DNA of 64,000 bases from a virus: IMG/VR virus record IMGVR_UViG_3300034060_000702, positions 18,461-82,460 of that record; one strand, given 5' to 3'. Below the pieces are notes generated by a model. That model was given only the letters and a program-made list of their open reading frames with translations, ran no database searches and had not been told where the DNA came from. Numbering within the stretch: the stretch's first letter is position 1; each line of letters opens with the position of its first letter. Below are positions 1-64,000 of this stretch, piece by piece. Both the position numbers and the translations under genes were made by a program.

Positions 1-3000
1 AACTTCAATCGAACCTATTTTTGAGCTTGGTGAAATTGTATTCACTTTTGAAACTTTTACAATTCTACCATCAGTAAGTAAAAGTTTATCCCCTACAGAT
101 AATGTACTAAAATCTTTTTGATTAGCCAAATCTATCTTAGCTTGATTGAATATATTTTGTATGAATGGTAAATGAATATCATTAATCTCATTCAATGTAA
201 CACCTAACTTAGTAGTAGCATACTTAACTAATTCTTCATACACATCTACTAAACCTGATTCAGTTTTTATTCCAGTAAATCTATTTTTTAAAAAATCAGT
301 TATTCCAGATTGTACTTGATTTTCAACTTTAAGTTTATTCAAAGCTTTTTGTTCTGCTACATATTGTGCTTTAGTAATTTCATTCTTTACTATATGCATC
401 TTAACTGCTTTAGATAATCGCTTGATGTCAGTAGGAGTATATCCTAATTCTTTCAGTTTAGAATCTTGTGTAGCAAAAATTGGTTCATTGTTATCTACTA
501 CATCTGCAGCTGCATTTAGGATTTCTTCTTCAGTTGGTTCTTTAGGAAGAGTGGATTTAGCTGTAGTATCATAATCAGTTATAGCTACATTGCCTAAAAA
601 TCTATCACCTGAATACACTTGAATTACATTATCTAGATCTTTTTTACCTGGTCTTTTTAACACAGGAACCAATTTTAATGTAACAGGTTTACCAAAGTCT
701 TCTGCTTTAATCGCTGTATTATGATCAAAAATAATAACTTTTTCACCATCTACTTCTATTACAAAACCAGTAGAACTACTTGGAGTTTTACCAGTCAACT
801 TTGCTTTTATTGATTTACCACTAGTAAGTTTATCAACTATCTTTTCATGCATAGATTGATTTCTTCCTACAGGTTGTTCAGCAGGTTTAATATCTTCTAA
901 AGCAATACTTAAAACACCATCTGTAAAGTATCCAATATTTAAACTAGATGGTAGTTGTCTTTTTGCAACATCATCTATAAAGTTTTCTTCTAAGTAGTTT
1001 TCTAGTTTATCTTGTAAACTTTTACCTGGAGCACTTTCAAGAGTAGCTCTATCAATACTTCCTATAAATAAATCTAAATATCCTCTATGAGGAGACTTAC
1101 CTTCAGCTAAATCAAATAATAGTTGCTTTAATTGTTCTTTATTAACAATTCCTGTAGTAGAACTTACTCCAGCAGGCATTTTCAAACTATCATTAAAAAT
1201 GTTTTTAGCATTTCCTTCTGAAGTTACATGAGTTATAAATAATAAATTATCAGGTAAATTATTTATTATTCTTTCTATATCAGCTTTAGTATCTGTAGTA
1301 GTAGGGTTATCTCCTACACCACTATCTACTTTTTTTTCAGTTTCAGTTTTTTCTTGAACAACTGGAGTATTTTTTTTAATAATACTTTCAGCAATAGGAA
1401 TTAAAGCATCAACCATTTCCTTAGTTGTTGTAGGATTCTTATAAGAAGTTCTATTTTCAGAAAGTTGTTTTGCTTTTTTAATCAAAGGTTCAGCAACTTC
1501 AGAAGCAGACATTCCATCTGGTAATGCAATTACAATAGCTGTATATACAGATGGTCTATTAGAACCAGTTGAATCTGATTTTTGAATTGGTATTTTAACA
1601 TCTACATATCTAACACCATTGCTATTAAAAGTTTCATCATAAGTATAGTTGTGTAATTTTTTTTGATTTCTTATATCCACAGTGGACATATCATTTGTTT
1701 TATTATCAGAACTATATTTAATACCAAATCCACCTTGTCCATCATAAGCTCTCCATTCAAAAACAGAGTTATCTTGTTTTGTATTTTTAACTCTATCCAA
1801 AAACATTTCAAAAGCTCTTTTAGATATTTCTTCTTTAGTTGGAGCTTTTGCTTTTCTAAATAATTTTTTATTTGCTGTTGCTTCTTTTTCTAATTCTTCT
1901 TTTGCAAGTTTTTCTAAAAAAGCTTTTGGAGAATGTATTCCAGTTCTAAAACTATCTTGGAAATATAATTTTTTTAATGCTTCCTCATCAGTTCTTAAAA
2001 ACTCTTCTGCTTGAGATGTAGTTTCTTGTGATTGATTAACAGGTTCAACTGTTTCTACAGGTTTAGTTTGTGCACCAGAGAACAATGAGTCTTCTGCAGT
2101 TTTAAGATATGCATCAATGTTTTTAAATGTAGTACTTTCATACTTATTGAATTTAGGATTCTCACCTTTCCAATTTGTTTTAACAAACCAACCATCTTTT
2201 GCAAAACTAAATAATGGTGTCCATTCTCCTTTTGAAGCAGCACCTGTACCAAGTCCAGTAGATTTATATACTAAAAATCTTTTACCATCAGCAAATACAT
2301 CTACAATTAATCTTCCAGCAACTTGAGTTCGAAAACTACCTATTGTCCATTCTGAATTATTTGCATCTAAACTTTGACCAAACTCATAAAGATCTTGAAT
2401 TTCTTTTGAAATAGCCAGTTTATTACCATCATATCCAGAAATTTCTTGATTAACCCATTCATCAAATATATCAGGTCTATCAGATTGATCATCAACTACT
2501 ACAACATCAGTATTAGCACCTATTGATTTTGGTTGCTTTGGATTTTCTTTTTGATTTGTTTCACTACTAACTGTATCGCTTGTTCCCTCTCCTGTGGTGT
2601 CAATAGGGATTGTTTCTTCACTAGTTTCTTCATCGGATTCAATTATTATATTTTCATCTATTAATTCATCTATTACTTTTTCTTCAAGAGTTACTTCAGG
2701 ACTTGTTAAAACTTCATCTGTAAGAGCTTGTTCAACTTGTCCTGGAGTCATAGCATCAACTTCATCAGAAGTGTAACCTTTGCCCGCTAAATTAGCTTTA
2801 GTTTCATCATCTAATACTTCACTATTAGTTTGCATTGGTTCATTTACTAATGCATCATAAGCATTAATAATTTCAGTACCATAATCATCAACCCAACTTT
2901 TAAATTTAGGTGTAATATTTGTATCTGACAACTCATTAATTTTTGCATCAGCTATTACATCACCATCTTTAATAGCTTGTTTATATCCATCAATAAGTTG

Positions 3001-6000
3001 ATTTAATAAAGCTTTAGGATAACTGGCAATCTCTGCATTCGGATCAAAACTTTCTAAATCTTCTGCAGGTAAAGGTTCAACAGCAATTTCTTCAGGAGTA
3101 GTTTCTGGAGTTACTTCTGGAGTATCTTCTTCTTCAACCAAACTGTCATCTTGTTGTGGAGTATTTAATTGACTAGGATCAATCTTAGCTTGAACTACAG
3201 ATACAATACTATTGTAAACAGAATTTGATACATCTACTGTTCTACCTAATAAGTTTGATAAAGCATCAATCAAGTCTGTCCAAATTGTACTTTCTTTTTT
3301 AGGAGCTTTTACTCTAGCAAGCAATGTTTGAAAAGTTTGATTGCCAAAAGATTCTTTAATAAAATCTAATTCTGAATCAAATGCTTTCCAGTTATCTTTG
3401 ATTTGTTCAGAAGGCTTATCTTTATTTTTTTCATTTTCAGACTTAATATAAGCCATAGTTGCTTCTTTCAAAGATTTTACTTCGGCATTAAAAACTGGAT
3501 CATTCTTTAAAGCATCTGTAGTCAATCTTTCTAATTCATTTTTAAGAATCAATTCTTCAATTGAGAAAACACTATTTGTAAAGTTACTTGCAGCATATCT
3601 ACCATCAATGATACTTACACCACCTTTAAATTTATTTGGTCTAGAAGAGTTATCTACAAATGAAACTTTAGCATTCTCATCAACTAATCTCTTTAAAATT
3701 TTAGCTAAATCTTTTTCAGCTTTAGTAGAACTTTTGCTTGCAATAATAGTATCTAAAACATCAGAAACTTTTTGCTCATTAGCAACATCAAATCCATATT
3801 CTTTTGCTATCTCATTGTATGTTCTTTTATCACCTTCATTAATTCGAATACCTCTACCAACTTCTCTATAAATATCATTTTCTTTTTCAAGAATAGGTTG
3901 TTCAATTAAATTATCAACTAATTCATTTAGTTTTTTCAGAGCCATCTTGTATTTTGGATCTGATTGTTTTAAAACTTCTTCTGTTGTAATATCATAAAGT
4001 TCTTTAGGCATTATACCTTTTTGAATGAGTTCATCCATTTCAGATAAATCAAATGATACACCTGCATCTAAAAGTTCTTTGACAACTTTGTTTACTTCTT
4101 CTTGATCTCTAAATTTTGCAATAGAATTTTTTACATAGTCTTTATGCTGTTCAATAATTTGATCAGACATTTTAGACATTCTATCTACATGTGCATTAAA
4201 ATAATTTTCATCACTTAAAATGTCAATATTTTCTTCTAGTCTAGCATTTCTATTTTCTAATTTATAATAGTCATATAATTTAGAAAATGAGTTTTTACTA
4301 AATCTATTTATTTTTGAATTTCGAGAACCTTCATTTACTGTAGTATTATTTGGATCATATTCTTTAGAATGAACAATTTCTAAATATTTTCCATGTCGAA
4401 GTTCCATTGTATCAGCAGCTCGCTTAACTCTTTTGTTAAGTTTTTTTAATAATACTTTTTCAGCCTTACTTGTATTTGGTTTAGATTGTAATTCATCAAT
4501 CTTAGCAATTACTCTATCATGATCTCCTAAAGATTCTTGGTATTGAATAAGAGCTTTAAGTTTCTGATTCTTTTGAATTAAATCTTTTTTAGCTTCAGGT
4601 GTTAAATTTTCATATCCATTTAGAACTGCTAACTCTTGAGTAAGCATTCCTATTTCCTTATTCATTTCTTTATTAGAAGTTAAAGCATTGTAATCATTAA
4701 ATGAAACACCATATGCTTGAGCATCTGTTTGAATTACATTAAGCAAATCTTTTTTTCTATCTAAGTTTTGTTCAAACTCTGCAGTATCAAAAATTAAATC
4801 ATCTACTGCTTTGTTCCAACTATGATGATAATTCATCATTGCATTATAGTTAGGATCATCTTTTTTTAGCTTAGATATATTTACAGGACTTTGATAATCA
4901 TTTTTAAAAGTAGTATACTTAGTTTTAAACTTCTTTGCTTCTTGAACTTTTTTGTTAATTAATTTATTAATTACATCTTGAGAAGAATTTTCATTAATAC
5001 CAAAAGCAGCAGCTGCTTGTTTAGTATCCATAGATTTAAAACCTTCAGTATGCTTAATAAATTCATCAAGCATATCATGTTTCATCATAGTTTGCAAATG
5101 AGCTCTGTAAGACTCATCTTTTTTATCTTGAAAAGTATGTCTATCTCCTTCAGCAGCTGCTTGAACCATTTCATTTTCAAGTCTTGATTGAGTTGCTAAG
5201 TTGTTACCCATACTGTTGTACACAGCACCTACATTTTTATAACCTTCATTGATTAAATCAGAATCTTTTTGAAGCTCATCTAATCTACTTTCTCTTTCAG
5301 TATTAAATGCTTTTTTATTTGTAAATTGTTTATAAGAACCACTTTGTATAGAAGCAAGAGGTGCAGTCATAGTAGAAGTTACAGGACTCACTAAACCTCC
5401 CATTAAAAATCCTGAAAGAAATGTTTCAAACCCTTGTCCTGATTTTTGTTCTTTTAAACCATGAAGTAATGAATCAAAATATCCTCCAGAAGCTTTACTT
5501 CCAAATTGATATTTATTTTTTGCTTGAATAGTTTCCTGAATTGTTTCTTGTAAACCTTCACCTAAATTTGAAATACCATAAGTTCCAGTTTTAGCTATTG
5601 CAGTTTTACCTAATTTACCTAAACCAGTACCAATACCTTTTTCAAAAAGAAGTTTCCCTTGATCTTTAATACCTTGGTAAAAACCTTTTTGAAATATGTT
5701 ACCAGTTCTAATAACTCTAGTTGTACCATCTGCAGCAGTAGCAAGATTACCAAATCTTCCAGTTGATACAAATTTACCTACACCTTTAAGATCATCAAAC
5801 CTTTTATACATGTTATTAAACACAAGTTTATTGGTAGCAAATATTGCTCCTGTGTTTTCCATTAATGTATAAGCTTTTGCATTTTTAATTCTTTTAGTCA
5901 AATCATCAGATTCTTCTGCAGTCATGTTAGGATGTTTATTTATGTATTCATCATACATATCTTTTTCTAACATGTTTGCTTCTAATCTAGCTTCTGATAC

Positions 6001-6867
6001 CGCCATTTGACCTGCTTTAACATCTCTAAATATAGCTGCGCCACCTTGTCCAATTTTACCTAATACTGTAAGATCTTTTACAGAGTTAATCTCTTTTAAA
6101 GACTTAATATATTTAGTTGTATTTTCTATAGGATTTAAAACATTAAGAGCTTTTTTTCCAAAAGTTGCAGCTTTAGATATATCTTTAGCTTTATCAGCAG
6201 CATTAATTGCTCTTTTAATATCATTCATTTTGTCAAAAGCTTTACCTATTTGACCAAATGCTTTGACTCCTTTACCAACCATTGCTGCACCACCTACAGC
6301 TAAAGAACCACCACCAGAAGGAAGTGCTGTAAGTGCAGAAATACCCATTATAGCAAGTTCTTCTGCAACCATGTCCATAGTTATTCCTAAAGTATAACCA
6401 GCATTTAATGTAAGATTTTGTGCAAAGCCCGTAACACCTCCTCTTTGTGTACCATACATATCAGCAACTTTACCAAATTCATTTGCATTCTTTTTTGAAT
6501 TAGCAAATGCTCCAAATAAAGCACTGTCATTAAATCCAATTGCAGCTAATTTACCAGCACCTTTTATACTTCTAGCCCATTGTTCAGAATCAGTAGTTAT
6601 TTTATCATAAAAAGCTTCATTGTCTGTGTTTGCTTGATAACCATAATCATTCCATTTAGAACCATAAGATTGAAGCTTTTCAATCTTTTTATCATACATA
6701 GAAGTATTAATAACTTTAGATGCTGCGGCTTGTTTAAGTTTTACATTATCTCTTCTTTGTGTCGAAGCAGCAGTTACCTCATTTGCAATTTTTTGAATTG
6801 TAGACTCTACAGCTTTAGGGCGATTAACCAATAAGGGATTTTGACCTGGTTTAATTTTATCTGGCAT
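1..6867 (-). CDS. Giant virion cargo-like protein (partial, C-terminus beyond window)
   Basis: An uninterrupted minus-strand reading frame runs from an ATG at 6867 to base 1 without a stop, giving at least 2289 residues; the end lies outside the window. The start reads MPDKIKPGQNPLL and follows an A-rich stretch 20 bases after the upstream gene's stop. Residues of roughly 100-170 contain a hydrophobic, Gly/Ala-rich segment (around MVAEELAIMGISAL and GGGSLAVGGAAMVGKG) that could insert in a membrane. The rest is Lys/Glu/Asn-rich with long coiled-coil stretches and an acidic Thr/Pro/Glu linker near the middle (around 3.1 kb). I recognise no catalytic motif. Its place as last of a row of giant genes after the muzzle gene matches the virion cargo and RNA polymerase block of crAss-like phages; a role as an ejected protein is inference. 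Confidence 0.85.
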   Translation of the reverse strand, partial: MPDKIKPGQNPLLVNRPKAVESTIQKIANEVTAASTQRRDNVKLKQAAASKVINTSMYDKKIEKLQSYGSKWNDYGYQANTDNEAFYDKITTDSEQWARSIKGAGKLAAIGFNDSALFGAFANSKKNANEFGKVADMYGTQRGGVTGFAQNLTLNAGYTLGITMDMVAEELAIMGISALTALPSGGGSLAVGGAAMVGKGVKAFGQIGKAFDKMNDIKRAINAADKAKDISKAATFGKKALNVLNPIENTTKYIKSLKEINSVKDLTVLGKIGQGGAAIFRDVKAGQMAVSEARLEANMLEKDMYDEYINKHPNMTAEESDDLTKRIKNAKAYTLMENTGAIFATNKLVFNNMYKRFDDLKGVGKFVSTGRFGNLATAADGTTRVIRTGNIFQKGFYQGIKDQGKLLFEKGIGTGLGKLGKTAIAKTGTYGISNLGEGLQETIQETIQAKNKYQFGSKASGGYFDSLLHGLKEQKSGQGFETFLSGFLMGGLVSPVTSTMTAPLASIQSGSYKQFTNKKAFNTERESRLDELQKDSDLINEGYKNVGAVYNSMGNNLATQSRLENEMVQAAAEGDRHTFQDKKDESYRAHLQTMMKHDMLDEFIKHTEGFKSMDTKQAAAAFGINENSSQDVINKLINKKVQEAKKFKTKYTTFKNDYQSPVNISKLKKDDPNYNAMMNYHHSWNKAVDDLIFDTAEFEQNLDRKKDLLNVIQTDAQAYGVSFNDYNALTSNKEMNKEIGMLTQELAVLNGYENLTPEAKKDLIQKNQKLKALIQYQESLGDHDRVIAKIDELQSKPNTSKAEKVLLKKLNKRVKRAADTMELRHGKYLEIVHSKEYDPNNTTVNEGSRNSKINRFSKNSFSKLYDYYKLENRNARLEENIDILSDENYFNAHVDRMSKMSDQIIEQHKDYVKNSIAKFRDQEEVNKVVKELLDAGVSFDLSEMDELIQKGIMPKELYDITTEEVLKQSDPKYKMALKKLNELVDNLIEQPILEKENDIYREVGRGIRINEGDKRTYNEIAKEYGFDVANEQKVSDVLDTIIASKSSTKAEKDLAKILKRLVDENAKVSFVDNSSRPNKFKGGVSIIDGRYAASNFTNSVFSIEELILKNELERLTTDALKNDPVFNAEVKSLKEATMAYIKSENEKNKDKPSEQIKDNWKAFDSELDFIKESFGNQTFQTLLARVKAPKKESTIWTDLIDALSNLLGRTVDVSNSVYNSIVSVVQAKIDPSQLNTPQQDDSLVEEEDTPEVTPETTPEEIAVEPLPAEDLESFDPNAEIASYPKALLNQLIDGYKQAIKDGDVIADAKINELSDTNITPKFKSWVDDYGTEIINAYDALVNEPMQTNSEVLDDETKANLAGKGYTSDEVDAMTPGQVEQALTDEVLTSPEVTLEEKVIDELIDENIIIESDEETSEETIPIDTTGEGTSDTVSSETNQKENPKQPKSIGANTDVVVVDDQSDRPDIFDEWVNQEISGYDGNKLAISKEIQDLYEFGQSLDANNSEWTIGSFRTQVAGRLIVDVFADGKRFLVYKSTGLGTGAASKGEWTPLFSFAKDGWFVKTNWKGENPKFNKYESTTFKNIDAYLKTAEDSLFSGAQTKPVETVEPVNQSQETTSQAEEFLRTDEEALKKLYFQDSFRTGIHSPKAFLEKLAKEELEKEATANKKLFRKAKAPTKEEISKRAFEMFLDRVKNTKQDNSVFEWRAYDGQGGFGIKYSSDNKTNDMSTVDIRNQKKLHNYTYDETFNSNGVRYVDVKIPIQKSDSTGSNRPSVYTAIVIALPDGMSASEVAEPLIKKAKQLSENRTSYKNPTTTKEMVDALIPIAESIIKKNTPVVQEKTETEKKVDSGVGDNPTTTDTKADIERIINNLPDNLLFITHVTSEGNAKNIFNDSLKMPAGVSSTTGIVNKEQLKQLLFDLAEGKSPHRGYLDLFIGSIDRATLESAPGKSLQDKLENYLEENFIDDVAKRQLPSSLNIGYFTDGVLSIALEDIKPAEQPVGRNQSMHEKIVDKLTSGKSIKAKLTGKTPSSSTGFVIEVDGEKVIIFDHNTAIKAEDFGKPVTLKLVPVLKRPGKKDLDNVIQVYSGDRFLGNVAITDYDTTAKSTLPKEPTEEEILNAAADVVDNNEPIFATQDSKLKELGYTPTDIKRLSKAVKMHIVKNEITKAQYVAEQKALNKLKVENQVQSGITDFLKNRFTGIKTESGLVDVYEELVKYATTKLGVTLNEINDIHLPFIQNIFNQAKIDLANQKDFSTLSVGDKLLLTDGRIVKVSKVNTISPSSKIGSIEV

Positions 6868-6886
6868 AATAATTTTTTTTAAAATA

Positions 6887-9800
6887 TTATTTTATTTTTT
6901 TTTGTGTTTCAAACACATCATTTAAAAAACCTAATGCATCTTCATAACTTTCAAGACTTTCATAATAATCTTTATCTGAATTATATAAAAAAGTATTTAA
7001 GTCTTCAAGTTTTCCATCAACATGTATTACTCCATCAAATTTTAATTCTCCACTATTAGTTTTTTCAACATACACCGCTTTTTTATTAGTTAAATCATTG
7101 CCTCTAAATAATATAGTTCTACCTGTTTGCTGTAAAGATTTATCTTTAGTAGATTGATCTCTGTCATCATACATTTTAGACATTCTAGCATTTGGATTGG
7201 TAGCAAGTGTTATTTTCTGACTTGTTTTTGTATTATAAAAAGATAAACCTTCCCAATCATCTTTAACACCATCTTGCAATCCAGTTAATCCTGATAACTG
7301 ATAACTTAAATTATAAAAATCTTTTGACCTTTGAAGCTCACCGATATACTTTTGAATTTCAGTTTTATCAGTTATTTTATTACCATTAACAAATAAAGCT
7401 CTATCTCCAGTTGCAGATGCTTTAAAAGTTTCATTAATATAGTTCATAGCATCATTTCTAGCAGGAGATAGATCTGCATACATATGAACATTATTTGATT
7501 CATAAATATTATAAGTTGCTGGACCAACTCCTGATTTATTTTTAGTTTGTTTAAGACCTATACTTAAACCTTCATGATATTTTTCAGTATATGTTTGATA
7601 TTCTTCATTTAAATCATCAATATCTCTTCTACCAAGTGCTATATTTTTTTTAATAAATTCTCTTTTAGAAATTAAAAAACCATCTTTAACAACATCTTTT
7701 TGAAAAGGATATTGATAGTCATCAAGACCATCTTTCATTTTAGTTACTATATCATCATGCCCTTCTTTTTTAAGGTTAAAATGATTTGTCATATCTTCTT
7801 GAATATCCGCAATTCTATCTTGTGCCTTTTGAACTTTAGGAGATTCTAACATTTTAAGTAATTTTGGATTATCTCCAGGACTATCAGTTTTCTTTTGCAC
7901 ATTATACTTATATAAAGTTTGAGAAAAACTAGAATTATTTTCAATTAAATTCATCAAACCCCAATCCGAAATTTCATTTTCTTTATACTTAGTATTTGCA
8001 ACAAAATATTCTTTTACTGGTTTTTTACCTTGTTCTCTTGTAGAAGATTCTTCTCTAAGTTTATTTATATTATTATTTTCAACTCCTCTTTGTTTAATAA
8101 AATTTAAAGCTTGTCTTTTAATAAGTTTATATTCAGCAGAATTTTTATCAAGTGTTTCAATATAAGCCCTGTTTACAACTTTTGTTTTTGCACCTAATGT
8201 ATTATTTAAGTAACTTGATTGTTTATTATAAGCACTTGCTACAGACTCACTAGAAACTGTTTGTGCACCAGTCATATCAAATGATTGATCTTTATTTAAC
8301 TTTTCATACTTAGCTGCAATATTTTTCTTTTCAGTAGCTGATAACTTTTCAATAGGTTTTTTACTAAGTTCTTTATATGCTTTTTGAACAGAAGGATTAG
8401 CATGACTATCTGCAACAAACTGTATCATTTCTTTTGTTACAGGTTTTGTTGCAACTAATTTTTTCTTTTCTGCATTAACAACCTTGTTTGTATGTATGGC
8501 AATTGTTTTTGAATCGCCTGCATTAATTTTTTCAGTTGTAGCTTTAGGAAGCGGGATATAAGACTCTTGAATTATCTGCACAGCCTGTTTCTTAGCTACA
8601 GGATTAACATTAAGATCTGCAGCTTTTGTACTTCGCTTACCATTGTTTTTATTTATTTCAGCATTTACTTCTGGTTCACTATATAATTGTTGACCAGTAC
8701 CTGTTAAAATACCATTTATTGTTCCTAAAGTTTTACTAACTCCAGTAACAGCGGATGATTTTTTATTTTTATAATCTTCTTGAGTTCTACCACTAGCTTT
8801 TTTATCTTCATTATATAAATTGCTGAAAGATCCTCCTGTTACAGGTTTTGTACCAGACTTATCAAGCCACTGTGCTTGCTGTCTTTTAATATTTTCTTCA
8901 TTTAAAGGTCTTAGTTTATCAAGTTTGGTTTTAGCTTCTTTATATTTTTCACCAGTAACAGCAGATGAATTATTTGTTAATACCGTTTCAAGTGTTTTAA
9001 TTTCATCAGCCCAATGACCTTTAAGTTTAGGACCTTTATAGTTTTCAGAAAGATAAGCAGATACTGTTGTATTAGCTAATTTATTACCTTTACCTTCTTT
9101 ACCATCAGTGCTAGTACCAAATGGATTTGATTCATCAGTTTTTAAAGAAGCTTTATGACTCTCTAAAGCTACTCTATTAGATTGTTTAATACCTTCCATC
9201 ATAACATCATACTGATGCTTTACACTTAACTTAGCAAACTCATCAGCTTCTTTCTTTTGAGTCATAGTATTATCAGCAATACTTTTTGCAGCACCAGTAA
9301 TATCCTCATGCATAAATATTGCAGCATCTCTTGAATCTAATTGAGAAGCCATATTTCTTATGTAAGTATTGTCATTTGCTTTCTCTGCAGTCATCTTAGC
9401 CAACTTAATATACTGACTTGCTTGTTGAGCACCAGGAAGAAGTTGTTGTAAAGCATTATACTCTTTTGCAAGATTTGAATCTTTAGCAACTTTACCAGCT
9501 TTTATTTTTTCTTCAAGAGCTGATATTCTACCAGAAATGTATTCTTCATCTGCATTAGATTGTTCTAATATAGAATTAATTTTTTCTTGCTGAACTGTTC
9601 CTTGTCTTCTATAATATTCAGAAGTTGCAGCATTCTCATCAAGTCCAGTTTCAGACATAATTGAACCTACATTGTTTTTTCTAGTTACATAAGCTTGTGC
9701 CTCATATTGCTTTAACAATTTTGGATCATTAGCATATAAGTTTGTAAACAATTCTGCCAAAGGACCATAAGCTTGAGGACCATTTTTAGTAGTCACCATA

Positions 9801-10396
9801 TAGTTTCCTATAAGTTGATCACTTGAGATTTCAAGTTTATTATCTTTAGCATACTTCATTGCTTTGTCCATCATGTTAGTATATGGGATATACTCTACAT
9901 TCTCAAAGCCCAAAGATTCATCATTAGAAGCATCCTTAAACTCTTTTAGTTTGTATTCCATATACTGATCACCTTGATCCCAAGCTTGACCACCACACTT
10001 ATCAGGATCCACACAATTTCTTAAAGCTTCTCCTCTAGACTTTTCATTTTGAAAATTCTTAGTCCACACCATATCTTTTACAATATGGTTGTTATTATAA
10101 ATAGCTTGAAAAACATTTGCTGCAGCATCAACATTTTCATCAAGTGAAAAATCCATACCAGCCATTTTTACAATATCGGTATTGATGTTTTTTACAAACT
10201 GATCTCTAGCCGCAATATTCTCATTCCTACTCATAGAAGAATTTAATATTGAACCATAAAGCTCACTTATCTTTTGATGATTTGCATCAAACTTAGTTTG
10301 TTTGGTTTGCAAAATTTGTGCATCAAATGCTAAATTCGGTTCAGTAGGTTGAATTTGTGATATGTAATCTGTAACTCCTGGTTGATATGTTGCCAT
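6887..10396 (-). CDS. Large virion cargo-like protein, 1169 aa
   Basis: Encodes a 1169-residue, highly charged, Lys/Asn/Asp-rich protein starting MATYQPGVTDYISQIQP. It looks predominantly alpha-helical with many coiled-coil-like segments, and has no signal peptide, obvious membrane span or recognisable enzyme motif. The N-terminal region (about residues 1-160) has two cysteines in CVDPDKCGG, a possible metal-binding or structural pair. It is third in the series of very large genes downstream of the muzzle gene, separated from its neighbours by 20-57 bases, so it is presumably cotranscribed with them. In crAss-like phages genes in this position encode proteins packaged in the virion and ejected with the DNA; that role is inferred from position, not from a motif. 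Confidence 0.85.
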   Translation of the reverse strand: MATYQPGVTDYISQIQPTEPNLAFDAQILQTKQTKFDANHQKISELYGSILNSSMSRNENIAARDQFVKNINTDIVKMAGMDFSLDENVDAAANVFQAIYNNNHIVKDMVWTKNFQNEKSRGEALRNCVDPDKCGGQAWDQGDQYMEYKLKEFKDASNDESLGFENVEYIPYTNMMDKAMKYAKDNKLEISSDQLIGNYMVTTKNGPQAYGPLAELFTNLYANDPKLLKQYEAQAYVTRKNNVGSIMSETGLDENAATSEYYRRQGTVQQEKINSILEQSNADEEYISGRISALEEKIKAGKVAKDSNLAKEYNALQQLLPGAQQASQYIKLAKMTAEKANDNTYIRNMASQLDSRDAAIFMHEDITGAAKSIADNTMTQKKEADEFAKLSVKHQYDVMMEGIKQSNRVALESHKASLKTDESNPFGTSTDGKEGKGNKLANTTVSAYLSENYKGPKLKGHWADEIKTLETVLTNNSSAVTGEKYKEAKTKLDKLRPLNEENIKRQQAQWLDKSGTKPVTGGSFSNLYNEDKKASGRTQEDYKNKKSSAVTGVSKTLGTINGILTGTGQQLYSEPEVNAEINKNNGKRSTKAADLNVNPVAKKQAVQIIQESYIPLPKATTEKINAGDSKTIAIHTNKVVNAEKKKLVATKPVTKEMIQFVADSHANPSVQKAYKELSKKPIEKLSATEKKNIAAKYEKLNKDQSFDMTGAQTVSSESVASAYNKQSSYLNNTLGAKTKVVNRAYIETLDKNSAEYKLIKRQALNFIKQRGVENNNINKLREESSTREQGKKPVKEYFVANTKYKENEISDWGLMNLIENNSSFSQTLYKYNVQKKTDSPGDNPKLLKMLESPKVQKAQDRIADIQEDMTNHFNLKKEGHDDIVTKMKDGLDDYQYPFQKDVVKDGFLISKREFIKKNIALGRRDIDDLNEEYQTYTEKYHEGLSIGLKQTKNKSGVGPATYNIYESNNVHMYADLSPARNDAMNYINETFKASATGDRALFVNGNKITDKTEIQKYIGELQRSKDFYNLSYQLSGLTGLQDGVKDDWEGLSFYNTKTSQKITLATNPNARMSKMYDDRDQSTKDKSLQQTGRTILFRGNDLTNKKAVYVEKTNSGELKFDGVIHVDGKLEDLNTFLYNSDKDYYESLESYEDALGFLNDVFETQKKIK

Positions 10397-10453
10397 AGTT
10401 TTTAATGTAAATATATTAATTATTTAATAACCAAAAATTAGTTATCCTTATGA

Positions 10454-13297
10454 TTAAGTTGTTGAATTTTGCTGAAGTCTAATCAACTCTTCAGGTGTTT
10501 GAACTTGATTTTCTGCATCGCTTGCATCACCAAGTTTGTAATCTCCTTTTGCAACACCCATAACCATAGCAGCAATTTTATCAGGACTAACTCCTGGCAT
10601 TTGTTTAACATACTCTGCATACATTCCAGGTATATCCATTTTGCTGTTTGTTTTCGGAGTAACAGGTTTTCCAGAACTATTGTAAATTACACCAGTAGCA
10701 ATATCTTTTTTGAAATTGTTTGTGGTTTGATTTAAGTTAAATATGTTCGAAGCATTAGTCCAAGCAGCATTTGATAACTCAACAATCTTATCTTTAGCAG
10801 CACTTATAGAATTGTCAAACTGTTGTTTTAAAGTTTGTCTTTTATCATGCATACTTGTTGCATTTGCAGCATCTTGAGCATTTGCAATATTTGCAAGTTG
10901 AGTATTTCTATCTTCAGCACTATTAAACAAACCTACATTCTTATCAGCATAATTGCTAATTTGATCTGCTACTTGTTCATATGCTTTACCTTGCATTTGA
11001 GAAACACCGGCAGCTAATTGACCGGGAGTTGCAAATGCTTGTAATCCAGCAATACCTTGACCAAGTTGAGAATTAACAGCAGCAATAGCTCTTTCCGGAG
11101 AATAGAACATTGTATCTGATTGTTGTGTTGCTCCAACTTTTGACCAAGGATCATATTTCTTAATATCATTTTTAGCATCAATTGCTCTATTTAAAGAAGC
11201 AATATCTTGTTTTCTAAAATCCCATTTACCAGGTACTGGAGGTTTAGCATTTAAAGGATTAGTTTTTACATCAACAGTTGAATCAATTTTTGCAGCTTCA
11301 GGTTCAATTTCATAATCAGGTTTCATTGAAAAACCAAAAGCATCAAAATGTTCAAAACCAGATTTTGCATCATCTTTATGAACAGGTCTATAGTCACCAG
11401 ATGTTTTTAATTTATCTTCAATACCTCTTGTTACACCAGCAAAATTCTTTTTGTAAAAATCTTCTGACATTAATTCAGCATCATCTTTAGCTTTTACACC
11501 TAAGAAGCTAGTAAACTCTTTTTTGTTTACTAATCTTTTTGCAGGATCAGCAAAAGTTTCTTCAATTAATTTAAAACCTTCTTCTTCAGAAAGACCTTGA
11601 CCTTTTGCTTTTTCAAGCAAGTATCTTTTTTCATAATCATCTGGTGAAAATCCACCAACAAATGAACCGGTCTTATCTAACTTACCTTGAGCATTAGCAA
11701 TTGAATAAGCACCAGTAGCTCCTTGATTAACAATTTTAAACTTATCAGTACCAAAGTCTTTTCCTGATTTATTTATAGCTTTACTAATTGCAATCTTAGT
11801 TCTAAAGTCTGGATTAAATGTTCCAAGAACTTTAATACCATTACCAACACATTTTCCATTCTTATCTTTTTTATTACATACAATAGTACCTGCTGCTAAA
11901 CCATCTTCTATAGCTTTATTTGCTATTTTTAATGTTTCAGCATTAGTTACATCTTTACTCCATTCAGCTAACTCATTTGCAGCAGAAGTTTTAGTATTAT
12001 TTGCTTTTACCTCACTACTCAAGTATCCTACTTTTCTGTAAGTACCATCTGGTTGTTCAACAAAGTCACCAACTTTAAATGAAGTATCTGTTGTTTTTTT
12101 AAATACAGCACCTTTAGGTACTTGATCTTTAGTATATGTTTTATATTTTTTAGTATCTGCTCCTCCATCTGCTTTAGGAAGACCAACAATAGTATACCTA
12201 CCAGCTTGACCACCTTCTGCAAAATTATATGTAAGACCTGCTTTAACTTCAGGATTCCATAAGTCTTGAGGAAGCATAGTATTTTTAATACCTATGTTTG
12301 CATTTAATCCAGTTGGATTATTAGTTTCATATGAAAGACTAGCTTGCCCGCTTGGATTAAGTAAAGCACCAGGAACTGAAGAATTTTCTAAAGTTACATC
12401 TCCTTGTAAATTACCAACTTTTTTAGTAAAACCAATTGATTGATTAGAAATTCTATTTTTAAAATCATCTATTAATGATTCAGTAGAGTAACCTGCATGT
12501 AATCCAGATTTATCAAAAACATTTACACCAGCACCAGCTATTTGATCTGTTCTAACAACATTACCTTGCTCATCCTGTTGATCTTGATTATAACCATAAA
12601 CAAAAGGATTTGCAGACAATCTATCTTTAAGTTTTGATAGTTTAGATTTACCACCTCCATCATCTTTCTTTTCTAAGAAACCTCCAAAGGCAGCTTGCAT
12701 CTGTTGTCCTACAGCTTCTTGCTGTGCCTCATCTACTTTAAAAATATCATCTGGAGTAGTTTTAGTCTTATCAAAGAATGGAGCAAACTGTTCGCTAAAT
12801 CCATCTTTCATTCCTTTTTTAGATTCTTGCCATAATGCTAATGCAGATAATGCAAACCTAGAGTTATCTAAATTCTTAACAGCAGAAGCTTTTTGAATTT
12901 TATCAGCATACATATCTTTGATGATTGCTTTAGATTTAGCAACAGCATCAATATGCTTTTTAGAAATTTCAGCAGGTGTCATTCCTTTTTTAGATTCCAC
13001 ACCAAAAAACTCCAACTCTTCTTTATCCTTTATCAATAATTTTTTGTTATCGGAATAAATAAAAGATGCACTTTTTCCATTATCATCACCAGTAGGCAAA
13101 TCTAATGGAGTTCCACCAGCACTGTGTTTTTTACCACCTATAGCTTTTAACTCAAAGATGTTATCATTTTCACTTAAATTAGTTAAAACTGTTTCACCTT
13201 TTTCAGCTTCTAAAACTGCTTTCTTTCTATCGACAGGTCCTACAGTTGTTTTTAACTTTTTCTTGGAACCATCAAATACATTTTTTTGAACAGCCAT
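10454..13297 (-). CDS. Virion cargo-like protein with GG motifs, 947 aa
   Basis: A 947-residue protein starting MAVQKNVFDGSKKKLKTT. The N-terminal 100 residues contain a compact segment with AIGGKKHSAGGTPLDLP followed by a region that reads like a small beta domain (SASFIYSDNKKLLIKDKEEL), a pattern I associate with crAss-like cargo proteins. Further on are AAFGGFLEKKDDGGG, FAEGGQAG and LPKADGGADTKKYKT; the last is nearly repeated in the next gene upstream (13301-15646). The middle (about residues 225-360) resembles a beta-rich domain of outer-membrane-like strands (GYSTESLIDDF, GLNANIGIKN). The start is 3 bases after the upstream stop, suggesting translational coupling. Function in virion cargo or ejection is inferred from position. 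Confidence 0.85.
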   Translation of the reverse strand: MAVQKNVFDGSKKKLKTTVGPVDRKKAVLEAEKGETVLTNLSENDNIFELKAIGGKKHSAGGTPLDLPTGDDNGKSASFIYSDNKKLLIKDKEELEFFGVESKKGMTPAEISKKHIDAVAKSKAIIKDMYADKIQKASAVKNLDNSRFALSALALWQESKKGMKDGFSEQFAPFFDKTKTTPDDIFKVDEAQQEAVGQQMQAAFGGFLEKKDDGGGKSKLSKLKDRLSANPFVYGYNQDQQDEQGNVVRTDQIAGAGVNVFDKSGLHAGYSTESLIDDFKNRISNQSIGFTKKVGNLQGDVTLENSSVPGALLNPSGQASLSYETNNPTGLNANIGIKNTMLPQDLWNPEVKAGLTYNFAEGGQAGRYTIVGLPKADGGADTKKYKTYTKDQVPKGAVFKKTTDTSFKVGDFVEQPDGTYRKVGYLSSEVKANNTKTSAANELAEWSKDVTNAETLKIANKAIEDGLAAGTIVCNKKDKNGKCVGNGIKVLGTFNPDFRTKIAISKAINKSGKDFGTDKFKIVNQGATGAYSIANAQGKLDKTGSFVGGFSPDDYEKRYLLEKAKGQGLSEEEGFKLIEETFADPAKRLVNKKEFTSFLGVKAKDDAELMSEDFYKKNFAGVTRGIEDKLKTSGDYRPVHKDDAKSGFEHFDAFGFSMKPDYEIEPEAAKIDSTVDVKTNPLNAKPPVPGKWDFRKQDIASLNRAIDAKNDIKKYDPWSKVGATQQSDTMFYSPERAIAAVNSQLGQGIAGLQAFATPGQLAAGVSQMQGKAYEQVADQISNYADKNVGLFNSAEDRNTQLANIANAQDAANATSMHDKRQTLKQQFDNSISAAKDKIVELSNAAWTNASNIFNLNQTTNNFKKDIATGVIYNSSGKPVTPKTNSKMDIPGMYAEYVKQMPGVSPDKIAAMVMGVAKGDYKLGDASDAENQVQTPEELIRLQQNSTT

Positions 13298-13300
13298 ATT

Positions 13301-15646
13301 TTAAGATTTTTGAATGTTAATACCATGAGCTTTAAATAAGGCAACATCATCATCACTTAAATCATATTGTCCACCTAATGCATATGTCTTACCACCAAGA
13401 GAATATACTTGCTGATTCATTGATTGACTAGTGTTAGTTAAGTTTTGAATTTCAGCACCTGTATCAGTACCACCCATAAAGTTACCAAATTGATCCCAAC
13501 CTTGATTCTCTAATTGATTTCTTGGTCCATTTACAGCAGATAACTTACCTTCATTTTCTTTATCAAGTCTTCTTTGTTCTGCTTCATTTGCAAATTTAGT
13601 AACCCAATCCATTCCTTGTTTACCAACATCAGCTGCAGCATTCCAATCAACTTTAAGTTTACCTTTTTTATTCATAACCTCAACTTCTGTTTCAGCATTA
13701 AAAGGATTATCTTCAGGTAAACTGTAACCTCTTTCCATGATTAATTCTTCTGAAGTTTTACCACCTGGACCAAATTTATTTAATCCTCCACCAAATGCCA
13801 TCATAATAGTTTGAGCAGCTTTATGTAAATCAGATGAAGTTACACCACCAAAAGATTTCATTCCATGTGATTCTTGCATATACTTTAGTTTCTCATCTAA
13901 ATCAGGTTCTACTACTTCTTCTTGACGTGGAGAATCAACTATAGATTTATTTTCAGGAAAATGTAACATTGAAAAAGTAAGATTACGTGGGTTATCTTTA
14001 GTTTCAACAACAGGTTCAACAACAGGTTTAGAAGCTACAGGTATAGTTTCACCTGGTTTAAGAGGTATAGTAGTAGTAGGCGCAGTAGTAGGATTATTAA
14101 ATGAAGACAAGCGATTAATAAAATTATGTGCTTCAGGACTTAAATCAGTAGCAGAATCATAAGTTTTTTGTTTAGGAAGTACTGGAAGTCGTCTGTAACC
14201 AAAAGTTTTATCATAAGCTTCTTGATTTCTTTTAAGTGATGCTTGATTTTCTGCAATTTCTTCTGGTGTAGGGGTATAATCTTCTTCTTCTGAAGTTACA
14301 GGTGTAGTTGTTTTTTTAGGCATAACTTTTGAATTAGCTTTCATACCTGGTATATTCTCATCAACATATACATCATCTGGTATTTCGCTTGTTAAAGTAG
14401 AAGTTGCCGCAGTTGTTGGTGCAACTACCGCAGGAACTACTGGTGGAACTACAGCAGTTACAGGAGGTATAGCACCAGGAGTTGTAGCAGTTGGTACAAC
14501 TCCAGTTGGAGTAGCACCTTGCGCTGGATCCCAATTAATCTTATATTTCTTACCTACTACTTTTCTATTAAAAAGACCACCTCTAATATCTTCAGCTTCT
14601 GTTGTCTTCCATGTTCTTCCATCAGCAGTACCAGTACCTTTTCCAGGATCAAATAAATCTGAATAGTTAAAACCAGCAGGAACATTTTTTCCATTGATTT
14701 GCATTTGTCCAGGTTCTCTTCCAGAGTTACCAAACAATCTTGCTAATGATGATGTTCCAAATGTATTAGTTGGAGGCGCATAATTATAAACTATGTTATA
14801 TCTTGGTTGACCATAAGGATTAATATTTGGATTACTAAATTGAGGATTTTGTCCTGTATTAATAGCTGTTGCTACTGGAGCTTTATATTTACCTACTTCA
14901 GTTTTATAATCAAGCTTGGTTGTATTCTTGTCATCTGCATTATAGTCATATAAAGCTTCAAGATATTCTCCTCTAGTTTTATACTTAGACATATCTAGAC
15001 CACCATCAGCTTTAGGAAGATCTCCACCAAACTTCATGGAATCTGGACTGTTTTGAAAAACTTGCTTACTAGCTTGATTCATTAATGCATTTTGTTTTAT
15101 AGCATTAATAAAATTTGCTTGTCTATCTTGTACATAAGAAGCAGAGTTAACATTAAGATCAGCTTTACCACCAAATGCTTTTTCAATTAAATTAAATGCA
15201 GGACCTCCAAAAGCCATTTGCAATTCTTCATCTGTTGGTTGAGAAGCACCTTGTTGCTCTTGCATCATAGCCATTTCTTCAGGAGATGGTTGACCACCTT
15301 CTTGAGGCATACCTTGCGGAGCACCTTCCATCATTTCCTCTTGTGGATTAGATGCTTGACCTTCTATCTGCTCTTCACCAGGACCTTGTTGTTGTTGACC
15401 ACCCTGCATAGCTTCTTGAATAGTAGCTTGTGCTTCTTCTGGAGCCATACCCATTTGAGTAAATACTTCCATGATCACTTCTGGTGGAACTTGACTACCT
15501 AATAATTGAGCAGCAACTTCTGCAGGTTGCGCACCTTGCTCCAACATTTGTTGAGCCATTTGCATTACTTGTTGCATTTGATCACCCCCTCCTTGTTGAG
15601 GAGCTTGTTGTGCTGGTGCACCTGGCATGTTTTGAGAATCTTCCAT
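13301..15646 (-). CDS. Gln/Pro/Gly-rich cargo-like protein with FGG repeats, 781 aa
   Basis: A 781-residue protein whose first about 160 residues are low-complexity and rich in Gln, Met, Pro, Gly and Glu (for example QQAPQQGGGDQMQQVMQMAQ). It carries repeated hydrophobic-FGG motifs: MAFGG, KAFGG, MKFGG, KSFGG, MAFGG and related SLGG/ALGG near the C-terminus. LPKADGGLDMSKYKT, about residues 208-222, is almost identical to a motif in the following gene. The central part has a Thr/Pro/Val-rich linker. It lies directly after the muzzle gene, the position of the first cargo protein in crAss-like phages. The low-complexity N-terminus and the spaced motifs suggest a flexible, possibly proteolytically processed or self-assembling virion component; this is inference. 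Confidence 0.85.
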   Translation of the reverse strand: MEDSQNMPGAPAQQAPQQGGGDQMQQVMQMAQQMLEQGAQPAEVAAQLLGSQVPPEVIMEVFTQMGMAPEEAQATIQEAMQGGQQQQGPGEEQIEGQASNPQEEMMEGAPQGMPQEGGQPSPEEMAMMQEQQGASQPTDEELQMAFGGPAFNLIEKAFGGKADLNVNSASYVQDRQANFINAIKQNALMNQASKQVFQNSPDSMKFGGDLPKADGGLDMSKYKTRGEYLEALYDYNADDKNTTKLDYKTEVGKYKAPVATAINTGQNPQFSNPNINPYGQPRYNIVYNYAPPTNTFGTSSLARLFGNSGREPGQMQINGKNVPAGFNYSDLFDPGKGTGTADGRTWKTTEAEDIRGGLFNRKVVGKKYKINWDPAQGATPTGVVPTATTPGAIPPVTAVVPPVVPAVVAPTTAATSTLTSEIPDDVYVDENIPGMKANSKVMPKKTTTPVTSEEEDYTPTPEEIAENQASLKRNQEAYDKTFGYRRLPVLPKQKTYDSATDLSPEAHNFINRLSSFNNPTTAPTTTIPLKPGETIPVASKPVVEPVVETKDNPRNLTFSMLHFPENKSIVDSPRQEEVVEPDLDEKLKYMQESHGMKSFGGVTSSDLHKAAQTIMMAFGGGLNKFGPGGKTSEELIMERGYSLPEDNPFNAETEVEVMNKKGKLKVDWNAAADVGKQGMDWVTKFANEAEQRRLDKENEGKLSAVNGPRNQLENQGWDQFGNFMGGTDTGAEIQNLTNTSQSMNQQVYSLGGKTYALGGQYDLSDDDVALFKAHGINIQKS

Positions 15647-15708
15647 AACTTAATACTTGTTAAAATTAATATAGTAAAAATAATTTAGAATGTATAACTA
15701 ATAAATGT

Positions 15709-18700
15709 TTATCTTAATGACTGTAGCATATCTGCATATGCAATATTGACAAGCATTTCCACATTATCATTTTCCATTCTTCTTAATATCACGCGATGCT
15801 TATTGTTTCTAAACTTCTTTCTTTCAAATTCTGATTTTTGATAATTAATTGAATCAGGGTTTATACTGCGAATGTAACCATTATCTTCTGTTTTCCATAT
15901 GGTTTCCTTTACATTACTATACTCACCTCTGTCTTTAACTATATCCCAAAATTGATTGAATCTATATTTTTGTTCTTCTTTAGAATACAATATATCGATT
16001 GAATTAAAGTTTACTTTTGGATAAGAAATCATATCACTTAAATCATTTTTAGGATTCAAGTTCAATTTTAACTTTCCAGAAATCTGTTCTGTATTATAAA
16101 TTACAGCCTCATCAAAGTTTCGATCTAATAATAAAAATTTATCATAGGTGTTCTTATCATAGATAGAAGCTTCAATGTAGTATTCGATGCTTCTTAAAGT
16201 AGTAACTTCTAAGTTTGTATCTAATTCAAATTCTACTTCAAAAGGATAAGAGTCACCATAATAATTACAATAGTTTGTAACACTTTTATTATGTCGCCAG
16301 AACCCATTTACTTTAGTTGTAATGAATGTATTCTTACCAGACATAGCTAAGTCTGGATGCCAGTCATGGAATGAAACAAAATGATTAATCATTGGATCAT
16401 AAGAAATAGTCCAAGAAGCATTGTTAAAATACATTGGATTCCCAACATGTGTTTCAAACATCCCACCAATTAAGAAAATACCATCTCCTTTATATTCGAC
16501 AGTCATCAAAGGATTAGGTCCTTTGAATTCATCTTTTAAAGAGTAATCTTTTTTACAGAAATAAACAATACCATACTCATTATCATAAATAGTTTGGCAG
16601 CCAATTCCAGCAACTGGATTGTCATCAATATCGAAGTTTGGAAAATCTTCTTTTAACTTATATGGTAAATAAAGATTCAACCAAAATTCATTATGATTTA
16701 AAGACAATTCTTTTATTCCACCTGCATATTGAAATAGTTTACCTTGATTCAAACACATCCAATATAAACCTGTAGGTGTATTTATTACAGATAATCTACT
16801 TTGACAAGAACCATACTCATAAGATCTTTCTGAATTAGAAAGTCTTTGTAAATCTCTTGCAAATAAACTACCATCTCCAATTTGAAGTTGAGTACCGCTA
16901 CCAGTTTGTAATGTATCTACACCAGGAAGTAAACCAGGAGCAGTATTCTTAAACAGTATTAATGCTGCAGTTTTATCAATTGGTTTTATAGCTGTAACTT
17001 CACTGTCAAAGTCTTTATAATTATAAGGTAAGAATACTGACCAATTATCTTTTTTTGTTTCAGTTTGTTGAGGTAATGAATACAACACTCTTCTAATTCT
17101 TTTTGTATAACAAGAAGCATATAACAAAGGATCATATTTTAATTCTTGTATAGTTGACCATGGAATTTTTGCAAATGGTAAAAAAGATACAGCAACACTT
17201 CGATCAAGTTTATAATAATTATCATTCTTAATAATATTATTATGGAACATTGCATCTAAGTTACTTGTTATAGGATAGTGTCTTTTTTCAATTACTTCTC
17301 CATAATCACGACAGTCAATATTTAATTCAGACTCAACAAAGAATTCTCGAACTCCAGAATTAAACAAATACATGTATGCTTTTTTCAATGTAAACAAACC
17401 TTCACCCTTTCCATTCTTATCAAATACATGTAATGAAGAAGGTACACCTAAAGCTTGAAAAAAAGCATCTGCGGCATTTGGATTATCTTTAAACATTCTA
17501 TCAGCTGCATTTTTAAAAGCATCTGATATAGATGATGTAAAGTCACTAAAATCATAATTTTCAGTATTCATCCAATAAGATGTATACTCAAACATTTGAT
17601 GCAATCTATAATTAAGTTCAGCTCCATCAGGTTCACCATGTAACCATTGTTGAAAATAGTATAATGTATTTTTTTCAGAATACTTTCCAATATATGTATC
17701 ACCACCAAAAACTATATCAGATTTAGATTGATTTACATTATAGATAAATGATTGTGTTGGAATAATTTTAATATTTGTTAATTGACCATATTGATTTCGC
17801 AATCTATTTTTTATTGCAACATAATGAGAAGAAGCTCTATAAAAATTATCCGCAAATTGTGCAGAATCCTCAAGAGCATTAATTTTTGGAGGTCTAGATA
17901 TATCTTGTATAGTTGGATCTGATACATTTGATGTTGTTGTAAGTACAACAGTTTCTTGTCTATGAGTATGATTAATTACATAGTTTTGTGAAGGTGTATA
18001 TAAATCATATAATCCAGGATTTAAGTATTTAGCATTATGTAACTTCTTTCTAATATTTGCAGGATTTGGAATACCAAAGTTTTCATATTGACAAACAGAA
18101 ACATGTTGATAAGCAAATTGAGAATATTTAGAAATAGATTTTATCAACTCTAAAAAAGAGTTTGCTCCTTCTCCTAAATAATTTGTAAACACAGGAATTG
18201 CTGTAATAGCTCTTAATAAACCAGGACTTCTATCTACATTATCATAACTTATTTCCGTATGCCCAGATACTAATTGAGAACCAGGAATTAAACTTGCAAC
18301 AAATCCAGCATCTTGAGCAAAAGCTTTGGCAACATAGTTTGTAGAAGCAACTCCATAGTTTTGACCAGTAAATACATCAGCTACAGTTGTAGTACCTTCT
18401 AATGCTATAGAACCTATATCCGATGCTAAACCTACAACACCTGCTGCAGATAAACCAGGAACAATACCTCCAAGACCATTTGCAAGACCTGCATAAGCTT
18501 CAAGCCATGGTAACGAACTACCATCTCCTTTAGAAGAAACATATTTTGTATTTCTTGTACCAGATACTTTACCAATAGCATATCCAATACCTATTACAAC
18601 ACTAACAGTAAATGCAAAGTTTGTTACAAATTTATGTCTTGGATGTTCATCAACAGGTTTGTAATGTCCTTTAGACATACCATACATTTCCCCATAAATT

Positions 18701-20703
18701 TTTAATTCATCATCTACAAGAAATGGTTTAACAAACATTGTATCTGGTGAATGGAATGTAAAGTTTTTTCTATTCACAGCATCATTAGGAACTAAGTGAA
18801 TTACTTTTCCAGTAACTTCAGTTATACCAGGAGCTTTAGAAATAAATGGATCTGGTCGCAAATCATTGAATGGATAGTTTGCATACATTCCTTTTTGCTT
18901 ACCTGCGTTAACAACAGATGGTAAATCATACTCAAACATGTTATTGATTAATCCTTTGTATAAAACAGTTTTATTACCATTTCTACTTCCTCTAAGGATT
19001 TCATAACCAACAATCGATTTAATCTTTACACCATTATTGTCAACAGGTGGTTTGATATTCTCAAACTGAACACCCATAATTCTAATCTTATCTCCACCAT
19101 CACTATAGTGATTAGAGTTAGTATTCTTAGTACCACCAGAAGAAATAACATTTTCAGGAAACTTATGATGTCTAATTGGTTTACCACATAAATCATGATC
19201 TGGAATTTGAGAAGCAGACCAAGTGTGTGCACTTGCATTCCATACAGTAGGATTCTTATCCGGATAAAATTCAGAAGATTCATGGTAAGCCATTCTTCCC
19301 CTTTGAATAACTACACCACCATCAGGTAGTTCAGGATTAGGAACAGGTAAACTTGAGTTATCTACCCAAGCAGTATTATAAACTTCAAATACTTTAGGAG
19401 CATAACCTTGTTCGATAATATTAGCAGAGCCTGGCGCAGTTGCATTTTCTATTAATGTAGCAGCAACACCACCAGCATCTGAAGGTACTTTGTAATCAAC
19501 AGGACCTCTTCCTGGAATATGATATGCTTTTGTTTTATCTCCAGTATTATGAATCCATCTAATGAAAAAAGGATATACTTCATCACGCATATAACCAACA
19601 TTAACCCCAGCATTCTTGTAGTACTCTTTTGTGTATTCAACACAAGTCCACCAAGATTGAATTTGATTTGCTAATGGTTGGTAATTAAACTCAAACTTTT
19701 CAGTTGGAGCAACTCTTAATGCATACATACCATTTTCATATATCCCTTCCGATTTGTCTGGAACTGGGGTAAGAATAGGCAGGCTTTCTAAAGATACTAT
19801 AGGGAGAGTAAGATCAACAAAATCTATTATGACAGCACTTTGACTAGTACTATAAGAACCAATCTTTCTTGCAACTGTCTTCTCCGATATAGTAGATACC
19901 AATACCAAATCAAAATCATCAAAGTCTGTATCAAGATTGTCAAACTGAATCTCAATAGCATTGTTTACATTCTCATGACTCCATAGAGCAACCACATTAG
20001 ACATAGTAGAGTAATCAGATACCTGTTGTCCATTTACAGTATAGCAAATATGTACATGGTAAGAACCATTTAACATACTACCACCAGAAACTCCCTTAGC
20101 TATTTTTATATTAGGATAGGTAAGATAACTCTCCAATCGGATTTTATCGCAGTCAAGGATCTTATTTCCATCTACATCAGTCTTATCTACACAAGTAATA
20201 CATCCACCGGGCAAGGAACCGTTACTATCACTACATGTTTGCACCCAAGGAATCTTTTCAGTATCAACTACCCTATCCGGATTTATACCATCTGCAAAGT
20301 ATACTTTGTAAGAACAATCAAATGTTGCTCTAGAAACTCCTTTAATTAAATGTGAGGTTTTAAAATTCAAACAAGCATCTCTAACAAGTTTCACATAAGT
20401 GCAAGCACCCTCATCGAACATGCCAATTTCAGACTCATAATTATTTGTGCTGAATACTATCCATTCTGTTCCAACAATGTGTATTGCACCTATAACAGTA
20501 AATGGAGCAATAGTACAAAGTATATTTCCAAACTCATTACCTAGTTTACCTAAATCACCTTTTCTAGAATTATTAGATGCATTCCTTGCATAAGTCCAAC
20601 TACCTTGAGGAGCTCCTCCTCCTGCTGGTTCATTAATTTGCATCCCAGTTGAGAATGAAGCACCTGTTTGTGTTGAACTTTGTCCTGAAGATTTCTTAGC
20701 CAT
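15709..20703 (-). CDS. Muzzle / P22 gp10-like tail stabilisation protein, 1664 aa
   Basis: A 1664-residue protein that I recognise as the crAss-like tail 'muzzle' or stabilisation protein (related in role to P22 gp10). The N-terminus is a Ser/Gly/Thr-rich leader, followed by the characteristic block with KGDLGKLGNEFGN, IGAIHIVGTEWIVFSTNN and SEIGMFDEG (about residues 48-98), typical of beta-propeller-like domains in this family. A Gly/Ala-rich hydrophobic stretch near residues 690-800 (GIGYAIGKVSG, IVPGLSAAGVVGLASDIG) could be a membrane-active region. The C-terminus is again beta-rich. It is followed by the cargo genes and preceded, 2 bases away, by the adaptor protein gene, the order seen in crAss-like phages. 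It should form the distal tail tube through which cargo and DNA leave. Confidence 0.85.
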   Translation of the reverse strand: MAKKSSGQSSTQTGASFSTGMQINEPAGGGAPQGSWTYARNASNNSRKGDLGKLGNEFGNILCTIAPFTVIGAIHIVGTEWIVFSTNNYESEIGMFDEGACTYVKLVRDACLNFKTSHLIKGVSRATFDCSYKVYFADGINPDRVVDTEKIPWVQTCSDSNGSLPGGCITCVDKTDVDGNKILDCDKIRLESYLTYPNIKIAKGVSGGSMLNGSYHVHICYTVNGQQVSDYSTMSNVVALWSHENVNNAIEIQFDNLDTDFDDFDLVLVSTISEKTVARKIGSYSTSQSAVIIDFVDLTLPIVSLESLPILTPVPDKSEGIYENGMYALRVAPTEKFEFNYQPLANQIQSWWTCVEYTKEYYKNAGVNVGYMRDEVYPFFIRWIHNTGDKTKAYHIPGRGPVDYKVPSDAGGVAATLIENATAPGSANIIEQGYAPKVFEVYNTAWVDNSSLPVPNPELPDGGVVIQRGRMAYHESSEFYPDKNPTVWNASAHTWSASQIPDHDLCGKPIRHHKFPENVISSGGTKNTNSNHYSDGGDKIRIMGVQFENIKPPVDNNGVKIKSIVGYEILRGSRNGNKTVLYKGLINNMFEYDLPSVVNAGKQKGMYANYPFNDLRPDPFISKAPGITEVTGKVIHLVPNDAVNRKNFTFHSPDTMFVKPFLVDDELKIYGEMYGMSKGHYKPVDEHPRHKFVTNFAFTVSVVIGIGYAIGKVSGTRNTKYVSSKGDGSSLPWLEAYAGLANGLGGIVPGLSAAGVVGLASDIGSIALEGTTTVADVFTGQNYGVASTNYVAKAFAQDAGFVASLIPGSQLVSGHTEISYDNVDRSPGLLRAITAIPVFTNYLGEGANSFLELIKSISKYSQFAYQHVSVCQYENFGIPNPANIRKKLHNAKYLNPGLYDLYTPSQNYVINHTHRQETVVLTTTSNVSDPTIQDISRPPKINALEDSAQFADNFYRASSHYVAIKNRLRNQYGQLTNIKIIPTQSFIYNVNQSKSDIVFGGDTYIGKYSEKNTLYYFQQWLHGEPDGAELNYRLHQMFEYTSYWMNTENYDFSDFTSSISDAFKNAADRMFKDNPNAADAFFQALGVPSSLHVFDKNGKGEGLFTLKKAYMYLFNSGVREFFVESELNIDCRDYGEVIEKRHYPITSNLDAMFHNNIIKNDNYYKLDRSVAVSFLPFAKIPWSTIQELKYDPLLYASCYTKRIRRVLYSLPQQTETKKDNWSVFLPYNYKDFDSEVTAIKPIDKTAALILFKNTAPGLLPGVDTLQTGSGTQLQIGDGSLFARDLQRLSNSERSYEYGSCQSRLSVINTPTGLYWMCLNQGKLFQYAGGIKELSLNHNEFWLNLYLPYKLKEDFPNFDIDDNPVAGIGCQTIYDNEYGIVYFCKKDYSLKDEFKGPNPLMTVEYKGDGIFLIGGMFETHVGNPMYFNNASWTISYDPMINHFVSFHDWHPDLAMSGKNTFITTKVNGFWRHNKSVTNYCNYYGDSYPFEVEFELDTNLEVTTLRSIEYYIEASIYDKNTYDKFLLLDRNFDEAVIYNTEQISGKLKLNLNPKNDLSDMISYPKVNFNSIDILYSKEEQKYRFNQFWDIVKDRGEYSNVKETIWKTEDNGYIRSINPDSINYQKSEFERKKFRNNKHRVILRRMENDNVEMLVNIAYADMLQSLR

Positions 20704-20705
20704 TA

Positions 20706-21641
20706 TTAATGAGATTTAAACATGTTGTAATAATTATGGTATTGAGCTTTTCTATTAGTTTCCCATATAGCTCTCAACTCTCTAAAGTCTGGTGTATTAA
20801 CCAAACTCATTGCATTATTTCTAGCAGCTCTATATCTTTGTTCAATCAATTGAATTTGCCCTTGATTAACAGCTTCTCCATTCATAATTAAGTTTTCCAA
20901 TAGTCTTTGCTTAACAGCATACTCATAGAACTCATTTAACAAATCATGATCAGGAACAAGTAAGTTACCTTCTTCATCCTCCAACATACCTTGATAGTTT
21001 ATATACAACTTCCCAGTCTGGAATGAAGTATAGATAAAACCATTTTTAATGTATGCAGAATTTGCAGTCTGTACTTTCTTATTAGGACAATTCATGCTAA
21101 CTACATTCCCATCATCTTTAATTCGAATAGGATAAAAATTCTTATAAGTTCTAGTTTCATACTTTAACTTTTGAACTAAAACAGTTTCTTCACCCTTGCA
21201 GTTTACTTGAGTTACACATGCAGTAGCACATGTACACTTTGGTTTTTGTACCAAACACTTTCCACAAATAGTAGGAGGAGTAGAAACAACTGGAGTTACA
21301 CAAATATTAATTTCATTTGGTCCTGGATTATACATCTGGCTAACAGGTACAGACTCTATGTGAGTTCCTTGAGGTATAACTTCATTTACAGTATATTCAG
21401 ATATAATGTAAGCAAAGTTTAAAGCATTGAAATCATTAGGTAATTTTGTTTTACCTTTTTCAATATCCAATACATCATCTTTTGTTTTAAAGATTTTGAA
21501 TCCAAGTTCATAATTACATCGCTTTGCAATTTTAATAAACTCTTGTGGATTAATCAGATCTTCTAAAGCGAAGTTTCTAAACTCATATATGACTTCAGAA
21601 AGTAACTGATCATATGTTCTATAATTTACTTTACTTGCCAT
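20706..21641 (-). CDS. Tail adaptor / ring protein (P22 gp4-like), 311 aa
   Basis: A 311-residue protein beginning MASKVNYRTYDQLLSEV. The first about 100 and last about 110 residues are helical and resemble the head-tail adaptor family that plugs into the portal (gp4-like), with a DFNALNFAYIISEYTVN segment typical of these proteins in crAss-like phages. A central Cys-rich insert (about residues 115-150; CGKCLVQKPKCTCATACVTQVNC) is unusual and could bind a metal or form disulphides. The gene sits between another ring-protein candidate and the muzzle gene with gaps of 1-2 bases, so translation is probably coupled. Role as a ring of the portal-tail barrel is by family resemblance and synteny. 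Confidence 0.75.
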   Translation of the reverse strand: MASKVNYRTYDQLLSEVIYEFRNFALEDLINPQEFIKIAKRCNYELGFKIFKTKDDVLDIEKGKTKLPNDFNALNFAYIISEYTVNEVIPQGTHIESVPVSQMYNPGPNEINICVTPVVSTPPTICGKCLVQKPKCTCATACVTQVNCKGEETVLVQKLKYETRTYKNFYPIRIKDDGNVVSMNCPNKKVQTANSAYIKNGFIYTSFQTGKLYINYQGMLEDEEGNLLVPDHDLLNEFYEYAVKQRLLENLIMNGEAVNQGQIQLIEQRYRAARNNAMSLVNTPDFRELRAIWETNRKAQYHNYYNMFKSH

Positions 21642-21642
21642 C

Positions 21643-22320
21643 TTATCTTAAAATATGTTGTGAATCATCATTTACATCACTTGGTATTTTACCAAGAGTC
21701 ATCATTTCTTGTTGAACCATTTGTTCTATTTCAGCAAACAAATGAACAGGAACATTGAATGTTGTGTTTTGTTTAATCTCACAACTAGTGTCTTCTCCAT
21801 CTTCTTTACAGTAACCTTCAGTTGAATCTTCAAACATTCCTTCTATAGATACAGACTCCCATCTTATATCTGGAAAGTATAAGTATCCATTTTTATACCA
21901 ATAGTATTTGTTTTTATTATATTTGAAATGTGTAGAGTTAGTCATTGCTTGATAAAGAGTTGCTTTAGTTTGAGTAAAAGCTTGTCTACCATCAATAGAT
22001 GTAATGTTTCGAAAGATAGGACCAATAGATCCACTGAATACTTTAGGAAGCTTCTTGTAAGTTCTCATGATTTTACAACCCGTTTTTATACCAGCACAAT
22101 CAGCTTCGATTCTATCAACCTCAACCAACTCAACATAAGGCAAGACTTCAAACAAACTGTCATAGTTCATGAGTTTGTTTTCATTATCTTGTCTTCTCAT
22201 TATAGCATAAGCATACTTATTTATAATGGAATAGATAGTTCTATCAGTTAGAAAAGCATCTTCAGAAACTGCTTTTAAAATATTTCTTATTCTTGAAATC
22301 GATTCTCCAATTGTCATCAT
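21643..22320 (-). CDS. Tail ring / adaptor protein candidate, 225 aa
   Basis: A 225-residue protein starting MMTIGESISRIRNILKAV. The helical N-terminus (SIINKYAYAIMRRQDNENKL), a middle with conserved-looking Cys pair (ADCAGIKTGCKIM) and a beta-rich C-terminal half ending in a helix (LFAEIEQMVQQEMMTL) resemble the ring-forming structural proteins found immediately before the gp4-like adaptor in crAss-like phages. Its ATG overlaps the stop of the upstream gene (ATGA), and the next gene begins 1 base after its stop, so the trio is translationally coupled. Assignment is by position and general fold pattern, without a diagnostic motif. Confidence 0.65.
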   Translation of the reverse strand: MMTIGESISRIRNILKAVSEDAFLTDRTIYSIINKYAYAIMRRQDNENKLMNYDSLFEVLPYVELVEVDRIEADCAGIKTGCKIMRTYKKLPKVFSGSIGPIFRNITSIDGRQAFTQTKATLYQAMTNSTHFKYNKNKYYWYKNGYLYFPDIRWESVSIEGMFEDSTEGYCKEDGEDTSCEIKQNTTFNVPVHLFAEIEQMVQQEMMTLGKIPSDVNDDSQHILR

Positions 22321-22808
22321 ACTTCTTCAATTTGTTGTTTATAATTTAACTGCACACATCTAGCCCAGTGTTTTTTAAAGTAAGAACTTGCTGTCTTCCT
22401 AAAGCTTCCTGTTGCCGAAAATGAAAACAGTCTTGAATACTTTACAAAGTTCTTAATGTTGTTATAGTAAACTATGCGCATCAAGTTGTTATCAGTATCC
22501 CAATTTTTAAAGTAAACAGTTCTACCTTCTTTTATTGAAGAGTTAAAATCTACACTTTTCTTATTTGATTTACCTGCATTATTAATAACTATCTGTCCAA
22601 TGTTTTCTGGTAATACTACACCATAGATATTCTTTGTAGTTTCTTCGCAAATATTATCATTAAACTTTTTTATAATCTTTATGAAATCGCTTTGTAAAAT
22701 AACACCATGTTCAGAGTACTTTCGATTGAATAAGCTAATATCTTTTCTTGTTACTACTTTTCCTTTGAATTCTCTTACTCTTGGCTTAGTTAAATTTGGC
22801 TCTTGCAT
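22317..22808 (-). CDS. Conserved-looking small structural protein, 163 aa
   Basis: A basic 163-residue protein starting MQEPNLTKPRVREFKGKV. The C-terminal third (FSATGSFRKTASSYFKKHW) is rich in Arg, Lys and aromatic residues. I do not recognise a fold. It opens the ring/adaptor/muzzle operon: the gene lies just after a strong terminator (22850-22884) and an AT-rich TATATTATATA region, and overlaps the next gene by 4 bases (ATGA). A connector or tail-assembly role is suggested only by being first in this operon. Confidence 0.6.
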   Translation of the reverse strand: MQEPNLTKPRVREFKGKVVTRKDISLFNRKYSEHGVILQSDFIKIIKKFNDNICEETTKNIYGVVLPENIGQIVINNAGKSNKKSVDFNSSIKEGRTVYFKNWDTDNNLMRIVYYNNIKNFVKYSRLFSFSATGSFRKTASSYFKKHWARCVQLNYKQQIEEV

Positions 22809-22849
22809 AAATATATAATATAGTAATTTATTATCAAAAATACAAATTA

Positions 22850-22884
22850 TATATTAAAAACAAACCCCGGATCTCTCCAGGGTT
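22850..22884 (-). terminator. Intrinsic terminator after collar/collagen-like fibre gene
   Basis: On the minus strand the 8-bp stem AACCCTGG/CCGGGGTT (one G-T pair) closes a 6-base loop and is followed by TTTGTTTTT. It ends the receptor-binding block transcribed from 34.2 kb and separates it from the ring/muzzle operon. Confidence 0.75.
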
Positions 22885-22927
22885 CATTCTAGTCAGCCAC
22901 ATTAAACCAACCTCTCTGTGACATACT

Positions 22928-24094
22928 TTAGAATTTTATTAAGTATCTCATTGACACACCTTTTTGTCTATTATCAGTAGATACAGTAGCTGTACCTGCT
23001 GCAGTTACAACAGTAATTTGTGGTTGTCCAACAACTACAGGACTAATATTATTATTACCTACAAGAAGACCGGTATTAGTAGTATCGCAACCATAGGGTA
23101 TTGCATCAATTAAATTTGGAACTGCAAAAGCTAAAACATTTACTGCTGTATCATATATGTTACCTATTACTGCAAATAGTTTTGGATAAGAAGCTTTTAA
23201 TTTATAAGAACCATCACATAACAACCAACCTTCTGGAAGTACACCATTAGGGAAACCAGCCCAAGAAATAACTGTACCAACAGGTACTAATCCTACACCT
23301 GCGCCAACTTCTTCACCAGGAGTCGGAATGTTTGCAGGTAATGCATCTAAACCAGCAAGAACATAAGACACTACCACTTCATCAGTTGCAGTTACTTGAG
23401 AACCATTACCAGCTAAAGGAGAAACTGTAAATATAAAATAAGTTGGAAACTCAACATAATATGTAACCAATGCTGCTACAAACTTACTAGGATCATTGCT
23501 ATTTGAAATTTGCAATATAGTTCTAAGTTTAATAGCGGCTAACCATCCACCAGCTGTTCCTGAAGGAGCAGTAACATTTGTTCCATAACCAAGCAAACAA
23601 GTCTTACTTATGATTATTGTACTAGTTAATAAAAATGTAGCATCAAGACTTACTGTACCTTGTACAGTACCAGCACCTCTTTTGTATATTAAACTGTTTG
23701 CTCCAGGATTTCCTTGTAAACCATTAGTACCTGGAATACCAGAAGGTCCTGCCATACCTTGTGGTCCTGCAGGTAATCCAATATTCATATTGTAATTTGG
23801 GGATGTTCCTGTTATTGTAACAGTACCTGAAGAACCAGGAGCAAGTGTTGTTACACCACCAATAGCAAGATTAGGTGCAGGTCCAGTAGCTCCCATAGGA
23901 CCTGTTAATCCTGGATTACCTTTTGGTCCAGCAATACCTGTAGGACCAACTGCTCCTGTAGGTCCAGGTAATCCGCTTGCACTTCCTGATGGTCCAGCGG
24001 GTCCAGCTGGTCCTTGAAATCCACGTGGTCCTCTTGCAACAGCTGGAGCTGCGCAAGAACCACCACATGAACTTTGATTACATTTTACACACAT
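22928..24094 (-). CDS. Collagen-like tail fibre with phage tail collar domain, 388 aa
   Basis: A 388-residue fibre. After a Cys-rich N-terminus (MCVKCNQSSCGGSCAAP) comes a Gly-X-Y repeat tract of about 55 residues (GPRGFQGPAGPAGPSG..., ending GPMGATGPAP), a second short Gly-X-Y tract near residue 110-130, a beta-rich middle domain, and a C-terminal phage tail collar-like domain with the pattern PVGTVISWAGF, LPEGWLLCDGS and YPKLFAVIGN (about residues 275-325). It should be a trimeric receptor-binding fibre with a collagen-type stem. It is last in the fibre block and is closed by an intrinsic terminator. Collar-domain recognition is confident; which virion site it attaches to is unknown. Confidence 0.85.
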   Translation of the reverse strand: MCVKCNQSSCGGSCAAPAVARGPRGFQGPAGPAGPSGSASGLPGPTGAVGPTGIAGPKGNPGLTGPMGATGPAPNLAIGGVTTLAPGSSGTVTITGTSPNYNMNIGLPAGPQGMAGPSGIPGTNGLQGNPGANSLIYKRGAGTVQGTVSLDATFLLTSTIIISKTCLLGYGTNVTAPSGTAGGWLAAIKLRTILQISNSNDPSKFVAALVTYYVEFPTYFIFTVSPLAGNGSQVTATDEVVVSYVLAGLDALPANIPTPGEEVGAGVGLVPVGTVISWAGFPNGVLPEGWLLCDGSYKLKASYPKLFAVIGNIYDTAVNVLAFAVPNLIDAIPYGCDTTNTGLLVGNNNISPVVVGQPQITVVTAAGTATVSTDNRQKGVSMRYLIKF

Positions 24095-24104
24095 AATAAA
24101 TTAT

Positions 24105-27100
24105 TTAAGGACAAGTTAAATTTATACTCAAAGCATTCAATGCTTGAACAACTTTATTTTTATAAAAAATTGCAGTTTGTGCGGCAGGTACTTCTGTATC
24201 TAAATTAAAAATACCTTGAGAATTTTCTAAAGATAAATTTGAATTTGCTGTATAAACACCAGTACTTCCAAATGTTGCTAAAGCTAAATCTCTAAAGTCA
24301 TCAAAAGGAAAACCTAAAACTGTAGTTTTTATTTGAAATAAAGTTCCTTTAATTTGATAATCTTGAGCAGAAGCAGTAATTAAATTATTTTTAGTTTGAA
24401 CAATATCTGCAGAATAATCTGGTGCTATTGCATTATTATTAAAAGGAGGTGCTTGAACTGCAGGTGAACCTGTAGCACCAGGTGCATTATATGGAGTTGA
24501 CTCATCTTGGAAAACTAAATTTATAACTAAACCTGGTTCTAAATCTGGGTTTCTTCCATAGTTTCTAAGAGTTCCTAAACACTTAATAAATCTTTCATAA
24601 TAAGGTTCACCTGTTAAACCACCCATGTCAAAGAATTTTACTTTTTCATCATATAACACAGGATCATTATCATAAATTTGAAGCAAACAAAGTTTTAAAG
24701 TACTGGTTCTCATTTCATTTAACGCTGTTTCAGAACTACTCATAGAACCAGAGTTATCAAACCAAATATTTATTTCAGTAGACCTATTTATTTGCGGAGC
24801 CTCTACAGTATTGCAATCAGCACATGGTTCTTTAAGAACACACACTGGAGAACCATCACAAAAACTTACTTGAGAACCATCTGGACAAGTTAATTGATTT
24901 ACACCATCCTGAATTGGAATTGCTTTTCCTTTCATACTTTCAGTACTAAAAATTATGAAAGGTGCTAACTTAGCTGCATCATCAGTAGTATGATCAGGAG
25001 CAGATGGTATTGTAGTTCCAGGTGCATAAATAAATTCTTCTAAAAATTTAGTTTCTGCATCTATTGTAGGATCATTTGCTATGTTCATATCATATATTTC
25101 AAAACCTAATGAAACAGCAGCTCCAGTATTAAGACCTATCATTTTTATTATATGATCTCCAGCCGGTAATACAAAAGGTATTATACTCCAAACATTAAAA
25201 TTAAATGTATAATTTGCTTCAAATAATGCATGAAATGGACCAGTTCCATCAAGTTGTATATAAGCTCTTGAATTATTATCTCCTGAAAAACCAATATGAT
25301 AAACTTTTTGAATACCAATAGTTAAACATTTTGTAAATTCCATATTAAAATCAGAATTTTCAAGGTCGCCTATTTGATTTGGATTACCTACAGTAGGCAG
25401 AATTAATGCAGTTGGACCACTCCATTTTGTAGGTTCTAAATCAGGTCTTATATTATAAGGAGCATTTGTAGCTGCAGGAATACTTTGAGTAGCTGTATAT
25501 TTAATATAAGAGTCTGTTATAATATCATAAACTAAAACTTTTGTTCCATTGGAATAATTTTTTTTCTTATTCCAAACTTTATAAGCCCATCTAGCAATAC
25601 CTACTGTATTTAATCTATTATACCATACATTACCGGGAGTTGCAAAATTAACAGTAGATGTTGTTTGCCATGCTGTAATATATGTATTCCAAGTATTAAG
25701 TAAAAGATTTAGATTTGTTCCAACAGTTGTAGCAGGTGTACCTGTTACAACTCTAAATTGATAATTATTATCAAGAGGCTGCTGATAAAAAAATGTATTT
25801 ATAGCAAAACTTTGAGTTGGATATAAACGCATTCCAGTACCTCCATATGTACCAGGTAAATTACAACCTGGAGATACCACAGTCATTTGTCCATCAAATT
25901 CAGGAGCTACACTGCGAAAACATTTTTGTAAAGGAATGTTCGGAGTATATCCTGGAGAACAACAACAACTAGGTTCTTCAATTATTAAATCTGAACATTC
26001 CACTACAGTAATTTTTTCACAAGTTGGAAAGCCATTAATACTTGTAAATGTGTAACCTGCTGGACAATCAAATGAAGCTGACACAGTTTCATTTGGTTCA
26101 TAAACTGGATACTGTAATGGAGGAGTTGCAATAAACCTTTTAGTTGACCAAATTATATAATTATTTAAACCTGGCACACCTTCTTTGGTTAATAAGGAAC
26201 CCGTATCAGCTTTACCAAATTTTTGTTTAAAACTTTCAATAGATATATCATAAATTTCTGCACCAAACATATCATCGGTTGCACCACCTGCATATCCCCA
26301 AAACCAAAGTTGATGATTTCCTGCAGGTAATGCAATAGAAAAAGTATGCCAATAATCACACTGACCAGTGTTGTTTTGATTTATTTCAAACATAGTGGTA
26401 GCCTGTTGTTGTATTTGATCATAATAATCTAACCTGCATCCATGTTTTCCAGCCATTCCAATAATAAATGTTTTAGCTGTAGTGCAAAGCAAAGTAGTTT
26501 TAAATAATGTATCCATTGTTCTACCTTGAGGCCAAAGACCTACAGAATTAAGCCTGTTATAAAAAGCAAATGTAGGATTCCCACCCCAAACTTTATTTTT
26601 TATTCCTTTGTATCCAGCATAATACATTAAACTATTATTAGGAGAATTTCCATAATCTGTAATATTGCTTTCAAGATTAGCAGTATTTACACTTAACCCT
26701 TGACCTGGAATAAGCATTGAAGTATAAAAAGATTCTGTATCCCAAAAGATTAATCCTTTTTGTCCTAAATCAATATTTATAGGAGCTTGTGCTAAATCTT
26801 CATTTTGACATTCACCTTCACAAATAGTATTTTGATAACTTCTTTTAGTACATCTTTGTAAAGTTAAATCATAAAAATAACCAGCAGCTTCATCACAATA
26901 GCAAACACATTTAATTGGTTTCCATGTTGGAAAGTTTGGACTATTTGAAGGTACACCGTTATAAGTTCCATCATGATAATACAAATCTCTATTGTAAGGA
27001 TCTAATAAGATCCATTTATTTGCTGGTTTTCCAGAAAGGTCTATTGCATTATCTCTATAATAGATGTGATGCCAACAAGGATCAATCCAATTATGTCCAT

Positions 27101-27122
27101 CATAAACTTTGTAATCACTCAT
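24105..27122 (-). CDS. Large adhesin with von Willebrand A-type domain, 1005 aa
   Basis: A 1005-residue structural or adhesion protein. Residues about 782-1005 contain a VWA-type domain: a beta strand leading into FDNSGSMSSS (D789, S791, S793 of the DxSxS MIDAS motif) and a later strand with an acidic residue (INLVFQDES). Upstream are three similar modules, each with a strand reading 'FWDTESF', 'IIWSTKRF' or 'IIFSTESM', separated by short Cys-rich EGF-like segments (CPAGYTF, CCCSPGYTPN, CPDGSQVSFC). No signal peptide is visible, as expected for a virion protein. It lies between two collagen-like fibre genes. Likely function: metal-dependent adhesion to host surface glycans or proteins; the VWA call is from the MIDAS pattern. 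Confidence 0.75.
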   Translation of the reverse strand: MSDYKVYDGHNWIDPCWHHIYYRDNAIDLSGKPANKWILLDPYNRDLYYHDGTYNGVPSNSPNFPTWKPIKCVCYCDEAAGYFYDLTLQRCTKRSYQNTICEGECQNEDLAQAPINIDLGQKGLIFWDTESFYTSMLIPGQGLSVNTANLESNITDYGNSPNNSLMYYAGYKGIKNKVWGGNPTFAFYNRLNSVGLWPQGRTMDTLFKTTLLCTTAKTFIIGMAGKHGCRLDYYDQIQQQATTMFEINQNNTGQCDYWHTFSIALPAGNHQLWFWGYAGGATDDMFGAEIYDISIESFKQKFGKADTGSLLTKEGVPGLNNYIIWSTKRFIATPPLQYPVYEPNETVSASFDCPAGYTFTSINGFPTCEKITVVECSDLIIEEPSCCCSPGYTPNIPLQKCFRSVAPEFDGQMTVVSPGCNLPGTYGGTGMRLYPTQSFAINTFFYQQPLDNNYQFRVVTGTPATTVGTNLNLLLNTWNTYITAWQTTSTVNFATPGNVWYNRLNTVGIARWAYKVWNKKKNYSNGTKVLVYDIITDSYIKYTATQSIPAATNAPYNIRPDLEPTKWSGPTALILPTVGNPNQIGDLENSDFNMEFTKCLTIGIQKVYHIGFSGDNNSRAYIQLDGTGPFHALFEANYTFNFNVWSIIPFVLPAGDHIIKMIGLNTGAAVSLGFEIYDMNIANDPTIDAETKFLEEFIYAPGTTIPSAPDHTTDDAAKLAPFIIFSTESMKGKAIPIQDGVNQLTCPDGSQVSFCDGSPVCVLKEPCADCNTVEAPQINRSTEINIWFDNSGSMSSSETALNEMRTSTLKLCLLQIYDNDPVLYDEKVKFFDMGGLTGEPYYERFIKCLGTLRNYGRNPDLEPGLVINLVFQDESTPYNAPGATGSPAVQAPPFNNNAIAPDYSADIVQTKNNLITASAQDYQIKGTLFQIKTTVLGFPFDDFRDLALATFGSTGVYTANSNLSLENSQGIFNLDTEVPAAQTAIFYKNKVVQALNALSINLTCP

Positions 27123-27127
27123 AAAAA

Positions 27128-27793
27128 TTAATCTTTAATCCAAATATCACCAGCTCTTAATCTATTTGCATTATATGAACCCGGAGGATTTAGAATAGTT
27201 GTGTCTACAAAGTTAACAGTAAATCCTGGAACACCAGCATAAGTAGCTTGATAAACTGGCTCGGTTGGTTCACCATTTGCACCACCAGCAACAAATTGAC
27301 TTGTTACTCCACCTACAAATACTGCAACCCCTCTACCATCTAAACCATTACAACCATTGCTAATATTAGCAGATGATATTTTACCATCAGTAAGTCCATT
27401 ACGATGGGTAACAATTATACCACCACATTTAAAACTAAGATCATTTGGAGTTGGTAATGTAACATCAACATAATCACCAGGATTACCCGCATCACCTGCA
27501 GGACCTTTTTCACCAGGTTCTCCTTTTGGTCCATTTAAACCATCAACACCATTGATACCATTTGCTCCATCAGCACCGGCTGGACCTTGTACTCCAGGAG
27601 GTCCTAATGGTCCAGTTATAGCAAGTCCTTGTGGTCCAGGTGAACCAGTTAATCCAGAGTTACCAGGAGGTCCTTGAGGGCCTGTTTCACCCATATCTCC
27701 TTTATCTCCTTGAATACCTTTCTCTCCTTGATAACCTCTTGGACCTCTTATTCCTTTAGGAAGCTCTTCGCATGAATCTTTGCAATCACTCAT
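27128..27793 (-). CDS. Collagen-like tail fibre protein, 221 aa
   Basis: A 221-residue protein starting MSDCKDSCEELPKGIRGP. Residues 14 to about 112 are almost entirely Gly-X-Y triplets (GPRGYQGEKGIQGDKGD..., GPKGEPGEKGPAGDAGNPG), interrupted once, followed by a beta-rich C-terminal domain of about 100 residues (CGGIIVTHRNGLTDG, VAVFVGGVTSQF) that probably trimerises or binds a receptor. Note the Cys pair in the N-terminal DCKDSC, as in the neighbouring fibre proteins. It sits in a run of fibre genes with small gaps. A fibre stem role is clear from the repeats; the target is unknown. Confidence 0.8.
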   Translation of the reverse strand: MSDCKDSCEELPKGIRGPRGYQGEKGIQGDKGDMGETGPQGPPGNSGLTGSPGPQGLAITGPLGPPGVQGPAGADGANGINGVDGLNGPKGEPGEKGPAGDAGNPGDYVDVTLPTPNDLSFKCGGIIVTHRNGLTDGKISSANISNGCNGLDGRGVAVFVGGVTSQFVAGGANGEPTEPVYQATYAGVPGFTVNFVDTTILNPPGSYNANRLRAGDIWIKD

Positions 27794-27813
27794 AGCATTA
27801 GTTTTTTATAAAG

Positions 27814-28407
27814 TTAATAACCAATTTTAATATTTGGTCTACGGGTATGTATATCTGCAACTGTATTTGGTAACAATGGATCATCCATATCTCCAGAATA
27901 AATTCCTTTATTTGGTTGAGTTGATCCATCTGAACCACCCGCTGTTGAACTCCAATCATTAGCATTGTTTTCCCAAATCAATATTAAATTTGAAGTTCCA
28001 TTGTAAACAAAGTTTATATCAAAATTAATTATCCACCATAGATTATTTGCATATGTACTATATGCAAAATTACTTTTAACATTAGTTAAATCAGTTATAG
28101 TCAAGTCTTGTAAACCAATTAAAGGAGTGCTGCCAAAAGAAGATTGTGCAACATGTCCAATTTTTAATGTTTGATTTGGTAAACTTGTAATTGAACCATA
28201 ACTTCTATTATAAAATGCAACAAAATTAATAGTTTTAGCAGCACCCATTTCTGCAGCAGTCCATATAAAAGCAGTTCTTGAGTATCTGTAATTATAATTA
28301 TTTGGAGCATAATATATTAGCGAAGTACCTGTACCAATTTGTAAAATTTGTCCTGTAACTGGAGGATCTGTACTTCTATGTCTTAATATTCCTAATTGTG
28401 TAATCAT
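27814..28407 (-). CDS. Beta-rich virion surface protein, 197 aa
   Basis: A 197-residue protein beginning MITQLGILRHRSTDPPVTG, rich in Asn, Thr, Tyr and Gly with alternating hydrophobic patterns of beta strands (SLIYYAPNNYNYRYSRTAF, LWWIINFDINF, NLILIWENN). I do not recognise the family; the strand pattern resembles carbohydrate-binding or jelly-roll domains. It lies between two collagen-like fibre genes, 2 bases from one of them, so it is probably a fibre tip or accessory adhesin. Confidence 0.6.
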   Translation of the reverse strand: MITQLGILRHRSTDPPVTGQILQIGTGTSLIYYAPNNYNYRYSRTAFIWTAAEMGAAKTINFVAFYNRSYGSITSLPNQTLKIGHVAQSSFGSTPLIGLQDLTITDLTNVKSNFAYSTYANNLWWIINFDINFVYNGTSNLILIWENNANDWSSTAGGSDGSTQPNKGIYSGDMDDPLLPNTVADIHTRRPNIKIGY

Positions 28408-28409
28408 AA

Positions 28410-30059
28410 CTATACTTTTAAATCACCACCTACCATAAAGGCATTTGTACCAAGTCTTACTACAGTGCAAAATGAATATTGAGCTCTTAATCTTCTTTCA
28501 TTATTAGTAGATAAAATACTAAATTGTGTTCCAAGTACTGAAGGATTTCCAGTAATTGTTACTTCTCCTATACCTTGTCTTACAACAATCAATGACTGAC
28601 CTTCTTTAAGTATTTGAGCATCAGCATAAGCTGCAGCTAAATTGAGTGTAACATCTGAAGATGAATTTACATAAATTATTCTATTTCTATAACTCGAATT
28701 TATAAATGTAGATGTATTAACAGTAATACTTTCTGTAATACCAATTGGTTGCCAACTATAACTATATGCATCTGCAAAATAGTTATAATAATTTGCTGCC
28801 CAAAAATATACAGCATCTTTATCGGTATCATAAACTTGATAACCTACATCAGTATAAGCTAAAGTTAATGCATTTCTTTGTAGAGTAGTTAATCTTGGCA
28901 TTTCCCAAGGATTACTTAATTGTGCTCCTGGTAAAGGCCATACCCCAGAAGCTTTAGGACCATATAAAATATATGTAGCTGTATCTAAGTAAAAATCTCC
29001 ATTAGCTCCAAAAACATCATTTGGAGTTTCTCCAACAGGTAAAGCAGCACTTAGTATAGTTTTACCATTAGTACCATTTGTACCAGCAGTACCTGGTGCT
29101 CCATTTGCACCATCCATACCATTAAATCCTGGGAATCCTTGAGATCCAGTTGCTCCAGTTATACCTTGGATTCCTTGAGGACCAGTAGCACCAGTTGGAC
29201 CAGCAGGTCCAGTCAATCCAATAGGACCTTGAATACCAGTTGCACCAGTTGCTCCTGTAGCACCAGTGTTTCCTGTTAATCCTGTTGGACCAGTAGCACC
29301 TTGAGATCCCGCAGGACCAGTAGCACCTTGAGCACCTGGTAAACCTTGTGCACCAGTAGCTCCTGTTGCTCCACCTGTACTTAATAAAGCCCATTGTGTA
29401 CCATTGTTTGTTGGAACAACTCCAGTTACAGGACCATTGTAAACCCAATAAGAAGCTCCGTTATATAAAGCAGTATCATTAGTTACATATGTTGTACCAG
29501 CATTATAGACACCTTTCCATGTTAAACCTCCAGGAGAAACTCCAGGATTACCTTGAATACCTGTAGCACCAGTTGACCCTATTGGTCCTTGTAAACCTGT
29601 AGCACCTGTTAATCCAATTGGTCCAGTAAGTCCAGTATTTCCAGTAGGACCTGTTGGTCCAGTAGGTCCGGCAGGACCAACAGGTCCAGTTGCTCCAGCA
29701 GGCCCAGTAAGTCCAGTTGGTCCAGCAGAACCTGCGGTTCCAGTTGCACCTTTTATTGAAGTTCCGGATCCCCAAGCAGTTCCAACTTTTGGTCCATAAA
29801 TAATATTTGCAGCAGTATCAATATAAAAGTCACCAGCAACACCAATAAAACCAGCTGGAGCTATAGTTCCGTTTAATATTGTATTACCATCTGCTCCTGC
29901 AGAACCTACTGTAAATATTTCTTCATATCCAGTAGTTAAATACACATAGTATTTACTTTCGAAATAATAAATTACTTCCGGGGATCCTACAGCAGGAACT
30001 CCATCGGTATAAGATAATAGTTGTAAACTTTTAGTTTCAGTTAAAGTTGGTGTAGACAT
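28410..30059 (-). CDS. Long collagen-like tail fibre, 549 aa
   Basis: A 549-residue fibre with two long Gly-X-Y tracts, about residues 104-175 ([19 protein letters not shown]...) and about 229-335 ([19 protein letters not shown]...), separated by a beta-rich module containing [15 protein letters not shown] and WALLSTGG, a carbohydrate-binding-like motif common in fibres. A similar 'GDFYIDTA' strand occurs before each tract ([18 protein letters not shown] and [17 protein letters not shown]), so the protein contains a duplicated module. The C-terminus is beta-rich ([17 protein letters not shown]). It should be a trimeric receptor-binding fibre. Gly codons in the repeats make strong nucleotide repeats between 29,080 and 29,740. 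Confidence 0.85.
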
Positions 30060-30069
30060 AATTATATTT

Positions 30070-31662
30070 TTAAGTAGTTACTGGAAATGATACTTCTGCA
30101 TCGCTTGCATTATAATAGGATATTTTATACGCGCCAAGTGAATTTTTATATATTTTACATGTATAACTAGCATAAACAAGAGTAGCAGCTGATAAATCAA
30201 TTGGTACAGCTAAAGTACCTGTGTATATGCAATCAAAGTTATTAAATCTAAATATTTTAACAGTACTAGGTGAAGTATTTACCCAAGCCATGGATAAACC
30301 TCTATTACTATCTGCAGCATAATTAAAAATACAATTAGAAATAGATAGTGAAAATACATTATTTGTAAATGCATTCAATATAGTGTTTGCACTAAAAGTT
30401 TGCATTTCATTATTTGTAAAATTTTGATTTGTAGTAATAGTATTTCCTGTAAAAGTATCAATTACATTATTAGCAAATAAGTTAGCTGTAATAGTGCTAG
30501 AACCTACACTATACATTGTATTATTTGTAAATGTTGCATCTATAGTACAATCTACAAATGTATATTTAATAGTATTAAATTGAAATGTTTTTTTAAAAAC
30601 ATTTCTATTCATTGTAGCAACAGTATTTCCAGTAACTTGTAAGCTATGTGTATTACCATAAGCACTATTAATTTTATTATTAATACAAGAAGATAAATAA
30701 GTATTATTACCAAATGTAAAACCAAAAGTATTATCATAGGTAGTACTTCTAAATACTACATTTGGTAAATCAAATGCAAAATATAATTTACTTTTTGCAA
30801 TAAAATTATTATAAACTTCAACTGTACCCAATTGATTAAATGTTTTGAATTCAAGAGAACCAAAACCTAAATCAAATACAGAACTATATACACCAGTCGA
30901 ATCTTTATATCTTTTAAACAATACTGTTCTATGATCATAGAATGTAGTATTTCCATACTCATCTTGTCTAAATGTAATTCTACCAGTAGTTGCTGTAGCT
31001 GTAATAGGTGTTGTATAATTTAACTCATACTTAATTATATCTTTTGTATATTCATTTTGAAAAGCAAATGGATTTAATTTAGTTGGTGTTATTGCTTGAA
31101 CATGTATTGGTTCAATAAGTGAAGTTACAACAACAGGTACAACTACAGCTTGTATATTAAGAATTGTAGTACCAGTATAATCAGGTTGTTCATATATTGT
31201 AGAAAAGTCTGTAATCTTATACCATTGTCCTGGAACAAATGTACCAGCACCCTGCATTGCAACCATTTCAGCATGTGTCTTATTAAGAAGACCGCCAGCT
31301 CCACCGGAACCACCGCCTCCTTGAGAAAGAGCATTACTAAAATAATCTATAACACTAATGAGTGATTCAGTCATTCCATCACCAACAGATAAAATCTCTA
31401 CACCTCCTGCACTTTTAGCTTCTTCAATGTGTGTATGTTCACAAAAATAATCTATGACTTTTTTTAAGCCTACAGATAAGTTATCGCCAGTTTCTAATAA
31501 TGGTTCATTTAAATGACAACCAGCCTCTAGTCCTGTATATATAACACAATCAGTTGATGTAACATCAACACATGGATTTGGATTAGGACAGTTAACTGTA
31601 GGAGCAGAGCATTCTACACATGATACAGTTGATTCGGTTTGACCGCAGCTTGGACAACTCAT
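30070..31662 (-). CDS. Beta-helix tail spike-like protein, 530 aa
   Basis: A 530-residue protein. The N-terminal about 110 residues are Cys-rich ([18 protein letters not shown]) and include [25 protein letters not shown], an attachment-domain pattern shared with the 174-residue protein at 32337-32861. Residues about 300-460 consist of short Asn/Thr-rich repeats ('NNTY', 'TGNTVATMN', 'FTNNTMYSV', 'FTGNTITTN', 'FTNNEMQTF') typical of right-handed parallel beta-helices. No catalytic residues for a depolymerase are evident to me. Likely a receptor-binding or polysaccharide-recognising spike attached through its N-terminal domain. Confidence 0.75.
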
Positions 31663-31667
31663 AATTT

Positions 31668-32333
31668 TTAAATATTTGGGTTTTCAATAAATTCAATAAT
31701 TAAATCACAACCTGTACAATCAACAGTAAAGCCATTGTTAAAAATAAAACCAAACATTGTAGTTAATGTAGCTTTAGGTATTGCTGGACTTAATGATTTT
31801 AAATAATCTAACATAATTTTAATTCCGCTTTTTCCATTGAAGGCAGATGCTTCTATTGCTCCACCTGATAAATTAATAGCAGGATCTATTCCTGTTTCAT
31901 TTAAAAGATATGTAACTTCATTACCAAAAGTTTTTGGACAACAAGTTGGAGTTTTATCTAATGTAGGAGTTTTAAATAATGGACTGTATATTAATGTTTC
32001 TACTTGTACTGAAATTGATTTATTAACACAACAAGGATAAAGAGTGTTTGGATTAGCACCAACATCAACTCCCATTTGTTTATCATTAATAACTTTCTTA
32101 AAAGAAGATATACCTCCTAAAAAATAAAAACCTGATTCTGTAACACAATCTGGACAACAAAAGTTTTGTTTACCTGAAACAACAATTCCAGAATATAAAA
32201 CTTGTTCAAAAGCAGTAGACAAAGATACTCCATCAGTTGCTCTAGCAAGAGCTCTTTGTAACAGATATACAAGAGGATTAATACATCCTGGTGTAATCTG
32301 ACATGGATCCGGACAACATTTTAAAGTACTCAT
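31668..32333 (-). CDS. Cys-rich structural protein, 221 aa
   Basis: A 221-residue protein with paired cysteines: KCCPDPCQITPGC at the N-terminus, NFCCPDCVTES near residue 58, YPCCVNK near 100, PTCCPK near 131 and VDCTGCD near the C-terminus. The regularly placed CC/CxC groups suggest metal binding or disulphide cross-links. I do not recognise the family. It lies in a block of five consecutive Cys-rich genes (30.1-34.2 kb) that feed the fibre genes, so a baseplate or fibre-attachment role is plausible but unproven. Confidence 0.6.
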   Translation of the reverse strand: MSTLKCCPDPCQITPGCINPLVYLLQRALARATDGVSLSTAFEQVLYSGIVVSGKQNFCCPDCVTESGFYFLGGISSFKKVINDKQMGVDVGANPNTLYPCCVNKSISVQVETLIYSPLFKTPTLDKTPTCCPKTFGNEVTYLLNETGIDPAINLSGGAIEASAFNGKSGIKIMLDYLKSLSPAIPKATLTTMFGFIFNNGFTVDCTGCDLIIEFIENPNI

Positions 32334-32336
32334 ATC

Positions 32337-32861
32337 TTATCCTTGTAATAATTGATCTATATTCGCTTTCATTTCAGCCATATCTTGTTGCATTTTAACA
32401 AGACTTAATGCTTGAGTTTGTATTTGCACTTGTTGTGCACAAACTTTAACACCAATTGCTGCAATGTATTCTTTTAATTGCATTGTAGTATTTCCATTAA
32501 GTTGGAAACAAGCTGCAATAGCCATTTCACAATCAGGACAACCCGCAGTGCTTCCTACAGTAGTTGAAGTAGTACCTGGAGCAGGGTGTGCTAATCCACA
32601 CACTGTATCCAAAGTTAATTGAAATAATTCAATAAAACTTTTTGGACTACAACCTTCAGTATCAATACATGCAAAATCATATGATCCAACACTTGTGATT
32701 GTAATTAAATTACATACTTTATCAGCAATACCAGCAACAACAGTTGATATAGTATCACCAGTACATAAATTTAAAAATGGAATATCTGGACCATTCCAAA
32801 TAACACACTCACTAGAAGATGTTACACATCCATTTGGTTTACCATTTACATTCTTTCCCAT
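32337..32861 (-). CDS. Cys-containing structural protein with C-terminal coiled coil, 174 aa
   Basis: A 174-residue protein starting MGKNVNGKPNGCVTSSSEC. The segment CVIWNGPDIPFLNLCTGDTIS matches the attachment-domain pattern of the beta-helix protein at 30070-31662. A second Cys group (STAGCPDCEMAIAACF) is near residue 112, and the last 45 residues form a Gln-rich coiled coil (QQVQIQTQALSLVKMQQDM) likely to trimerise. Probably a small adaptor that links fibres to the tail; inferred from the shared domain and the coiled coil. Confidence 0.6.
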   Translation of the reverse strand: MGKNVNGKPNGCVTSSSECVIWNGPDIPFLNLCTGDTISTVVAGIADKVCNLITITSVGSYDFACIDTEGCSPKSFIELFQLTLDTVCGLAHPAPGTTSTTVGSTAGCPDCEMAIAACFQLNGNTTMQLKEYIAAIGVKVCAQQVQIQTQALSLVKMQQDMAEMKANIDQLLQG

Positions 32862-32889
32862 AATATATAATATAATAAATTTTTGTCAA

Positions 32890-33519
32890 TTAAGGACAAC
32901 AAATTTCTGAATTATTTACTAAATCCATTTTAAGCAATTGATGATTAATAATGGTTTCCATTAAATCATCCATGCAACAAAATTTAATTCCCATTTTCTT
33001 TTCCATTGCTGATTTAAAAGTTAAGTCAGCAAATCTACACATAGTAGTTTCAACTTTAGTTTCATCTAATCCATTGTAATAAGAATCTAAAAATAACTTT
33101 TTAGAATCGATTTCATTTGTTGCAGGAACTGGAATATCTGGCATACATTCCTTACAAGTTTTTACACAAGTATATTCAAAGAAAAAATTTTCAAATGGAA
33201 TGTCATAAGTTTCCTCATTACAAATTTCCGCAGCTTCAACAAACTTAAAACAACCTGTAAGTTTACTTAGATTAATATCTGTAACAGATGAAACAACTAC
33301 CATTGCTAGATCATCAGGATGAATGTTATTACTCATCTTTCCTGTGAATACTAATCGCAATGGTAAATTGTTTATTTTACATGGAGTTGAATCGCAACAT
33401 TGCACTAGTGTATAGTATTCAATATTTGGTCCAGGACTTACACTATAAGAAGTAGCATAGTCTTCTAAATCAAAGTGTAAAAATCTTGGTCTAAACCCTA
33501 GTATAATGTCAAAGTTCAT
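32890..33519 (-). CDS. Cys-rich structural protein, 209 aa
   Basis: A 209-residue protein starting MNFDIILGFRPRFLHFDLE. Cysteines are in pairs (QCCDSTPC, CVKTCKEC, KFCCMDD and the terminal EICCP). The N-terminal half looks beta-rich and the C-terminal half helical. Family unknown to me. It starts 2 bases after the stop of the 42-residue Cys protein and belongs to the same leftward transcript as the fibre genes. Role in tail or fibre structure is inferred from location only. Confidence 0.6.
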   Translation of the reverse strand: MNFDIILGFRPRFLHFDLEDYATSYSVSPGPNIEYYTLVQCCDSTPCKINNLPLRLVFTGKMSNNIHPDDLAMVVVSSVTDINLSKLTGCFKFVEAAEICNEETYDIPFENFFFEYTCVKTCKECMPDIPVPATNEIDSKKLFLDSYYNGLDETKVETTMCRFADLTFKSAMEKKMGIKFCCMDDLMETIINHQLLKMDLVNNSEICCP

Positions 33520-33521
33520 CT

Positions 33522-33650
33522 TTATTTTGGATTTTGTGAGTTATAAATATAAACACATTTAGAACACACTTGTGTTCCATTTAATGATACAACTGGATAA
33601 GAACCAGTACAGCTGCATGTTCCGCAGTTAGGACAAATTGTAGTAGCCAT
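33522..33650 (-). CDS. Tiny zinc-ribbon-like protein, 42 aa
   Basis: A 42-residue protein, ATG at 33650 and TAA at 33522. It reads MATTICPNCGTCSC at the start and VCSKCVYIY near the end, so it has CxxCxxCxC plus CxxC, consistent with a zinc-ribbon-like knuckle. It fits exactly between two genes (1 base from the upstream stop, 2 bases before the next ATG), which supports it as real. Function unknown; may be a small metal-binding structural peptide in the Cys-rich block. Confidence 0.65.
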   Translation of the reverse strand: MATTICPNCGTCSCTGSYPVVSLNGTQVCSKCVYIYNSQNPK

Positions 33651-33651
33651 C

Positions 33652-34218
33652 TTAATATAATTTACATGTAAAGTTATCTAATAATTTTTTAGCATAGTTA
33701 TACAAAAGCATACCTTCTTCAACATTTAAACAATACTCTACTTTTGCTTTAGCAGCATCAATGTATCCAGTGATTGTCATCAATGCATTGAATTTATCTT
33801 TTGTTTCTGGAATTGGTTCGCAAGCACTCAATTTAAGATCACACCAAGCAGACTGTAATTGTTTTTTAAGAGCAGTAACTCTTAAATGGTAATACTCAAC
33901 AAACAATCTATCATTTGGTGAGTTAGAATACTTAATTGTATAAACACCATCATTCAAAGTATCAAATTCAACATCACATGAGTCCATTTGTAATTGTAAG
34001 TCACATGCTGTTAAATTTAAGATAAATCCTTTTTGAATTGTAAGGGGAGCTGGTGATAAATCATTATAGGTAATCCAGTTACCAAATCCTGGAGCCATTA
34101 CTTGTACTGTAGGACAAGAGTAAGGCATTATATCACTATAGACACTTGTATCTTCTATTCGAAGAATACAGTCAGTCATAATATCTGGGATATTTAATCT
34201 TAAATTATTTATTGCCAT
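33652..34218 (-). CDS. Structural protein opening the fibre block, 188 aa
   Basis: A 188-residue protein starting MAINNLRLNIPDIMTDCIL. The N-terminal half is beta-rich (VQVMAPGFGNWITYNDLSP, VYTIKYSNSPNDR) and the C-terminal half helical with several cysteines (AWCDLKLSACEP, VEYCLNVEE, FTCKLY). It is the first gene after the terminator at 34232-34268, so it likely begins the transcript leading through the fibre genes. I recognise the general type from Bacteroidota phage tail regions but cannot name a function. Confidence 0.6.
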   Translation of the reverse strand: MAINNLRLNIPDIMTDCILRIEDTSVYSDIMPYSCPTVQVMAPGFGNWITYNDLSPAPLTIQKGFILNLTACDLQLQMDSCDVEFDTLNDGVYTIKYSNSPNDRLFVEYYHLRVTALKKQLQSAWCDLKLSACEPIPETKDKFNALMTITGYIDAAKAKVEYCLNVEEGMLLYNYAKKLLDNFTCKLY

Positions 34219-34231
34219 TTTTTCTTTAATT

Positions 34232-34268
34232 TAAAAAAGGGGAATAGAGAAAAACTCCATTCCCCTTT
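34232..34268 (-). terminator. Strong intrinsic terminator after 544-aa structural gene
   Basis: On the minus strand a 10-bp stem, AAAGGGGAAT/ATTCCCCTTT, closes a 13-base loop and runs straight into further T residues. It isolates the 544-residue protein gene from the fibre block. Confidence 0.85.
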
Positions 34269-34291
34269 GAAGAGTAAATATACTACTTTTT

Positions 34292-35926
34292 TTAGATAGC
34301 TTTCGCTACAAATGCAGTGTGACCATAAGTTTCTAAAGAAACAGCTTGTCTAGCATTTGTCAACCAAGTATTCATGAATGTTTCAAATGCAGTTGCTGTA
34401 GCAGCAGGAACATAAATGTTCAATGCATATTGATCATTATCATAAACACCAGAAGGGTTGTTTGTTCTTGGAGTAGTATGCAAGATTACGTATCTTGTGA
34501 AAGATGCTTGTCTAATTGGTTTAAGAACACCACCATTAAGTGCAGTGATTGCCAAATACTGATCTCCTTGATTGATTTCTCTTAATCGGCTATCAGAATG
34601 GAATTGGTTTTGTAAGTATGATTCATCAAAGATAATATCACGCAATACACTTTCTCCAAAACCTTGACCTTGAAAACCTTTTGTTTCATCAGTAATACAT
34701 AATTTGCTGAACTCACATGGATTTCCAGTTAAGTCAGTCAATGATACATTAAGATTAACAATTTCTTTTTCAAAACCATCTTCAAGTTGGAATGAACAAT
34801 TACCAAATGAAGTTTCAACATAAGCACCAACTAAGCGGATACCAGCAACTTTACCAGCAACATAACCTGGAGATAAAGTAGCAGCAGTAGCACCTGCAAC
34901 ACCATAGTTTGACCATACATAAGCAGAACCAGCTTCAGCACCTACAGTTGTAAGAGGAGTGATGTAACCAGCAGCAACAGCTTCAGCAGCAGTAGCAAAC
35001 AATGGTTGTTGATATTGATTGTAAACGATAGGTCTAACAAAGTCTTTTACAATTGGATCATTGATGATTTGGTTAGCCCAATCAATCATTACCAAAGTTG
35101 AATCAACATTAACAACACCAGCAGTTGTACAACATCCTGTGTTAGCAGCATATGTTTTGTATGCTTTGTGGTTCAATAATTTCAAAATTGGAGCACCAGA
35201 CAATTCAACCGCTAAGTTGTATGTTTCGCCACACATGAAATCAAAAGAACAAACCGCAGGTTCAGTAATTGTAAGTGTTGGAGCAGTACCAACTGTAAAT
35301 CCAGCACCAACATTTGCAGGAACCGTTAAAACATTACCTGTAACATAATTTGCACCATTGTTGTTAATTTTTGCAGAAGTAACAACACCACCAGCAACAA
35401 CTAAGTCAACTGTTATTCCAGTACCAGCACCACCAGTAGTAGGTAAGTTAAGGAAAGTACCATTAGAAAGACCAACACCAGCAGTTGTAATTACAGCAGT
35501 AATTTCATTCAAATTTGTGTTACCAACATGAACAATTGCTTGTTCTGGAGCAGCAGCAGTCATTTTTACAAACTTGCTGATGTATCTTGGGTTAATCACT
35601 TTTGATTTGTTAGACTCATTGTAACCACCATGAAATGGTCCAATTTTATCTTTTGGTAAAATAGCTGAAGAAGCTAATACTAATGGAGCAGCAGCTACAA
35701 CTTCAGCACCACCTACAACAACTGATAAATAAGTATCCTTGTTAAAGAATCCAAATGTACCAACACCTAATGCATAAGGTGCAGCTGTTGAACTTAGGTA
35801 GCGAGAGTGAACTCCGGCTTCAGTTAAAAATCCTTCATTAACTGATTTTCTTACACCCGCAGATGTAGTTTGTGTTGCTTTTGTTCCTAAAAAGGACTTT
35901 CTAAAAGCACTGTTGAAATGACTCAT
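34292..35926 (-). CDS. Abundant structural protein candidate with Ig-like insert, 544 aa
   Basis: A 544-residue protein starting MSHFNSAFRKSFLGTKATQ. About residues 135-215 form a Gly/Asn/Val-rich beta insert with GGAGTGITVDLVVAGGVV and NNNGANYVTGNVLTV, resembling Ig-like or T4-type short beta repeats found in virion proteins. The flanking parts look like a helical/beta structural protein and end VSLETYGHTAFVAKAI. The gene has its own A-rich leader (ten A residues just before the ATG), an AT-rich promoter-like stretch upstream, and a strong terminator, features of highly expressed virion genes. Could be a tail, head-fibre or auxiliary capsid protein; I cannot decide which. Confidence 0.65.
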   Translation of the reverse strand: MSHFNSAFRKSFLGTKATQTTSAGVRKSVNEGFLTEAGVHSRYLSSTAAPYALGVGTFGFFNKDTYLSVVVGGAEVVAAAPLVLASSAILPKDKIGPFHGGYNESNKSKVINPRYISKFVKMTAAAPEQAIVHVGNTNLNEITAVITTAGVGLSNGTFLNLPTTGGAGTGITVDLVVAGGVVTSAKINNNGANYVTGNVLTVPANVGAGFTVGTAPTLTITEPAVCSFDFMCGETYNLAVELSGAPILKLLNHKAYKTYAANTGCCTTAGVVNVDSTLVMIDWANQIINDPIVKDFVRPIVYNQYQQPLFATAAEAVAAGYITPLTTVGAEAGSAYVWSNYGVAGATAATLSPGYVAGKVAGIRLVGAYVETSFGNCSFQLEDGFEKEIVNLNVSLTDLTGNPCEFSKLCITDETKGFQGQGFGESVLRDIIFDESYLQNQFHSDSRLREINQGDQYLAITALNGGVLKPIRQASFTRYVILHTTPRTNNPSGVYDNDQYALNIYVPAATATAFETFMNTWLTNARQAVSLETYGHTAFVAKAI

Positions 35927-36011
35927 TTTTCTTTTTTTTTAATTAAACACTAAAACACTAAGTATATATTATAAGGATAATTTTTTTAAATTCCTAATTT
36001 ATATAAACTTT

Positions 36012-36149
36012 TTAACATTTTTTCTTTGCAGAACCGCCCATAGCTTTTTTTGGAGCTGCTTTTGCTCCTTTAGCTGGAGCAGCTTTCTTCGCCCATGGTG
36101 GAACCCATGCTCCTTTTGCAGGTGCGGCTTTTTTCTTTGCTGTTGCCAT
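36012..36149 (-). CDS. Tiny Lys/Ala/Pro-rich basic protein, 45 aa
   Basis: A 45-residue protein, ATG at 36149, TAA at 36012: MATAKKKAAPAKGAWVPPW then KK/AAP repeats, ending GGSAKKKC. It resembles histone-H1-like tails, with a repeated AAPAKGA unit and a central WVPPW. It is not coupled to other genes (26 bases from the upstream stop). Similar small basic proteins lie nearby at 36880-37008, 37008-37295 and 37297-37515. DNA condensation or capsid-interior binding is a plausible but unproven role. Confidence 0.6.
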   Translation of the reverse strand: MATAKKKAAPAKGAWVPPWAKKAAPAKGAKAAPKKAMGGSAKKKC

Positions 36150-36175
36150 TATATTTGATTTTTAAAGGTTACTAT

Positions 36176-36880
36176 TTAAGTATTTGATTCTACACTATTA
36201 GAAGCAATTTGTTGAATGTTAATACTTTCAATATCACCTGCTAATATTTTAACAGCTTCATCAATAAATATTTCAACAATATCATCTTTAAATTCACACT
36301 CAACTTCAACTAATGAAATCAATCCGGTATATGGATTAGATACACCTTTTATTTCAATTCTTCTTGGTTGTTTATAATAAGTTAGTTTAGGTTCTACAAC
36401 ATCAAATTTAGAATCTGTATAGATCTTAATCTTATTTGCAGAAACAGTACAAAAAGTTTCAGCCCATTCAAAACTTGGTTTTTTATTGAAGTCAGATAAT
36501 AGTGTATCTACATCTGCTTCTTTTGCCAATACAACAACAAGCTTTCTAGGATCTTTGCAACAACCACTTGTAGCTTTTGCTGATATTCTTTTCCACTCGA
36601 AATAATCTTTAGGAAGAGCTTGTGAGATATAGTATTCCTCTTCTTTGCTCATTTTTACTAGAACTGTATCCAATAAGATTTGCAAGTCATCGATTCTTCT
36701 TTTGGAAGCCTCATCTCCTGTTTTAGAAATATTGAGGCCTTCTAAAGTTCTTCTACACCAAGCAACTGTTGCTTTGTTGAAAGCCTCAACAATTTGCCAG
36801 TCAGTAATGTTATCATAATCCTTACTGTCTAACTTGTTAATTCTTTGCTTAACTTTTATTTTGATAGTGCTATTATTCAT
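36176..36880 (-). CDS. Portal ring / head-tail connector protein, 234 aa
   Basis: A 234-residue protein starting MNNSTIKIKVKQRINKLDS. I recognise a pattern of crAss-like head-tail connector (ring) proteins: ITDWQIVEAFNKATVAWCRR, LPKDYFEWKRISAKAT, CCKDPRKL, PSFEWAETF, KIKIYTDSKF, LTYYKQPRRIEIKG and a C-terminal EFKDDIVEIFIDEAVKILA. It has a helical N-terminus, a beta domain and a helical C-terminus. Its ATG overlaps the preceding gene's stop (TAATG), indicating coupling. It would sit below the portal and bind the downstream rings. Confidence 0.75.
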   Translation of the reverse strand: MNNSTIKIKVKQRINKLDSKDYDNITDWQIVEAFNKATVAWCRRTLEGLNISKTGDEASKRRIDDLQILLDTVLVKMSKEEEYYISQALPKDYFEWKRISAKATSGCCKDPRKLVVVLAKEADVDTLLSDFNKKPSFEWAETFCTVSANKIKIYTDSKFDVVEPKLTYYKQPRRIEIKGVSNPYTGLISLVEVECEFKDDIVEIFIDEAVKILAGDIESINIQQIASNSVESNT

Positions 36881-37008
36881 TATTTTTTATTTTTAGAAGC
36901 AGGTTTTTTCATATTGCGACCAATCATCATTCCTGCCTGAAAAGATTTTTTAACCTTTTCTGCACAGTCTGATTTTTTTGAACTTGTAGTAGTTTTTGTC
37001 TTTGCCAT
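36880..37008 (-). CDS. Tiny basic protein, 42 aa
   Basis: A 42-residue protein, ATG at 37008 and TAA at 36880: MAKTKTTTSSKKSDCAEK at the start and MKKPASKNKK at the end. It overlaps both neighbours by one base in TAATG arrangements, which strongly supports it as a real, translationally coupled gene. About one third of residues are Lys or Arg. Family unknown; one of four small basic proteins in this region. Confidence 0.65.
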   Translation of the reverse strand: MAKTKTTTSSKKSDCAEKVKKSFQAGMMIGRNMKKPASKNKK

Positions 37009-37295
37009 TACTTTTTCTTTTTATGTGTATTTGCAAAATTTCTTGCTGCTTCTTTACTACCAAATCCCCATGCTTTTAATGCAAGTTTCAATCTTGTAGG
37101 CTCACCATTTGATTTCTTTTCTGGACCAGCCATACCACCAAATCTAGCAGCAAAACTAACCCTTCTTGGATTAGTTCCTGATTTTACTGGAGCTTTAAGG
37201 TTAGAACCTTCTGCTTTCGCAGAGGCTCTACCTTTAGCATTTAATCCTCCATTGGGATTTTTTCCTTCTTTTCTTGTCCAAGCTGGAGTAGCCAT
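37008..37295 (-). CDS. Small basic protein, 95 aa
   Basis: A 95-residue, Lys/Arg/Gly-rich protein starting MATPAWTRKEGKNPNGGLN, with KAPVKSGTNPRRVSFAARF and KSNGEPTRLKLALKAWGF in the middle and KKKK at the end. The segment 'GGLNAKGRASAKAEG...PRRVSFAARFGGMAGP' resembles a small DNA-binding or DUF-type basic protein widespread in phages near head genes; I recognise the type but not a function. It is coupled to the 42-residue gene by a TAATG overlap. Possibly a minor capsid or DNA-packaging-associated protein. Confidence 0.65.
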   Translation of the reverse strand: MATPAWTRKEGKNPNGGLNAKGRASAKAEGSNLKAPVKSGTNPRRVSFAARFGGMAGPEKKSNGEPTRLKLALKAWGFGSKEAARNFANTHKKKK

Positions 37296-37296
37296 C

Positions 37297-37515
37297 TTAA
37301 CAACCTTTTTTCATTTTACCACCCATTGACATTTTAGGTTTTGCTTTACCACCCATTTTCATTTTAGGTGTTACTTTACCTCCAGCTTTATAAGCTTTTA
37401 CTTTACCACCATTACGCAATATTGTAGCAGGATTATTATCAAAATCATCTGCAGCAATTGTTTTAGTAGGTGTTGGTGCTGGTGCTTTTTTAACTGGTTT
37501 TTTAACTGTTGCCAT
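37297..37515 (-). CDS. Small Lys/Met/Gly-repeat protein, 72 aa
   Basis: A 72-residue basic protein starting MATVKKPVKKAPAPTPTKT and ending in three imperfect repeats around KMKMGGK, PKMSMGGK and MKKGC. It ends one base before the next ATG (TAAGATG). Like the 45-residue protein at 36012-36149 it ends in a Lys-rich stretch with a terminal Cys, suggesting a shared origin or function. Possibly binds packaged DNA or decorates the capsid interior; inference. Confidence 0.65.
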   Translation of the reverse strand: MATVKKPVKKAPAPTPTKTIAADDFDNNPATILRNGGKVKAYKAGGKVTPKMKMGGKAKPKMSMGGKMKKGC

Positions 37516-37542
37516 GATATTTATTTTTAAAAGTTACATTGT

Positions 37543-38541
37543 TTATTTACTCCACAACCCATCAACATTTGCCATCAATCGATCTAATACTTCTTCATTA
37601 GAAGGATTCAACAAGTATTCAATCATATCGGAAACATTTCTTCCTAACATAATATTTGTACTTGCTTCATACATCATGCTATCTCCTTTAGGAATAATGT
37701 ATTTAAAGAAGCATGCATCCTTAACAACCGCTTTGATTTTCAAATAATCATTTGCTAATTCACTTGTTTCAATGAATAAGCGAGCAGTTCTTTTCTTATC
37801 TTGATCAACACCAAGACCATTGATATACTTATCTAAACCATCATAAATAATATCAGGTAATGTTCTGTTACTAAATTGAACCGAACTACCTTCAAGACAT
37901 TTGATCATGTAGAATAATTTTCTTGGGTTTTCAGTAGAAATGTTTTCTAAGATAGCCAATGCTTTATTTCTAAGTTTAACAGTTGACATTTGAGTAGAGA
38001 TTGTATCAATCTGTCTATCTAAATACCATTTCTTTTTGTTTCTTTTACACTCTTCTAAACTAGAAGCTACTAAAGAGAATCCACCAGCTTCTACAGCTTT
38101 GATAATAATCAAGTGATCAAGATTATTAATTGGATCTAAAACAATTTCATCATTGCTTAATCGAATATTTATCTTACTCCAGATTTCAGAATTATCTGGT
38201 TTAAACATTTCAACTTTAGTCCAAAAATCTTTATCTTCAACTTTTAAAGACATGTTAAAAGCTCTATCTCTTTCAAGTAAAACAATAGTTTCTCTGATTT
38301 CTTTAATAACAGCTTTCTGTTTTTCAGGATCACTAATTTTTTTGATGTCTGGAGCAAACTCATTTAATCCAGTAACATACCTTGTTTTACCATTTTGTTC
38401 GATTGCTGCAAGTGGTTCTACTTGCTGTGTTCCAGGAAATACAACATAACTGTATTTTTCTAATCCCATATTTTCAACTGTGTTATCACAGAATGGTTTA
38501 ATAGAAATTTTACCTGAATACTTAATTGGTTCTTTACTCAT
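37543..38541 (-). CDS. Conserved structural-module protein, 332 aa
   Basis: A 332-residue protein starting MSKEPIKYSGKISIKPF, mostly alpha-helical in its C-terminal two thirds (KLRNKALAILENIS, LIETSELANDYLKIK-like helices, VSDMIEYLLNPSNEEVLD). No enzyme motif is seen. It has a leader that shares TGTTGGTTT-type sequence with the leader of the scaffold gene (see 38549-38584), so it is probably transcribed at the same time as the capsid genes. Located between capsid and connector genes, it is likely a head-associated or assembly protein; the family name is unknown to me. Confidence 0.6.
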   Translation of the reverse strand: MSKEPIKYSGKISIKPFCDNTVENMGLEKYSYVVFPGTQQVEPLAAIEQNGKTRYVTGLNEFAPDIKKISDPEKQKAVIKEIRETIVLLERDRAFNMSLKVEDKDFWTKVEMFKPDNSEIWSKINIRLSNDEIVLDPINNLDHLIIIKAVEAGGFSLVASSLEECKRNKKKWYLDRQIDTISTQMSTVKLRNKALAILENISTENPRKLFYMIKCLEGSSVQFSNRTLPDIIYDGLDKYINGLGVDQDKKRTARLFIETSELANDYLKIKAVVKDACFFKYIIPKGDSMMYEASTNIMLGRNVSDMIEYLLNPSNEEVLDRLMANVDGLWSK

Positions 38542-38548
38542 TTTATTT

Positions 38549-38584
38549 GTTGGTTTAAATTAATAACTGACTAGGTTATAAAGA
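38549..38584 (-). promoter_or_regulatory. Late-type promoter/leader shared with scaffold gene
   Basis: On the minus strand this reads ctttataaCCTAGTCAGTtattaatTTAAACCAACA just before the 332-residue protein gene. The leader of the scaffold gene at 41831-41866 has the same TAGTCAGT...TAATT-AAACCAACA core with an AT-rich TATA block upstream. Two copies in matching positions argue for a shared phage promoter or 5' leader. Confidence 0.5.
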
Positions 38585-38593
38585 TAATAATAA

Positions 38594-38617
38594 AAATAAC
38601 CTCCGAAGAGGTTATTT
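38594..38617 (-). terminator. UUCG-loop terminator after 73-aa gene
   Basis: Perfect 10-bp stem AAATAACCTC/GAGGTTATTT with a TTCG loop, followed on the minus strand by TTATTATTA-type sequence. It ends the short capsid transcript before the next leader. Confidence 0.8.
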
Positions 38618-38622
38618 ATTTT

Positions 38623-38844
38623 TTAAGAAAGTGCAGTTAACAATGCATTGAAGCGAGCTTCAAGTGCTATTATTCTGTCTGTAGTTGTTCCAGTTCCAGT
38701 TAATGCTGGAATAGCTTTTGCTAAAGTTGAGAATTGATCAACAATTTCATTTACATGAGCAACTCTTGCAAGCTGTGCTTCATTGTAATCAGCTCCTTTT
38801 AATACTTTATCAGGACTTTCTGTTTTGATTTTTGTAAGTGCCAT
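38623..38844 (-). CDS. Small capsid-associated protein, 73 aa
   Basis: A 73-residue protein, MALTKIKTESPDKVLKGAD at the start, with a helical middle (NEIVDQFSTLAKAIP) and a Leu-rich helical end (IIALEARFNALLTAL). It lies between two terminators, directly after the major capsid gene, a position often held by head-fibre trimerisation or decoration proteins. The heptad-like C-terminus would suit a trimer. Function is inferred from position. Confidence 0.55.
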   Translation of the reverse strand: MALTKIKTESPDKVLKGADYNEAQLARVAHVNEIVDQFSTLAKAIPALTGTGTTTDRIIALEARFNALLTALS

Positions 38845-38856
38845 TTTATAAGATTT

Positions 38857-38890
38857 AAAAAAAGGAACCGGGGGTTGCCGGCTCCTTTTT
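38857..38890 (-). terminator. Terminator after major capsid gene
   Basis: Minus-strand stem GGAGCCGG/CCGGTTCC (one G-T pair) with a loop of about 6 bases, flanked by A and T runs (AAAAA ... TTTTTTT). It may allow partial read-through to the 73-residue gene, giving the capsid gene the highest transcript level. Confidence 0.8.
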
Positions 38891-38903
38891 GATTAATAAA
38901 AGA

Positions 38904-40520
38904 TTATAAAGAATAACCAGTGATTGGGTTTCTCATAACGATTTTCAACACTTTAGTTGGATCTTCTACTTTGATCGCAGGCATTGCTTGTGTCATGTAG
39001 ATTTGGTATCCATTGAAGTTACCTGAAGATTGGAACCCTTGAGTTCTTCCCATGTAATCCATAGAACCATTAACATATCTCCAAACAAGGTCTTTGTTCC
39101 AAGCACATTTCAACAATTTGATGTTATCATTACCATTTTCAGTAATATCAAATACGATGAATGAGTAAGAAGACAATCTATGACCATCAATGATTGGGTT
39201 CTCAATATCATTGTTTTGTAAGTTATCGAATGCTGGATTCAATACAAACTTGATATTAGCTAAGAAAGGAATCATGTACTCTGTGAAAGAGAATCCGAAT
39301 CCTAAATCCATTCCTTGACCTTTGATAGCATCAAGTTCTTTAGCGTTCATAACCAATCCAGAAGAGAAAGCTTCGCGCTTAATCGCTTCATTGATCATTC
39401 TCATACCACCCATACCTGTTTGAACAATCAATGATCTTTTAGAATCTGGTCCTTGGAAATCAACTTTACCATTGTAGAAGTTGAATAATTCAGAACGGAA
39501 GATGTCTAATTTGAAATCAGATTTGTTGTATACATGTTTGAAAGACAAATCTAATTGTTTCCAAAGTCCAACTGATAATCTTAAATCATCTGGCCCATCT
39601 TGTTTGATTCGACCACCTTTACCCCACATTAAGTAAGTTTCGATGTCATAAGCAATTTTGGACAAGTGAGCTGCTTCCAACTTAGTGATAAAAGTTCTAA
39701 CTAAGTTACCATTAGCTTGCGCTTTTTTGATATAGTCAGCACCTTTAGCTTTCACCATTCCTTCTAAAGAAGTAATTGATGGATCTAAACTTGTGTCAAA
39801 AGATTTCCATAACTCTGTTACAGGTACTTTTCCATCTGCATTCATACCACCTTTTTCCATCAACTTCACTTTAGAAGAGATTGAATAATGAACGTGTGCA
39901 TCTGCATTACCAACATAGTTGTAGAACTCTCTTGTTGTAGCAGTAGTTGTAAGATCAGAATATCTTTCACCATATTCACCTCTTGCAGAACCTACTCTGA
40001 AATAGAATGATTGTGATGTCAAGAATGCATTATCAAATACTGCATCTGAATCATTGTTTACTAACTGTACTGTATAGATAACTCCATCAGTTAAATCAAG
40101 AATTTCCTCATCAGTGATGAATAATTCTTTACCATTGAACTTATCATAAGTGATGATGTCACCATGACCAAAAGTTCTTTTGTTCAATTTGATTTTAAAT
40201 GGAGTTCCATCTAAACCTTTCATTGAGTTGTTAGAATCTAAATCCTCAACAATGAATGGAAGCTCTTCAGAAACTGGTGTGCTCCATTTGTATTCACCTC
40301 TTGGGTGTTGAACGTCAATAACATTCTTACCACCAAAAGAAGACATTTGATAAAGAGGCATCTCAACTTTTTTAACTTGAGCCCATAATTCTACTGGACC
40401 TAAATCATCTGGTTGTGCATCTTTCATCAAATTCATCATGTGATAAGAATCTACATGCGAACTTGCTGTGTAATGGTTATCCCGAAGGAACATTCCATTA
40501 TTTAAAACTGGTGTACTCAT
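38904..40520 (-). CDS. Major capsid protein, HK97-fold, crAss-like, 538 aa
   Basis: A 538-residue protein starting MSTPVLNNGMFLRDNHYTA. The N-terminal 'NNGMFLRDNHYT' and 'YHMMNLMKDAQPDDLGPVEL' patterns, the size, and its place right after the acidic scaffold-like protein and before connector genes identify it as the major capsid protein of the crAss-like HK97 fold. No extended Ig-like insertion is evident beyond the family's usual E-loop and insertion domain (about residues 90-210). A strong terminator follows, as expected for the most abundant virion gene. Function: shell of the icosahedral head. Confidence 0.85.
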   Translation of the reverse strand: MSTPVLNNGMFLRDNHYTASSHVDSYHMMNLMKDAQPDDLGPVELWAQVKKVEMPLYQMSSFGGKNVIDVQHPRGEYKWSTPVSEELPFIVEDLDSNNSMKGLDGTPFKIKLNKRTFGHGDIITYDKFNGKELFITDEEILDLTDGVIYTVQLVNNDSDAVFDNAFLTSQSFYFRVGSARGEYGERYSDLTTTATTREFYNYVGNADAHVHYSISSKVKLMEKGGMNADGKVPVTELWKSFDTSLDPSITSLEGMVKAKGADYIKKAQANGNLVRTFITKLEAAHLSKIAYDIETYLMWGKGGRIKQDGPDDLRLSVGLWKQLDLSFKHVYNKSDFKLDIFRSELFNFYNGKVDFQGPDSKRSLIVQTGMGGMRMINEAIKREAFSSGLVMNAKELDAIKGQGMDLGFGFSFTEYMIPFLANIKFVLNPAFDNLQNNDIENPIIDGHRLSSYSFIVFDITENGNDNIKLLKCAWNKDLVWRYVNGSMDYMGRTQGFQSSGNFNGYQIYMTQAMPAIKVEDPTKVLKIVMRNPITGYSL

Positions 40521-40551
40521 TTTTATTTATTTATTTATTGTTACTTGTTAA

Positions 40552-41826
40552 TTACCTACCAAAGATACTTTTTTGTGATCTTGTGATAGGTGGTTTTCTT
40601 GCACCTGCTGCTCCTCTATTATCAGTTTGTGAACCTGCACCGGATGAAGCTGTTCTTGAAGCTTCTTCTGTTTTCAACATTCTAACTGTTTTTGCATTTG
40701 CTTCTTTGTTACCAATTTGCTTTACAGAACTTCTGTAACCATCTGGATCACTCAATAACCATAATGCTTCTGCAACTAAACCTGGATTAGTTTTTTCTCC
40801 AAATTGGTGTTGTTCTAAATAGTATCCTAAAGCATTTGTCGGTCTTCCTTTTGAATCCTGATACTTTGATCTATCAATCAATCCATAATATAATGCATTT
40901 TGTACTTTCGGATTTAATGGAATACCATTTAATTCAGTTGTATTTAATGCATTGAAAACAGTTGTTTGATAAACTTTAGTTTGCTCTTGTTTTCTATGTT
41001 CTGCCTTTTTTTGATCATCCAACCTATGTTGAATTATCTCTGCTTGTTTAGCATCTAATTTCGGTTTGTATCTTAATGCATATTTCTCAAGATCACCTCT
41101 GTCTTTCAACATGTTTATTTCATCTTCAATTTCTTCCGCAGAATCAACATCTAATGAGTTTAACCATTGGCGAACAATAACCTCTTGATCATTTGGATTG
41201 TCAACATCCAAATCAAAAGTTTCTTGAGCTTTAGCTAACTGTCCAAAAACAGTTTTAAGGTCACTACCTCCATTTAAAGCATAACTTACTACAGCTTGAA
41301 CTTCTTCCGGCAATGTTTGAAACAATTCAACTGGTGCATTTTGTGCAGTTGTTGAAACTTGGTTTTCAATATTTGCAGTAATTAATTCTTTAAAATCATT
41401 TACTGTATAATCTGATAAAGGTTTGTCATCATCAAATGCCTGTAGGATGCCCTCTTCAATCAAACTTGTTGCTGCTTCAATCAAAGCATCTTTAGATAAA
41501 GAAGGGCGACCTCCTTTATTTTGAGATTTCTTTGCATCTGCATCATCATCTTCATTGTCAAGTTCATCATCTACTAATTTACTGATGTCATCATTTGTAA
41601 TAACAACATCTTTCAATGCATCTGGATTGTTCTTGTCAATAGTATCATCATCTAAAAATGATGTATCAACTTTACCTCCATCAAACATACTAGGTTTAAC
41701 TGGTTCATCTGTACCAATTATTGATTCTGTAACTCCTAGTAATTCATCTAAATTGTCAAAGTCTACTTCTTCTACATTTGCAGAAGCCGATGTTGCAGCC
41801 GCTGCTGCAGTTCCATTGTTTGTCAT
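40552..41826 (-). CDS. Acidic scaffold-like head assembly protein, 424 aa
   Basis: A 424-residue, very acidic protein. The N-terminal 170 residues are disordered and rich in Asp/Glu/Ala (NLDELLGVTESIIGTDEP, DDELDNEDDDADAKK). The centre is helical (EDEINMLKDRGDLEKYA, AEIIQHRLDDQKKAEHR) and the C-terminus is Arg/Ser/Thr-rich and ends TRSQKSIFGR. Position between portal and capsid gene, acidity and coiled coils match scaffolding proteins of crAss-like and other tailed phages. I see no protease catalytic triad. The gene opens with the leader described at 41831-41866. Confidence 0.75.
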   Translation of the reverse strand: MTNNGTAAAAATSASANVEEVDFDNLDELLGVTESIIGTDEPVKPSMFDGGKVDTSFLDDDTIDKNNPDALKDVVITNDDISKLVDDELDNEDDDADAKKSQNKGGRPSLSKDALIEAATSLIEEGILQAFDDDKPLSDYTVNDFKELITANIENQVSTTAQNAPVELFQTLPEEVQAVVSYALNGGSDLKTVFGQLAKAQETFDLDVDNPNDQEVIVRQWLNSLDVDSAEEIEDEINMLKDRGDLEKYALRYKPKLDAKQAEIIQHRLDDQKKAEHRKQEQTKVYQTTVFNALNTTELNGIPLNPKVQNALYYGLIDRSKYQDSKGRPTNALGYYLEQHQFGEKTNPGLVAEALWLLSDPDGYRSSVKQIGNKEANAKTVRMLKTEEASRTASSGAGSQTDNRGAAGARKPPITRSQKSIFGR

Positions 41827-41830
41827 AACT

Positions 41831-41866
41831 GTGTTGGTTTTAATTACTGACTATATATAATATAAG
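41831..41866 (-). promoter_or_regulatory. Late-type promoter/leader of scaffold-capsid transcript
   Basis: Minus strand: cTTATATTATATATAGTCAGTAATTAAAACCAACA, ending 5 bases before the scaffold gene ATG. The TAGTCAGT and AAACCAACA blocks recur upstream of the 332-residue gene (38549-38584). AT-rich TATA tracts of the same kind precede 22808, 32861 and 35926, so a phage-specific late promoter is a reasonable inference. Confidence 0.5.
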
Positions 41867-41941
41867 CAAAAATATTCAATTTTAAATAATATATGTTTAA
41901 CTATTTTAAATGAACTAAATATTAAGCGGTAGTATATGGTT

Positions 41942-41973
41942 AAAACCTAACAAATTGTTATTTGCTAGGTTTT
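41942..41973 (-). terminator. Long hairpin at end of portal gene
   Basis: A 14-bp stem, AAAACCTAGCAAAT/ATTTGTTAGGTTTT (one G-T pair), with an AACA loop on the minus strand, spans the last codons and stop of the portal gene. It lacks a long T tract beyond TTTT, so termination may be partial. It divides the packaging transcript from the scaffold-capsid transcript. Confidence 0.65.
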
Positions 41974-44696
41974 TTATCATACTGATTTTTGTTTTCTCTT
42001 GCAACTTGTAGATCTATTTGTTTATCCATTGCAGCTTGGTTAAGTTTCTGTTTTTCAATCTCTAACTTTTGTTGTGCAAGATTTGTTCTAGTTGCTTCTT
42101 TTTCTTGATTGAATCCCATAGTTTCTTGATACTGATCATTTTTACGCATTGCATCTAATGTATCAGTAAAATCAGATTGTTGATTTTGATTGATGTCTTG
42201 TTGAGCACCATATCCTGCAGCTTTAATTTCTGCTTCAAGTAATCTGTTTCTTCTATCTTTTTCTTTCTCTCTAGACTCATGATCAAACACCATTTGTTTC
42301 TCTTTTTGTCTTGCTTGAATTTCTGCTTGTTGAGCTTCTTGTGCTTGTTGTTGTTGTGCTTGTTGTTGAGCTTGAGCTTTAGCCTCAATAGATTTAAGAG
42401 CATTGTTAAGAGAACCAATTGAATCTGCCTGCATAACACCTCCCAATTCATAAATAGATGCACCAGTAGTGTTGTTTTGTACAAACATTTGTTTTAACTG
42501 TTCAAGAATAGTTCTATGATTTACATTTGTAGTACCATAGCAATTCAAATCTGCTAATAACAAATCTGTACCATTGATTTCGAAATTAGTTCTTTCATCT
42601 GGAGAAATCATTCCTTGTAACTTCACTGAAGGTTTTGTAGAATGATAAAACTGTGCAAGATCAGTTCTCATCTGGTGAACTCTAGGCATTAAGTGATCTG
42701 AATGCTGAATGAAGTAAACTTCAGTCTGTGCAAAAGAACCAGTCATTGCTTGTTCTACTCCGGTAGCAGTATTTATTTGACCAAGTTGTTGGCCCATTCT
42801 TTGAGGATTTAATCCTACAACTTCCATTGCTTGTTGCTTAAAATAATTTGCAAGTTGAATTCTTGATTGCAACCTTGCAGTTTGTTCTAAGTTTAAAGTT
42901 TGGTAGTGTTGAAAATTAGATGTTGTTTCTGTATTTTGAATAGAAGGATCTAAGGGCAACATTGAAAAATCTTTCATCGCTACATAAGCTTTAGCAAGAT
43001 TCCCTTTACCCCAGTCTTCTCCCATTGAATGTCTTGGTAATGCATTTTGGTCTAACACCACAACAGTACCAATTTCATCTATAAGAATATCTGCTATCTG
43101 ATTGTTACATAAATTGTATCCAATCTGTGCAGGCTTCATCTGGTCAACCAATGATGTAGATTTAGTATTTCTATCCGAGAATACTCTTCCTTCAATTGGT
43201 AACTTACAACCATACATTGAAGAATCTCCTTTAAATTGAAATCTTAATGGTCCAGGTGTAGGTCTTCCAACTCCTATGTACATAGAATCAAAATCACCAT
43301 CATCATTTAAGTAATTAAATACAGATCTATTGTTTCCAATTTTTACACCAGCATTAGTTTGGTTAATCCAAATCCAATCAATATGATCTCCAAATACAAG
43401 ATTATCTGCACTTCTTACATCAGTAAATGACATGTTGTAAATTGGATTTGTTCTAACTACATAATTCTCATCAATGATTTCAGTCACAACTTGACCATCT
43501 TCATCAATTTTAGTTAAGTTACCAATTCTTCTTTGTGTTTTCCAATATACATGAGTAACTCTTAACATTTCAGAGTTATTGATATATCCTGTGTGCTCAC
43601 TTTCTCCAAGTACCCAAGATACAATATCGCTTGATTCAATGTTTGAATCGATATGAGCTAAGTGTCTTTTCATATCAACACCCATAACTCTATTCTCATC
43701 ATAGGTTTCATCGGAATTGTATAATGAACCATCATTTGGAATACCATCAACAAGATATTTTGCTGAACTGGAAGGATTCAATCTTTCTAGTTTTTCCAAT
43801 TGTTCATCAGTCATCAAGTAACCATGTATATCAATTACATCTGCAATAGACATCATATCAATAAAACCAGAATAGTTTCCTTGAGAAACATATTTAGTTG
43901 AAGGTGATTTATGGTAAAAAGTCAAAGCAGGATTCAATACTTCAACATCATAGTCATCTTCAAGCATCCTAAAGTGCCAGAATTCCGAATCTGTAATTAA
44001 GGAATCTCTAAAAGCAACTTCTTCCAGTTCATCCATGTGAAATCTATTAACATCAATAGCATGTTGCTTAACAGCCCATTGCTCACTTAATGTTTGATAT
44101 GATTTAGAATAGAACTTTTCAATTTGTGGTAATTTCTTTAATGCTTCTGGATCGATTTGCTGTTTAGCTTCTTCTGATTCAGGATCCATTCCCATCTCAA
44201 TCATTTTAGATATAAGTTTCTGGGAAGCATCTTGAATTAAAGCACTACCAATTTCATCAGCTTTCTTATTCATTATCTCATTGTATGAATACTCATCCAA
44301 TGCGCGATAATCTATTTTAGTATTTCTTTTAGCAAACTCACTAACAAGTGTATTTACAATGTTTGGAATTATTGGATAGAATTTTAATTCCATTGCAGAA
44401 TCTGTATCTTCTACAAGTACATCCAATATGTCAACCATATCATTGTCTACTTCTGGAATATAATCAGTCTTATCAATTACACCTTTTGCAAGTTTGTAAT
44501 TCTTCATCAATCTTCTTGACTTCTCTCTGATTTGTTTTATCCCTTGCCATTCAATCCAATCAATGTTATGTCTATACCATTCTTCATCCTTTTCCTCTAT
44601 AGGTAAGAACTGAATTGGTTGTGTGAATACATTATATCTATTTTTATTTTTAGATTTTTTTCCACCTTTAAGGTCCATTGCATTTAATACTTCCAT
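41958..44696 (-). CDS. Portal protein, crAss-like, 912 aa
   Basis: A 912-residue protein, larger than the usual 500-700 residues of portal proteins but normal for crAss-like phages. It starts MEVLNAMDLKGGKKSKN. The core reads as a portal: YRHNIDWIEWQGIKQIREKS, IIPNIVNTLVSEFAKRNTK (a typical portal clip/stem entry), and DVEVLNPALTFYHKSPSTKY. The last about 130 residues are a Gln/Glu/Lys-rich coiled coil (QAQQQAQQQQAQEAQQAE) as in portal barrels. It lies 1 base after the TerL stop, and its 3' end forms a hairpin with the scaffold leader downstream. It forms the dodecameric DNA entry/exit vertex. Confidence 0.85.
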   Translation of the reverse strand: MEVLNAMDLKGGKKSKNKNRYNVFTQPIQFLPIEEKDEEWYRHNIDWIEWQGIKQIREKSRRLMKNYKLAKGVIDKTDYIPEVDNDMVDILDVLVEDTDSAMELKFYPIIPNIVNTLVSEFAKRNTKIDYRALDEYSYNEIMNKKADEIGSALIQDASQKLISKMIEMGMDPESEEAKQQIDPEALKKLPQIEKFYSKSYQTLSEQWAVKQHAIDVNRFHMDELEEVAFRDSLITDSEFWHFRMLEDDYDVEVLNPALTFYHKSPSTKYVSQGNYSGFIDMMSIADVIDIHGYLMTDEQLEKLERLNPSSSAKYLVDGIPNDGSLYNSDETYDENRVMGVDMKRHLAHIDSNIESSDIVSWVLGESEHTGYINNSEMLRVTHVYWKTQRRIGNLTKIDEDGQVVTEIIDENYVVRTNPIYNMSFTDVRSADNLVFGDHIDWIWINQTNAGVKIGNNRSVFNYLNDDGDFDSMYIGVGRPTPGPLRFQFKGDSSMYGCKLPIEGRVFSDRNTKSTSLVDQMKPAQIGYNLCNNQIADILIDEIGTVVVLDQNALPRHSMGEDWGKGNLAKAYVAMKDFSMLPLDPSIQNTETTSNFQHYQTLNLEQTARLQSRIQLANYFKQQAMEVVGLNPQRMGQQLGQINTATGVEQAMTGSFAQTEVYFIQHSDHLMPRVHQMRTDLAQFYHSTKPSVKLQGMISPDERTNFEINGTDLLLADLNCYGTTNVNHRTILEQLKQMFVQNNTTGASIYELGGVMQADSIGSLNNALKSIEAKAQAQQQAQQQQAQEAQQAEIQARQKEKQMVFDHESREKEKDRRNRLLEAEIKAAGYGAQQDINQNQQSDFTDTLDAMRKNDQYQETMGFNQEKEATRTNLAQQKLEIEKQKLNQAAMDKQIDLQVARENKNQYDKKPSK

Positions 44697-44697
44697 A

Positions 44698-46920
44698 CTA
44701 TCTTAAATTTTTGAATGCACTTCTTTGTTTTTTAAAACCACTATTGGAATTATTCATACCAATATTTTTAAAAGGGCTTCTGTTTAATTTATACAAATTT
44801 TCTGAATTATCCAAATATTCTGTGTCTTCATGTTCAATTCTTACAGTTGTTCCTCTATTTGATTCCTGAATTTTAACAAATGTAATTAATGCGCCTAAAG
44901 AAATCAATCTATCGACATTTAATCCTGGTTGGTATGCTTCCATTTCAACCATTGCCATTATATCCGGAATTCTAGATACTCCAAATTGAATTATATTTAC
45001 ATTTCCATCTTCGCTATACTCAACATCTAATTCCTCTTTTAAGAATTCAATCAGATAACTCAACATAACTGTTTTAAATATGGTTGAAACATTTCGCCAT
45101 CCATATTGTTGAAATTGGGTTTTTGATGCTTGTATTTCTTTAGAAAAGACCATTTGAGATGAAGGCACTAAATACTTCTGTTTTCTTTTAAATTGCATGT
45201 GTTGAATAAACAAGGGTACATTGTTCTCAACAACTGTCCAAGCTTGATACCATTCAATCATTAATTCTAATCTCTCATGTGTTTTATTAATGTCATCAAA
45301 TCGACCACACCATGAAGCAACTATCTTATCACCTTCAATAAAGTTTTCTACTTCACCATTCTGTTGTATTCTTTGTACCTGTACAGGATTTTTGTAAATG
45401 TAAATTGAACATAGAGATTCGGAAGTTGTAGTTTTTCCTTCTCCAACTGGATCGACAGATGCAAAGTATGTTGTACAAAATTTAATTTCATCATCCGGTT
45501 CTTCCCATACTTGAATTACTCCAGTTTTATCTTCAGCATTTTTTGTAATAGGAAATTCTGTAATTGGAGGTTTAGTTGTAAGAGAAGCAACAATTTCACC
45601 ATTAATACCATAAGATAAATTATAACTCTTAAATGGATAGTCACCTTCTTCAATATTTCTTTTGTGACCTTTGATTACTTGAGTTGGAAATATACTTTCT
45701 CCTCTAAATGCAAAAGCCTCTTCTAAGTTAGTTGGATGCTGGGAAATTCGAATCTGATATTGTTCAGGATCCAAATCTTTTTTCCACTGAATTCTTTTTT
45801 CAATAATAGCCGCTAATGCTTCCTCAACTTTACTATTACCAAAGTCATCTATGAATGGAGGCATTGACCATTGTTCTGGAACAAACAATCCAGTAACTAA
45901 GACTGTACCTTTATCATTTACAAACTTATTCCTTACACCATAGAATCCATTTCCCTTTGGTTTGTACATGAATTTCTTCAATGGTTCACATTGTTTCAAG
46001 TCACCTACTGATCCTGCAGCAATAAAAAATCCTGTTGTAATATCTCCAGATTCCATGGCTGGGCGCATGAACTCATAAGTCTTATCCATCGATTTAGCAA
46101 TTCCAGCTTCCTCATAAAAAAACAAAGTACATAAACCCCCTACACCGGCTGTATCCGATTGCTCAAATGATAATGATTGAAGTACACCTTTTCTACCTTT
46201 TTCAGTCTTTCTTCCATTCTCTACATACTCAATCTTTTGCTGCCATTCACCAACACCACCTGGGTTCATTGGTCTATACCATGCAGTATGTTGATTTAAG
46301 AAAATTCGGTATGCTTGTAAGATTTTCCATGTACCAGTTACACCAGTGATGTAAGCTGATAATGAAGCTCCGATTTTTAAGATTGGCGATTGTTCAAACC
46401 ATAGTATGTTTAATAACTTAGCAGCATGATAAAGGGAAGAACCGAACTGTCTTTTCTTTAGGACACATCCATGCTCATAGTTGAGTTCTGCAATACATTC
46501 ATATAATGCCATGTGTAACTGCGCATCCCATATATCAGTAAAGTCATCAGTCTTTTTAACTTTGTCTGGAATCTGTAAGAAGTTAATCCAGAAATAATAA
46601 TCTCGCGGTAAATACCATTTCTTACCATTGTTGTGTATGAAACAACCTTTTCTACATTTGAGTTTTTGATCATCCCAGTAATTAATGAAATCTCTTGAAC
46701 CCTCTAATGTATCTGTATAATATCCATGCTTCCTAAAGGTTTCTCCAGGTTCTTGAAATATTTTTACTGATTCATCAAATTCATATTCACCAGGTTCCTT
46801 AAAGTAATTATTTTCTAAATCATCTTTAAAGTCTTCTCTGGCATCATAAGATACAAAACCCCATACCCCATTATTATAACAGGGTATGTCTTTGTATATC
46901 ATTCCTAATTTATCATTCAT
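44698..46920 (-). CDS. terL: Terminase large subunit, 740 aa
   Basis: A 740-residue terminase with both domains. ATPase: Walker A region KKRQFGSSLYHA (residues 155-166) in which the usual Lys after Gly is Ser (S161), with K155/K156 possibly taking its place; Walker B LCTLFFYEEAG (about 263-273) with E270/E271. Nuclease (RNase H-like): acidic triad candidates D490 in YFASVDPVGEGK, E565 in WTVVENNVPL, and D653 in SRIPDIMAMVEM. Together these identify the packaging motor and headful/end-cutting enzyme. It lies 2 bases after the stop of the 170-residue TerS candidate and 1 base before the portal gene. Confidence 0.9.
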   Translation of the reverse strand: MNDKLGMIYKDIPCYNNGVWGFVSYDAREDFKDDLENNYFKEPGEYEFDESVKIFQEPGETFRKHGYYTDTLEGSRDFINYWDDQKLKCRKGCFIHNNGKKWYLPRDYYFWINFLQIPDKVKKTDDFTDIWDAQLHMALYECIAELNYEHGCVLKKRQFGSSLYHAAKLLNILWFEQSPILKIGASLSAYITGVTGTWKILQAYRIFLNQHTAWYRPMNPGGVGEWQQKIEYVENGRKTEKGRKGVLQSLSFEQSDTAGVGGLCTLFFYEEAGIAKSMDKTYEFMRPAMESGDITTGFFIAAGSVGDLKQCEPLKKFMYKPKGNGFYGVRNKFVNDKGTVLVTGLFVPEQWSMPPFIDDFGNSKVEEALAAIIEKRIQWKKDLDPEQYQIRISQHPTNLEEAFAFRGESIFPTQVIKGHKRNIEEGDYPFKSYNLSYGINGEIVASLTTKPPITEFPITKNAEDKTGVIQVWEEPDDEIKFCTTYFASVDPVGEGKTTTSESLCSIYIYKNPVQVQRIQQNGEVENFIEGDKIVASWCGRFDDINKTHERLELMIEWYQAWTVVENNVPLFIQHMQFKRKQKYLVPSSQMVFSKEIQASKTQFQQYGWRNVSTIFKTVMLSYLIEFLKEELDVEYSEDGNVNIIQFGVSRIPDIMAMVEMEAYQPGLNVDRLISLGALITFVKIQESNRGTTVRIEHEDTEYLDNSENLYKLNRSPFKNIGMNNSNSGFKKQRSAFKNLR

Positions 46921-46922
46921 AA

Positions 46923-47435
46923 TTAATCATCATAAGATAATCTACTTCCACCTCTTGCTCTTGAAGACTGCTCTTCTTCTAAATCTTTTGCTACACCTTT
47001 AAATGATTTTCGAATTGAATCAAAGTTTTTTGCAGCTTGTATAATTGCAGAAATATTTCCATCTCTACCATCAGTGATACTTTGAGTATGCATATAAAAT
47101 GCAAGTTTTTCTAACATGTTTGAAATACCATTGTATGCGCGAGTAGTAGGGGTTTCATATAAAGATATGGTTTTCTTTAAACCTGCAATGATTAAAGGAT
47201 CTTCAGTACTAAAATCTGCTTCAATATCTTTTAGAATTTCTAATTCTAAATCATCTTGTGGTCTATTATAATAAGGATTATCTTCACTTCGACAAGCAAT
47301 ATAAAAAAAGTATTCAAAAATCTTAATGTAATTTTTAGGATACTCTTCCATTATTTTTTTATAGATGCTAATTGCATAGCAATGCTCTGAAGGAACTAAT
47401 GCTTTTCCTTTAAGTTCAAATAGTTTAATGGCCAT
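46923..47435 (-). CDS. Candidate terminase small subunit, 170 aa
   Basis: A 170-residue protein starting MAIKLFELKGKALVPSEHC. It is helical, with ISIYKKIMEEYPKNYIKIF and a C-terminal Arg/Ser-rich tail (SSRARGGSRLSYDD). No HTH is clear to me. It immediately precedes terL, the usual place of the DNA-recognition small subunit, and overlaps the upstream nuclease gene by 11 bases. Assigned by position only; TerS proteins diverge strongly. Confidence 0.5.
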   Translation of the reverse strand: MAIKLFELKGKALVPSEHCYAISIYKKIMEEYPKNYIKIFEYFFYIACRSEDNPYYNRPQDDLELEILKDIEADFSTEDPLIIAGLKKTISLYETPTTRAYNGISNMLEKLAFYMHTQSITDGRDGNISAIIQAAKNFDSIRKSFKGVAKDLEEEQSSRARGGSRLSYDD

Positions 47436-48264
47436 TATTCAATAGTTTAGCTTTATTATTATTCACATACTTAAACAAATCTAGTACTTCTTTTTTTAAG
47501 TAAGGTATTTTGTGAGGTGTTACTTTTTTAACCACCGGATGACCTTCGGCATCTAACATTACAACTGGATAACCATGCTCATCTAAAGATTCAATTTCGA
47601 ATTCAATATGATCAATTTGCATGATACCTGGATTCAAATTATAGTTATGTTTAAGCATCATGTACATGTAGATACTCAACTGCAAAGCATAATCATTAAA
47701 GTTGCAATCATCTAAATGAGATAAAGGTGAAAGCATCTTTTTAGTTTTTCCATTTGCTGTTTTAAAACCTTCTTTCTTAATCTCTTTATTAGTTTTGTAA
47801 TCATACAAATCAATGCAATCATTTACTACTTCAACTCTATCCGCTTGTCCACATATACCCACTGACATAAGATAAATCAAATGCTCTGGATATATACCTT
47901 CAGATAAAGCTTGTGATGGTGCTAACTTTACATAACCATCCATTAAAGGATCGATAATAGTAAGAGGAATTCCATTTCTTGTAATAGTATTACAGTTTAA
48001 AATATCTTGTTCTCTTCGATCATGATACCAAGAACCTAATGTTACAGCTCTAGTGTTTTCAGCTTTCCAAATCTTTCTAATTTCTTCAGGAGTCTTTCCA
48101 ACATACTTTGGGTTTTTTCCTTTAGAACAAGCTACCGACATCTTCATTTCATCAAATGGTTCTTTGAAGTAGTGTATTAATCTGGTAACACTGATCCAAT
48201 CAATTGGATTTTCAGTATCAACACTCACATACTTATGAGTATCTGCATAAAATTTAATTGCCAT
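47425..48264 (-). CDS. PD-(D/E)XK nuclease, Cas4/RecB-like, 279 aa
   Basis: A 279-residue nuclease. The catalytic core is visible: H in LGSWYHDRREQDIL (about residues 98-110), the D in GICGQADRVEVVND (about 153-165), the D-x-K in CIDLYDYKTNKEIKK (about 168-182), and a downstream QLSIYMYMM (QxxxY-like). Only part of the Cas4-type set is present; no four-Cys Fe-S cluster is seen. Genes of this type lie beside terL in crAss-like phages and are thought to act on phage DNA during replication, recombination or packaging. It overlaps its neighbours by 11 bases on each side. Confidence 0.75.
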   Translation of the reverse strand: MAIKFYADTHKYVSVDTENPIDWISVTRLIHYFKEPFDEMKMSVACSKGKNPKYVGKTPEEIRKIWKAENTRAVTLGSWYHDRREQDILNCNTITRNGIPLTIIDPLMDGYVKLAPSQALSEGIYPEHLIYLMSVGICGQADRVEVVNDCIDLYDYKTNKEIKKEGFKTANGKTKKMLSPLSHLDDCNFNDYALQLSIYMYMMLKHNYNLNPGIMQIDHIEFEIESLDEHGYPVVMLDAEGHPVVKKVTPHKIPYLKKEVLDLFKYVNNNKAKLLNNGH

Positions 48265-48580
48265 CCTCTCTTAGTTTTTTTTGTAACATATACTCTTCTT
48301 CAAATGTAAGCACTGCTTTCCATTTAGGTTCTGCCAGCGGACATTCAGAAGATAAAGATCTAATTTTTAGTTTTAAAGAGCACCCACAATCCCCACAACA
48401 AGGACCTGTTCCAGGCATTGCACATTTACCATCAAATAATATACAACCTTCACAAAAGGCCATTCTTTCTGCAGCAATTTCTTCAATGTGATCAACTTTA
48501 AAAATATTATTCTTTATTCCCTCCAATATTTGCTCCTTGGCTTTCCAAATTTTTATTACGCTTTTCATATAATGGTTCAT
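48254..48580 (-). CDS. Zinc-binding Cys-rich protein, 108 aa
   Basis: A 108-residue protein with CEGCILFDGKCAMPG, CCGDCGCSLKLK and ECPLAEPKW: eight Cys grouped as CxxC, C, CCxxCxC and C, a small zinc-binding protein of a type frequent near packaging genes in Bacteroidota phages. The ATG at 48580 or the downstream one at 48568 overlaps the end of the IHF-like gene by 62-74 bases, an unusually long overlap. It may be a DNA- or protein-interaction module of the packaging machinery; inference. Confidence 0.65.
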   Translation of the reverse strand: MNHYMKSVIKIWKAKEQILEGIKNNIFKVDHIEEIAAERMAFCEGCILFDGKCAMPGTGPCCGDCGCSLKLKIRSLSSECPLAEPKWKAVLTFEEEYMLQKKLREDGN

Positions 48581-48902
48581 AATGGTTATTACAAGTCTTT
48601 AATCCTTCCTTTTGAGTTATAAGCATTTCTTTAGTAAGATTATACTTTATAACTTTTTTAAAGTCTTCTTGGTCATTGCTATTCAACAATTTTTCTAATC
48701 GAGTAATGCTGTTTTTTAATTTAACTCTACTCAATCTTATTGTTCCAATTTTATGTAAATATAAAGTTGGATGTTGCAAAGACTCAATTTTTCTTCTGAC
48801 AAGAGTATAATAAAAGTCAACTACATCTTGAACCAAAAATTCTGGAACATTTAATTCAGATGCAGTTTTCTTTATTAAGTCTTTAGCTTTTGTTGGCTTC
48901 AT
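48507..48902 (-). CDS. IHF/HU-like DNA-bending protein, 131 aa
   Basis: A 131-residue protein whose first about 75 residues resemble the HU/IHF fold: helical KAKDLIKKTASELNVPEFLVQDVVDFYY, then beta strands around HPTLYLHKIGTIRLSR, the region of the HU beta saddle. A helical C-terminal extension of about 50 residues follows, ending NLESQGANIGGNKE, which overlaps the next gene. IHF-like proteins beside terL are a known crAss-like trait. Function: DNA bending during packaging or genome organisation; the fold call is from pattern. Confidence 0.7.
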   Translation of the reverse strand: MKPTKAKDLIKKTASELNVPEFLVQDVVDFYYTLVRRKIESLQHPTLYLHKIGTIRLSRVKLKNSITRLEKLLNSNDQEDFKKVIKYNLTKEMLITQKEGLKTCNNHYEPLYEKRNKNLESQGANIGGNKE

Positions 48903-49254
48903 GATGATAAATTTTCATGTTTAATAAGATAGTGCCATTGTTCAAAATCTTTAATTCTGGTGTCAAAGAAACAATCTTATTTCCTAAACCACTTCTTACA
49001 ACCAATCCTTCTTTAACAGATTTGGTTATAAAATTTCTTGTGGTTTGAACATTACCAAAAACTTCTTCGGTAACTACTTGTTCACAAAAATCAGACATAT
49101 TAATTTCTCCATACAAACCAAGCAAAGCTAAACAGTCTTGTTGTGCTGGACTCAATCGAATTTTATTAATAAAACAATACATATTGATTTGAAATTTAAT
49201 AATCTCAATTAGAGTCATTGGCACTTGGGTATTTACTACAAATGCTTTTGCCAT
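48883..49254 (-). CDS. Winged-helix-like DNA-binding protein, 123 aa
   Basis: A 123-residue protein, MAKAFVVNTQVPMTLIEII at the start. The middle reads as a helix-turn-helix: IRLSPAQQDCLALLGLYGE, MSDFCEQVV, TTRNFITKSVKEGLVVR followed by a beta wing (SGLGNKIVSLTPEL). Such a pattern is typical of winged helix proteins of MarR/ArsR type. It overlaps the IHF-like gene by 20 bases. Role: regulator of the packaging transcript or DNA recognition during packaging. Confidence 0.6.
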   Translation of the reverse strand: MAKAFVVNTQVPMTLIEIIKFQINMYCFINKIRLSPAQQDCLALLGLYGEINMSDFCEQVVTEEVFGNVQTTRNFITKSVKEGLVVRSGLGNKIVSLTPELKILNNGTILLNMKIYHHEANKS

Positions 49255-49256
49255 GA

Positions 49257-49523
49257 TTAATCTTTTTTATCAATATCATGATCAACACCTGTATCCTCAT
49301 CTTCATCTTCTTTTTGCATTGAGATTTCAATATGGATTCTTTCAAGTTTTGCTTTAAGAGTTTCAAGCTTTGCTTTTTCAATTCTAGCTTTTAACTCTTC
49401 AAAAGTGCATTGAGCTGTAAGTATTTCTTCATGGTCTTTGTAAAATGAAATTTGCTTATCTCTCATTTCTTTTAGTTGCTCTTGACTATAAACAACTTCT
49501 TCTGGGTTGGTTTGTTCTGACAT
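49257..49523 (-). CDS. Acidic coiled-coil protein, 88 aa
   Basis: An 88-residue protein, MSEQTNPEEVVYSQEQLKE, forming a long Glu/Lys-rich helix (FEELKARIEKAKLETLKAK) and an acidic tail (KEDEDEDTGVDHDIDKKD). No known domain. It opens the packaging operon, directly after a terminator and a host-like promoter. Possibly a chaperone or small scaffolding partner; unknown. Confidence 0.6.
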   Translation of the reverse strand: MSEQTNPEEVVYSQEQLKEMRDKQISFYKDHEEILTAQCTFEELKARIEKAKLETLKAKLERIHIEISMQKEDEDEDTGVDHDIDKKD

Positions 49524-49545
49524 ACTTTTTATTATTTAGTTTACT

Positions 49546-49553
49546 CAAAGATA
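49546..49553 (-). promoter_or_regulatory. Bacteroidota-type -7 box (TATCTTTG) before packaging operon
   Basis: Minus strand TATCTTTG matches the Bacteroidota TAnnTTTG -7 element. It lies 23 bases upstream of the ATG at 49523 and directly downstream of a terminator. An AT-rich, TTTA-containing region about 16 bases further upstream may act as -33, though a true TTTG is missing. Host sigma-factor recognition would allow transcription of the packaging operon by host RNA polymerase. Confidence 0.5.
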
Positions 49554-49577
49554 ATAATTTTTGTTTAACTAAATTAT

Positions 49578-49612
49578 ATTTAAAAAGAAAAGCACCCCGA
49601 TTGGAGTGCTTT
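49578..49612 (-). terminator. Intrinsic terminator after 105-aa basic protein
   Basis: Minus-strand stem AAAGCACTCC/GGGGTGCTTT (one G-T pair) with a short loop and TTTCTTTTT following. It separates the lysis/fibre transcript from the packaging operon. Confidence 0.8.
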
Positions 49613-49643
49613 GGCTATACCATTCTATGATATAGGGTGCGCT

Positions 49644-49946
49644 TTATTTTAATCTCTTATTATCGCCTTTACCATTTCTGGCTCTATTTTTTGAGGCTGC
49701 TTCTTTTACTAACTTACCTGATTTTGTGTGAGATGCATCTTTACCATCACCATTTCCATAAGTGCCAGAATTTCTGTTTGCTTTATTCAAGGAAGCTCTG
49801 TATGCTTTTCTTTCATCAGAAGCATGGTAATCTTTATTGTATGCATTTTTTTTAGCTCTTGCTTCAGGATTTGATGCAAAATACTTTGCTGATTCACTCT
49901 TTCCAGTGGATTTACCAGCTAAACTATTTCTTTTACTTTTATTCAT
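49644..49946 (-). CDS. Small basic HNH-like-pattern protein, ~100 aa
   Basis: A strongly basic protein of about 100 residues. I take the ATG at 49946, which overlaps the endolysin gene stop as ATGAATAA; a longer start at 49961 is possible. It has YFASNPEARAKKNAYNKDY, YRASLNKANRNSGTYGNGDG, KDASHTKSGKLVKEAASKN and a terminal Lys/Arg tail. The 'GDGKDxSH...SKNRARNGK' pattern recurs in small proteins of marine and freshwater phages and looks like a degenerate HNH-type or DNA-binding fold; function is not established. It is closed by a terminator. Confidence 0.6.
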   Translation of the reverse strand: MNKSKRNSLAGKSTGKSESAKYFASNPEARAKKNAYNKDYHASDERKAYRASLNKANRNSGTYGNGDGKDASHTKSGKLVKEAASKNRARNGKGDNKRLK

Positions 49947-50538
49947 TTGGATCCCACTCATTAAGTAATGTGTAAGTAACTCTTTTTTGTGTTTTAAACA
50001 AATTAATTACTTGATAGAATTTTTCAACTGCATTTACAACTTGACATCCGGCACTCCAATTCCCAATAGTTTCTTTAACAGCTTTGCTGTGTTTATTATA
50101 ATCCATTGTATGGAAATTGATACCACACCATTCGAATACTTGCAGTGGTCCAATCTCTTCAGATTTTTTATCTCTATCACCATCACGATAGCCAAGAAAT
50201 TTACCAACTTGAACTAATGCATCCATCTTACCCATGTGTAAACCATATTTCCACACATCATAATAAACTTCATCTGCTTTGATTACAGCAGCTCCTACTT
50301 TGTTATACTTTAGGAAGCCTCCCTCAAGTATTGGAGTACCTGGGTTAGTGGTTCCTGTTGCCATAGTATCAAATGTAGTTTCAGTGAAAAAATAAAATTT
50401 ATCATCTGGAACATTTGCGGCATCCTCATTGGATCTAACACCCACAATATGTCTTCCTTTAGGATAACCTTTAAAAGAAGGCAAGCTCGCCATTCTTTTA
50501 AGTATTTGTTCATCTGTGTAAATTCTTACATTATTCAT
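49939..50538 (-). CDS. Candidate endolysin with H...SxGC active-site pattern, 199 aa
   Basis: A 199-residue protein without a signal peptide. The C-terminal half has CGINFHTMDYN and IGNWSAGCQVVN (about residues 138-170), a His followed by an S-A-G-C motif, the catalytic pattern of L,D-transpeptidase-like cell-wall enzymes used by some Bacteroidota phages as lysins. N-terminal residues 1-60 have a charged helical region. The two upstream genes encode membrane proteins, giving a holin-spanin-like set and supporting a lysis role. Whether it is a hydrolase or transpeptidase cannot be told from sequence. Confidence 0.65.
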   Translation of the reverse strand: MNNVRIYTDEQILKRMASLPSFKGYPKGRHIVGVRSNEDAANVPDDKFYFFTETTFDTMATGTTNPGTPILEGGFLKYNKVGAAVIKADEVYYDVWKYGLHMGKMDALVQVGKFLGYRDGDRDKKSEEIGPLQVFEWCGINFHTMDYNKHSKAVKETIGNWSAGCQVVNAVEKFYQVINLFKTQKRVTYTLLNEWDPNE

Positions 50539-50539
50539 A

Positions 50540-50869
50540 CTAACTTGATTTATTAGATCTTAATTGTACATTAACCAGTTGTCCTACAGTGTCCGAAAGC
50601 TCACCTATTTTACTAGCCATATTTTTAATTTCTTGTTGAGTAGTTTCAGTTACTAACTGATATTTTAATCTACCTTCTTGCTCAACTAACTCAATCTTAC
50701 CTTTTAGTTTTCCAATATCTTCGGACATCTTTGAATAATTATGAGCTTGTTCAGTAATAGATGTTTTTACATCACTGTGCAATGTTCTTAAAAAGTATCC
50801 AATTATTCCAAATATGATCAACAATAATGGTACAGCAACACCTAAAACTACATTTATAAAGTCCATCAC
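50540..50869 (-). CDS. Membrane-anchored coiled-coil protein (spanin/holin-accessory candidate), 109 aa
   Basis: A 109-residue protein with an N-terminal membrane span (VVLGVAVPLLLIIFGIIGYFL, residues 6-27) followed by a long coiled coil (KTSITEQAHNYSKMSEDIGK, KGKIELVEQ, IGELSDTVGQLVNVQL). This is the layout of inner-membrane spanins and XhlA-like lysis accessory proteins. It ends 1 base before the candidate endolysin. A lysis role is inferred from layout and neighbours. Confidence 0.6.
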   Translation of the reverse strand: MMDFINVVLGVAVPLLLIIFGIIGYFLRTLHSDVKTSITEQAHNYSKMSEDIGKLKGKIELVEQEGRLKYQLVTETTQQEIKNMASKIGELSDTVGQLVNVQLRSNKSS

Positions 50870-50875
50870 TTGTTT

Positions 50876-51097
50876 TTATTTTTCTAAGTTATCACTATTT
50901 TCTACTGTTAGTTGAGATAGTATGCCTATAACTGAACCAGCTGTTATCATGTAACTACCTAGAACTGCTAACCCTACTGGAGGAGCTGTTACTACTAAAC
51001 CTAACCCTCCTACAAATATACCAATTCTTTGTACACTTTTCCAAAATTTTGGAGTAGGAGATACCCATCTTTTTTTAACTTCGCTAACTGTTTTCAT
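50876..51097 (-). CDS. Holin-like small membrane protein, 73 aa
   Basis: A 73-residue protein, basic N-terminus (MKTVSEVKKRWVSPTPKFW) and two hydrophobic segments (IGIFVGGLGLVVTAPPVG and LAVLGSYMITAGSVIGIL) separated by a short turn. This is a class II holin-like shape. It precedes the coiled-coil membrane protein and the endolysin candidate. Holin identity is inferred from topology and context. Confidence 0.55.
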   Translation of the reverse strand: MKTVSEVKKRWVSPTPKFWKSVQRIGIFVGGLGLVVTAPPVGLAVLGSYMITAGSVIGILSQLTVENSDNLEK

Positions 51098-51112
51098 ATT
51101 ATTTATTTTTTA

Positions 51113-51310
51113 TTATTTTAAACTTACTGTGAATAAATGCCACATACCTTTATTATACAAATCAATCATTTCACCTTGAGTTGCTGCAGATGGTTCTATA
51201 ATACTATTAGGTGTATCATTACCATAACTAATTTCTACAGGAGCACCTTCAGTTCCAATAACATCTAGGTTCCAATATAAAATGTGTGTACTTAAATCTA
51301 TTGGTTCCAT
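51113..51310 (-). CDS. Hypothetical protein, 65 aa
   Basis: A 65-residue protein starting MEPIDLSTHILYWNLDV and ending MWHLFTVSLK; it looks beta-rich (VEISYGNDTPN). It sits 1 base after the lectin-like protein gene. No recognisable domain. It could be a small fibre component. Confidence 0.5.
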   Translation of the reverse strand: MEPIDLSTHILYWNLDVIGTEGAPVEISYGNDTPNSIIEPSAATQGEMIDLYNKGMWHLFTVSLK

Positions 51311-51311
51311 G

Positions 51312-52229
51312 TTAAAAACTTTTATTGTAATACCATCTAAAGTAATTCTCTATTTTTTGTTGTTCTGCACACTCTATCCAATAAGGAAGAACAAGAACCA
51401 TTCCCAATTCAAAATCTTGCGATGTTGAAGTTTGATTTGTAGGATTGTTACCTATTCCTAAAGTAGGAATGCTAAAAGGACTTGCAATTGGTGAAAAATT
51501 ATCAGCACCAAAAAGAATTTTATGAAACCTACCATTAATAAACATGTGTTGTTCACTACCATCACCAGTAGGTTGAGTATGCCTAAATTTGCAAGTCAAT
51601 AACATGTAGTCTTTAAATTCAGCAGGTGTATTTGCTACAGAAGATGCAGTACTAGGTCCAATATCACTAGTATATGTTGTTCCTGTACTTGTAGCAGAAT
51701 ATAATCTACTTCTTATTTGACATGCAGATGCACCAGAAGCAGGAGTGGAAACTAAAATTGAACCTGTTGTAATACTATTTGAATCTATTATTGGTAATGA
51801 AGTTGTACCATTTAGTTTAACCATGCACATTATTGTATAACCTGGTGCTGCAGCTATTGCAGATACTGTTTTCATTACTGATGCAGTACCATCATAGTTC
51901 AAAATAGTCTTACCACCTAATACATTTGCATAAGGAATTGGTCTTGATACAGTAGAACCATTAGAGGTTAAATAGTTTCCTGTGTTTGCAATATCATTTA
52001 AGTTAGTAGTATTACCACCAGTGATATTATAAAAATCAGCAAGTCCATATATTGCAGGTTTTTTAACCCCAGTTAAATTTAAAGGATTAAGCATTTTATC
52101 TCTATCTGGTAGTCGATTATGCATACCACCTTTAGAACCACTTTGAACAGAAGCCAAAGCATTACCGGAGAGTGTGCCTGATTGCATACCTCTAATTGCT
52201 AAACCACTTTTTAATCCTTGTAAGGGCAT
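51312..52229 (-). CDS. LamG/concanavalin-like adhesion protein, 305 aa
   Basis: I take the ATG at 52229 (MPLQGLKSGLAIRGMQS), 12 bases after the upstream stop, rather than the longer frame that runs into that gene. The N-terminal 40 residues are a Gly/Ser-rich anchor. From about residue 55 the protein reads as a concanavalin/LamG-like beta sandwich: LADFYNITGG, GYTIMCMVKLNG, DYMLLTCKFRHT, FINGRFHKILFG, LGIGNNPTN, and the family's C-terminal helix with EQQKIENYFRWYY. It should bind carbohydrate on the host. Part of a separate fibre group (51-54.5 kb), upstream of the lysis genes. Confidence 0.7.
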   Translation of the reverse strand: MPLQGLKSGLAIRGMQSGTLSGNALASVQSGSKGGMHNRLPDRDKMLNPLNLTGVKKPAIYGLADFYNITGGNTTNLNDIANTGNYLTSNGSTVSRPIPYANVLGGKTILNYDGTASVMKTVSAIAAAPGYTIMCMVKLNGTTSLPIIDSNSITTGSILVSTPASGASACQIRSRLYSATSTGTTYTSDIGPSTASSVANTPAEFKDYMLLTCKFRHTQPTGDGSEQHMFINGRFHKILFGADNFSPIASPFSIPTLGIGNNPTNQTSTSQDFELGMVLVLPYWIECAEQQKIENYFRWYYNKSF

Positions 52230-52240
52230 AGTATTAAATA

Positions 52241-52648
52241 TTAAGCATAAGTTTCTCCAAATACATGTATTGTACAAGATGATGTTCCATTAAGAGATAG
52301 TTGAGCAGTTATAGTATAAGTTGCTGGAATATCATAATAAGCATTACCATTTGCATCTCTTTTCTTTTGGAATACCGGAGCACCATTTGTATTTCCAAAA
52401 ATATCAGTCATTACATTGACACCAGTTGTACATGATACTAAAAAGTTACCTGCTGGGTTATTTGATCCATCTTTTATTCTTAAAGTAACAACAGGTACTT
52501 GAGCTGCTGAATTGGTAAAAGATATACCATATATTCTTCTTGTGTTAGTTGCATCTGCAGCAAGAATAACTGTTTCAGTTAAAGCTCCTGAAGCGAATGC
52601 TGTGTTTTGTGCAAAAGCTGCACTTGTAAAAGTTAATGAAGTTGCCAT
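52241..52648 (-). CDS. Beta-rich fibre or decoration protein, 135 aa
   Basis: A 135-residue protein starting MATSLTFTSAAFAQNTAFA, Thr/Ala/Asn-rich with alternating strand patterns (ETVILAADATN, VPVVTLRIKDGSNN, TYTITAQLSLNG, CTIHVFGETYA). The N-terminal Ala/Ser-rich run resembles a signal peptide but has no basic start, so it is more likely part of a fold. Located between fibre genes. Function: decoration or fibre tip, inferred. Confidence 0.6.
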   Translation of the reverse strand: MATSLTFTSAAFAQNTAFASGALTETVILAADATNTRRIYGISFTNSAAQVPVVTLRIKDGSNNPAGNFLVSCTTGVNVMTDIFGNTNGAPVFQKKRDANGNAYYDIPATYTITAQLSLNGTSSCTIHVFGETYA

Positions 52649-52661
52649 AATTTTATATTAT

Positions 52662-54206
52662 TTAACAATTGTTTGAGTAAAAAATTAAACTTGCGTTTAC
52701 TATTGATTCTGGTACTGATCCAGAACCACCTGTATATTGTGGTATATTTAATGTATCTCCAGACAATGTTGCTGCACCACTTGTTCCACTTGTTGTAAGT
52801 GTAAGCAATGATGATATTTTAGCATTCTTCCAAAGATTGTCAGCAGTATCTCTATATAGAACACCTTTATCTACATAAGATGGTAACGATACATCATGTA
52901 ATTCATCAAGTTCAAAGCCATTTTGTGGCTTAACAAATATTTCACCATTATTAGCATTAACTCTAGTTACAATACCTATAAACACAAGATGTGCAGGAGC
53001 AACTGGTTTAGTTGTTAAACCATAGTGCCAAAAAATTAGATTACCATTAGTACCTAACCATACTGCATCTCCAGCAGTAGCTGCAGATGTATCTAGTCCG
53101 GCTAATAAGCCTTCTGTAATTACTTGTCCTTGATAATTAACTGCTCCTGTTGCAGTAACTAATCCTAATGTCTTAGATGAAGTAGCTTCTGAACTGTTAT
53201 CAGCTTTAGAAACAACCATGTTTGTACCATCAGCACTACTAACATAAACAGCTTGTCCAATAGTTAAAGCAACAGCATATTTTACAGAATGAGCAACATT
53301 TGCTGTAGGAAGACTTGATGGTTTATTTAATATTTGTGCTAAACCAGACGTAGCTAACCAGTCCGCATTAACTTGCGCTGCTGGGATTGCAGGCTTATTT
53401 AAGATTTCAGCATCACCTGAAGTAGCATTCCAATCAGCATTAACATTTACTTCGGCTCCTGCTGCAATTCCAGCTAACTTTGTTTGTTCAGTTGTAGTAT
53501 AATCTTCAGTGGATAATCCTTTACCAATTTCTACAGTAACCTTAGTTTGCAAAACACTTCTAATCCAAGCATCAAAAGCGGGAGATCCAGTATAAATATT
53601 ATAAACTTCCCAAGATGCTGTTCCTGGAGGATACCCTGGATTTCCTGGATTAGTAGTTCTTATAAAGAGTTGACCAGGTAATCCATAAGGACTTCCTTCT
53701 GGTGTATTTACTACTGCATCAATAGGATAACCAATACCATTGTTATAATCTCCTTGGTAATTAATACCTTGGGAAATTAATCTATTACTTAATGCTGTTC
53801 TAATCCAAAAATCAAAAACAGGTGATCCTATTAAAGGATCAAAAATAACCCACTCTGGAGATGGTGGCATAATACCTGGTGCATTTGCACTGCTAATTCT
53901 TTGGTATAATACCTCAAAATGATCAACCACATGATATAAACCATAAACTGCTGTAGGACTATATACACCTCTAAATATAGTATCATTTACAAGGGCTATA
54001 TCAAGTTTTGCTTGCTCGACTGAAGAAAATAAACCTGCATTTGTAGCATCTGTTAATGGTATTGTAGCATCAGTTCCTGAATCAGAAATCACTACACCAT
54101 TAGTTACACCTGGTACATAAGTTAAATTTGCACCACCTCCACCACCGGAACCCGGTGCTTCATAGTAATCTAGATTACCAGTTATGGGATTAATTTTATA
54201 TGGCAT
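52662..54206 (-). CDS. Tail fibre with duplicated NADWxATSG repeats, 514 aa
   Basis: A 514-residue fibre starting MPYKINPITGNLDYYEAPG with a GGGGG linker at 21-25. It has a duplicated module (YQGDY.../LYHVVDHF and 'GSPVFDFWIRTALSN', 'GSPAFDAWIRSVLQT'), then 'NVNADWNATSGDAEILNKP' and 'QVNADWLATSGLAQILNKP', a fibre repeat widespread in phages, followed by a domain with GQAVYVSSADGTN and GLVTATGAVNYQG. C-terminus: TLTTSGTSGAATLSGDTLN. It is a long trimeric fibre; where it attaches is not shown. Confidence 0.75.
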   Translation of the reverse strand: MPYKINPITGNLDYYEAPGSGGGGGANLTYVPGVTNGVVISDSGTDATIPLTDATNAGLFSSVEQAKLDIALVNDTIFRGVYSPTAVYGLYHVVDHFEVLYQRISSANAPGIMPPSPEWVIFDPLIGSPVFDFWIRTALSNRLISQGINYQGDYNNGIGYPIDAVVNTPEGSPYGLPGQLFIRTTNPGNPGYPPGTASWEVYNIYTGSPAFDAWIRSVLQTKVTVEIGKGLSTEDYTTTEQTKLAGIAAGAEVNVNADWNATSGDAEILNKPAIPAAQVNADWLATSGLAQILNKPSSLPTANVAHSVKYAVALTIGQAVYVSSADGTNMVVSKADNSSEATSSKTLGLVTATGAVNYQGQVITEGLLAGLDTSAATAGDAVWLGTNGNLIFWHYGLTTKPVAPAHLVFIGIVTRVNANNGEIFVKPQNGFELDELHDVSLPSYVDKGVLYRDTADNLWKNAKISSLLTLTTSGTSGAATLSGDTLNIPQYTGGSGSVPESIVNASLIFYSNNC

Positions 54207-54208
54207 AA

Positions 54209-54454
54209 TTAACTAAGTTGAATGGATAATATTCTAGAACCATCTACCGCTGGATTCTCATAAGTAAATGTTTCTACTACAGTTTCTAAACCATTGTTTG
54301 TAGAACCTGTGTGTGTAATAGAAATTATATTTTGTGTTGCACCAGAGTAAGCAAATACTCTTTTATAATTAGCAGTATTTTGCAACTTATTTAATTTTGA
54401 TGATGTTGTAGTCATCAATTTTAATGCTCTTATTTGAAATCCAGTATCGTTCAT
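54209..54454 (-). CDS. Small fibre-associated protein, 81 aa
   Basis: I take the internal ATG at 54454 (MNDTGFQIRALKLMTTT), because the longer frame starts inside the upstream terminator hairpin. The 81-residue protein has a helical beginning and a beta end (NIISITHTGSTNN, VVETFTYENP). It precedes the fibre gene by 2 bases, so it is probably a fibre chaperone or attachment piece. Function unknown. Confidence 0.55.
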   Translation of the reverse strand: MNDTGFQIRALKLMTTTSSKLNKLQNTANYKRVFAYSGATQNIISITHTGSTNNGLETVVETFTYENPAVDGSRILSIQLS

Positions 54455-54503
54455 AGTATGGGTATTTATTAAATAATATACAAAAAATTTTGCTAGTATG
54501 CAA

Positions 54504-54511
54504 CAAATATA
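54504..54511 (-). promoter_or_regulatory. Possible -7 box (TATATTTG) before fibre transcript
   Basis: Minus strand TATATTTG fits the Bacteroidota TAnnTTTG element and lies directly after the terminator of the GroES-like gene and about 50 bases before the ATG at 54454. No clear TTTG at -33 is visible, so this is a weak call. Confidence 0.35.
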
Positions 54512-54545
54512 AATAAAAAAACCCATGTGACTAAACATGGGTTTT
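54512..54545 (-). terminator. Intrinsic terminator after GroES-like gene
   Basis: Perfect 10-bp stem AAAACCCATG/CATGGGTTTT with an 8-base loop, followed on the minus strand by TTTATTTATAT. Confidence 0.85.
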
Positions 54546-54564
54546 GAGAGGTTGTTGGTTTTTT

Positions 54565-54846
54565 TTAATGTACAGCGATCACATGAGATTCTTGTGCAAC
54601 ATAATACACTTTTTCATCAAGGATAACTACATCTAGGTAGCTGATTTGTTTTGGTGTTATTAGCACTAGGTCATTTGCTTTTACCTTAGTTACTTCTTCA
54701 CCTACAGCAAAAACTTTAAGCTTGTTCCATGTCTTCATGAATTCCGCTTCTTTTTGCGCTTGTGCTTCTGGTAACAACTCTAACCCGCCTGGGTTTTTTT
54801 CCATTATTGGTCTTTCAATTAGGATTAATTTTGCTAAAATTCTCAT
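54565..54846 (-). CDS. GroES-like co-chaperonin, 93 aa
   Basis: A 93-residue protein matching the small co-chaperonin (GroES/gp31) layout: LILIERPIMEKNPGGLELLP (cf. LIxRxExEEKxxGGIxLP), then the mobile part and NKLKVFAVGEEVTKVKANDLVLIT (cf. VLAVGxGV...VKVGDxVL), and at the end YYVAQESHVIAVH (cf. YLIVxESDILAV). The full length agrees with GroES. The region between about residues 35-42 is extended by about ten residues. Phage GroES-like proteins replace host GroES for folding capsid proteins. It ends in a strong terminator and is coupled closely (4 bases) to the 83-residue gene. Confidence 0.75.
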   Translation of the reverse strand: MRILAKLILIERPIMEKNPGGLELLPEAQAQKEAEFMKTWNKLKVFAVGEEVTKVKANDLVLITPKQISYLDVVILDEKVYYVAQESHVIAVH

Positions 54847-54850
54847 ACTA

Positions 54851-55102
54851 TTAGTATTTAAGGGTTAATATTTTTACTGTGTTCATTTGTGCATTCAATA
54901 CTTCACCGATTGCATTTTCATACATCATGCTATGCATTGGGTTAGCTGCTAAATTTTTAGCGCGATATTCTTCTTCAAGAAGATCTGCTGCTTTTGCAAA
55001 CAATGCTTTAGCTTGCGCTACTTTGTCATCTGCTGATGGATTGAAATTCAACCCTACTAATTGCTCACCAAAGGACAATTGTCTTTCTGTTGTGATTTCC
55101 AT
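54851..55102 (-). CDS. Small helical protein, 83 aa
   Basis: An 83-residue protein starting MEITTERQLSFGEQLVGLNFNP. It is helical, with KVAQAKALFAKAADLLEEEYR and NAQMNTVKILTLKY. I recognise the type from Bacteroidota phages but no function. Lies before the GroES-like gene. Confidence 0.55.
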   Translation of the reverse strand: MEITTERQLSFGEQLVGLNFNPSADDKVAQAKALFAKAADLLEEEYRAKNLAANPMHSMMYENAIGEVLNAQMNTVKILTLKY

Positions 55103-55105
55103 TAC

Positions 55106-55186
55106 TTACCTTTTTTTAATTGTTACTAAACTTAAAAGCCATCCCTTGAGGGCTTCAATTTTTGCTTTGTTTCCTGTCTTACTCAT
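55106..55186 (-). CDS. Possible 26-aa protein
   Basis: A short frame from an ATG at 55186 to a TAA at 55106, MSKTGNKAKIEALKGWLLS then TIKKR, fits exactly between neighbours (3 bases before the next ATG and 5 after the upstream stop) with an A-rich leader. It would be an amphipathic basic helix. Real coding is plausible but unproven. Confidence 0.4.
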   Translation of the reverse strand: MSKTGNKAKIEALKGWLLSLVTIKKR

Positions 55187-55191
55187 GACTT

Positions 55192-55812
55192 TTAATTTAA
55201 AACTTTTAATCTTTCTAATACATCTGCTCCAGTGTGACCATCGAACTCAAATAATGCTTTTGGTTCTTCTGGTATTTGGAATAAATCCCAATCTTTCATT
55301 TCATAATGATTAGTGATTTGTCCTGTAGGAAGATTAGCAACAACTATGAACCAACCACCACCGAAACATAACTCACCATCATTATGTCTTTTAGATTTAT
55401 GCACATCGTATTTGAATGAATAGAAAGGTCTACCTTCTTTCCACCAATGCGGATGTTGCACTCTATCTTTACCCCACTCATTGAACAATGCAGCATTGAA
55501 TACCTTCCTAAAGTCATACAATTCATTGTATGTATGGTATCCATCAGACAATTCACCAATTGCATCAGAGTTTGCGTAAGTCTTCTCAAAGATTTCTGGC
55601 TTACAAGGATAAAATTCACCCTCAACTCCTTTGATAATGTAATCATTTTTGGTTGCACGCATAGATCCTTCAAGAGTATGAATGAATAAAGCATCTCCTT
55701 GGAACTCATATCTTCTTTCAGAGTCCTGAACAAATTCAGAAATCTCTAATTTATTATCTCCAGTCCATTGTACAGCTTCAATGATTACTGGTTTCTTTAC
55801 AAACTTTGGCAT
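55192..55812 (-). CDS. PGDYG / WDGH-like two-domain phage protein, 206 aa
   Basis: A 206-residue protein that seems to join two known phage domains. Residues 1-82 have [38 protein letters not shown] and [10 protein letters not shown], the pattern of the PGDYG family. Residues about 85-200 contain [19 protein letters not shown] and [29 protein letters not shown], which I associate with WDGH-type phage proteins. The function of neither domain is settled; the fusion suggests a coupled role in DNA or nucleotide metabolism. The gene overlaps the stop of the upstream gene by one base. Confidence 0.65.
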
Positions 55813-56285
55813 TATTTATTTTGTTTTCTGTAAGACTTCAATATTGCTAGGTAGTTGATTGCATCATCGATAGTATCATCAACTGCTTCATCTTTCACCA
55901 TTGCTTCTTTATCAAGTAATGTAGCAATTCTGGACATCTTATCCATTAATCGAACTAGGATTCCTCTTTCTACTGATACACCAGCAATGGTAGAATTTCT
56001 AAAGTTTGCATAAGGATCATTGTTACTTCCACCGTAGTCATGATTCTTTCTTGTTGCTGTTTCAAAGCATGCAGTAAAAGTATCAGCCATGTCTTGTAAC
56101 AATGGATTCTCAATACTTCTCTCTGTAGTTTGAGGTTCAGATAAAGGTGTACATGCTTTTGCATAATACTTGCTTTCTGCTTCTTCTTTGATTTCTTCTG
56201 TTGTTGTTCTCATCTTATTTATTTTTGGTTGGTTACGAGTTTCAGAGTGTTCAATATCCCACTCATTGTGAATTTCTACCCACAT
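55812..56285 (-). CDS. Nucleotide-modification-associated (DUF1599-like) protein, ~157 aa
   Basis: The domain at the C-terminus, [30 protein letters not shown]-like [17 protein letters not shown] and [19 protein letters not shown], is the DUF1599 or 'nucleotide modification associated' pattern, with Asp/Glu residues of an all-alpha MazG-type nucleotide pyrophosphohydrolase fold. Two ATG starts are possible: 56285 (about 157 residues) or 56213, the latter following an A-rich leader that looks like a better initiation site. Function: probably nucleotide pool or base-modification chemistry. Confidence 0.65.
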
Positions 56286-56287
56286 GG

Positions 56288-56710
56288 TCACTTAAATTTA
56301 TAGAATCTTCCAAGAATATTTCCATTCAAGAATTCATCAGATTCTAATACTCCAAATACAAATTGATATTTGCATTCCATGTAAGTAAGTTCTGTTTTTG
56401 AAAAACAAATGTGTATAATATTTCGAGTAATTGGAATACCGGCAGCATGCGCTTCCTTCAATACAATATTGCTACCATAGTACTTCTCATAGGCAAGTTT
56501 TTTCACGCGAGTATATTTCTTTACTCTCTTATCAGTAAGTGCCGCAATCTCTTTCTTACCCATATTCTTTTTGGTATTGGAATAGAAATCTTTCTTACCA
56601 ATATATCTTACTGCTTTCCCATCGATTACCGCAGACAATTCATAAATGAATCCATGCGCATTTTCTGGAATGTCTGTTGTCTTAAATTCTTCACCTTGAA
56701 TAAACCACAT
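56288..56710 (-). CDS. GIY-YIG (SegE-like) endonuclease, 140 aa
   Basis: The ATG at 56710 gives a 140-residue protein, with a GTG two codons earlier. AHGFIYELSAVIDGKAVRYIGKKDFYSN has the GIY-YIG core (GFIY ... RYIGKK). Then NMGKKEIAALTDKRVKKYTRVKKLAYEKYYGS and IIHICFSKTELTYMECKYQF (Glu of the catalytic site) follow the SegE-like family. It is likely a homing-type or DNA-cleaving endonuclease, or a recombination nuclease. Overlaps the small membrane protein gene. Confidence 0.7.
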   Translation of the reverse strand: MWFIQGEEFKTTDIPENAHGFIYELSAVIDGKAVRYIGKKDFYSNTKKNMGKKEIAALTDKRVKKYTRVKKLAYEKYYGSNIVLKEAHAAGIPITRNIIHICFSKTELTYMECKYQFVFGVLESDEFLNGNILGRFYKFK

Positions 56711-56885
56711 AGCCACAAATTATTATTATTATTAGTACAATTATTATCATAAATAAAATCAAGTACAAGCACCCTTTTCCATCTGTAGGAAAATCATAAG
56801 GATCTGCTCCACCAAATACTAAAGGTAATGGGTTGATGTACACAACCGAATCATCTTTAAAATCTTTTTCTTGCTCGGCTTTCAT
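56691..56885 (-). CDS. Small membrane protein, 64 aa
   Basis: A 64-residue protein starting MKAEQEKDFKDDSVVYINPL with a C-terminal membrane span (LYLILFMIIIVLIIIIICGYVVY, about residues 40-62). It is likely anchored with the N-terminus in the cytoplasm. Overlaps neighbouring genes at both ends. Function unknown; possibly modulates the host membrane. Confidence 0.55.
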   Translation of the reverse strand: MKAEQEKDFKDDSVVYINPLPLVFGGADPYDFPTDGKGCLYLILFMIIIVLIIIIICGYVVYSR

Positions 56886-57099
56886 AGTTCAATTTTTGTT
56901 TACTGAATGCATTTTCCTTTTGGGAATTAATCTTATCGACCATGTACAAACCAGGATCCTTGTATCTTTTAATAATTACTTCACCAATTACCACATCAAC
57001 AAATTTCGGAAAGAATTGATTTAACTCTACCCCAATGCAAAATGTACCTACAAAAAGCTTTACCTTACATTGATTCTTTAACACTTCAATAGTTCTCAT
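56857..57099 (-). CDS. Hypothetical protein, 80 aa
   Basis: The ATG at 57099 overlaps the upstream TGA (ATGA), so this start is preferred over a TTG further upstream. The 80-residue protein MRTIEVLKNQCKVKLFVGT is followed by a FCIGVELNQFFPKFVDVVIG strand region and a charged tail ending RARKRF. No known family. Confidence 0.5.
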   Translation of the reverse strand: MRTIEVLKNQCKVKLFVGTFCIGVELNQFFPKFVDVVIGEVIIKRYKDPGLYMVDKINSQKENAFSKQKLNYESRARKRF

Positions 57100-57290
57100 G
57101 ATCCACAAAATAAACAACCATCATCATCTTCATCTCCAAATGCCTTATCTGGATCTATAGGATTCAACTCTTTTTTTAACTCATAAATCTCCTGCATAAT
57201 TTCTCCATCCTGAAATAAATCACCAGTCAATTTTAGTTTCAACTCCGCAACCTTCGCGTAAATAAACTCTTCTCTATTTGTTTCTCTCAT
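57096..57290 (-). CDS. Small acidic protein, 64 aa
   Basis: A 64-residue protein, MRETNREEFIYAKVAELKL..., mostly helical and acidic, ending DEDDDGCLFCGS with a CxxC. Its start overlaps the small lipoprotein gene by 17 bases and its stop overlaps the next start (ATGA). Function unknown; the CxxC tail may bind a metal. Confidence 0.5.
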   Translation of the reverse strand: MRETNREEFIYAKVAELKLKLTGDLFQDGEIMQEIYELKKELNPIDPDKAFGDEDDDGCLFCGS

Positions 57291-57435
57291 ACCAATGTAT
57301 TTTTCTAGCTTTATTAATTTTCTTATACATTCTTCTATCTTGCTTCAACATCCATTTCTTTTTGTATTCAAGATCTGACATAGAACCACATGCGCCTAAA
57401 AATAATAATAATATCCAGATGACACTAGCTTTCAT
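57274..57435 (-). CDS. Small lipoprotein, 53 aa
   Basis: A 53-residue protein with a signal-peptide-type N-terminus, MKASVIWILLLFLGACGSM, giving a lipobox LGAC at residues 13-16 (Cys16 as the lipidated residue). After it comes a short basic coiled region (DLEYKKKWMLKQDRRMYKK). It overlaps the winged-helix gene stop by one base (TAATG). Possible roles: outer-membrane spanin or superinfection-exclusion lipoprotein. No further recognition. Confidence 0.6.
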   Translation of the reverse strand: MKASVIWILLLFLGACGSMSDLEYKKKWMLKQDRRMYKKINKARKIHWYERNK

Positions 57436-57920
57436 TATTTGGAATTAAATTCATTAAAATATATCAAGCAATCCTTTGCGATTGTTTTTCTCTTTCTAGC
57501 AAGATGAGGATTTAACATTATATGTTTAAATTCTACCCCATCCTTTACACCAGCTATATAATATACCACCCCACCTTTGTACAACCTCTTCATAAAATCA
57601 GCATACTTATTTCGAGTATATTTTAATTCATCCATCAAAGAACTATCAGTGTGCGGAATCTTGCGATCATGATACAAAATGTTATAACTACCATTTGTCA
57701 TATTCGCCATCTTCAATATCCTACCATAATCAACAGGAGTGAAGTTGTCAACAATGTAAGCCAATGCCTTTGAATCAATCACCACATACTCATCACTGTG
57801 AACAATAACCAAATCTTCATTAACAATATTTACTGTAGTTCCTTCAGGAAAAAACTCACCAGTAGAAGCATCTACTAGGTTTCCATCACTTTTCTTCTTT
57901 GTAACTATTGGTTTAATCAT
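57435..57920 (-). CDS. RepL-like winged-helix protein, first leftward gene, 161 aa
   Basis: The ATG at 57920 (MIKPIVTKKKSDGNLVDAS) gives 161 residues. A central helical segment (SKALAYIVDNFTPVDYGRI, KMANMTNGSYN), the following SLMDELKYTRNKYADFMKR helix and 'KGGVVYYIAGVKDGVEFKHIMLNPHLARKRK' at the end resemble winged-helix RepL-like replication initiators or phage regulators. A TATATTTG -7 box starts only a few bases upstream of the ATG, so the mRNA may be leaderless, and the first palindromic operator copy overlaps the -33 region. A self-regulating repressor or initiator is a good hypothesis. Confidence 0.55.
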   Translation of the reverse strand: MIKPIVTKKKSDGNLVDASTGEFFPEGTTVNIVNEDLVIVHSDEYVVIDSKALAYIVDNFTPVDYGRILKMANMTNGSYNILYHDRKIPHTDSSLMDELKYTRNKYADFMKRLYKGGVVYYIAGVKDGVEFKHIMLNPHLARKRKTIAKDCLIYFNEFNSK

Positions 57921-57923
57921 GGA

Positions 57924-57931
57924 CAAATATA
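57924..57931 (-). promoter_or_regulatory. -7 box (TATATTTG) directly before ATG 57920
   Basis: Minus strand TATATTTG matches TAnnTTTG and lies 3 bases before the ATG, placing the transcription start at or near the start codon. The palindrome at 57951-57965 is 20-34 bases upstream, where -33 would be, so it could control this promoter. Confidence 0.45.
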
Positions 57932-57950
57932 ATCAATTTTTATATGCTGT

Positions 57951-57965
57951 GCACCTTTTTGGGTG
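57951..57965. promoter_or_regulatory. Operator-like palindrome copy 1
   Basis: GCACCTTTTTGGGTG: half-sites CACC and GGTG around a T-rich centre. One of three similar elements in the divergent region; spacing from copy 2 is 23 bases. Confidence 0.5.
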
Positions 57966-57973
57966 ATTTGTTT

Positions 57974-57990
57974 GCACCTTTTTTGGTGTG
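57974..57990. promoter_or_regulatory. Operator-like palindrome copy 2
   Basis: GCACCTTTTTTGGTGTG: the same CACC/GGTG half-sites. It lies 23 bases (about two helical turns) from copy 1 and 54 bases from copy 3. Confidence 0.5.
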
Positions 57991-58027
57991 ACCATCAACA
58001 CATTCATTGGGCTGTAGCAATTTAACT

Positions 58028-58043
58028 GCACCTTTTTAGGTGC
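58028..58043. promoter_or_regulatory. Operator-like palindrome copy 3 (perfect)
   Basis: GCACCTTTTTAGGTGC is a perfect dyad (GCACCT-TTTT-AGGTGC). Palindromes with a common half-site at helical spacing in a divergent promoter region suggest a dimeric repressor site. Confidence 0.5.
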
Positions 58044-58313
58044 GAAGGTAGTCTGTAATTCAGTCTATATCAACACTTTACAAAAACACTCTATATTAGT
58101 ATATTTCAGAAAAAATTATGGGTAATATTTTTTTGGAGTATATAGGGGGAAATGATGGTCCTTCTATATAACAATCCCCGGCTTCAACAAGGATTGGGGT
58201 TACCCCCTGGTTGGCTAGTGGCTTGCAATTTATTCATAGAATACATTGCTCTTTAATTCCTGTGGGAGAAGTGTTACTGTAGGAAGAAAGAGATCATGTG
58301 CTTGGTGTGTGCT

Positions 58314-58372
58314 CCAGGAGGGCAGGGGAGGGAGGGGGGAGGGGGTGGCAGAGCAGGGCAGGGAGGACCAGA
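58314..58372 (+). repeat. G-rich purine tract with quadruplex potential
   Basis: A stretch of G-runs separated by 1-3 A/T or C residues (GGGCAGGGGAGGGAGG...) in a genome of about 30% GC. Four or more runs of at least three G within 30 bases satisfy the usual G-quadruplex pattern. It is upstream of the rightward operon and is probably functional or a boundary from another source. Confidence 0.7.
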
Positions 58373-58424
58373 AGCTGTATGTATATATAGTATATACTCT
58401 AGTACTAATAGGATGATATGATGT

Positions 58425-58437
58425 GTGTCTTCGACAC
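58425..58437 (+). other. TTC mini-hairpin M1
   Basis: GTGTC-TTC-GACAC, a 5-bp stem with a 3-base loop. First of six such elements (58425, 59716, 60572, 60682, 61526, 62016), here 47 bases before the first rightward start codon. Confidence 0.6.
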
Positions 58438-58483
58438 CTATACAATCACATACCCTTTTATATGAAATATAAATCAATTAGAT

Positions 58484-58726
58484 ATGAAAAATTATTCTGT
58501 ATTTATTGGCTTTTCAGGTATGGAAAGCCAAGAAGAATTCCAGGGAAATCTTGATGCTTGCAAAGGCTATGCTTATGCTATGAAAGATTTCCAAAATATT
58601 TCTACTATTCACATAGTGGAATTAAGCCCAGAACATTATTGGGCTGATGATTTAGAGGTAATGTTAGACCAAGAACTAACACCTCAAATGATTGAAGGAT
58701 ATGATGACATCTTAGTTATCATCTAA
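58484..58726 (+). CDS. Hypothetical protein, first rightward gene, 80 aa
   Basis: An 80-residue protein, MKNYSVFIGFSGMESQEEF, with acidic C-terminus (ADDLEVMLDQELTPQMIEG, ending YDDILVII). No membrane segment. The start follows the AT-rich leader with TATATG and mini-hairpin M1. I do not recognise the family. Confidence 0.55.
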   Translation: MKNYSVFIGFSGMESQEEFQGNLDACKGYAYAMKDFQNISTIHIVELSPEHYWADDLEVMLDQELTPQMIEGYDDILVII

Positions 58727-58872
58727 TCCAACAAACAACACCTGAACATGTGTATAAACTGTTTCCTTTAATTGGTTTATGGTAAAAACCTTTGACTCCC
58801 TCCTGAACAAATATGTCACATAACAAGAGGTTAAACTGTTCATTATTTATTAATCATTTAAAATTTATTATT

Positions 58873-59052
58873 ATGAAAAGGATTACTATCATTTATTCAA
58901 TCATCATTATCTGTATGATAATGATGACAATGAGTTTGGTGTGCATGATGTTACCATCAAACACTGGAGAACAATTAATGTTTTGCATGTTCTCTTTTGT
59001 AGGCTGGAGTCTTCCAGCATGTGCTTTGTTATTGTTAACAAAGCACAACTAA
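58873..59052 (+). CDS. Small two-span membrane protein, 59 aa
   Basis: I take the ATG at 58873, which follows an AATTTATTATT leader, over a longer frame at 58813. MKRITIIYSIIIICMIMMT and later FVGWSLPACALLLLT give two hydrophobic spans. It is one of several tiny membrane proteins in the rightward block. Function unknown. Confidence 0.55.
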   Translation: MKRITIIYSIIIICMIMMTMSLVCMMLPSNTGEQLMFCMFSFVGWSLPACALLLLTKHN

Positions 59053-59059
59053 ACACTTA

Positions 59060-59083
59060 GCAGGGTGGTGTATCTCACCCTGC
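59060..59083 (+). other. Intergenic hairpin A with conserved GTGTATCT loop
   Basis: GCAGGGTG-GTGTATCT-CACCCTGC: 8-bp perfect stem and 8-base loop, preceded by AACACTTA and followed by ATTTT. The same loop, stem length and flanks recur at 60138-60161 with compensating stem changes. It may end the membrane protein transcript or regulate the next gene. Confidence 0.65.
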
Positions 59084-59100
59084 ATTTTAAATTAATTATT

Positions 59101-59271
59101 ATGATTATTAAAATTTTATTCTACTTGTTCTTATCAATGGTATTGATGGGAGCAGGAACAACTGTAGTGTACAATGGTATGATTGGTTTTGTAGGACTAA
59201 TGTTATTCCTATTGGGATTGTTCTTCCTGATTCTTCTTGTACATTATGACCTAGAGAAACATAATCTCTAG
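59101..59271 (+). CDS. Small two-span membrane protein, 56 aa
   Basis: The ATG at 59101 follows hairpin A and an AATTAATTATT leader. MIIKILFYLFLSMVLMGAG and VGLMLFLLGLFFLILLVHY are two membrane segments; the tail is DLEKHNL. Its stop codon lies inside a 59239-59280 hairpin. Function unknown; resembles other small membrane proteins of this block. Confidence 0.55.
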   Translation: MIIKILFYLFLSMVLMGAGTTVVYNGMIGFVGLMLFLLGLFFLILLVHYDLEKHNL

Positions 59272-59280
59272 GTCATGTAC
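59239..59280 (+). other. Hairpin spanning the stop codon of the 56-aa gene
   Basis: Positions 59239-59280 form an 11-bp stem, TGACCTAGAGA/TCTCTAGGTCA, extended by GTACA/TGTAC with a 3-base bulge. The TAG stop is within it, and the next small gene begins at 59287. No U-tract follows, so it may control mRNA stability, coupling or read-through rather than termination. Confidence 0.6.
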
Positions 59281-59286
59281 AGTCTT

Positions 59287-59421
59287 ATGTACATTGTAAA
59301 TGGCTCTACAGTTGTGGAGTCATTCACCTTTCCTTCTAAAGCATTGTGCCTTTGGAAGAAGAAAATATTAATTAACCAAGGTACTCACAACATGGGTATC
59401 TTTAAAATCAAAGCCTTATGA
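59287..59421 (+). CDS. Small protein overlapping lipoprotein start, 44 aa
   Basis: An ATG at 59287 opens a 44-residue frame, MYIVNGSTVVESFTFPSKA then LCLWKKKILINQGTHNMG, ending ATGA with the next start at 59418. The ATGA overlap and codon-like composition support it. No function recognised. Confidence 0.5.
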   Translation: MYIVNGSTVVESFTFPSKALCLWKKKILINQGTHNMGIFKIKAL

Positions 59422-59687
59422 AAAAGTCTAACATGACAAGAGGAGCATCTGTTGGGTTGTTCTGTTTGTCTACAATGCTTGTGATAACAGCATTGTTAAT
59501 CTTAATCTTATGTTCTTGTGGTTCAATGCCACAGGAACAGAAAGCATTGAACAGTGTTCAATGGGAAAATAGCATTTGGAATCCAGCAAATGAAGAGTTT
59601 GTTGATGAGGTAGCATTCAATGAGGATGTTGCTTCATCATCTGTTACTCAACAGATGTTTGACCAAAGATATTCAGCAGGGTACTAA
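59418..59687 (+). CDS. Small lipoprotein-like protein, 89 aa
   Basis: An 89-residue protein, MKKSNMTRGASVGLFCLST followed by a hydrophobic span (MLVITALLILILC) and SCGSMPQEQ, where ILCSC gives a lipobox-like site. The rest is polar and acidic (QWENSIWNPANEEFVDEVA). Like the lipoprotein at 57274-57435 it may reach the outer membrane. Closed by a UUCG terminator. Confidence 0.6.
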   Translation: MKKSNMTRGASVGLFCLSTMLVITALLILILCSCGSMPQEQKALNSVQWENSIWNPANEEFVDEVAFNEDVASSSVTQQMFDQRYSAGY

Positions 59688-59691
59688 CATA

Positions 59692-59716
59692 GGTAGGGCT
59701 TCGGCTCTACCTTTAT
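59692..59716 (+). terminator. UUCG terminator after lipoprotein-like gene
   Basis: GGTAGGGC-TTCG-GCTCTACC (one G-T pair) followed by TTTATTGT. Just after it is mini-hairpin M2. Confidence 0.75.
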
Positions 59717-59728
59717 TGTCTTCGACAA
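59716..59728 (+). other. TTC mini-hairpin M2
   Basis: TTGTC-TTC-GACAA, 5-bp stem and 3-base loop, 40 bases before the ATG at 59768. Confidence 0.6.
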
Positions 59729-59767
59729 CTGAAAAATACATCCTTATTTAATTAAAAATTATATATT

Positions 59768-60118
59768 ATGGAAAAGATAGAAGGAACATTAGTAACAGGG
59801 CTCTTAGGAAAAATTATATCAGGCTCAAGTTACAGAAGAATATATGCAGCGCATATGATTGTTCAGAATGAGTTTGACCATTTTACAACCGAAGCAATAA
59901 TATATGCTCGGTTAGAATGGAGTAAATTCCTAAGAGATACTTATTCTGAAAAAGATAGGCTTAAATATCTATGGGAAAAATGTTTTGAGTATGACTCGCC
60001 AAATATTTTAATACCTATCATTGATGTAGAAATTGATGATGAGTATGGTATTAAAATAATTGTTACTCAACATCCAAAGGTAGTGTTGGAAAAAGAAGAT
60101 GATGGTCTTCCTTTTTAA
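59768..60118 (+). CDS. Hypothetical protein with SSB-like acidic tip, 116 aa
   Basis: A 116-residue protein, MEKIEGTLVTGLLGKIISG, with helical FTTEAIIYARLEWSKFLR and a beta-rich end (IPIIDVEIDDEYGIKIIVT). The last residues, EKEDDGLPF, resemble the acidic DDxxPF tip with which single-stranded DNA-binding proteins recruit partners. No OB-fold sequence is clear. It may interact with host or phage replication proteins; inference. Confidence 0.55.
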   Translation: MEKIEGTLVTGLLGKIISGSSYRRIYAAHMIVQNEFDHFTTEAIIYARLEWSKFLRDTYSEKDRLKYLWEKCFEYDSPNILIPIIDVEIDDEYGIKIIVTQHPKVVLEKEDDGLPF

Positions 60119-60137
60119 CAAACAAAATAAACACTTA

Positions 60138-60161
60138 GGGGAGTAGTGTATCTCACTCCCC
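60138..60161 (+). other. Intergenic hairpin B with conserved GTGTATCT loop
   Basis: GGGGAGTA-GTGTATCT-CACTCCCC: same loop and length as hairpin A (59060-59083), with compensating changes at stem positions 2, 3 and 5. One pair (A-C) next to the loop is not formed. Flanks AACACTTA and ATTTTTAAA also match. Confidence 0.65.
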
Positions 60162-60180
60162 ATTTTTAAATTTATATATT

Positions 60181-60429
60181 ATGAGTTTTATTAAAGGAGA
60201 TCGCAGATTTCTAGATGACACTAGCACACTGTGTACAAATTTTCTATCTGAAAAGATCAGAATAGAACTTAATGAAAAACTAGGGTTTATCCCTAAGAAT
60301 GCCTATATAGGTAATGCTGCTGGTGACTATATGTTTATTAGTGTTGTAGATATGAATGGTGATGTGTACACTTACACAGACTCTTACAATCTAAATGCAG
60401 AACTGCAAGATAAAGGCATTGATTATTAA
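60181..60429 (+). CDS. Hypothetical protein, 82 aa
   Basis: An 82-residue protein, MSFIKGDRRFLDDTSTLCT, with a possible alpha/beta layout (IELNEKLGFIPKNAYIG, YMFISVVDMNGDVYTYTDS). Nothing diagnostic. Its leader includes hairpin B. Confidence 0.5.
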   Translation: MSFIKGDRRFLDDTSTLCTNFLSEKIRIELNEKLGFIPKNAYIGNAAGDYMFISVVDMNGDVYTYTDSYNLNAELQDKGIDY

Positions 60430-60466
60430 CATTTAAAAATCAGTATGATACACTGGTTATAATAAA

Positions 60467-60496
60467 GAATAGGACTTCGGTCCTATTCTTATTTTC
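60467..60496 (+). terminator. UUCG terminator after 82-aa gene
   Basis: GAATAGGAC-TTCG-GTCCTATTC, a perfect 9-bp stem, followed by TTATTTTC. Confidence 0.85.
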
Positions 60497-60571
60497 TTCA
60501 CTGTGTAGGTTAGAGTAGGTTGTGTGTGTTGGTTTACTATCACCACACTCACCCACTCCCATCCCACATCA

Positions 60572-60584
60572 ATGCCTTCGGCAT
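60572..60584 (+). other. TTC mini-hairpin M3
   Basis: ATGCC-TTC-GGCAT; followed by ATCTATTCAATTACTTCC, a flank partly shared with copies at 60682 and 61526. Confidence 0.6.
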
Positions 60585-60623
60585 CTATTCAATTACTTCC
60601 TCTTTTAGATAAAATATATATCA

Positions 60624-60704
60624 ATGTTAAAACAAGATGTGAAGAGCATGTTAACATTGATTATATGGAAGTTAATTGAGTATGTCTTCGACATCTTTGG
60701 TTAA
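60624..60704 (+). CDS. Possible 26-aa amphipathic protein
   Basis: An ATG at 60624 after an AT-rich leader opens MLKQDVKSMLTLIIWKLIE then YVFDIFG, 26 residues ending TAA at 60704. It overlaps mini-hairpin M4, so it may be coincidental. If real, it is a membrane-associated amphipathic peptide. Confidence 0.35.
   Translation: MLKQDVKSMLTLIIWKLIEYVFDIFG
60682..60694 (+). other. TTC mini-hairpin M4
   Basis: ATGTC-TTC-GACAT followed by CTTTGGTTAACTTCC and then CTTTTTTAAATAAAATTAATTATAG. Confidence 0.55.
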
Positions 60705-60809
60705 CTTCCTTTTTTAAATAAAATTAATTATAGCCGATTGCACAGGCTTGGTATGTGTAAATAAATTTAAAAGACTTCGAGTGTGGAATAGTAACACTCA
60801 CAATTAATC

Positions 60810-61166
60810 ATGGGTAGAGTAGCAAAAACAACAGTTAATGTAACAGTTAACACAGGAAAATTAAATCCTTTTACAAATGGTGTTATTAAAGGATTTGTAA
60901 CATTAGAAGAGGTTACAAAAGGTGTTAATACAAACGGAAAAGAGTTTGTGATCATACCAGGTTTTGGTGTGACTTACATGCGCATTTCCGAAATCAAAGC
61001 AGGCATCAAATATGGTGTTGTGCAATTTGATTCAAACACCGAAGGAAATGAAGGTGCACTGGCACTTAATAAGATTTCAGGTATGGAAGAGTTAAAATAT
61101 TACATGAACCAATTTCCAGGTTCTAGTATGATTGACATAAAAGAATTGTTTGGGATTAAATTATAA
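60810..61166 (+). CDS. Hypothetical protein, 118 aa
   Basis: A 118-residue protein, MGRVAKTTVNVTVNTGKLN, rich in Gly/Thr/Val with beta-strand patterns (GFVTLEEVTKGVN, FVIIPGFGVTYMRIS) then a helical end (GMEELKYYMNQFPGSSM). No known family. It is closed by two successive hairpins (61149-61173 and 61182-61216). Confidence 0.6.
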   Translation: MGRVAKTTVNVTVNTGKLNPFTNGVIKGFVTLEEVTKGVNTNGKEFVIIPGFGVTYMRISEIKAGIKYGVVQFDSNTEGNEGALALNKISGMEELKYYMNQFPGSSMIDIKELFGIKL

Positions 61167-61173
61167 TCCCAAA
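61149..61173 (+). other. Perfect 10-bp inverted repeat at gene end
   Basis: TTTGGGATTA-AATTA-TAATCCCAAA. The TAA stop of the 118-residue gene lies inside. Together with the terminator right after it this gives tandem hairpins. Confidence 0.7.
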
Positions 61174-61181
61174 TAATTCAT

Positions 61182-61216
61182 ATGGTGTGCCCTTCGGGGT
61201 GCACCATTTTCTTTTT
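61182..61216 (+). terminator. UUCG terminator after 118-aa gene
   Basis: ATGGTGTGCCC-TTCG-GGGTGCACCAT (one G-T pair) followed by TTTCTTTTT. A very strong intrinsic terminator. Confidence 0.9.
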
Positions 61217-61411
61217 ATGCAAACAAACAGAGATCCTGAATTAACAGGTTTCCTCGGAAAGAGGAAGAGAGGTTGGTGAAGTACAAGCCATAAAACAGAG
61301 GAACCTCGCTGTTGACATACCACAAGTTACTTAATCCGAAAGGAAGATAATTGGGGTATGCATTGCATATAAAAAAGCACTACTCTTCGGAGTAGTGCTT
61401 TGTTTTTTTTT
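61217..61411 (+). ncRNA. Candidate structured non-coding RNA with its own terminator
   Basis: No open frame of note. The 195-base segment between two strong terminators can form: H1 CCTG/CAGG (61235-61248), H2 TTCCTC/GAGGAA (61250-61266), H3 GAGGTT/AACCTC (61269-61307), H4 CATACC/GGTATG (61316-61360, with inner TCC-GAAA-GGA), and the terminal hairpin AAGCACTACTC/GAGTAGTGCTT. The stacked helices, a GNRA-like loop, purine-rich joints and a U-tract at 61402-61411 are typical of an independent RNA. No known class (6S, tmRNA, RNase P, group I intron) fits. Promoter not identified. Confidence 0.6.
61375..61411 (+). terminator. UUCG terminator of the candidate ncRNA
   Basis: AAGCACTACTC-TTCG-GAGTAGTGCTT, an 11-bp perfect stem followed by G and a run of nine T. 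The strongest terminator in the window. Confidence 0.9.
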
Positions 61412-61413
61412 AA

Positions 61414-61630
61414 TACTATCCCATGGCAAGGATGTCGGTTAGTTGTTGTTTAAATTACTATCCCATATCCGACCACATCCTGAAGTTCTCATGTATTGAA
61501 TACAATCCCATGGTAGGCATAATGTATTGCTCCGCAATCTATTCAAATACTACTGTAGGAAGAACCAGAATGTTTTGATTACTATCCCACAGCAACCATA
61601 TCCGAGAGGCCAGGTATGCTTACTATCATC
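61414..61630 (+). repeat. Spaced TACTATCCCA repeats
   Basis: TACTATCCCA occurs exactly at 61414-61423, 61456-61465 and 61580-61589 and with one change (TACAATCCCA) at 61501-61510; degenerate forms are at 61549 and 61621. Spacing is 42, 45 and 79 bases. The text between copies is unrelated. GGATGTCGG after copy 1 can pair with CCGACCACATCC after copy 2. Mini-hairpin M6 lies at 61526-61538. No gene. It may be an iteron-type origin or part of an RNA. Confidence 0.55.
61526..61538 (+). other. TTC-type mini-hairpin M6 (variant TCC loop)
   Basis: ATTGC-TCC-GCAAT, followed by CTATTCAAATACT, the same flank as M3. Confidence 0.5.
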
Positions 61631-61711
61631 TGTAAACCTTCCACATAAAAAAACCAAATGTTGCTTTTGTGATGCAACTAAATATTAAACCTCCTATAAA
61701 ACTTATTAATC

Positions 61712-61906
61712 ATGTCAGAACAAGAATTAAAAAATAATAAGATTGCAGAAGTAAGACTTACTGCTAAAGAATTTAATAACATGCAAGCATTGGCTGTGCA
61801 AGAAAGTGAACCTTTACTACATACCTATAACAATGGTGGTGTAACAGTAAAAGTAGCAATAGGCTTCCTAATTACATTTGGCTATTTGGATTTAATCGCC
61901 TTTTAG
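61712..61906 (+). CDS. Hypothetical protein, 64 aa
   Basis: A 64-residue protein, MSEQELKNNKIAEVRLTAK, ending FLITFGYLDLIAF, with a mostly alpha/beta pattern. No family. It follows the TACTATCCCA repeat zone and a leader with TATTAATC before ATG. Confidence 0.5.
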   Translation: MSEQELKNNKIAEVRLTAKEFNNMQALAVQESEPLLHTYNNGGVTVKVAIGFLITFGYLDLIAF

Positions 61907-61929
61907 TAAATACACTCACAGTTTTATAT

Positions 61930-61962
61930 AATAGGGTTTTTCATAAGCCCTATTTATAATTC
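61930..61962 (+). terminator. Terminator after 64-aa gene
   Basis: AATAGGG/CCCTATT stem with a long A/T loop, then TATAATT. Medium strength. Confidence 0.65.
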
Positions 61963-62015
61963 CTATTATTGCTCACATAAGCGCATTACCATAAATGGTT
62001 TATGCTCAAATGCTT

Positions 62016-62028
62016 GTGTCTTCGACAC
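62016..62028 (+). other. TTC mini-hairpin M5
   Basis: GTGTC-TTC-GACAC followed by CTTTTTTT, so this copy could itself act as a small terminator. Same stem as M1. Confidence 0.6.
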
Positions 62029-62254
62029 CTTTTTTTCTTACTCCCTTTTTTAAATAGTGTTTGTCGATACATTAAGCCACTTTTATACCCAAAAACAGGG
62101 GTTTTTACTAAATTCATCGACAAAAAACAGCCATTCATCGAAATTGAGGTGAGAAAATAATATAATAAGGACTTTTGTGGGTATATGATAGACTCTCCAA
62201 CACCTTATTCTTCAATCCTTCATTTCGCTTATAAACCCAAAAAACTTTAATACT

Positions 62255-62554
62255 ATGATTAAAACACACACAATAACACTCACAATGCTCTGTATTGCTC
62301 TATTCAGCATCAGTAGCATCCTTACATTATGTTACCCTGTGATTGGCATGACTTTCAATTTGTTTGTCCTTATATCTCTTTATATAGTTCTTCTATTCCA
62401 TAGTAGAAGGATTGAAGCTGTAGGACCAATCAAATCCTATGAAAGCCACATAATCCAAGCATTAGTACTGCATATCAAAACCACCGACACAGAGAACCTT
62501 TACAAGGATTCTCCATTAGAAGAATTAGTTAACAACCACCTAAAACAAAACTAA
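62255..62554 (+). CDS. Small membrane protein, 99 aa
   Basis: A 99-residue protein with two spans: MLCIALFSISSILTLCYPV and FNLFVLISLYIVLLFHS, then a cytoplasmic helical tail (YESHIIQALVLHIKTTDTE). First of a tightly coupled set: next gene begins 1 base after its stop. Function unknown. Confidence 0.6.
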   Translation: MIKTHTITLTMLCIALFSISSILTLCYPVIGMTFNLFVLISLYIVLLFHSRRIEAVGPIKSYESHIIQALVLHIKTTDTENLYKDSPLEELVNNHLKQN

Positions 62555-62555
62555 A

Positions 62556-62780
62556 ATGGAATACTGGAAACAAAAAGATGGAACCTTAATATCAGTAGAT
62601 GATATGTCCATTAATCACCTTCGCAACACCTTGAAGATGATAATCAAAAACCTTAATAAGATTGAGGCTAAACAAGTTAAACCTACACCAAAGTTTCAAC
62701 TACATGGTGATATTGCACAAGACCATTTCGATACCATGATGGATGAAGAATATGGTAATCAATTCGAAGACCAATGGTAA
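62556..62780 (+). CDS. Hypothetical protein, 74 aa
   Basis: A 74-residue protein, MEYWKQKDGTLISVDDMSI, a helical acidic-basic protein with FQLHGDIAQDHFDTMMDEE. Overlaps the next gene by 7 bases (ATGGTAA). No family recognised. Confidence 0.5.
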   Translation: MEYWKQKDGTLISVDDMSINHLRNTLKMIIKNLNKIEAKQVKPTPKFQLHGDIAQDHFDTMMDEEYGNQFEDQW

Positions 62781-63028
62781 GCGACATAATCCAAATAGCA
62801 TTTCTTATTATCTTTTGTGTAACACTAATAAGATTAAATAAGAAAACTGCTAGGCTAATTGCAGGATTAGAGGCAGAGAATAAAAAGATTCGCGAGAATT
62901 ATAACAATACCCTCAAAGATCTAATAGCATCATACCACATGCTAATTGCTGCACATGATGGTCACTTGACCATCGAAGAGATAAATGAATTCATTAATAA
63001 ACCCACACAAAATGGAAGTAACAATTAA
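62774..63028 (+). CDS. Membrane-anchored coiled-coil protein, 84 aa
   Basis: An 84-residue protein with an N-terminal span (IIQIAFLIIFCVTLIRL) and a coiled coil (KKTARLIAGLEAENKKIRE). The layout resembles inner-membrane spanins but no lysin is nearby, so a host-membrane role is equally possible. It overlaps neighbouring genes on both sides. Confidence 0.5.
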   Translation: MVSDIIQIAFLIIFCVTLIRLNKKTARLIAGLEAENKKIRENYNNTLKDLIASYHMLIAAHDGHLTIEEINEFINKPTQNGSNN

Positions 63029-63311
63029 CAAAACAGAATGCACATTAGTATTCTCAAGATACCAAAGCAATCATCGCACATCCCTGCAACTAATTGAAGT
63101 TGAAACAGGTGAACCTTATATGACTGCTTCAGTAAACATGCCGGATGTACATCTATCCGATGACATGATATGCATCAAAAATTACAGTGAGAATGAGGGT
63201 ATCCTTAATGTTCTCATTGATGCAAACATATTATTGCCATTGGATTTAATCCAATCAGGCATAATGAAGTGCATGTTTATCATACCAAGATCAGTATATG
63301 AGCAAGCATAG
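63012..63311 (+). CDS. DUF4313-like protein, 99 aa
   Basis: I take the ATG at 63012 (MEVTINKTECTLVFSRYQS) inside the preceding gene's end. ASVNMPDVHLSDDMICIKNY followed by SENEGILNVLIDANILL matches a pattern frequent in small proteins of Bacteroidota mobile elements and phages that I associate with DUF4313. Function of the family is unknown. Confidence 0.55.
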   Translation: MEVTINKTECTLVFSRYQSNHRTSLQLIEVETGEPYMTASVNMPDVHLSDDMICIKNYSENEGILNVLIDANILLPLDLIQSGIMKCMFIIPRSVYEQA

Positions 63312-63492
63312 AATAAAAGGTAATGATTTTACTGTAAGAGCAATAAGATTTGCACAGACATACAACTGCACAACGGTTGGTCAATGCCTGAAAGTATTAT
63401 CATTGCTAACTGATGCACAACTACAACGCACTCACTTCATTAGAAGAAGATTGCTTAAAGAGTTCAATGAATTTTTAACATCTAAACAATAA
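63298..63492 (+). CDS. Hypothetical helical protein, 64 aa
   Basis: A 64-residue basic protein, MSKHRIKGNDFTVRAIRFA, with TTVGQCLKVLSLLTDAQLQ and a charged end. Could be a small DNA-binding protein; no diagnostic motif. Overlaps the previous gene by 14 bases. Confidence 0.5.
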   Translation: MSKHRIKGNDFTVRAIRFAQTYNCTTVGQCLKVLSLLTDAQLQRTHFIRRRLLKEFNEFLTSKQ

Positions 63493-63501
63493 AAAAAAGC
63501 T

Positions 63502-63876
63502 ATGAGAGAATTAGACAAAGATAATTTACCATTCTATGAAATAAGTAGTAGAATAAATGAGTACACAGGAACCGGTGGTGAATACATAGTTCACAAGTTA
63601 GACTTTGCTTTAGTAATTCATAGCAAAACACAATTCATTCTAATAAAATATGGGAATGATATGTACGAATGGTTTCTTCGGTATGTAACACCAACACCAA
63701 CTAACGATGGTGAAAAAATTAAATTTGTAGATGTAGATGGAGTACCAACTGCAACAATATACAAAGAACAATCAATCGAAAACACATTCTTTAGGGCTGC
63801 AATAAAAGCAGACATCGCTGTTGATTACAGGGAAGTAAAGGAAGATTGGTTTTGGTATAACAATAAAAAAGAATAA
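63502..63876 (+). CDS. Hypothetical protein, 124 aa
   Basis: A 124-residue protein, MRELDKDNLPFYEISSRIN, with beta patterns (EYIVHKLDFALVIHSKTQF) and a possible helical end (FFRAAIKADIAVDYREVKE). No known family. Leader is AAAAAAAGCT, another A-rich initiation site. Confidence 0.5.
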   Translation: MRELDKDNLPFYEISSRINEYTGTGGEYIVHKLDFALVIHSKTQFILIKYGNDMYEWFLRYVTPTPTNDGEKIKFVDVDGVPTATIYKEQSIENTFFRAAIKADIAVDYREVKEDWFWYNNKKE

Positions 63877-63878
63877 GT

Positions 63879-64000
63879 ATGCTAACATTTACATTTGCCA
63901 CATACACACTGCTATTAAGTTACAATCCATGTGATGTATTCACACACTTCGGTGTCACTGAAATGCATGGATTAAACTTAGCAGATTGTCAGGCACACGC
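63879..64000 (+). CDS. Partial gene at right edge
   Basis: An ATG at 63879, overlapping nothing and 3 bases after the previous stop, opens MLTFTFATYTLLLSYNPCD and continues out of the window (40 residues visible: ... HFGVTEMHGLNLADCQAHA). Paired cysteines and an N-terminal hydrophobic stretch suggest a small exported or membrane protein. Confidence 0.5.
   Translation, partial: MLTFTFATYTLLLSYNPCDVFTHFGVTEMHGLNLADCQAH

Follow-up and report, generated by a model that had tools for sequence, protein, structure and literature searches.

A directional repeat array and its wider motif family as candidate transcription-control sites in a crAss-like phage clade

The crAss-like phages, a highly abundant group, inject an RNA polymerase of their own, and a phage with such a virion enzyme requires promoters that it can read. 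Iteron origins, of the lambda ori and P1 oriR type, consist of direct repeats on one strand, spaced more or less regularly. The virion polymerase promoters of phage P23-45 are short conserved motifs (PMC10770324). In phi14:2, the early operon is reportedly transcribed by the virion polymerase, according to work cited in PMC8375218. No published promoter motif for a crAss-like virion RNA polymerase was found in the literature searched, whose coverage of phi14:2 work is incomplete, and a search of phage papers for the motif word described below returned nothing relevant. The locus considered here lies in a 64,000-nt stretch of viral DNA (the window; positions 18461-82460 of an 82,460-base contig), to which coordinates refer unless stated otherwise. 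It carries an array of direct repeats belonging to a conserved, one-directional signal common to related phages, most likely a promoter or operator and less probably a replication origin.

The phage and its array of repeats

The window encodes a Crassvirus major capsid protein at 38904-40520 (Crass_capsid, PF23898, 9.6e-26), a portal at 41958-44696 and a terminase at 44698-46920, the last two matching crAss-type families beside the capsid (phrog_6547, 1.2e-76, and phrog_6681, 1e-53, portal and terminase families). To the left of the window (contig 4194-18218, L084), the contig encodes a protein of 4,674 aa with homology to the catalytic RNA polymerase of phi14:2, a virion RNA polymerase (E = 1e-19); in the alignment its DYDVD lies over the DFDID motif of that enzyme. 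The same protein additionally contains AlkB-like, DprA-like and Dda-like helicase regions. Judged from the Crass capsid, portal and terminase families together with the giant polymerase homolog, the contig is a crAss-like phage. Terminase identity to the best catalogued phage records is only ~23-26%, leaving it without close cultured relatives, and a DNA-level search returned no similar phage record. Late genes run leftward; the short genes that begin at ~58 kb run rightward and are interspersed with several terminator-like hairpins. From the layout of phi14:2 and crAss001, we infer by analogy that the start of the rightward genes is the early zone. A G-rich run, ggagggcaggggagggaggggggaggggg, occupies 58316-58366 near the divergent gene junction, in a phage of ~33% GC.

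The array falls in a noncoding stretch among the rightward genes (Table 1). A preliminary description of this DNA had reported three exact copies and one near copy of a 10-base word at 42-, 45- and 79-base steps, and a word search of the 64-kb window recovers them at exactly these spacings, all on one strand. The degenerate copies it had named are likewise present: TTACTATCA occurs at 60534 and 61620, with TACTATCA inside it at 60535 and 61621, the former in the loop of a hairpin at 60513-60558. All three exact copies of TACTATCCCA in the 82,460-base contig lie in the array, and a 10-mer present three times arose in none of 5,000 dinucleotide shuffles of the 307-nt stretch 61405-61711. At up to one mismatch, TACTATCCCA is not rare over 64 kb (6 seen, 4.1 expected), so that its beyond-chance feature is local clustering rather than window-wide frequency.

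Table 1. Coordinates of the repeat array, canonical motifs and adjoining features in the window
Feature	Position	Strand	Remarks
Terminator-like hairpin	60465..60490	+	5' of the 60534 motif
Canonical motif TTACTATCACC	60534..60544	+	3' of terminator 60465-60490; in hairpin loop; 275 nt before ORF 60810
118-aa ORF, without family match	60810..61166	+	5' of the array
Terminator-like hairpin	61182..61207	+	3' of ORF 60810-61166
Terminator-like hairpin	61374..61401	+	Immediately 5' of the array
Array copy 1, TACTATCCCA	61414..61423	+	Directly 3' of terminator 61374-61401
Array copy 2, TTACTATCCCA	61455..61465	+	Exact TACTATCCCA at 61456-61465
Array copy 3, TACAATCCCA	61501..61510	+	One mismatch to TACTATCCCA; followed by GGTAGGCA, compare the RGTATGCA extension of relatives
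Array copy 4, TTACTATCCCA	61579..61589	+	Exact TACTATCCCA at 61580-61589
Canonical motif TTACTATCATC	61620..61630	+	In the arrays of relatives too, the canonical copy is the one closest to the small gene
Conserved small gene, 64 aa	61712..61906	+	3' of the array; homologs in array-bearing relatives; no Pfam or PHROG family

Two noncoding neighbors fold much more stably than their shuffles. The segment 61208-61401 is a candidate noncoding RNA between two terminators (z = -4.4 against shuffles for 61205-61410; no Rfam match), and 60430-60800 holds several strong hairpins (z = -5.4). On the other side of the small gene, an inverted repeat, TTTGTCGATACATTAAG / CTAAATTCATCGACAAA, is located at 62060-62124, and TCGTCGA-type words similar to it occur in a relative (L108, ~11950-12045). 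The product of the small gene is predicted to adopt an alpha/beta fold (mean pLDDT 80), whose fold matches are weak and none of them useful.

Counterparts in relatives and the wider motif family

Relatives were gathered via the terminase and via the small gene 3' of the array, a profile search with the small protein yielding 12 loci. A counterpart array precedes a homologous 60-66 aa gene in G007, G009, G011, G015, G017, G018, G019, G023 and L297; the repeats are thus not absent from relatives, an outcome named in the preliminary description as refuting, but stand at the same place in diverged genomes. Among these arrays, exact TACTATCCCA is found in G007 only; exact matches in G014 and G017 were discarded as lying inside genes. 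Copies in the other relatives read TTACTGTCCCA, TTACCGTTCCCA, TTAGTAGCCCA, TTACAGTCCCA or TTACTAGCCCA, and share a core of TTA, about four variable positions and CCCAT (TTA-NNNN-CCCAT), often followed by RGTATGCA. Copies are more alike within one genome than between genomes, and these CCCA-type words were seen nowhere but in the arrays, scattered chance matches aside. Scanning viral contigs with a loose gapped pattern produced chance matches for the most part and was set aside. The gene-proximal copy is canonical TTACTATCATC in every array compared, and in some phages another canonical copy lies 12 nt 5' of the start codon. Steps of 41-45 nt make up 10 of the 17 spacings below 100 nt in the arrays compared, a proportion with a probability of ~7e-8 under a uniform null, to be read with the provisos that the phages are related and that the interval was picked after the data were seen. 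In L296 (2550-2910) and L297 (2640-2940), hairpin modules (GAAACCTCCGGTTTC, GGCTGAACCCAGGTTCAGACTCC) are interspersed among the array copies, and several of these modules resemble tRNA T arms. In a further relative, L101, a long intergenic stretch at 7860-8210 is noncoding and probably structured, with no Rfam match.

The canonical word belongs to a wider family, TTACTATCAYC, with 56 matches in 51 records (some of them inside genes) against none for the reversed control; because some relatives are near-duplicates, these counts are not independent. The word is on the strand opposite to the terminase gene in 55 of the 56 matches. Intergenic sites, of which each genome has several besides the array, are situated either directly 3' of a terminator or 12-99 nt 5' of an ORF, and the order of terminator followed by motif recurs in L115 and L135 (~60% terminase identity). 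The motif is missing from some post-terminator units in the window (59101, 59768) and from the first rightward genes. In 41 intergenic sites compiled by the core word, the core is invariant by construction and the flanks are the informative part: G content falls from 25.6% just 5' of the word to 11.3% just 3' of it, and no second conserved box was seen in the 20 bases upstream.

Possible roles of the array

The array and the TTACTATCAYC sites may best be read together as directional transcription-control sites, the likeliest form being a phage promoter or operator; we put the probability of this reading at roughly 0.45. The word is strand-specific, follows terminators, precedes genes and coincides with an abrupt change in composition, and for these reasons it most resembles a transcription start signal. 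It lies on the strand of the genes that it would serve, between terminator and gene, and is conserved beyond chance in a phage that encodes a homolog of a cognate polymerase. The repeats would then be a directional cis-acting control array of the TTACTATCAYC family in this clade. The canonical word may be a compact promoter, with transcription starting at the motif, for a phage-encoded RNA polymerase, the virion enzyme being the leading candidate reader, or else be recognized by a transcription factor of the phage. Expression of the small gene at 61712 would be driven from the canonical site at 61620, and the TACTATCCCA copies might act as related tandem sites at ~42-nt steps, boosting or regulating this expression. 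Since most relatives have array words that depart from the canonical core (as in TTACAGTCCCA and TTAGTAGCCCA), a reader shared by both kinds of site is not assured.

A strictly one-directional motif could also act in RNA, as a word in leader transcripts, single-stranded or presented in a loop, for a phage RNA-binding protein or an antisense RNA in antitermination or translational control. The strong folding of the neighboring segments 61205-61410 and 60430-60800 and the location of some copies 12 nt 5' of a start codon are consistent with such a role, as are the post-terminator sites (e.g., 60534), which are closed by stems more often than expected from permuting their flanks (as high a value in 10 of 1000 permutations). 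Pre-gene sites, however, have no significant stem excess (100 of 1000), and folding of the array itself is no more stable than that of shuffles (z = -0.49), with flank pairing equaled by 329 of 500 permutations. The preliminary description had offered, as an alternative, that the repeats are loops of further RNA hairpins, with pairing between copies 1 and 2; the complementarity of GGATGTCGG with CCGA..CATCC does exist, but array hairpins were rejected on these values, the stem excess being restricted to the separate post-terminator copies. At gathering thresholds, Rfam had no match in the window and, in relatives, matched tRNAs alone, low-threshold matches all scoring far below gathering scores. 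The phages contain no conserved complementary word, and the motif is almost absent in reverse-complement form. Taken together, a role at the RNA level appears rather unlikely.

The same directionality, combined with a preferred 41-45 nt step kept in diverged relatives, would suit an iteron-type origin at which the direct repeats bind a phage initiator and nearby AT-rich DNA is opened, an arrangement to which the position of the array between a GC-richer early zone and a purine-loaded right arm, and the second noncoding stretch with its inverted repeat that follows at 62060-62124, would lend themselves. The iteron-like character proposed in the preliminary description holds for the geometry, that is, same-strand direct repeats ~42 nt apart, and finds no positive support as regards replication: the GC-skew switch at the array does not recur in relatives, which led to rejection of an origin on this basis, and for the adjacent gene on the 3' side no match to a known initiator or a DNA-binding family was obtained. 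The spacing of about four helical turns noted there is not significantly phased at 10.5 nt (p = 0.08). Because several other intergenic sites in each genome carry the related motif, transcription control fits better than an origin, which we regard as distinctly improbable. Self-regulation on a more local scale, in which the protein from the adjacent small gene binds the array and the canonical sites elsewhere form a separate promoter element, would explain why array and gene occur together in all relatives compared, why CCCA-type copies keep to the array and why they resemble one another most within a genome; yet the alpha/beta fold predicted for the 64-aa protein has no useful match to a DNA-binding family, and the odds of this arrangement seem slim.

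Comparison with described systems

Like an iteron origin, the array consists of direct repeats that share one strand and follow one another at fairly regular distances. It differs in having about twice the usual spacing, in lacking a recognizable initiator and a shared skew switch, and in the occurrence of single copies of a related motif elsewhere in the genome. The likeness to P23-45 lies in short conserved motifs 5' of early units, in both cases in a phage that has a two-barrel RNA polymerase of its own. The motifs of P23-45 were linked to transcription starts by mapping and to ChIP signals, whereas the candidate sites described here come from sequence comparison, have another sequence, occur in another phage group and are accompanied by a tandem array.

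Phi14:2 and crAss001 (PMC8375218) share with this phage the division into late genes in one direction and early genes in the other, a virion RNA polymerase homolog and short words enriched in early gaps. The words themselves differ, and terminase identity to catalogued phages is low (~23-26%). The 5-mer and 6-mer most enriched in the early gaps of phi14:2 are CCTTA and ACCTTA, at positions similar to those of TTACTATCAYC sites, and enrichment of TTACTATC in these gaps was not found; the early gaps of crAss001 are enriched in TAGTGT. Such parallels were drawn after the fact and could arise in other ways, for example from tRNA-like genes in the crAss001 gap. Four TTACTTCA copies are present in a 905-nt gap of crAss001 (95965-96869, L310) below a TROVE gene, and a 144-nt tRNA-like gene lies in the same gap. 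An idea taken from crAss001, that of a TROVE/Y-RNA system, was dropped on finding no TROVE protein in 16 related records.

A bolder form of the promoter reading, which we hold tentatively and consider possible but doubtful, is that TTACTATCAYC is the promoter of the giant injected virion RNA polymerase, that the early arm ends in tandem promoter variants, and that other crAss-like lineages use words of their own (ACCTTA in phi14:2, TAGTGT in crAss001), making up a lineage-specific promoter code. A short, conserved and strand-specific candidate with clear placement renders the question testable in vitro and supplies predictions for these two cultured phages.
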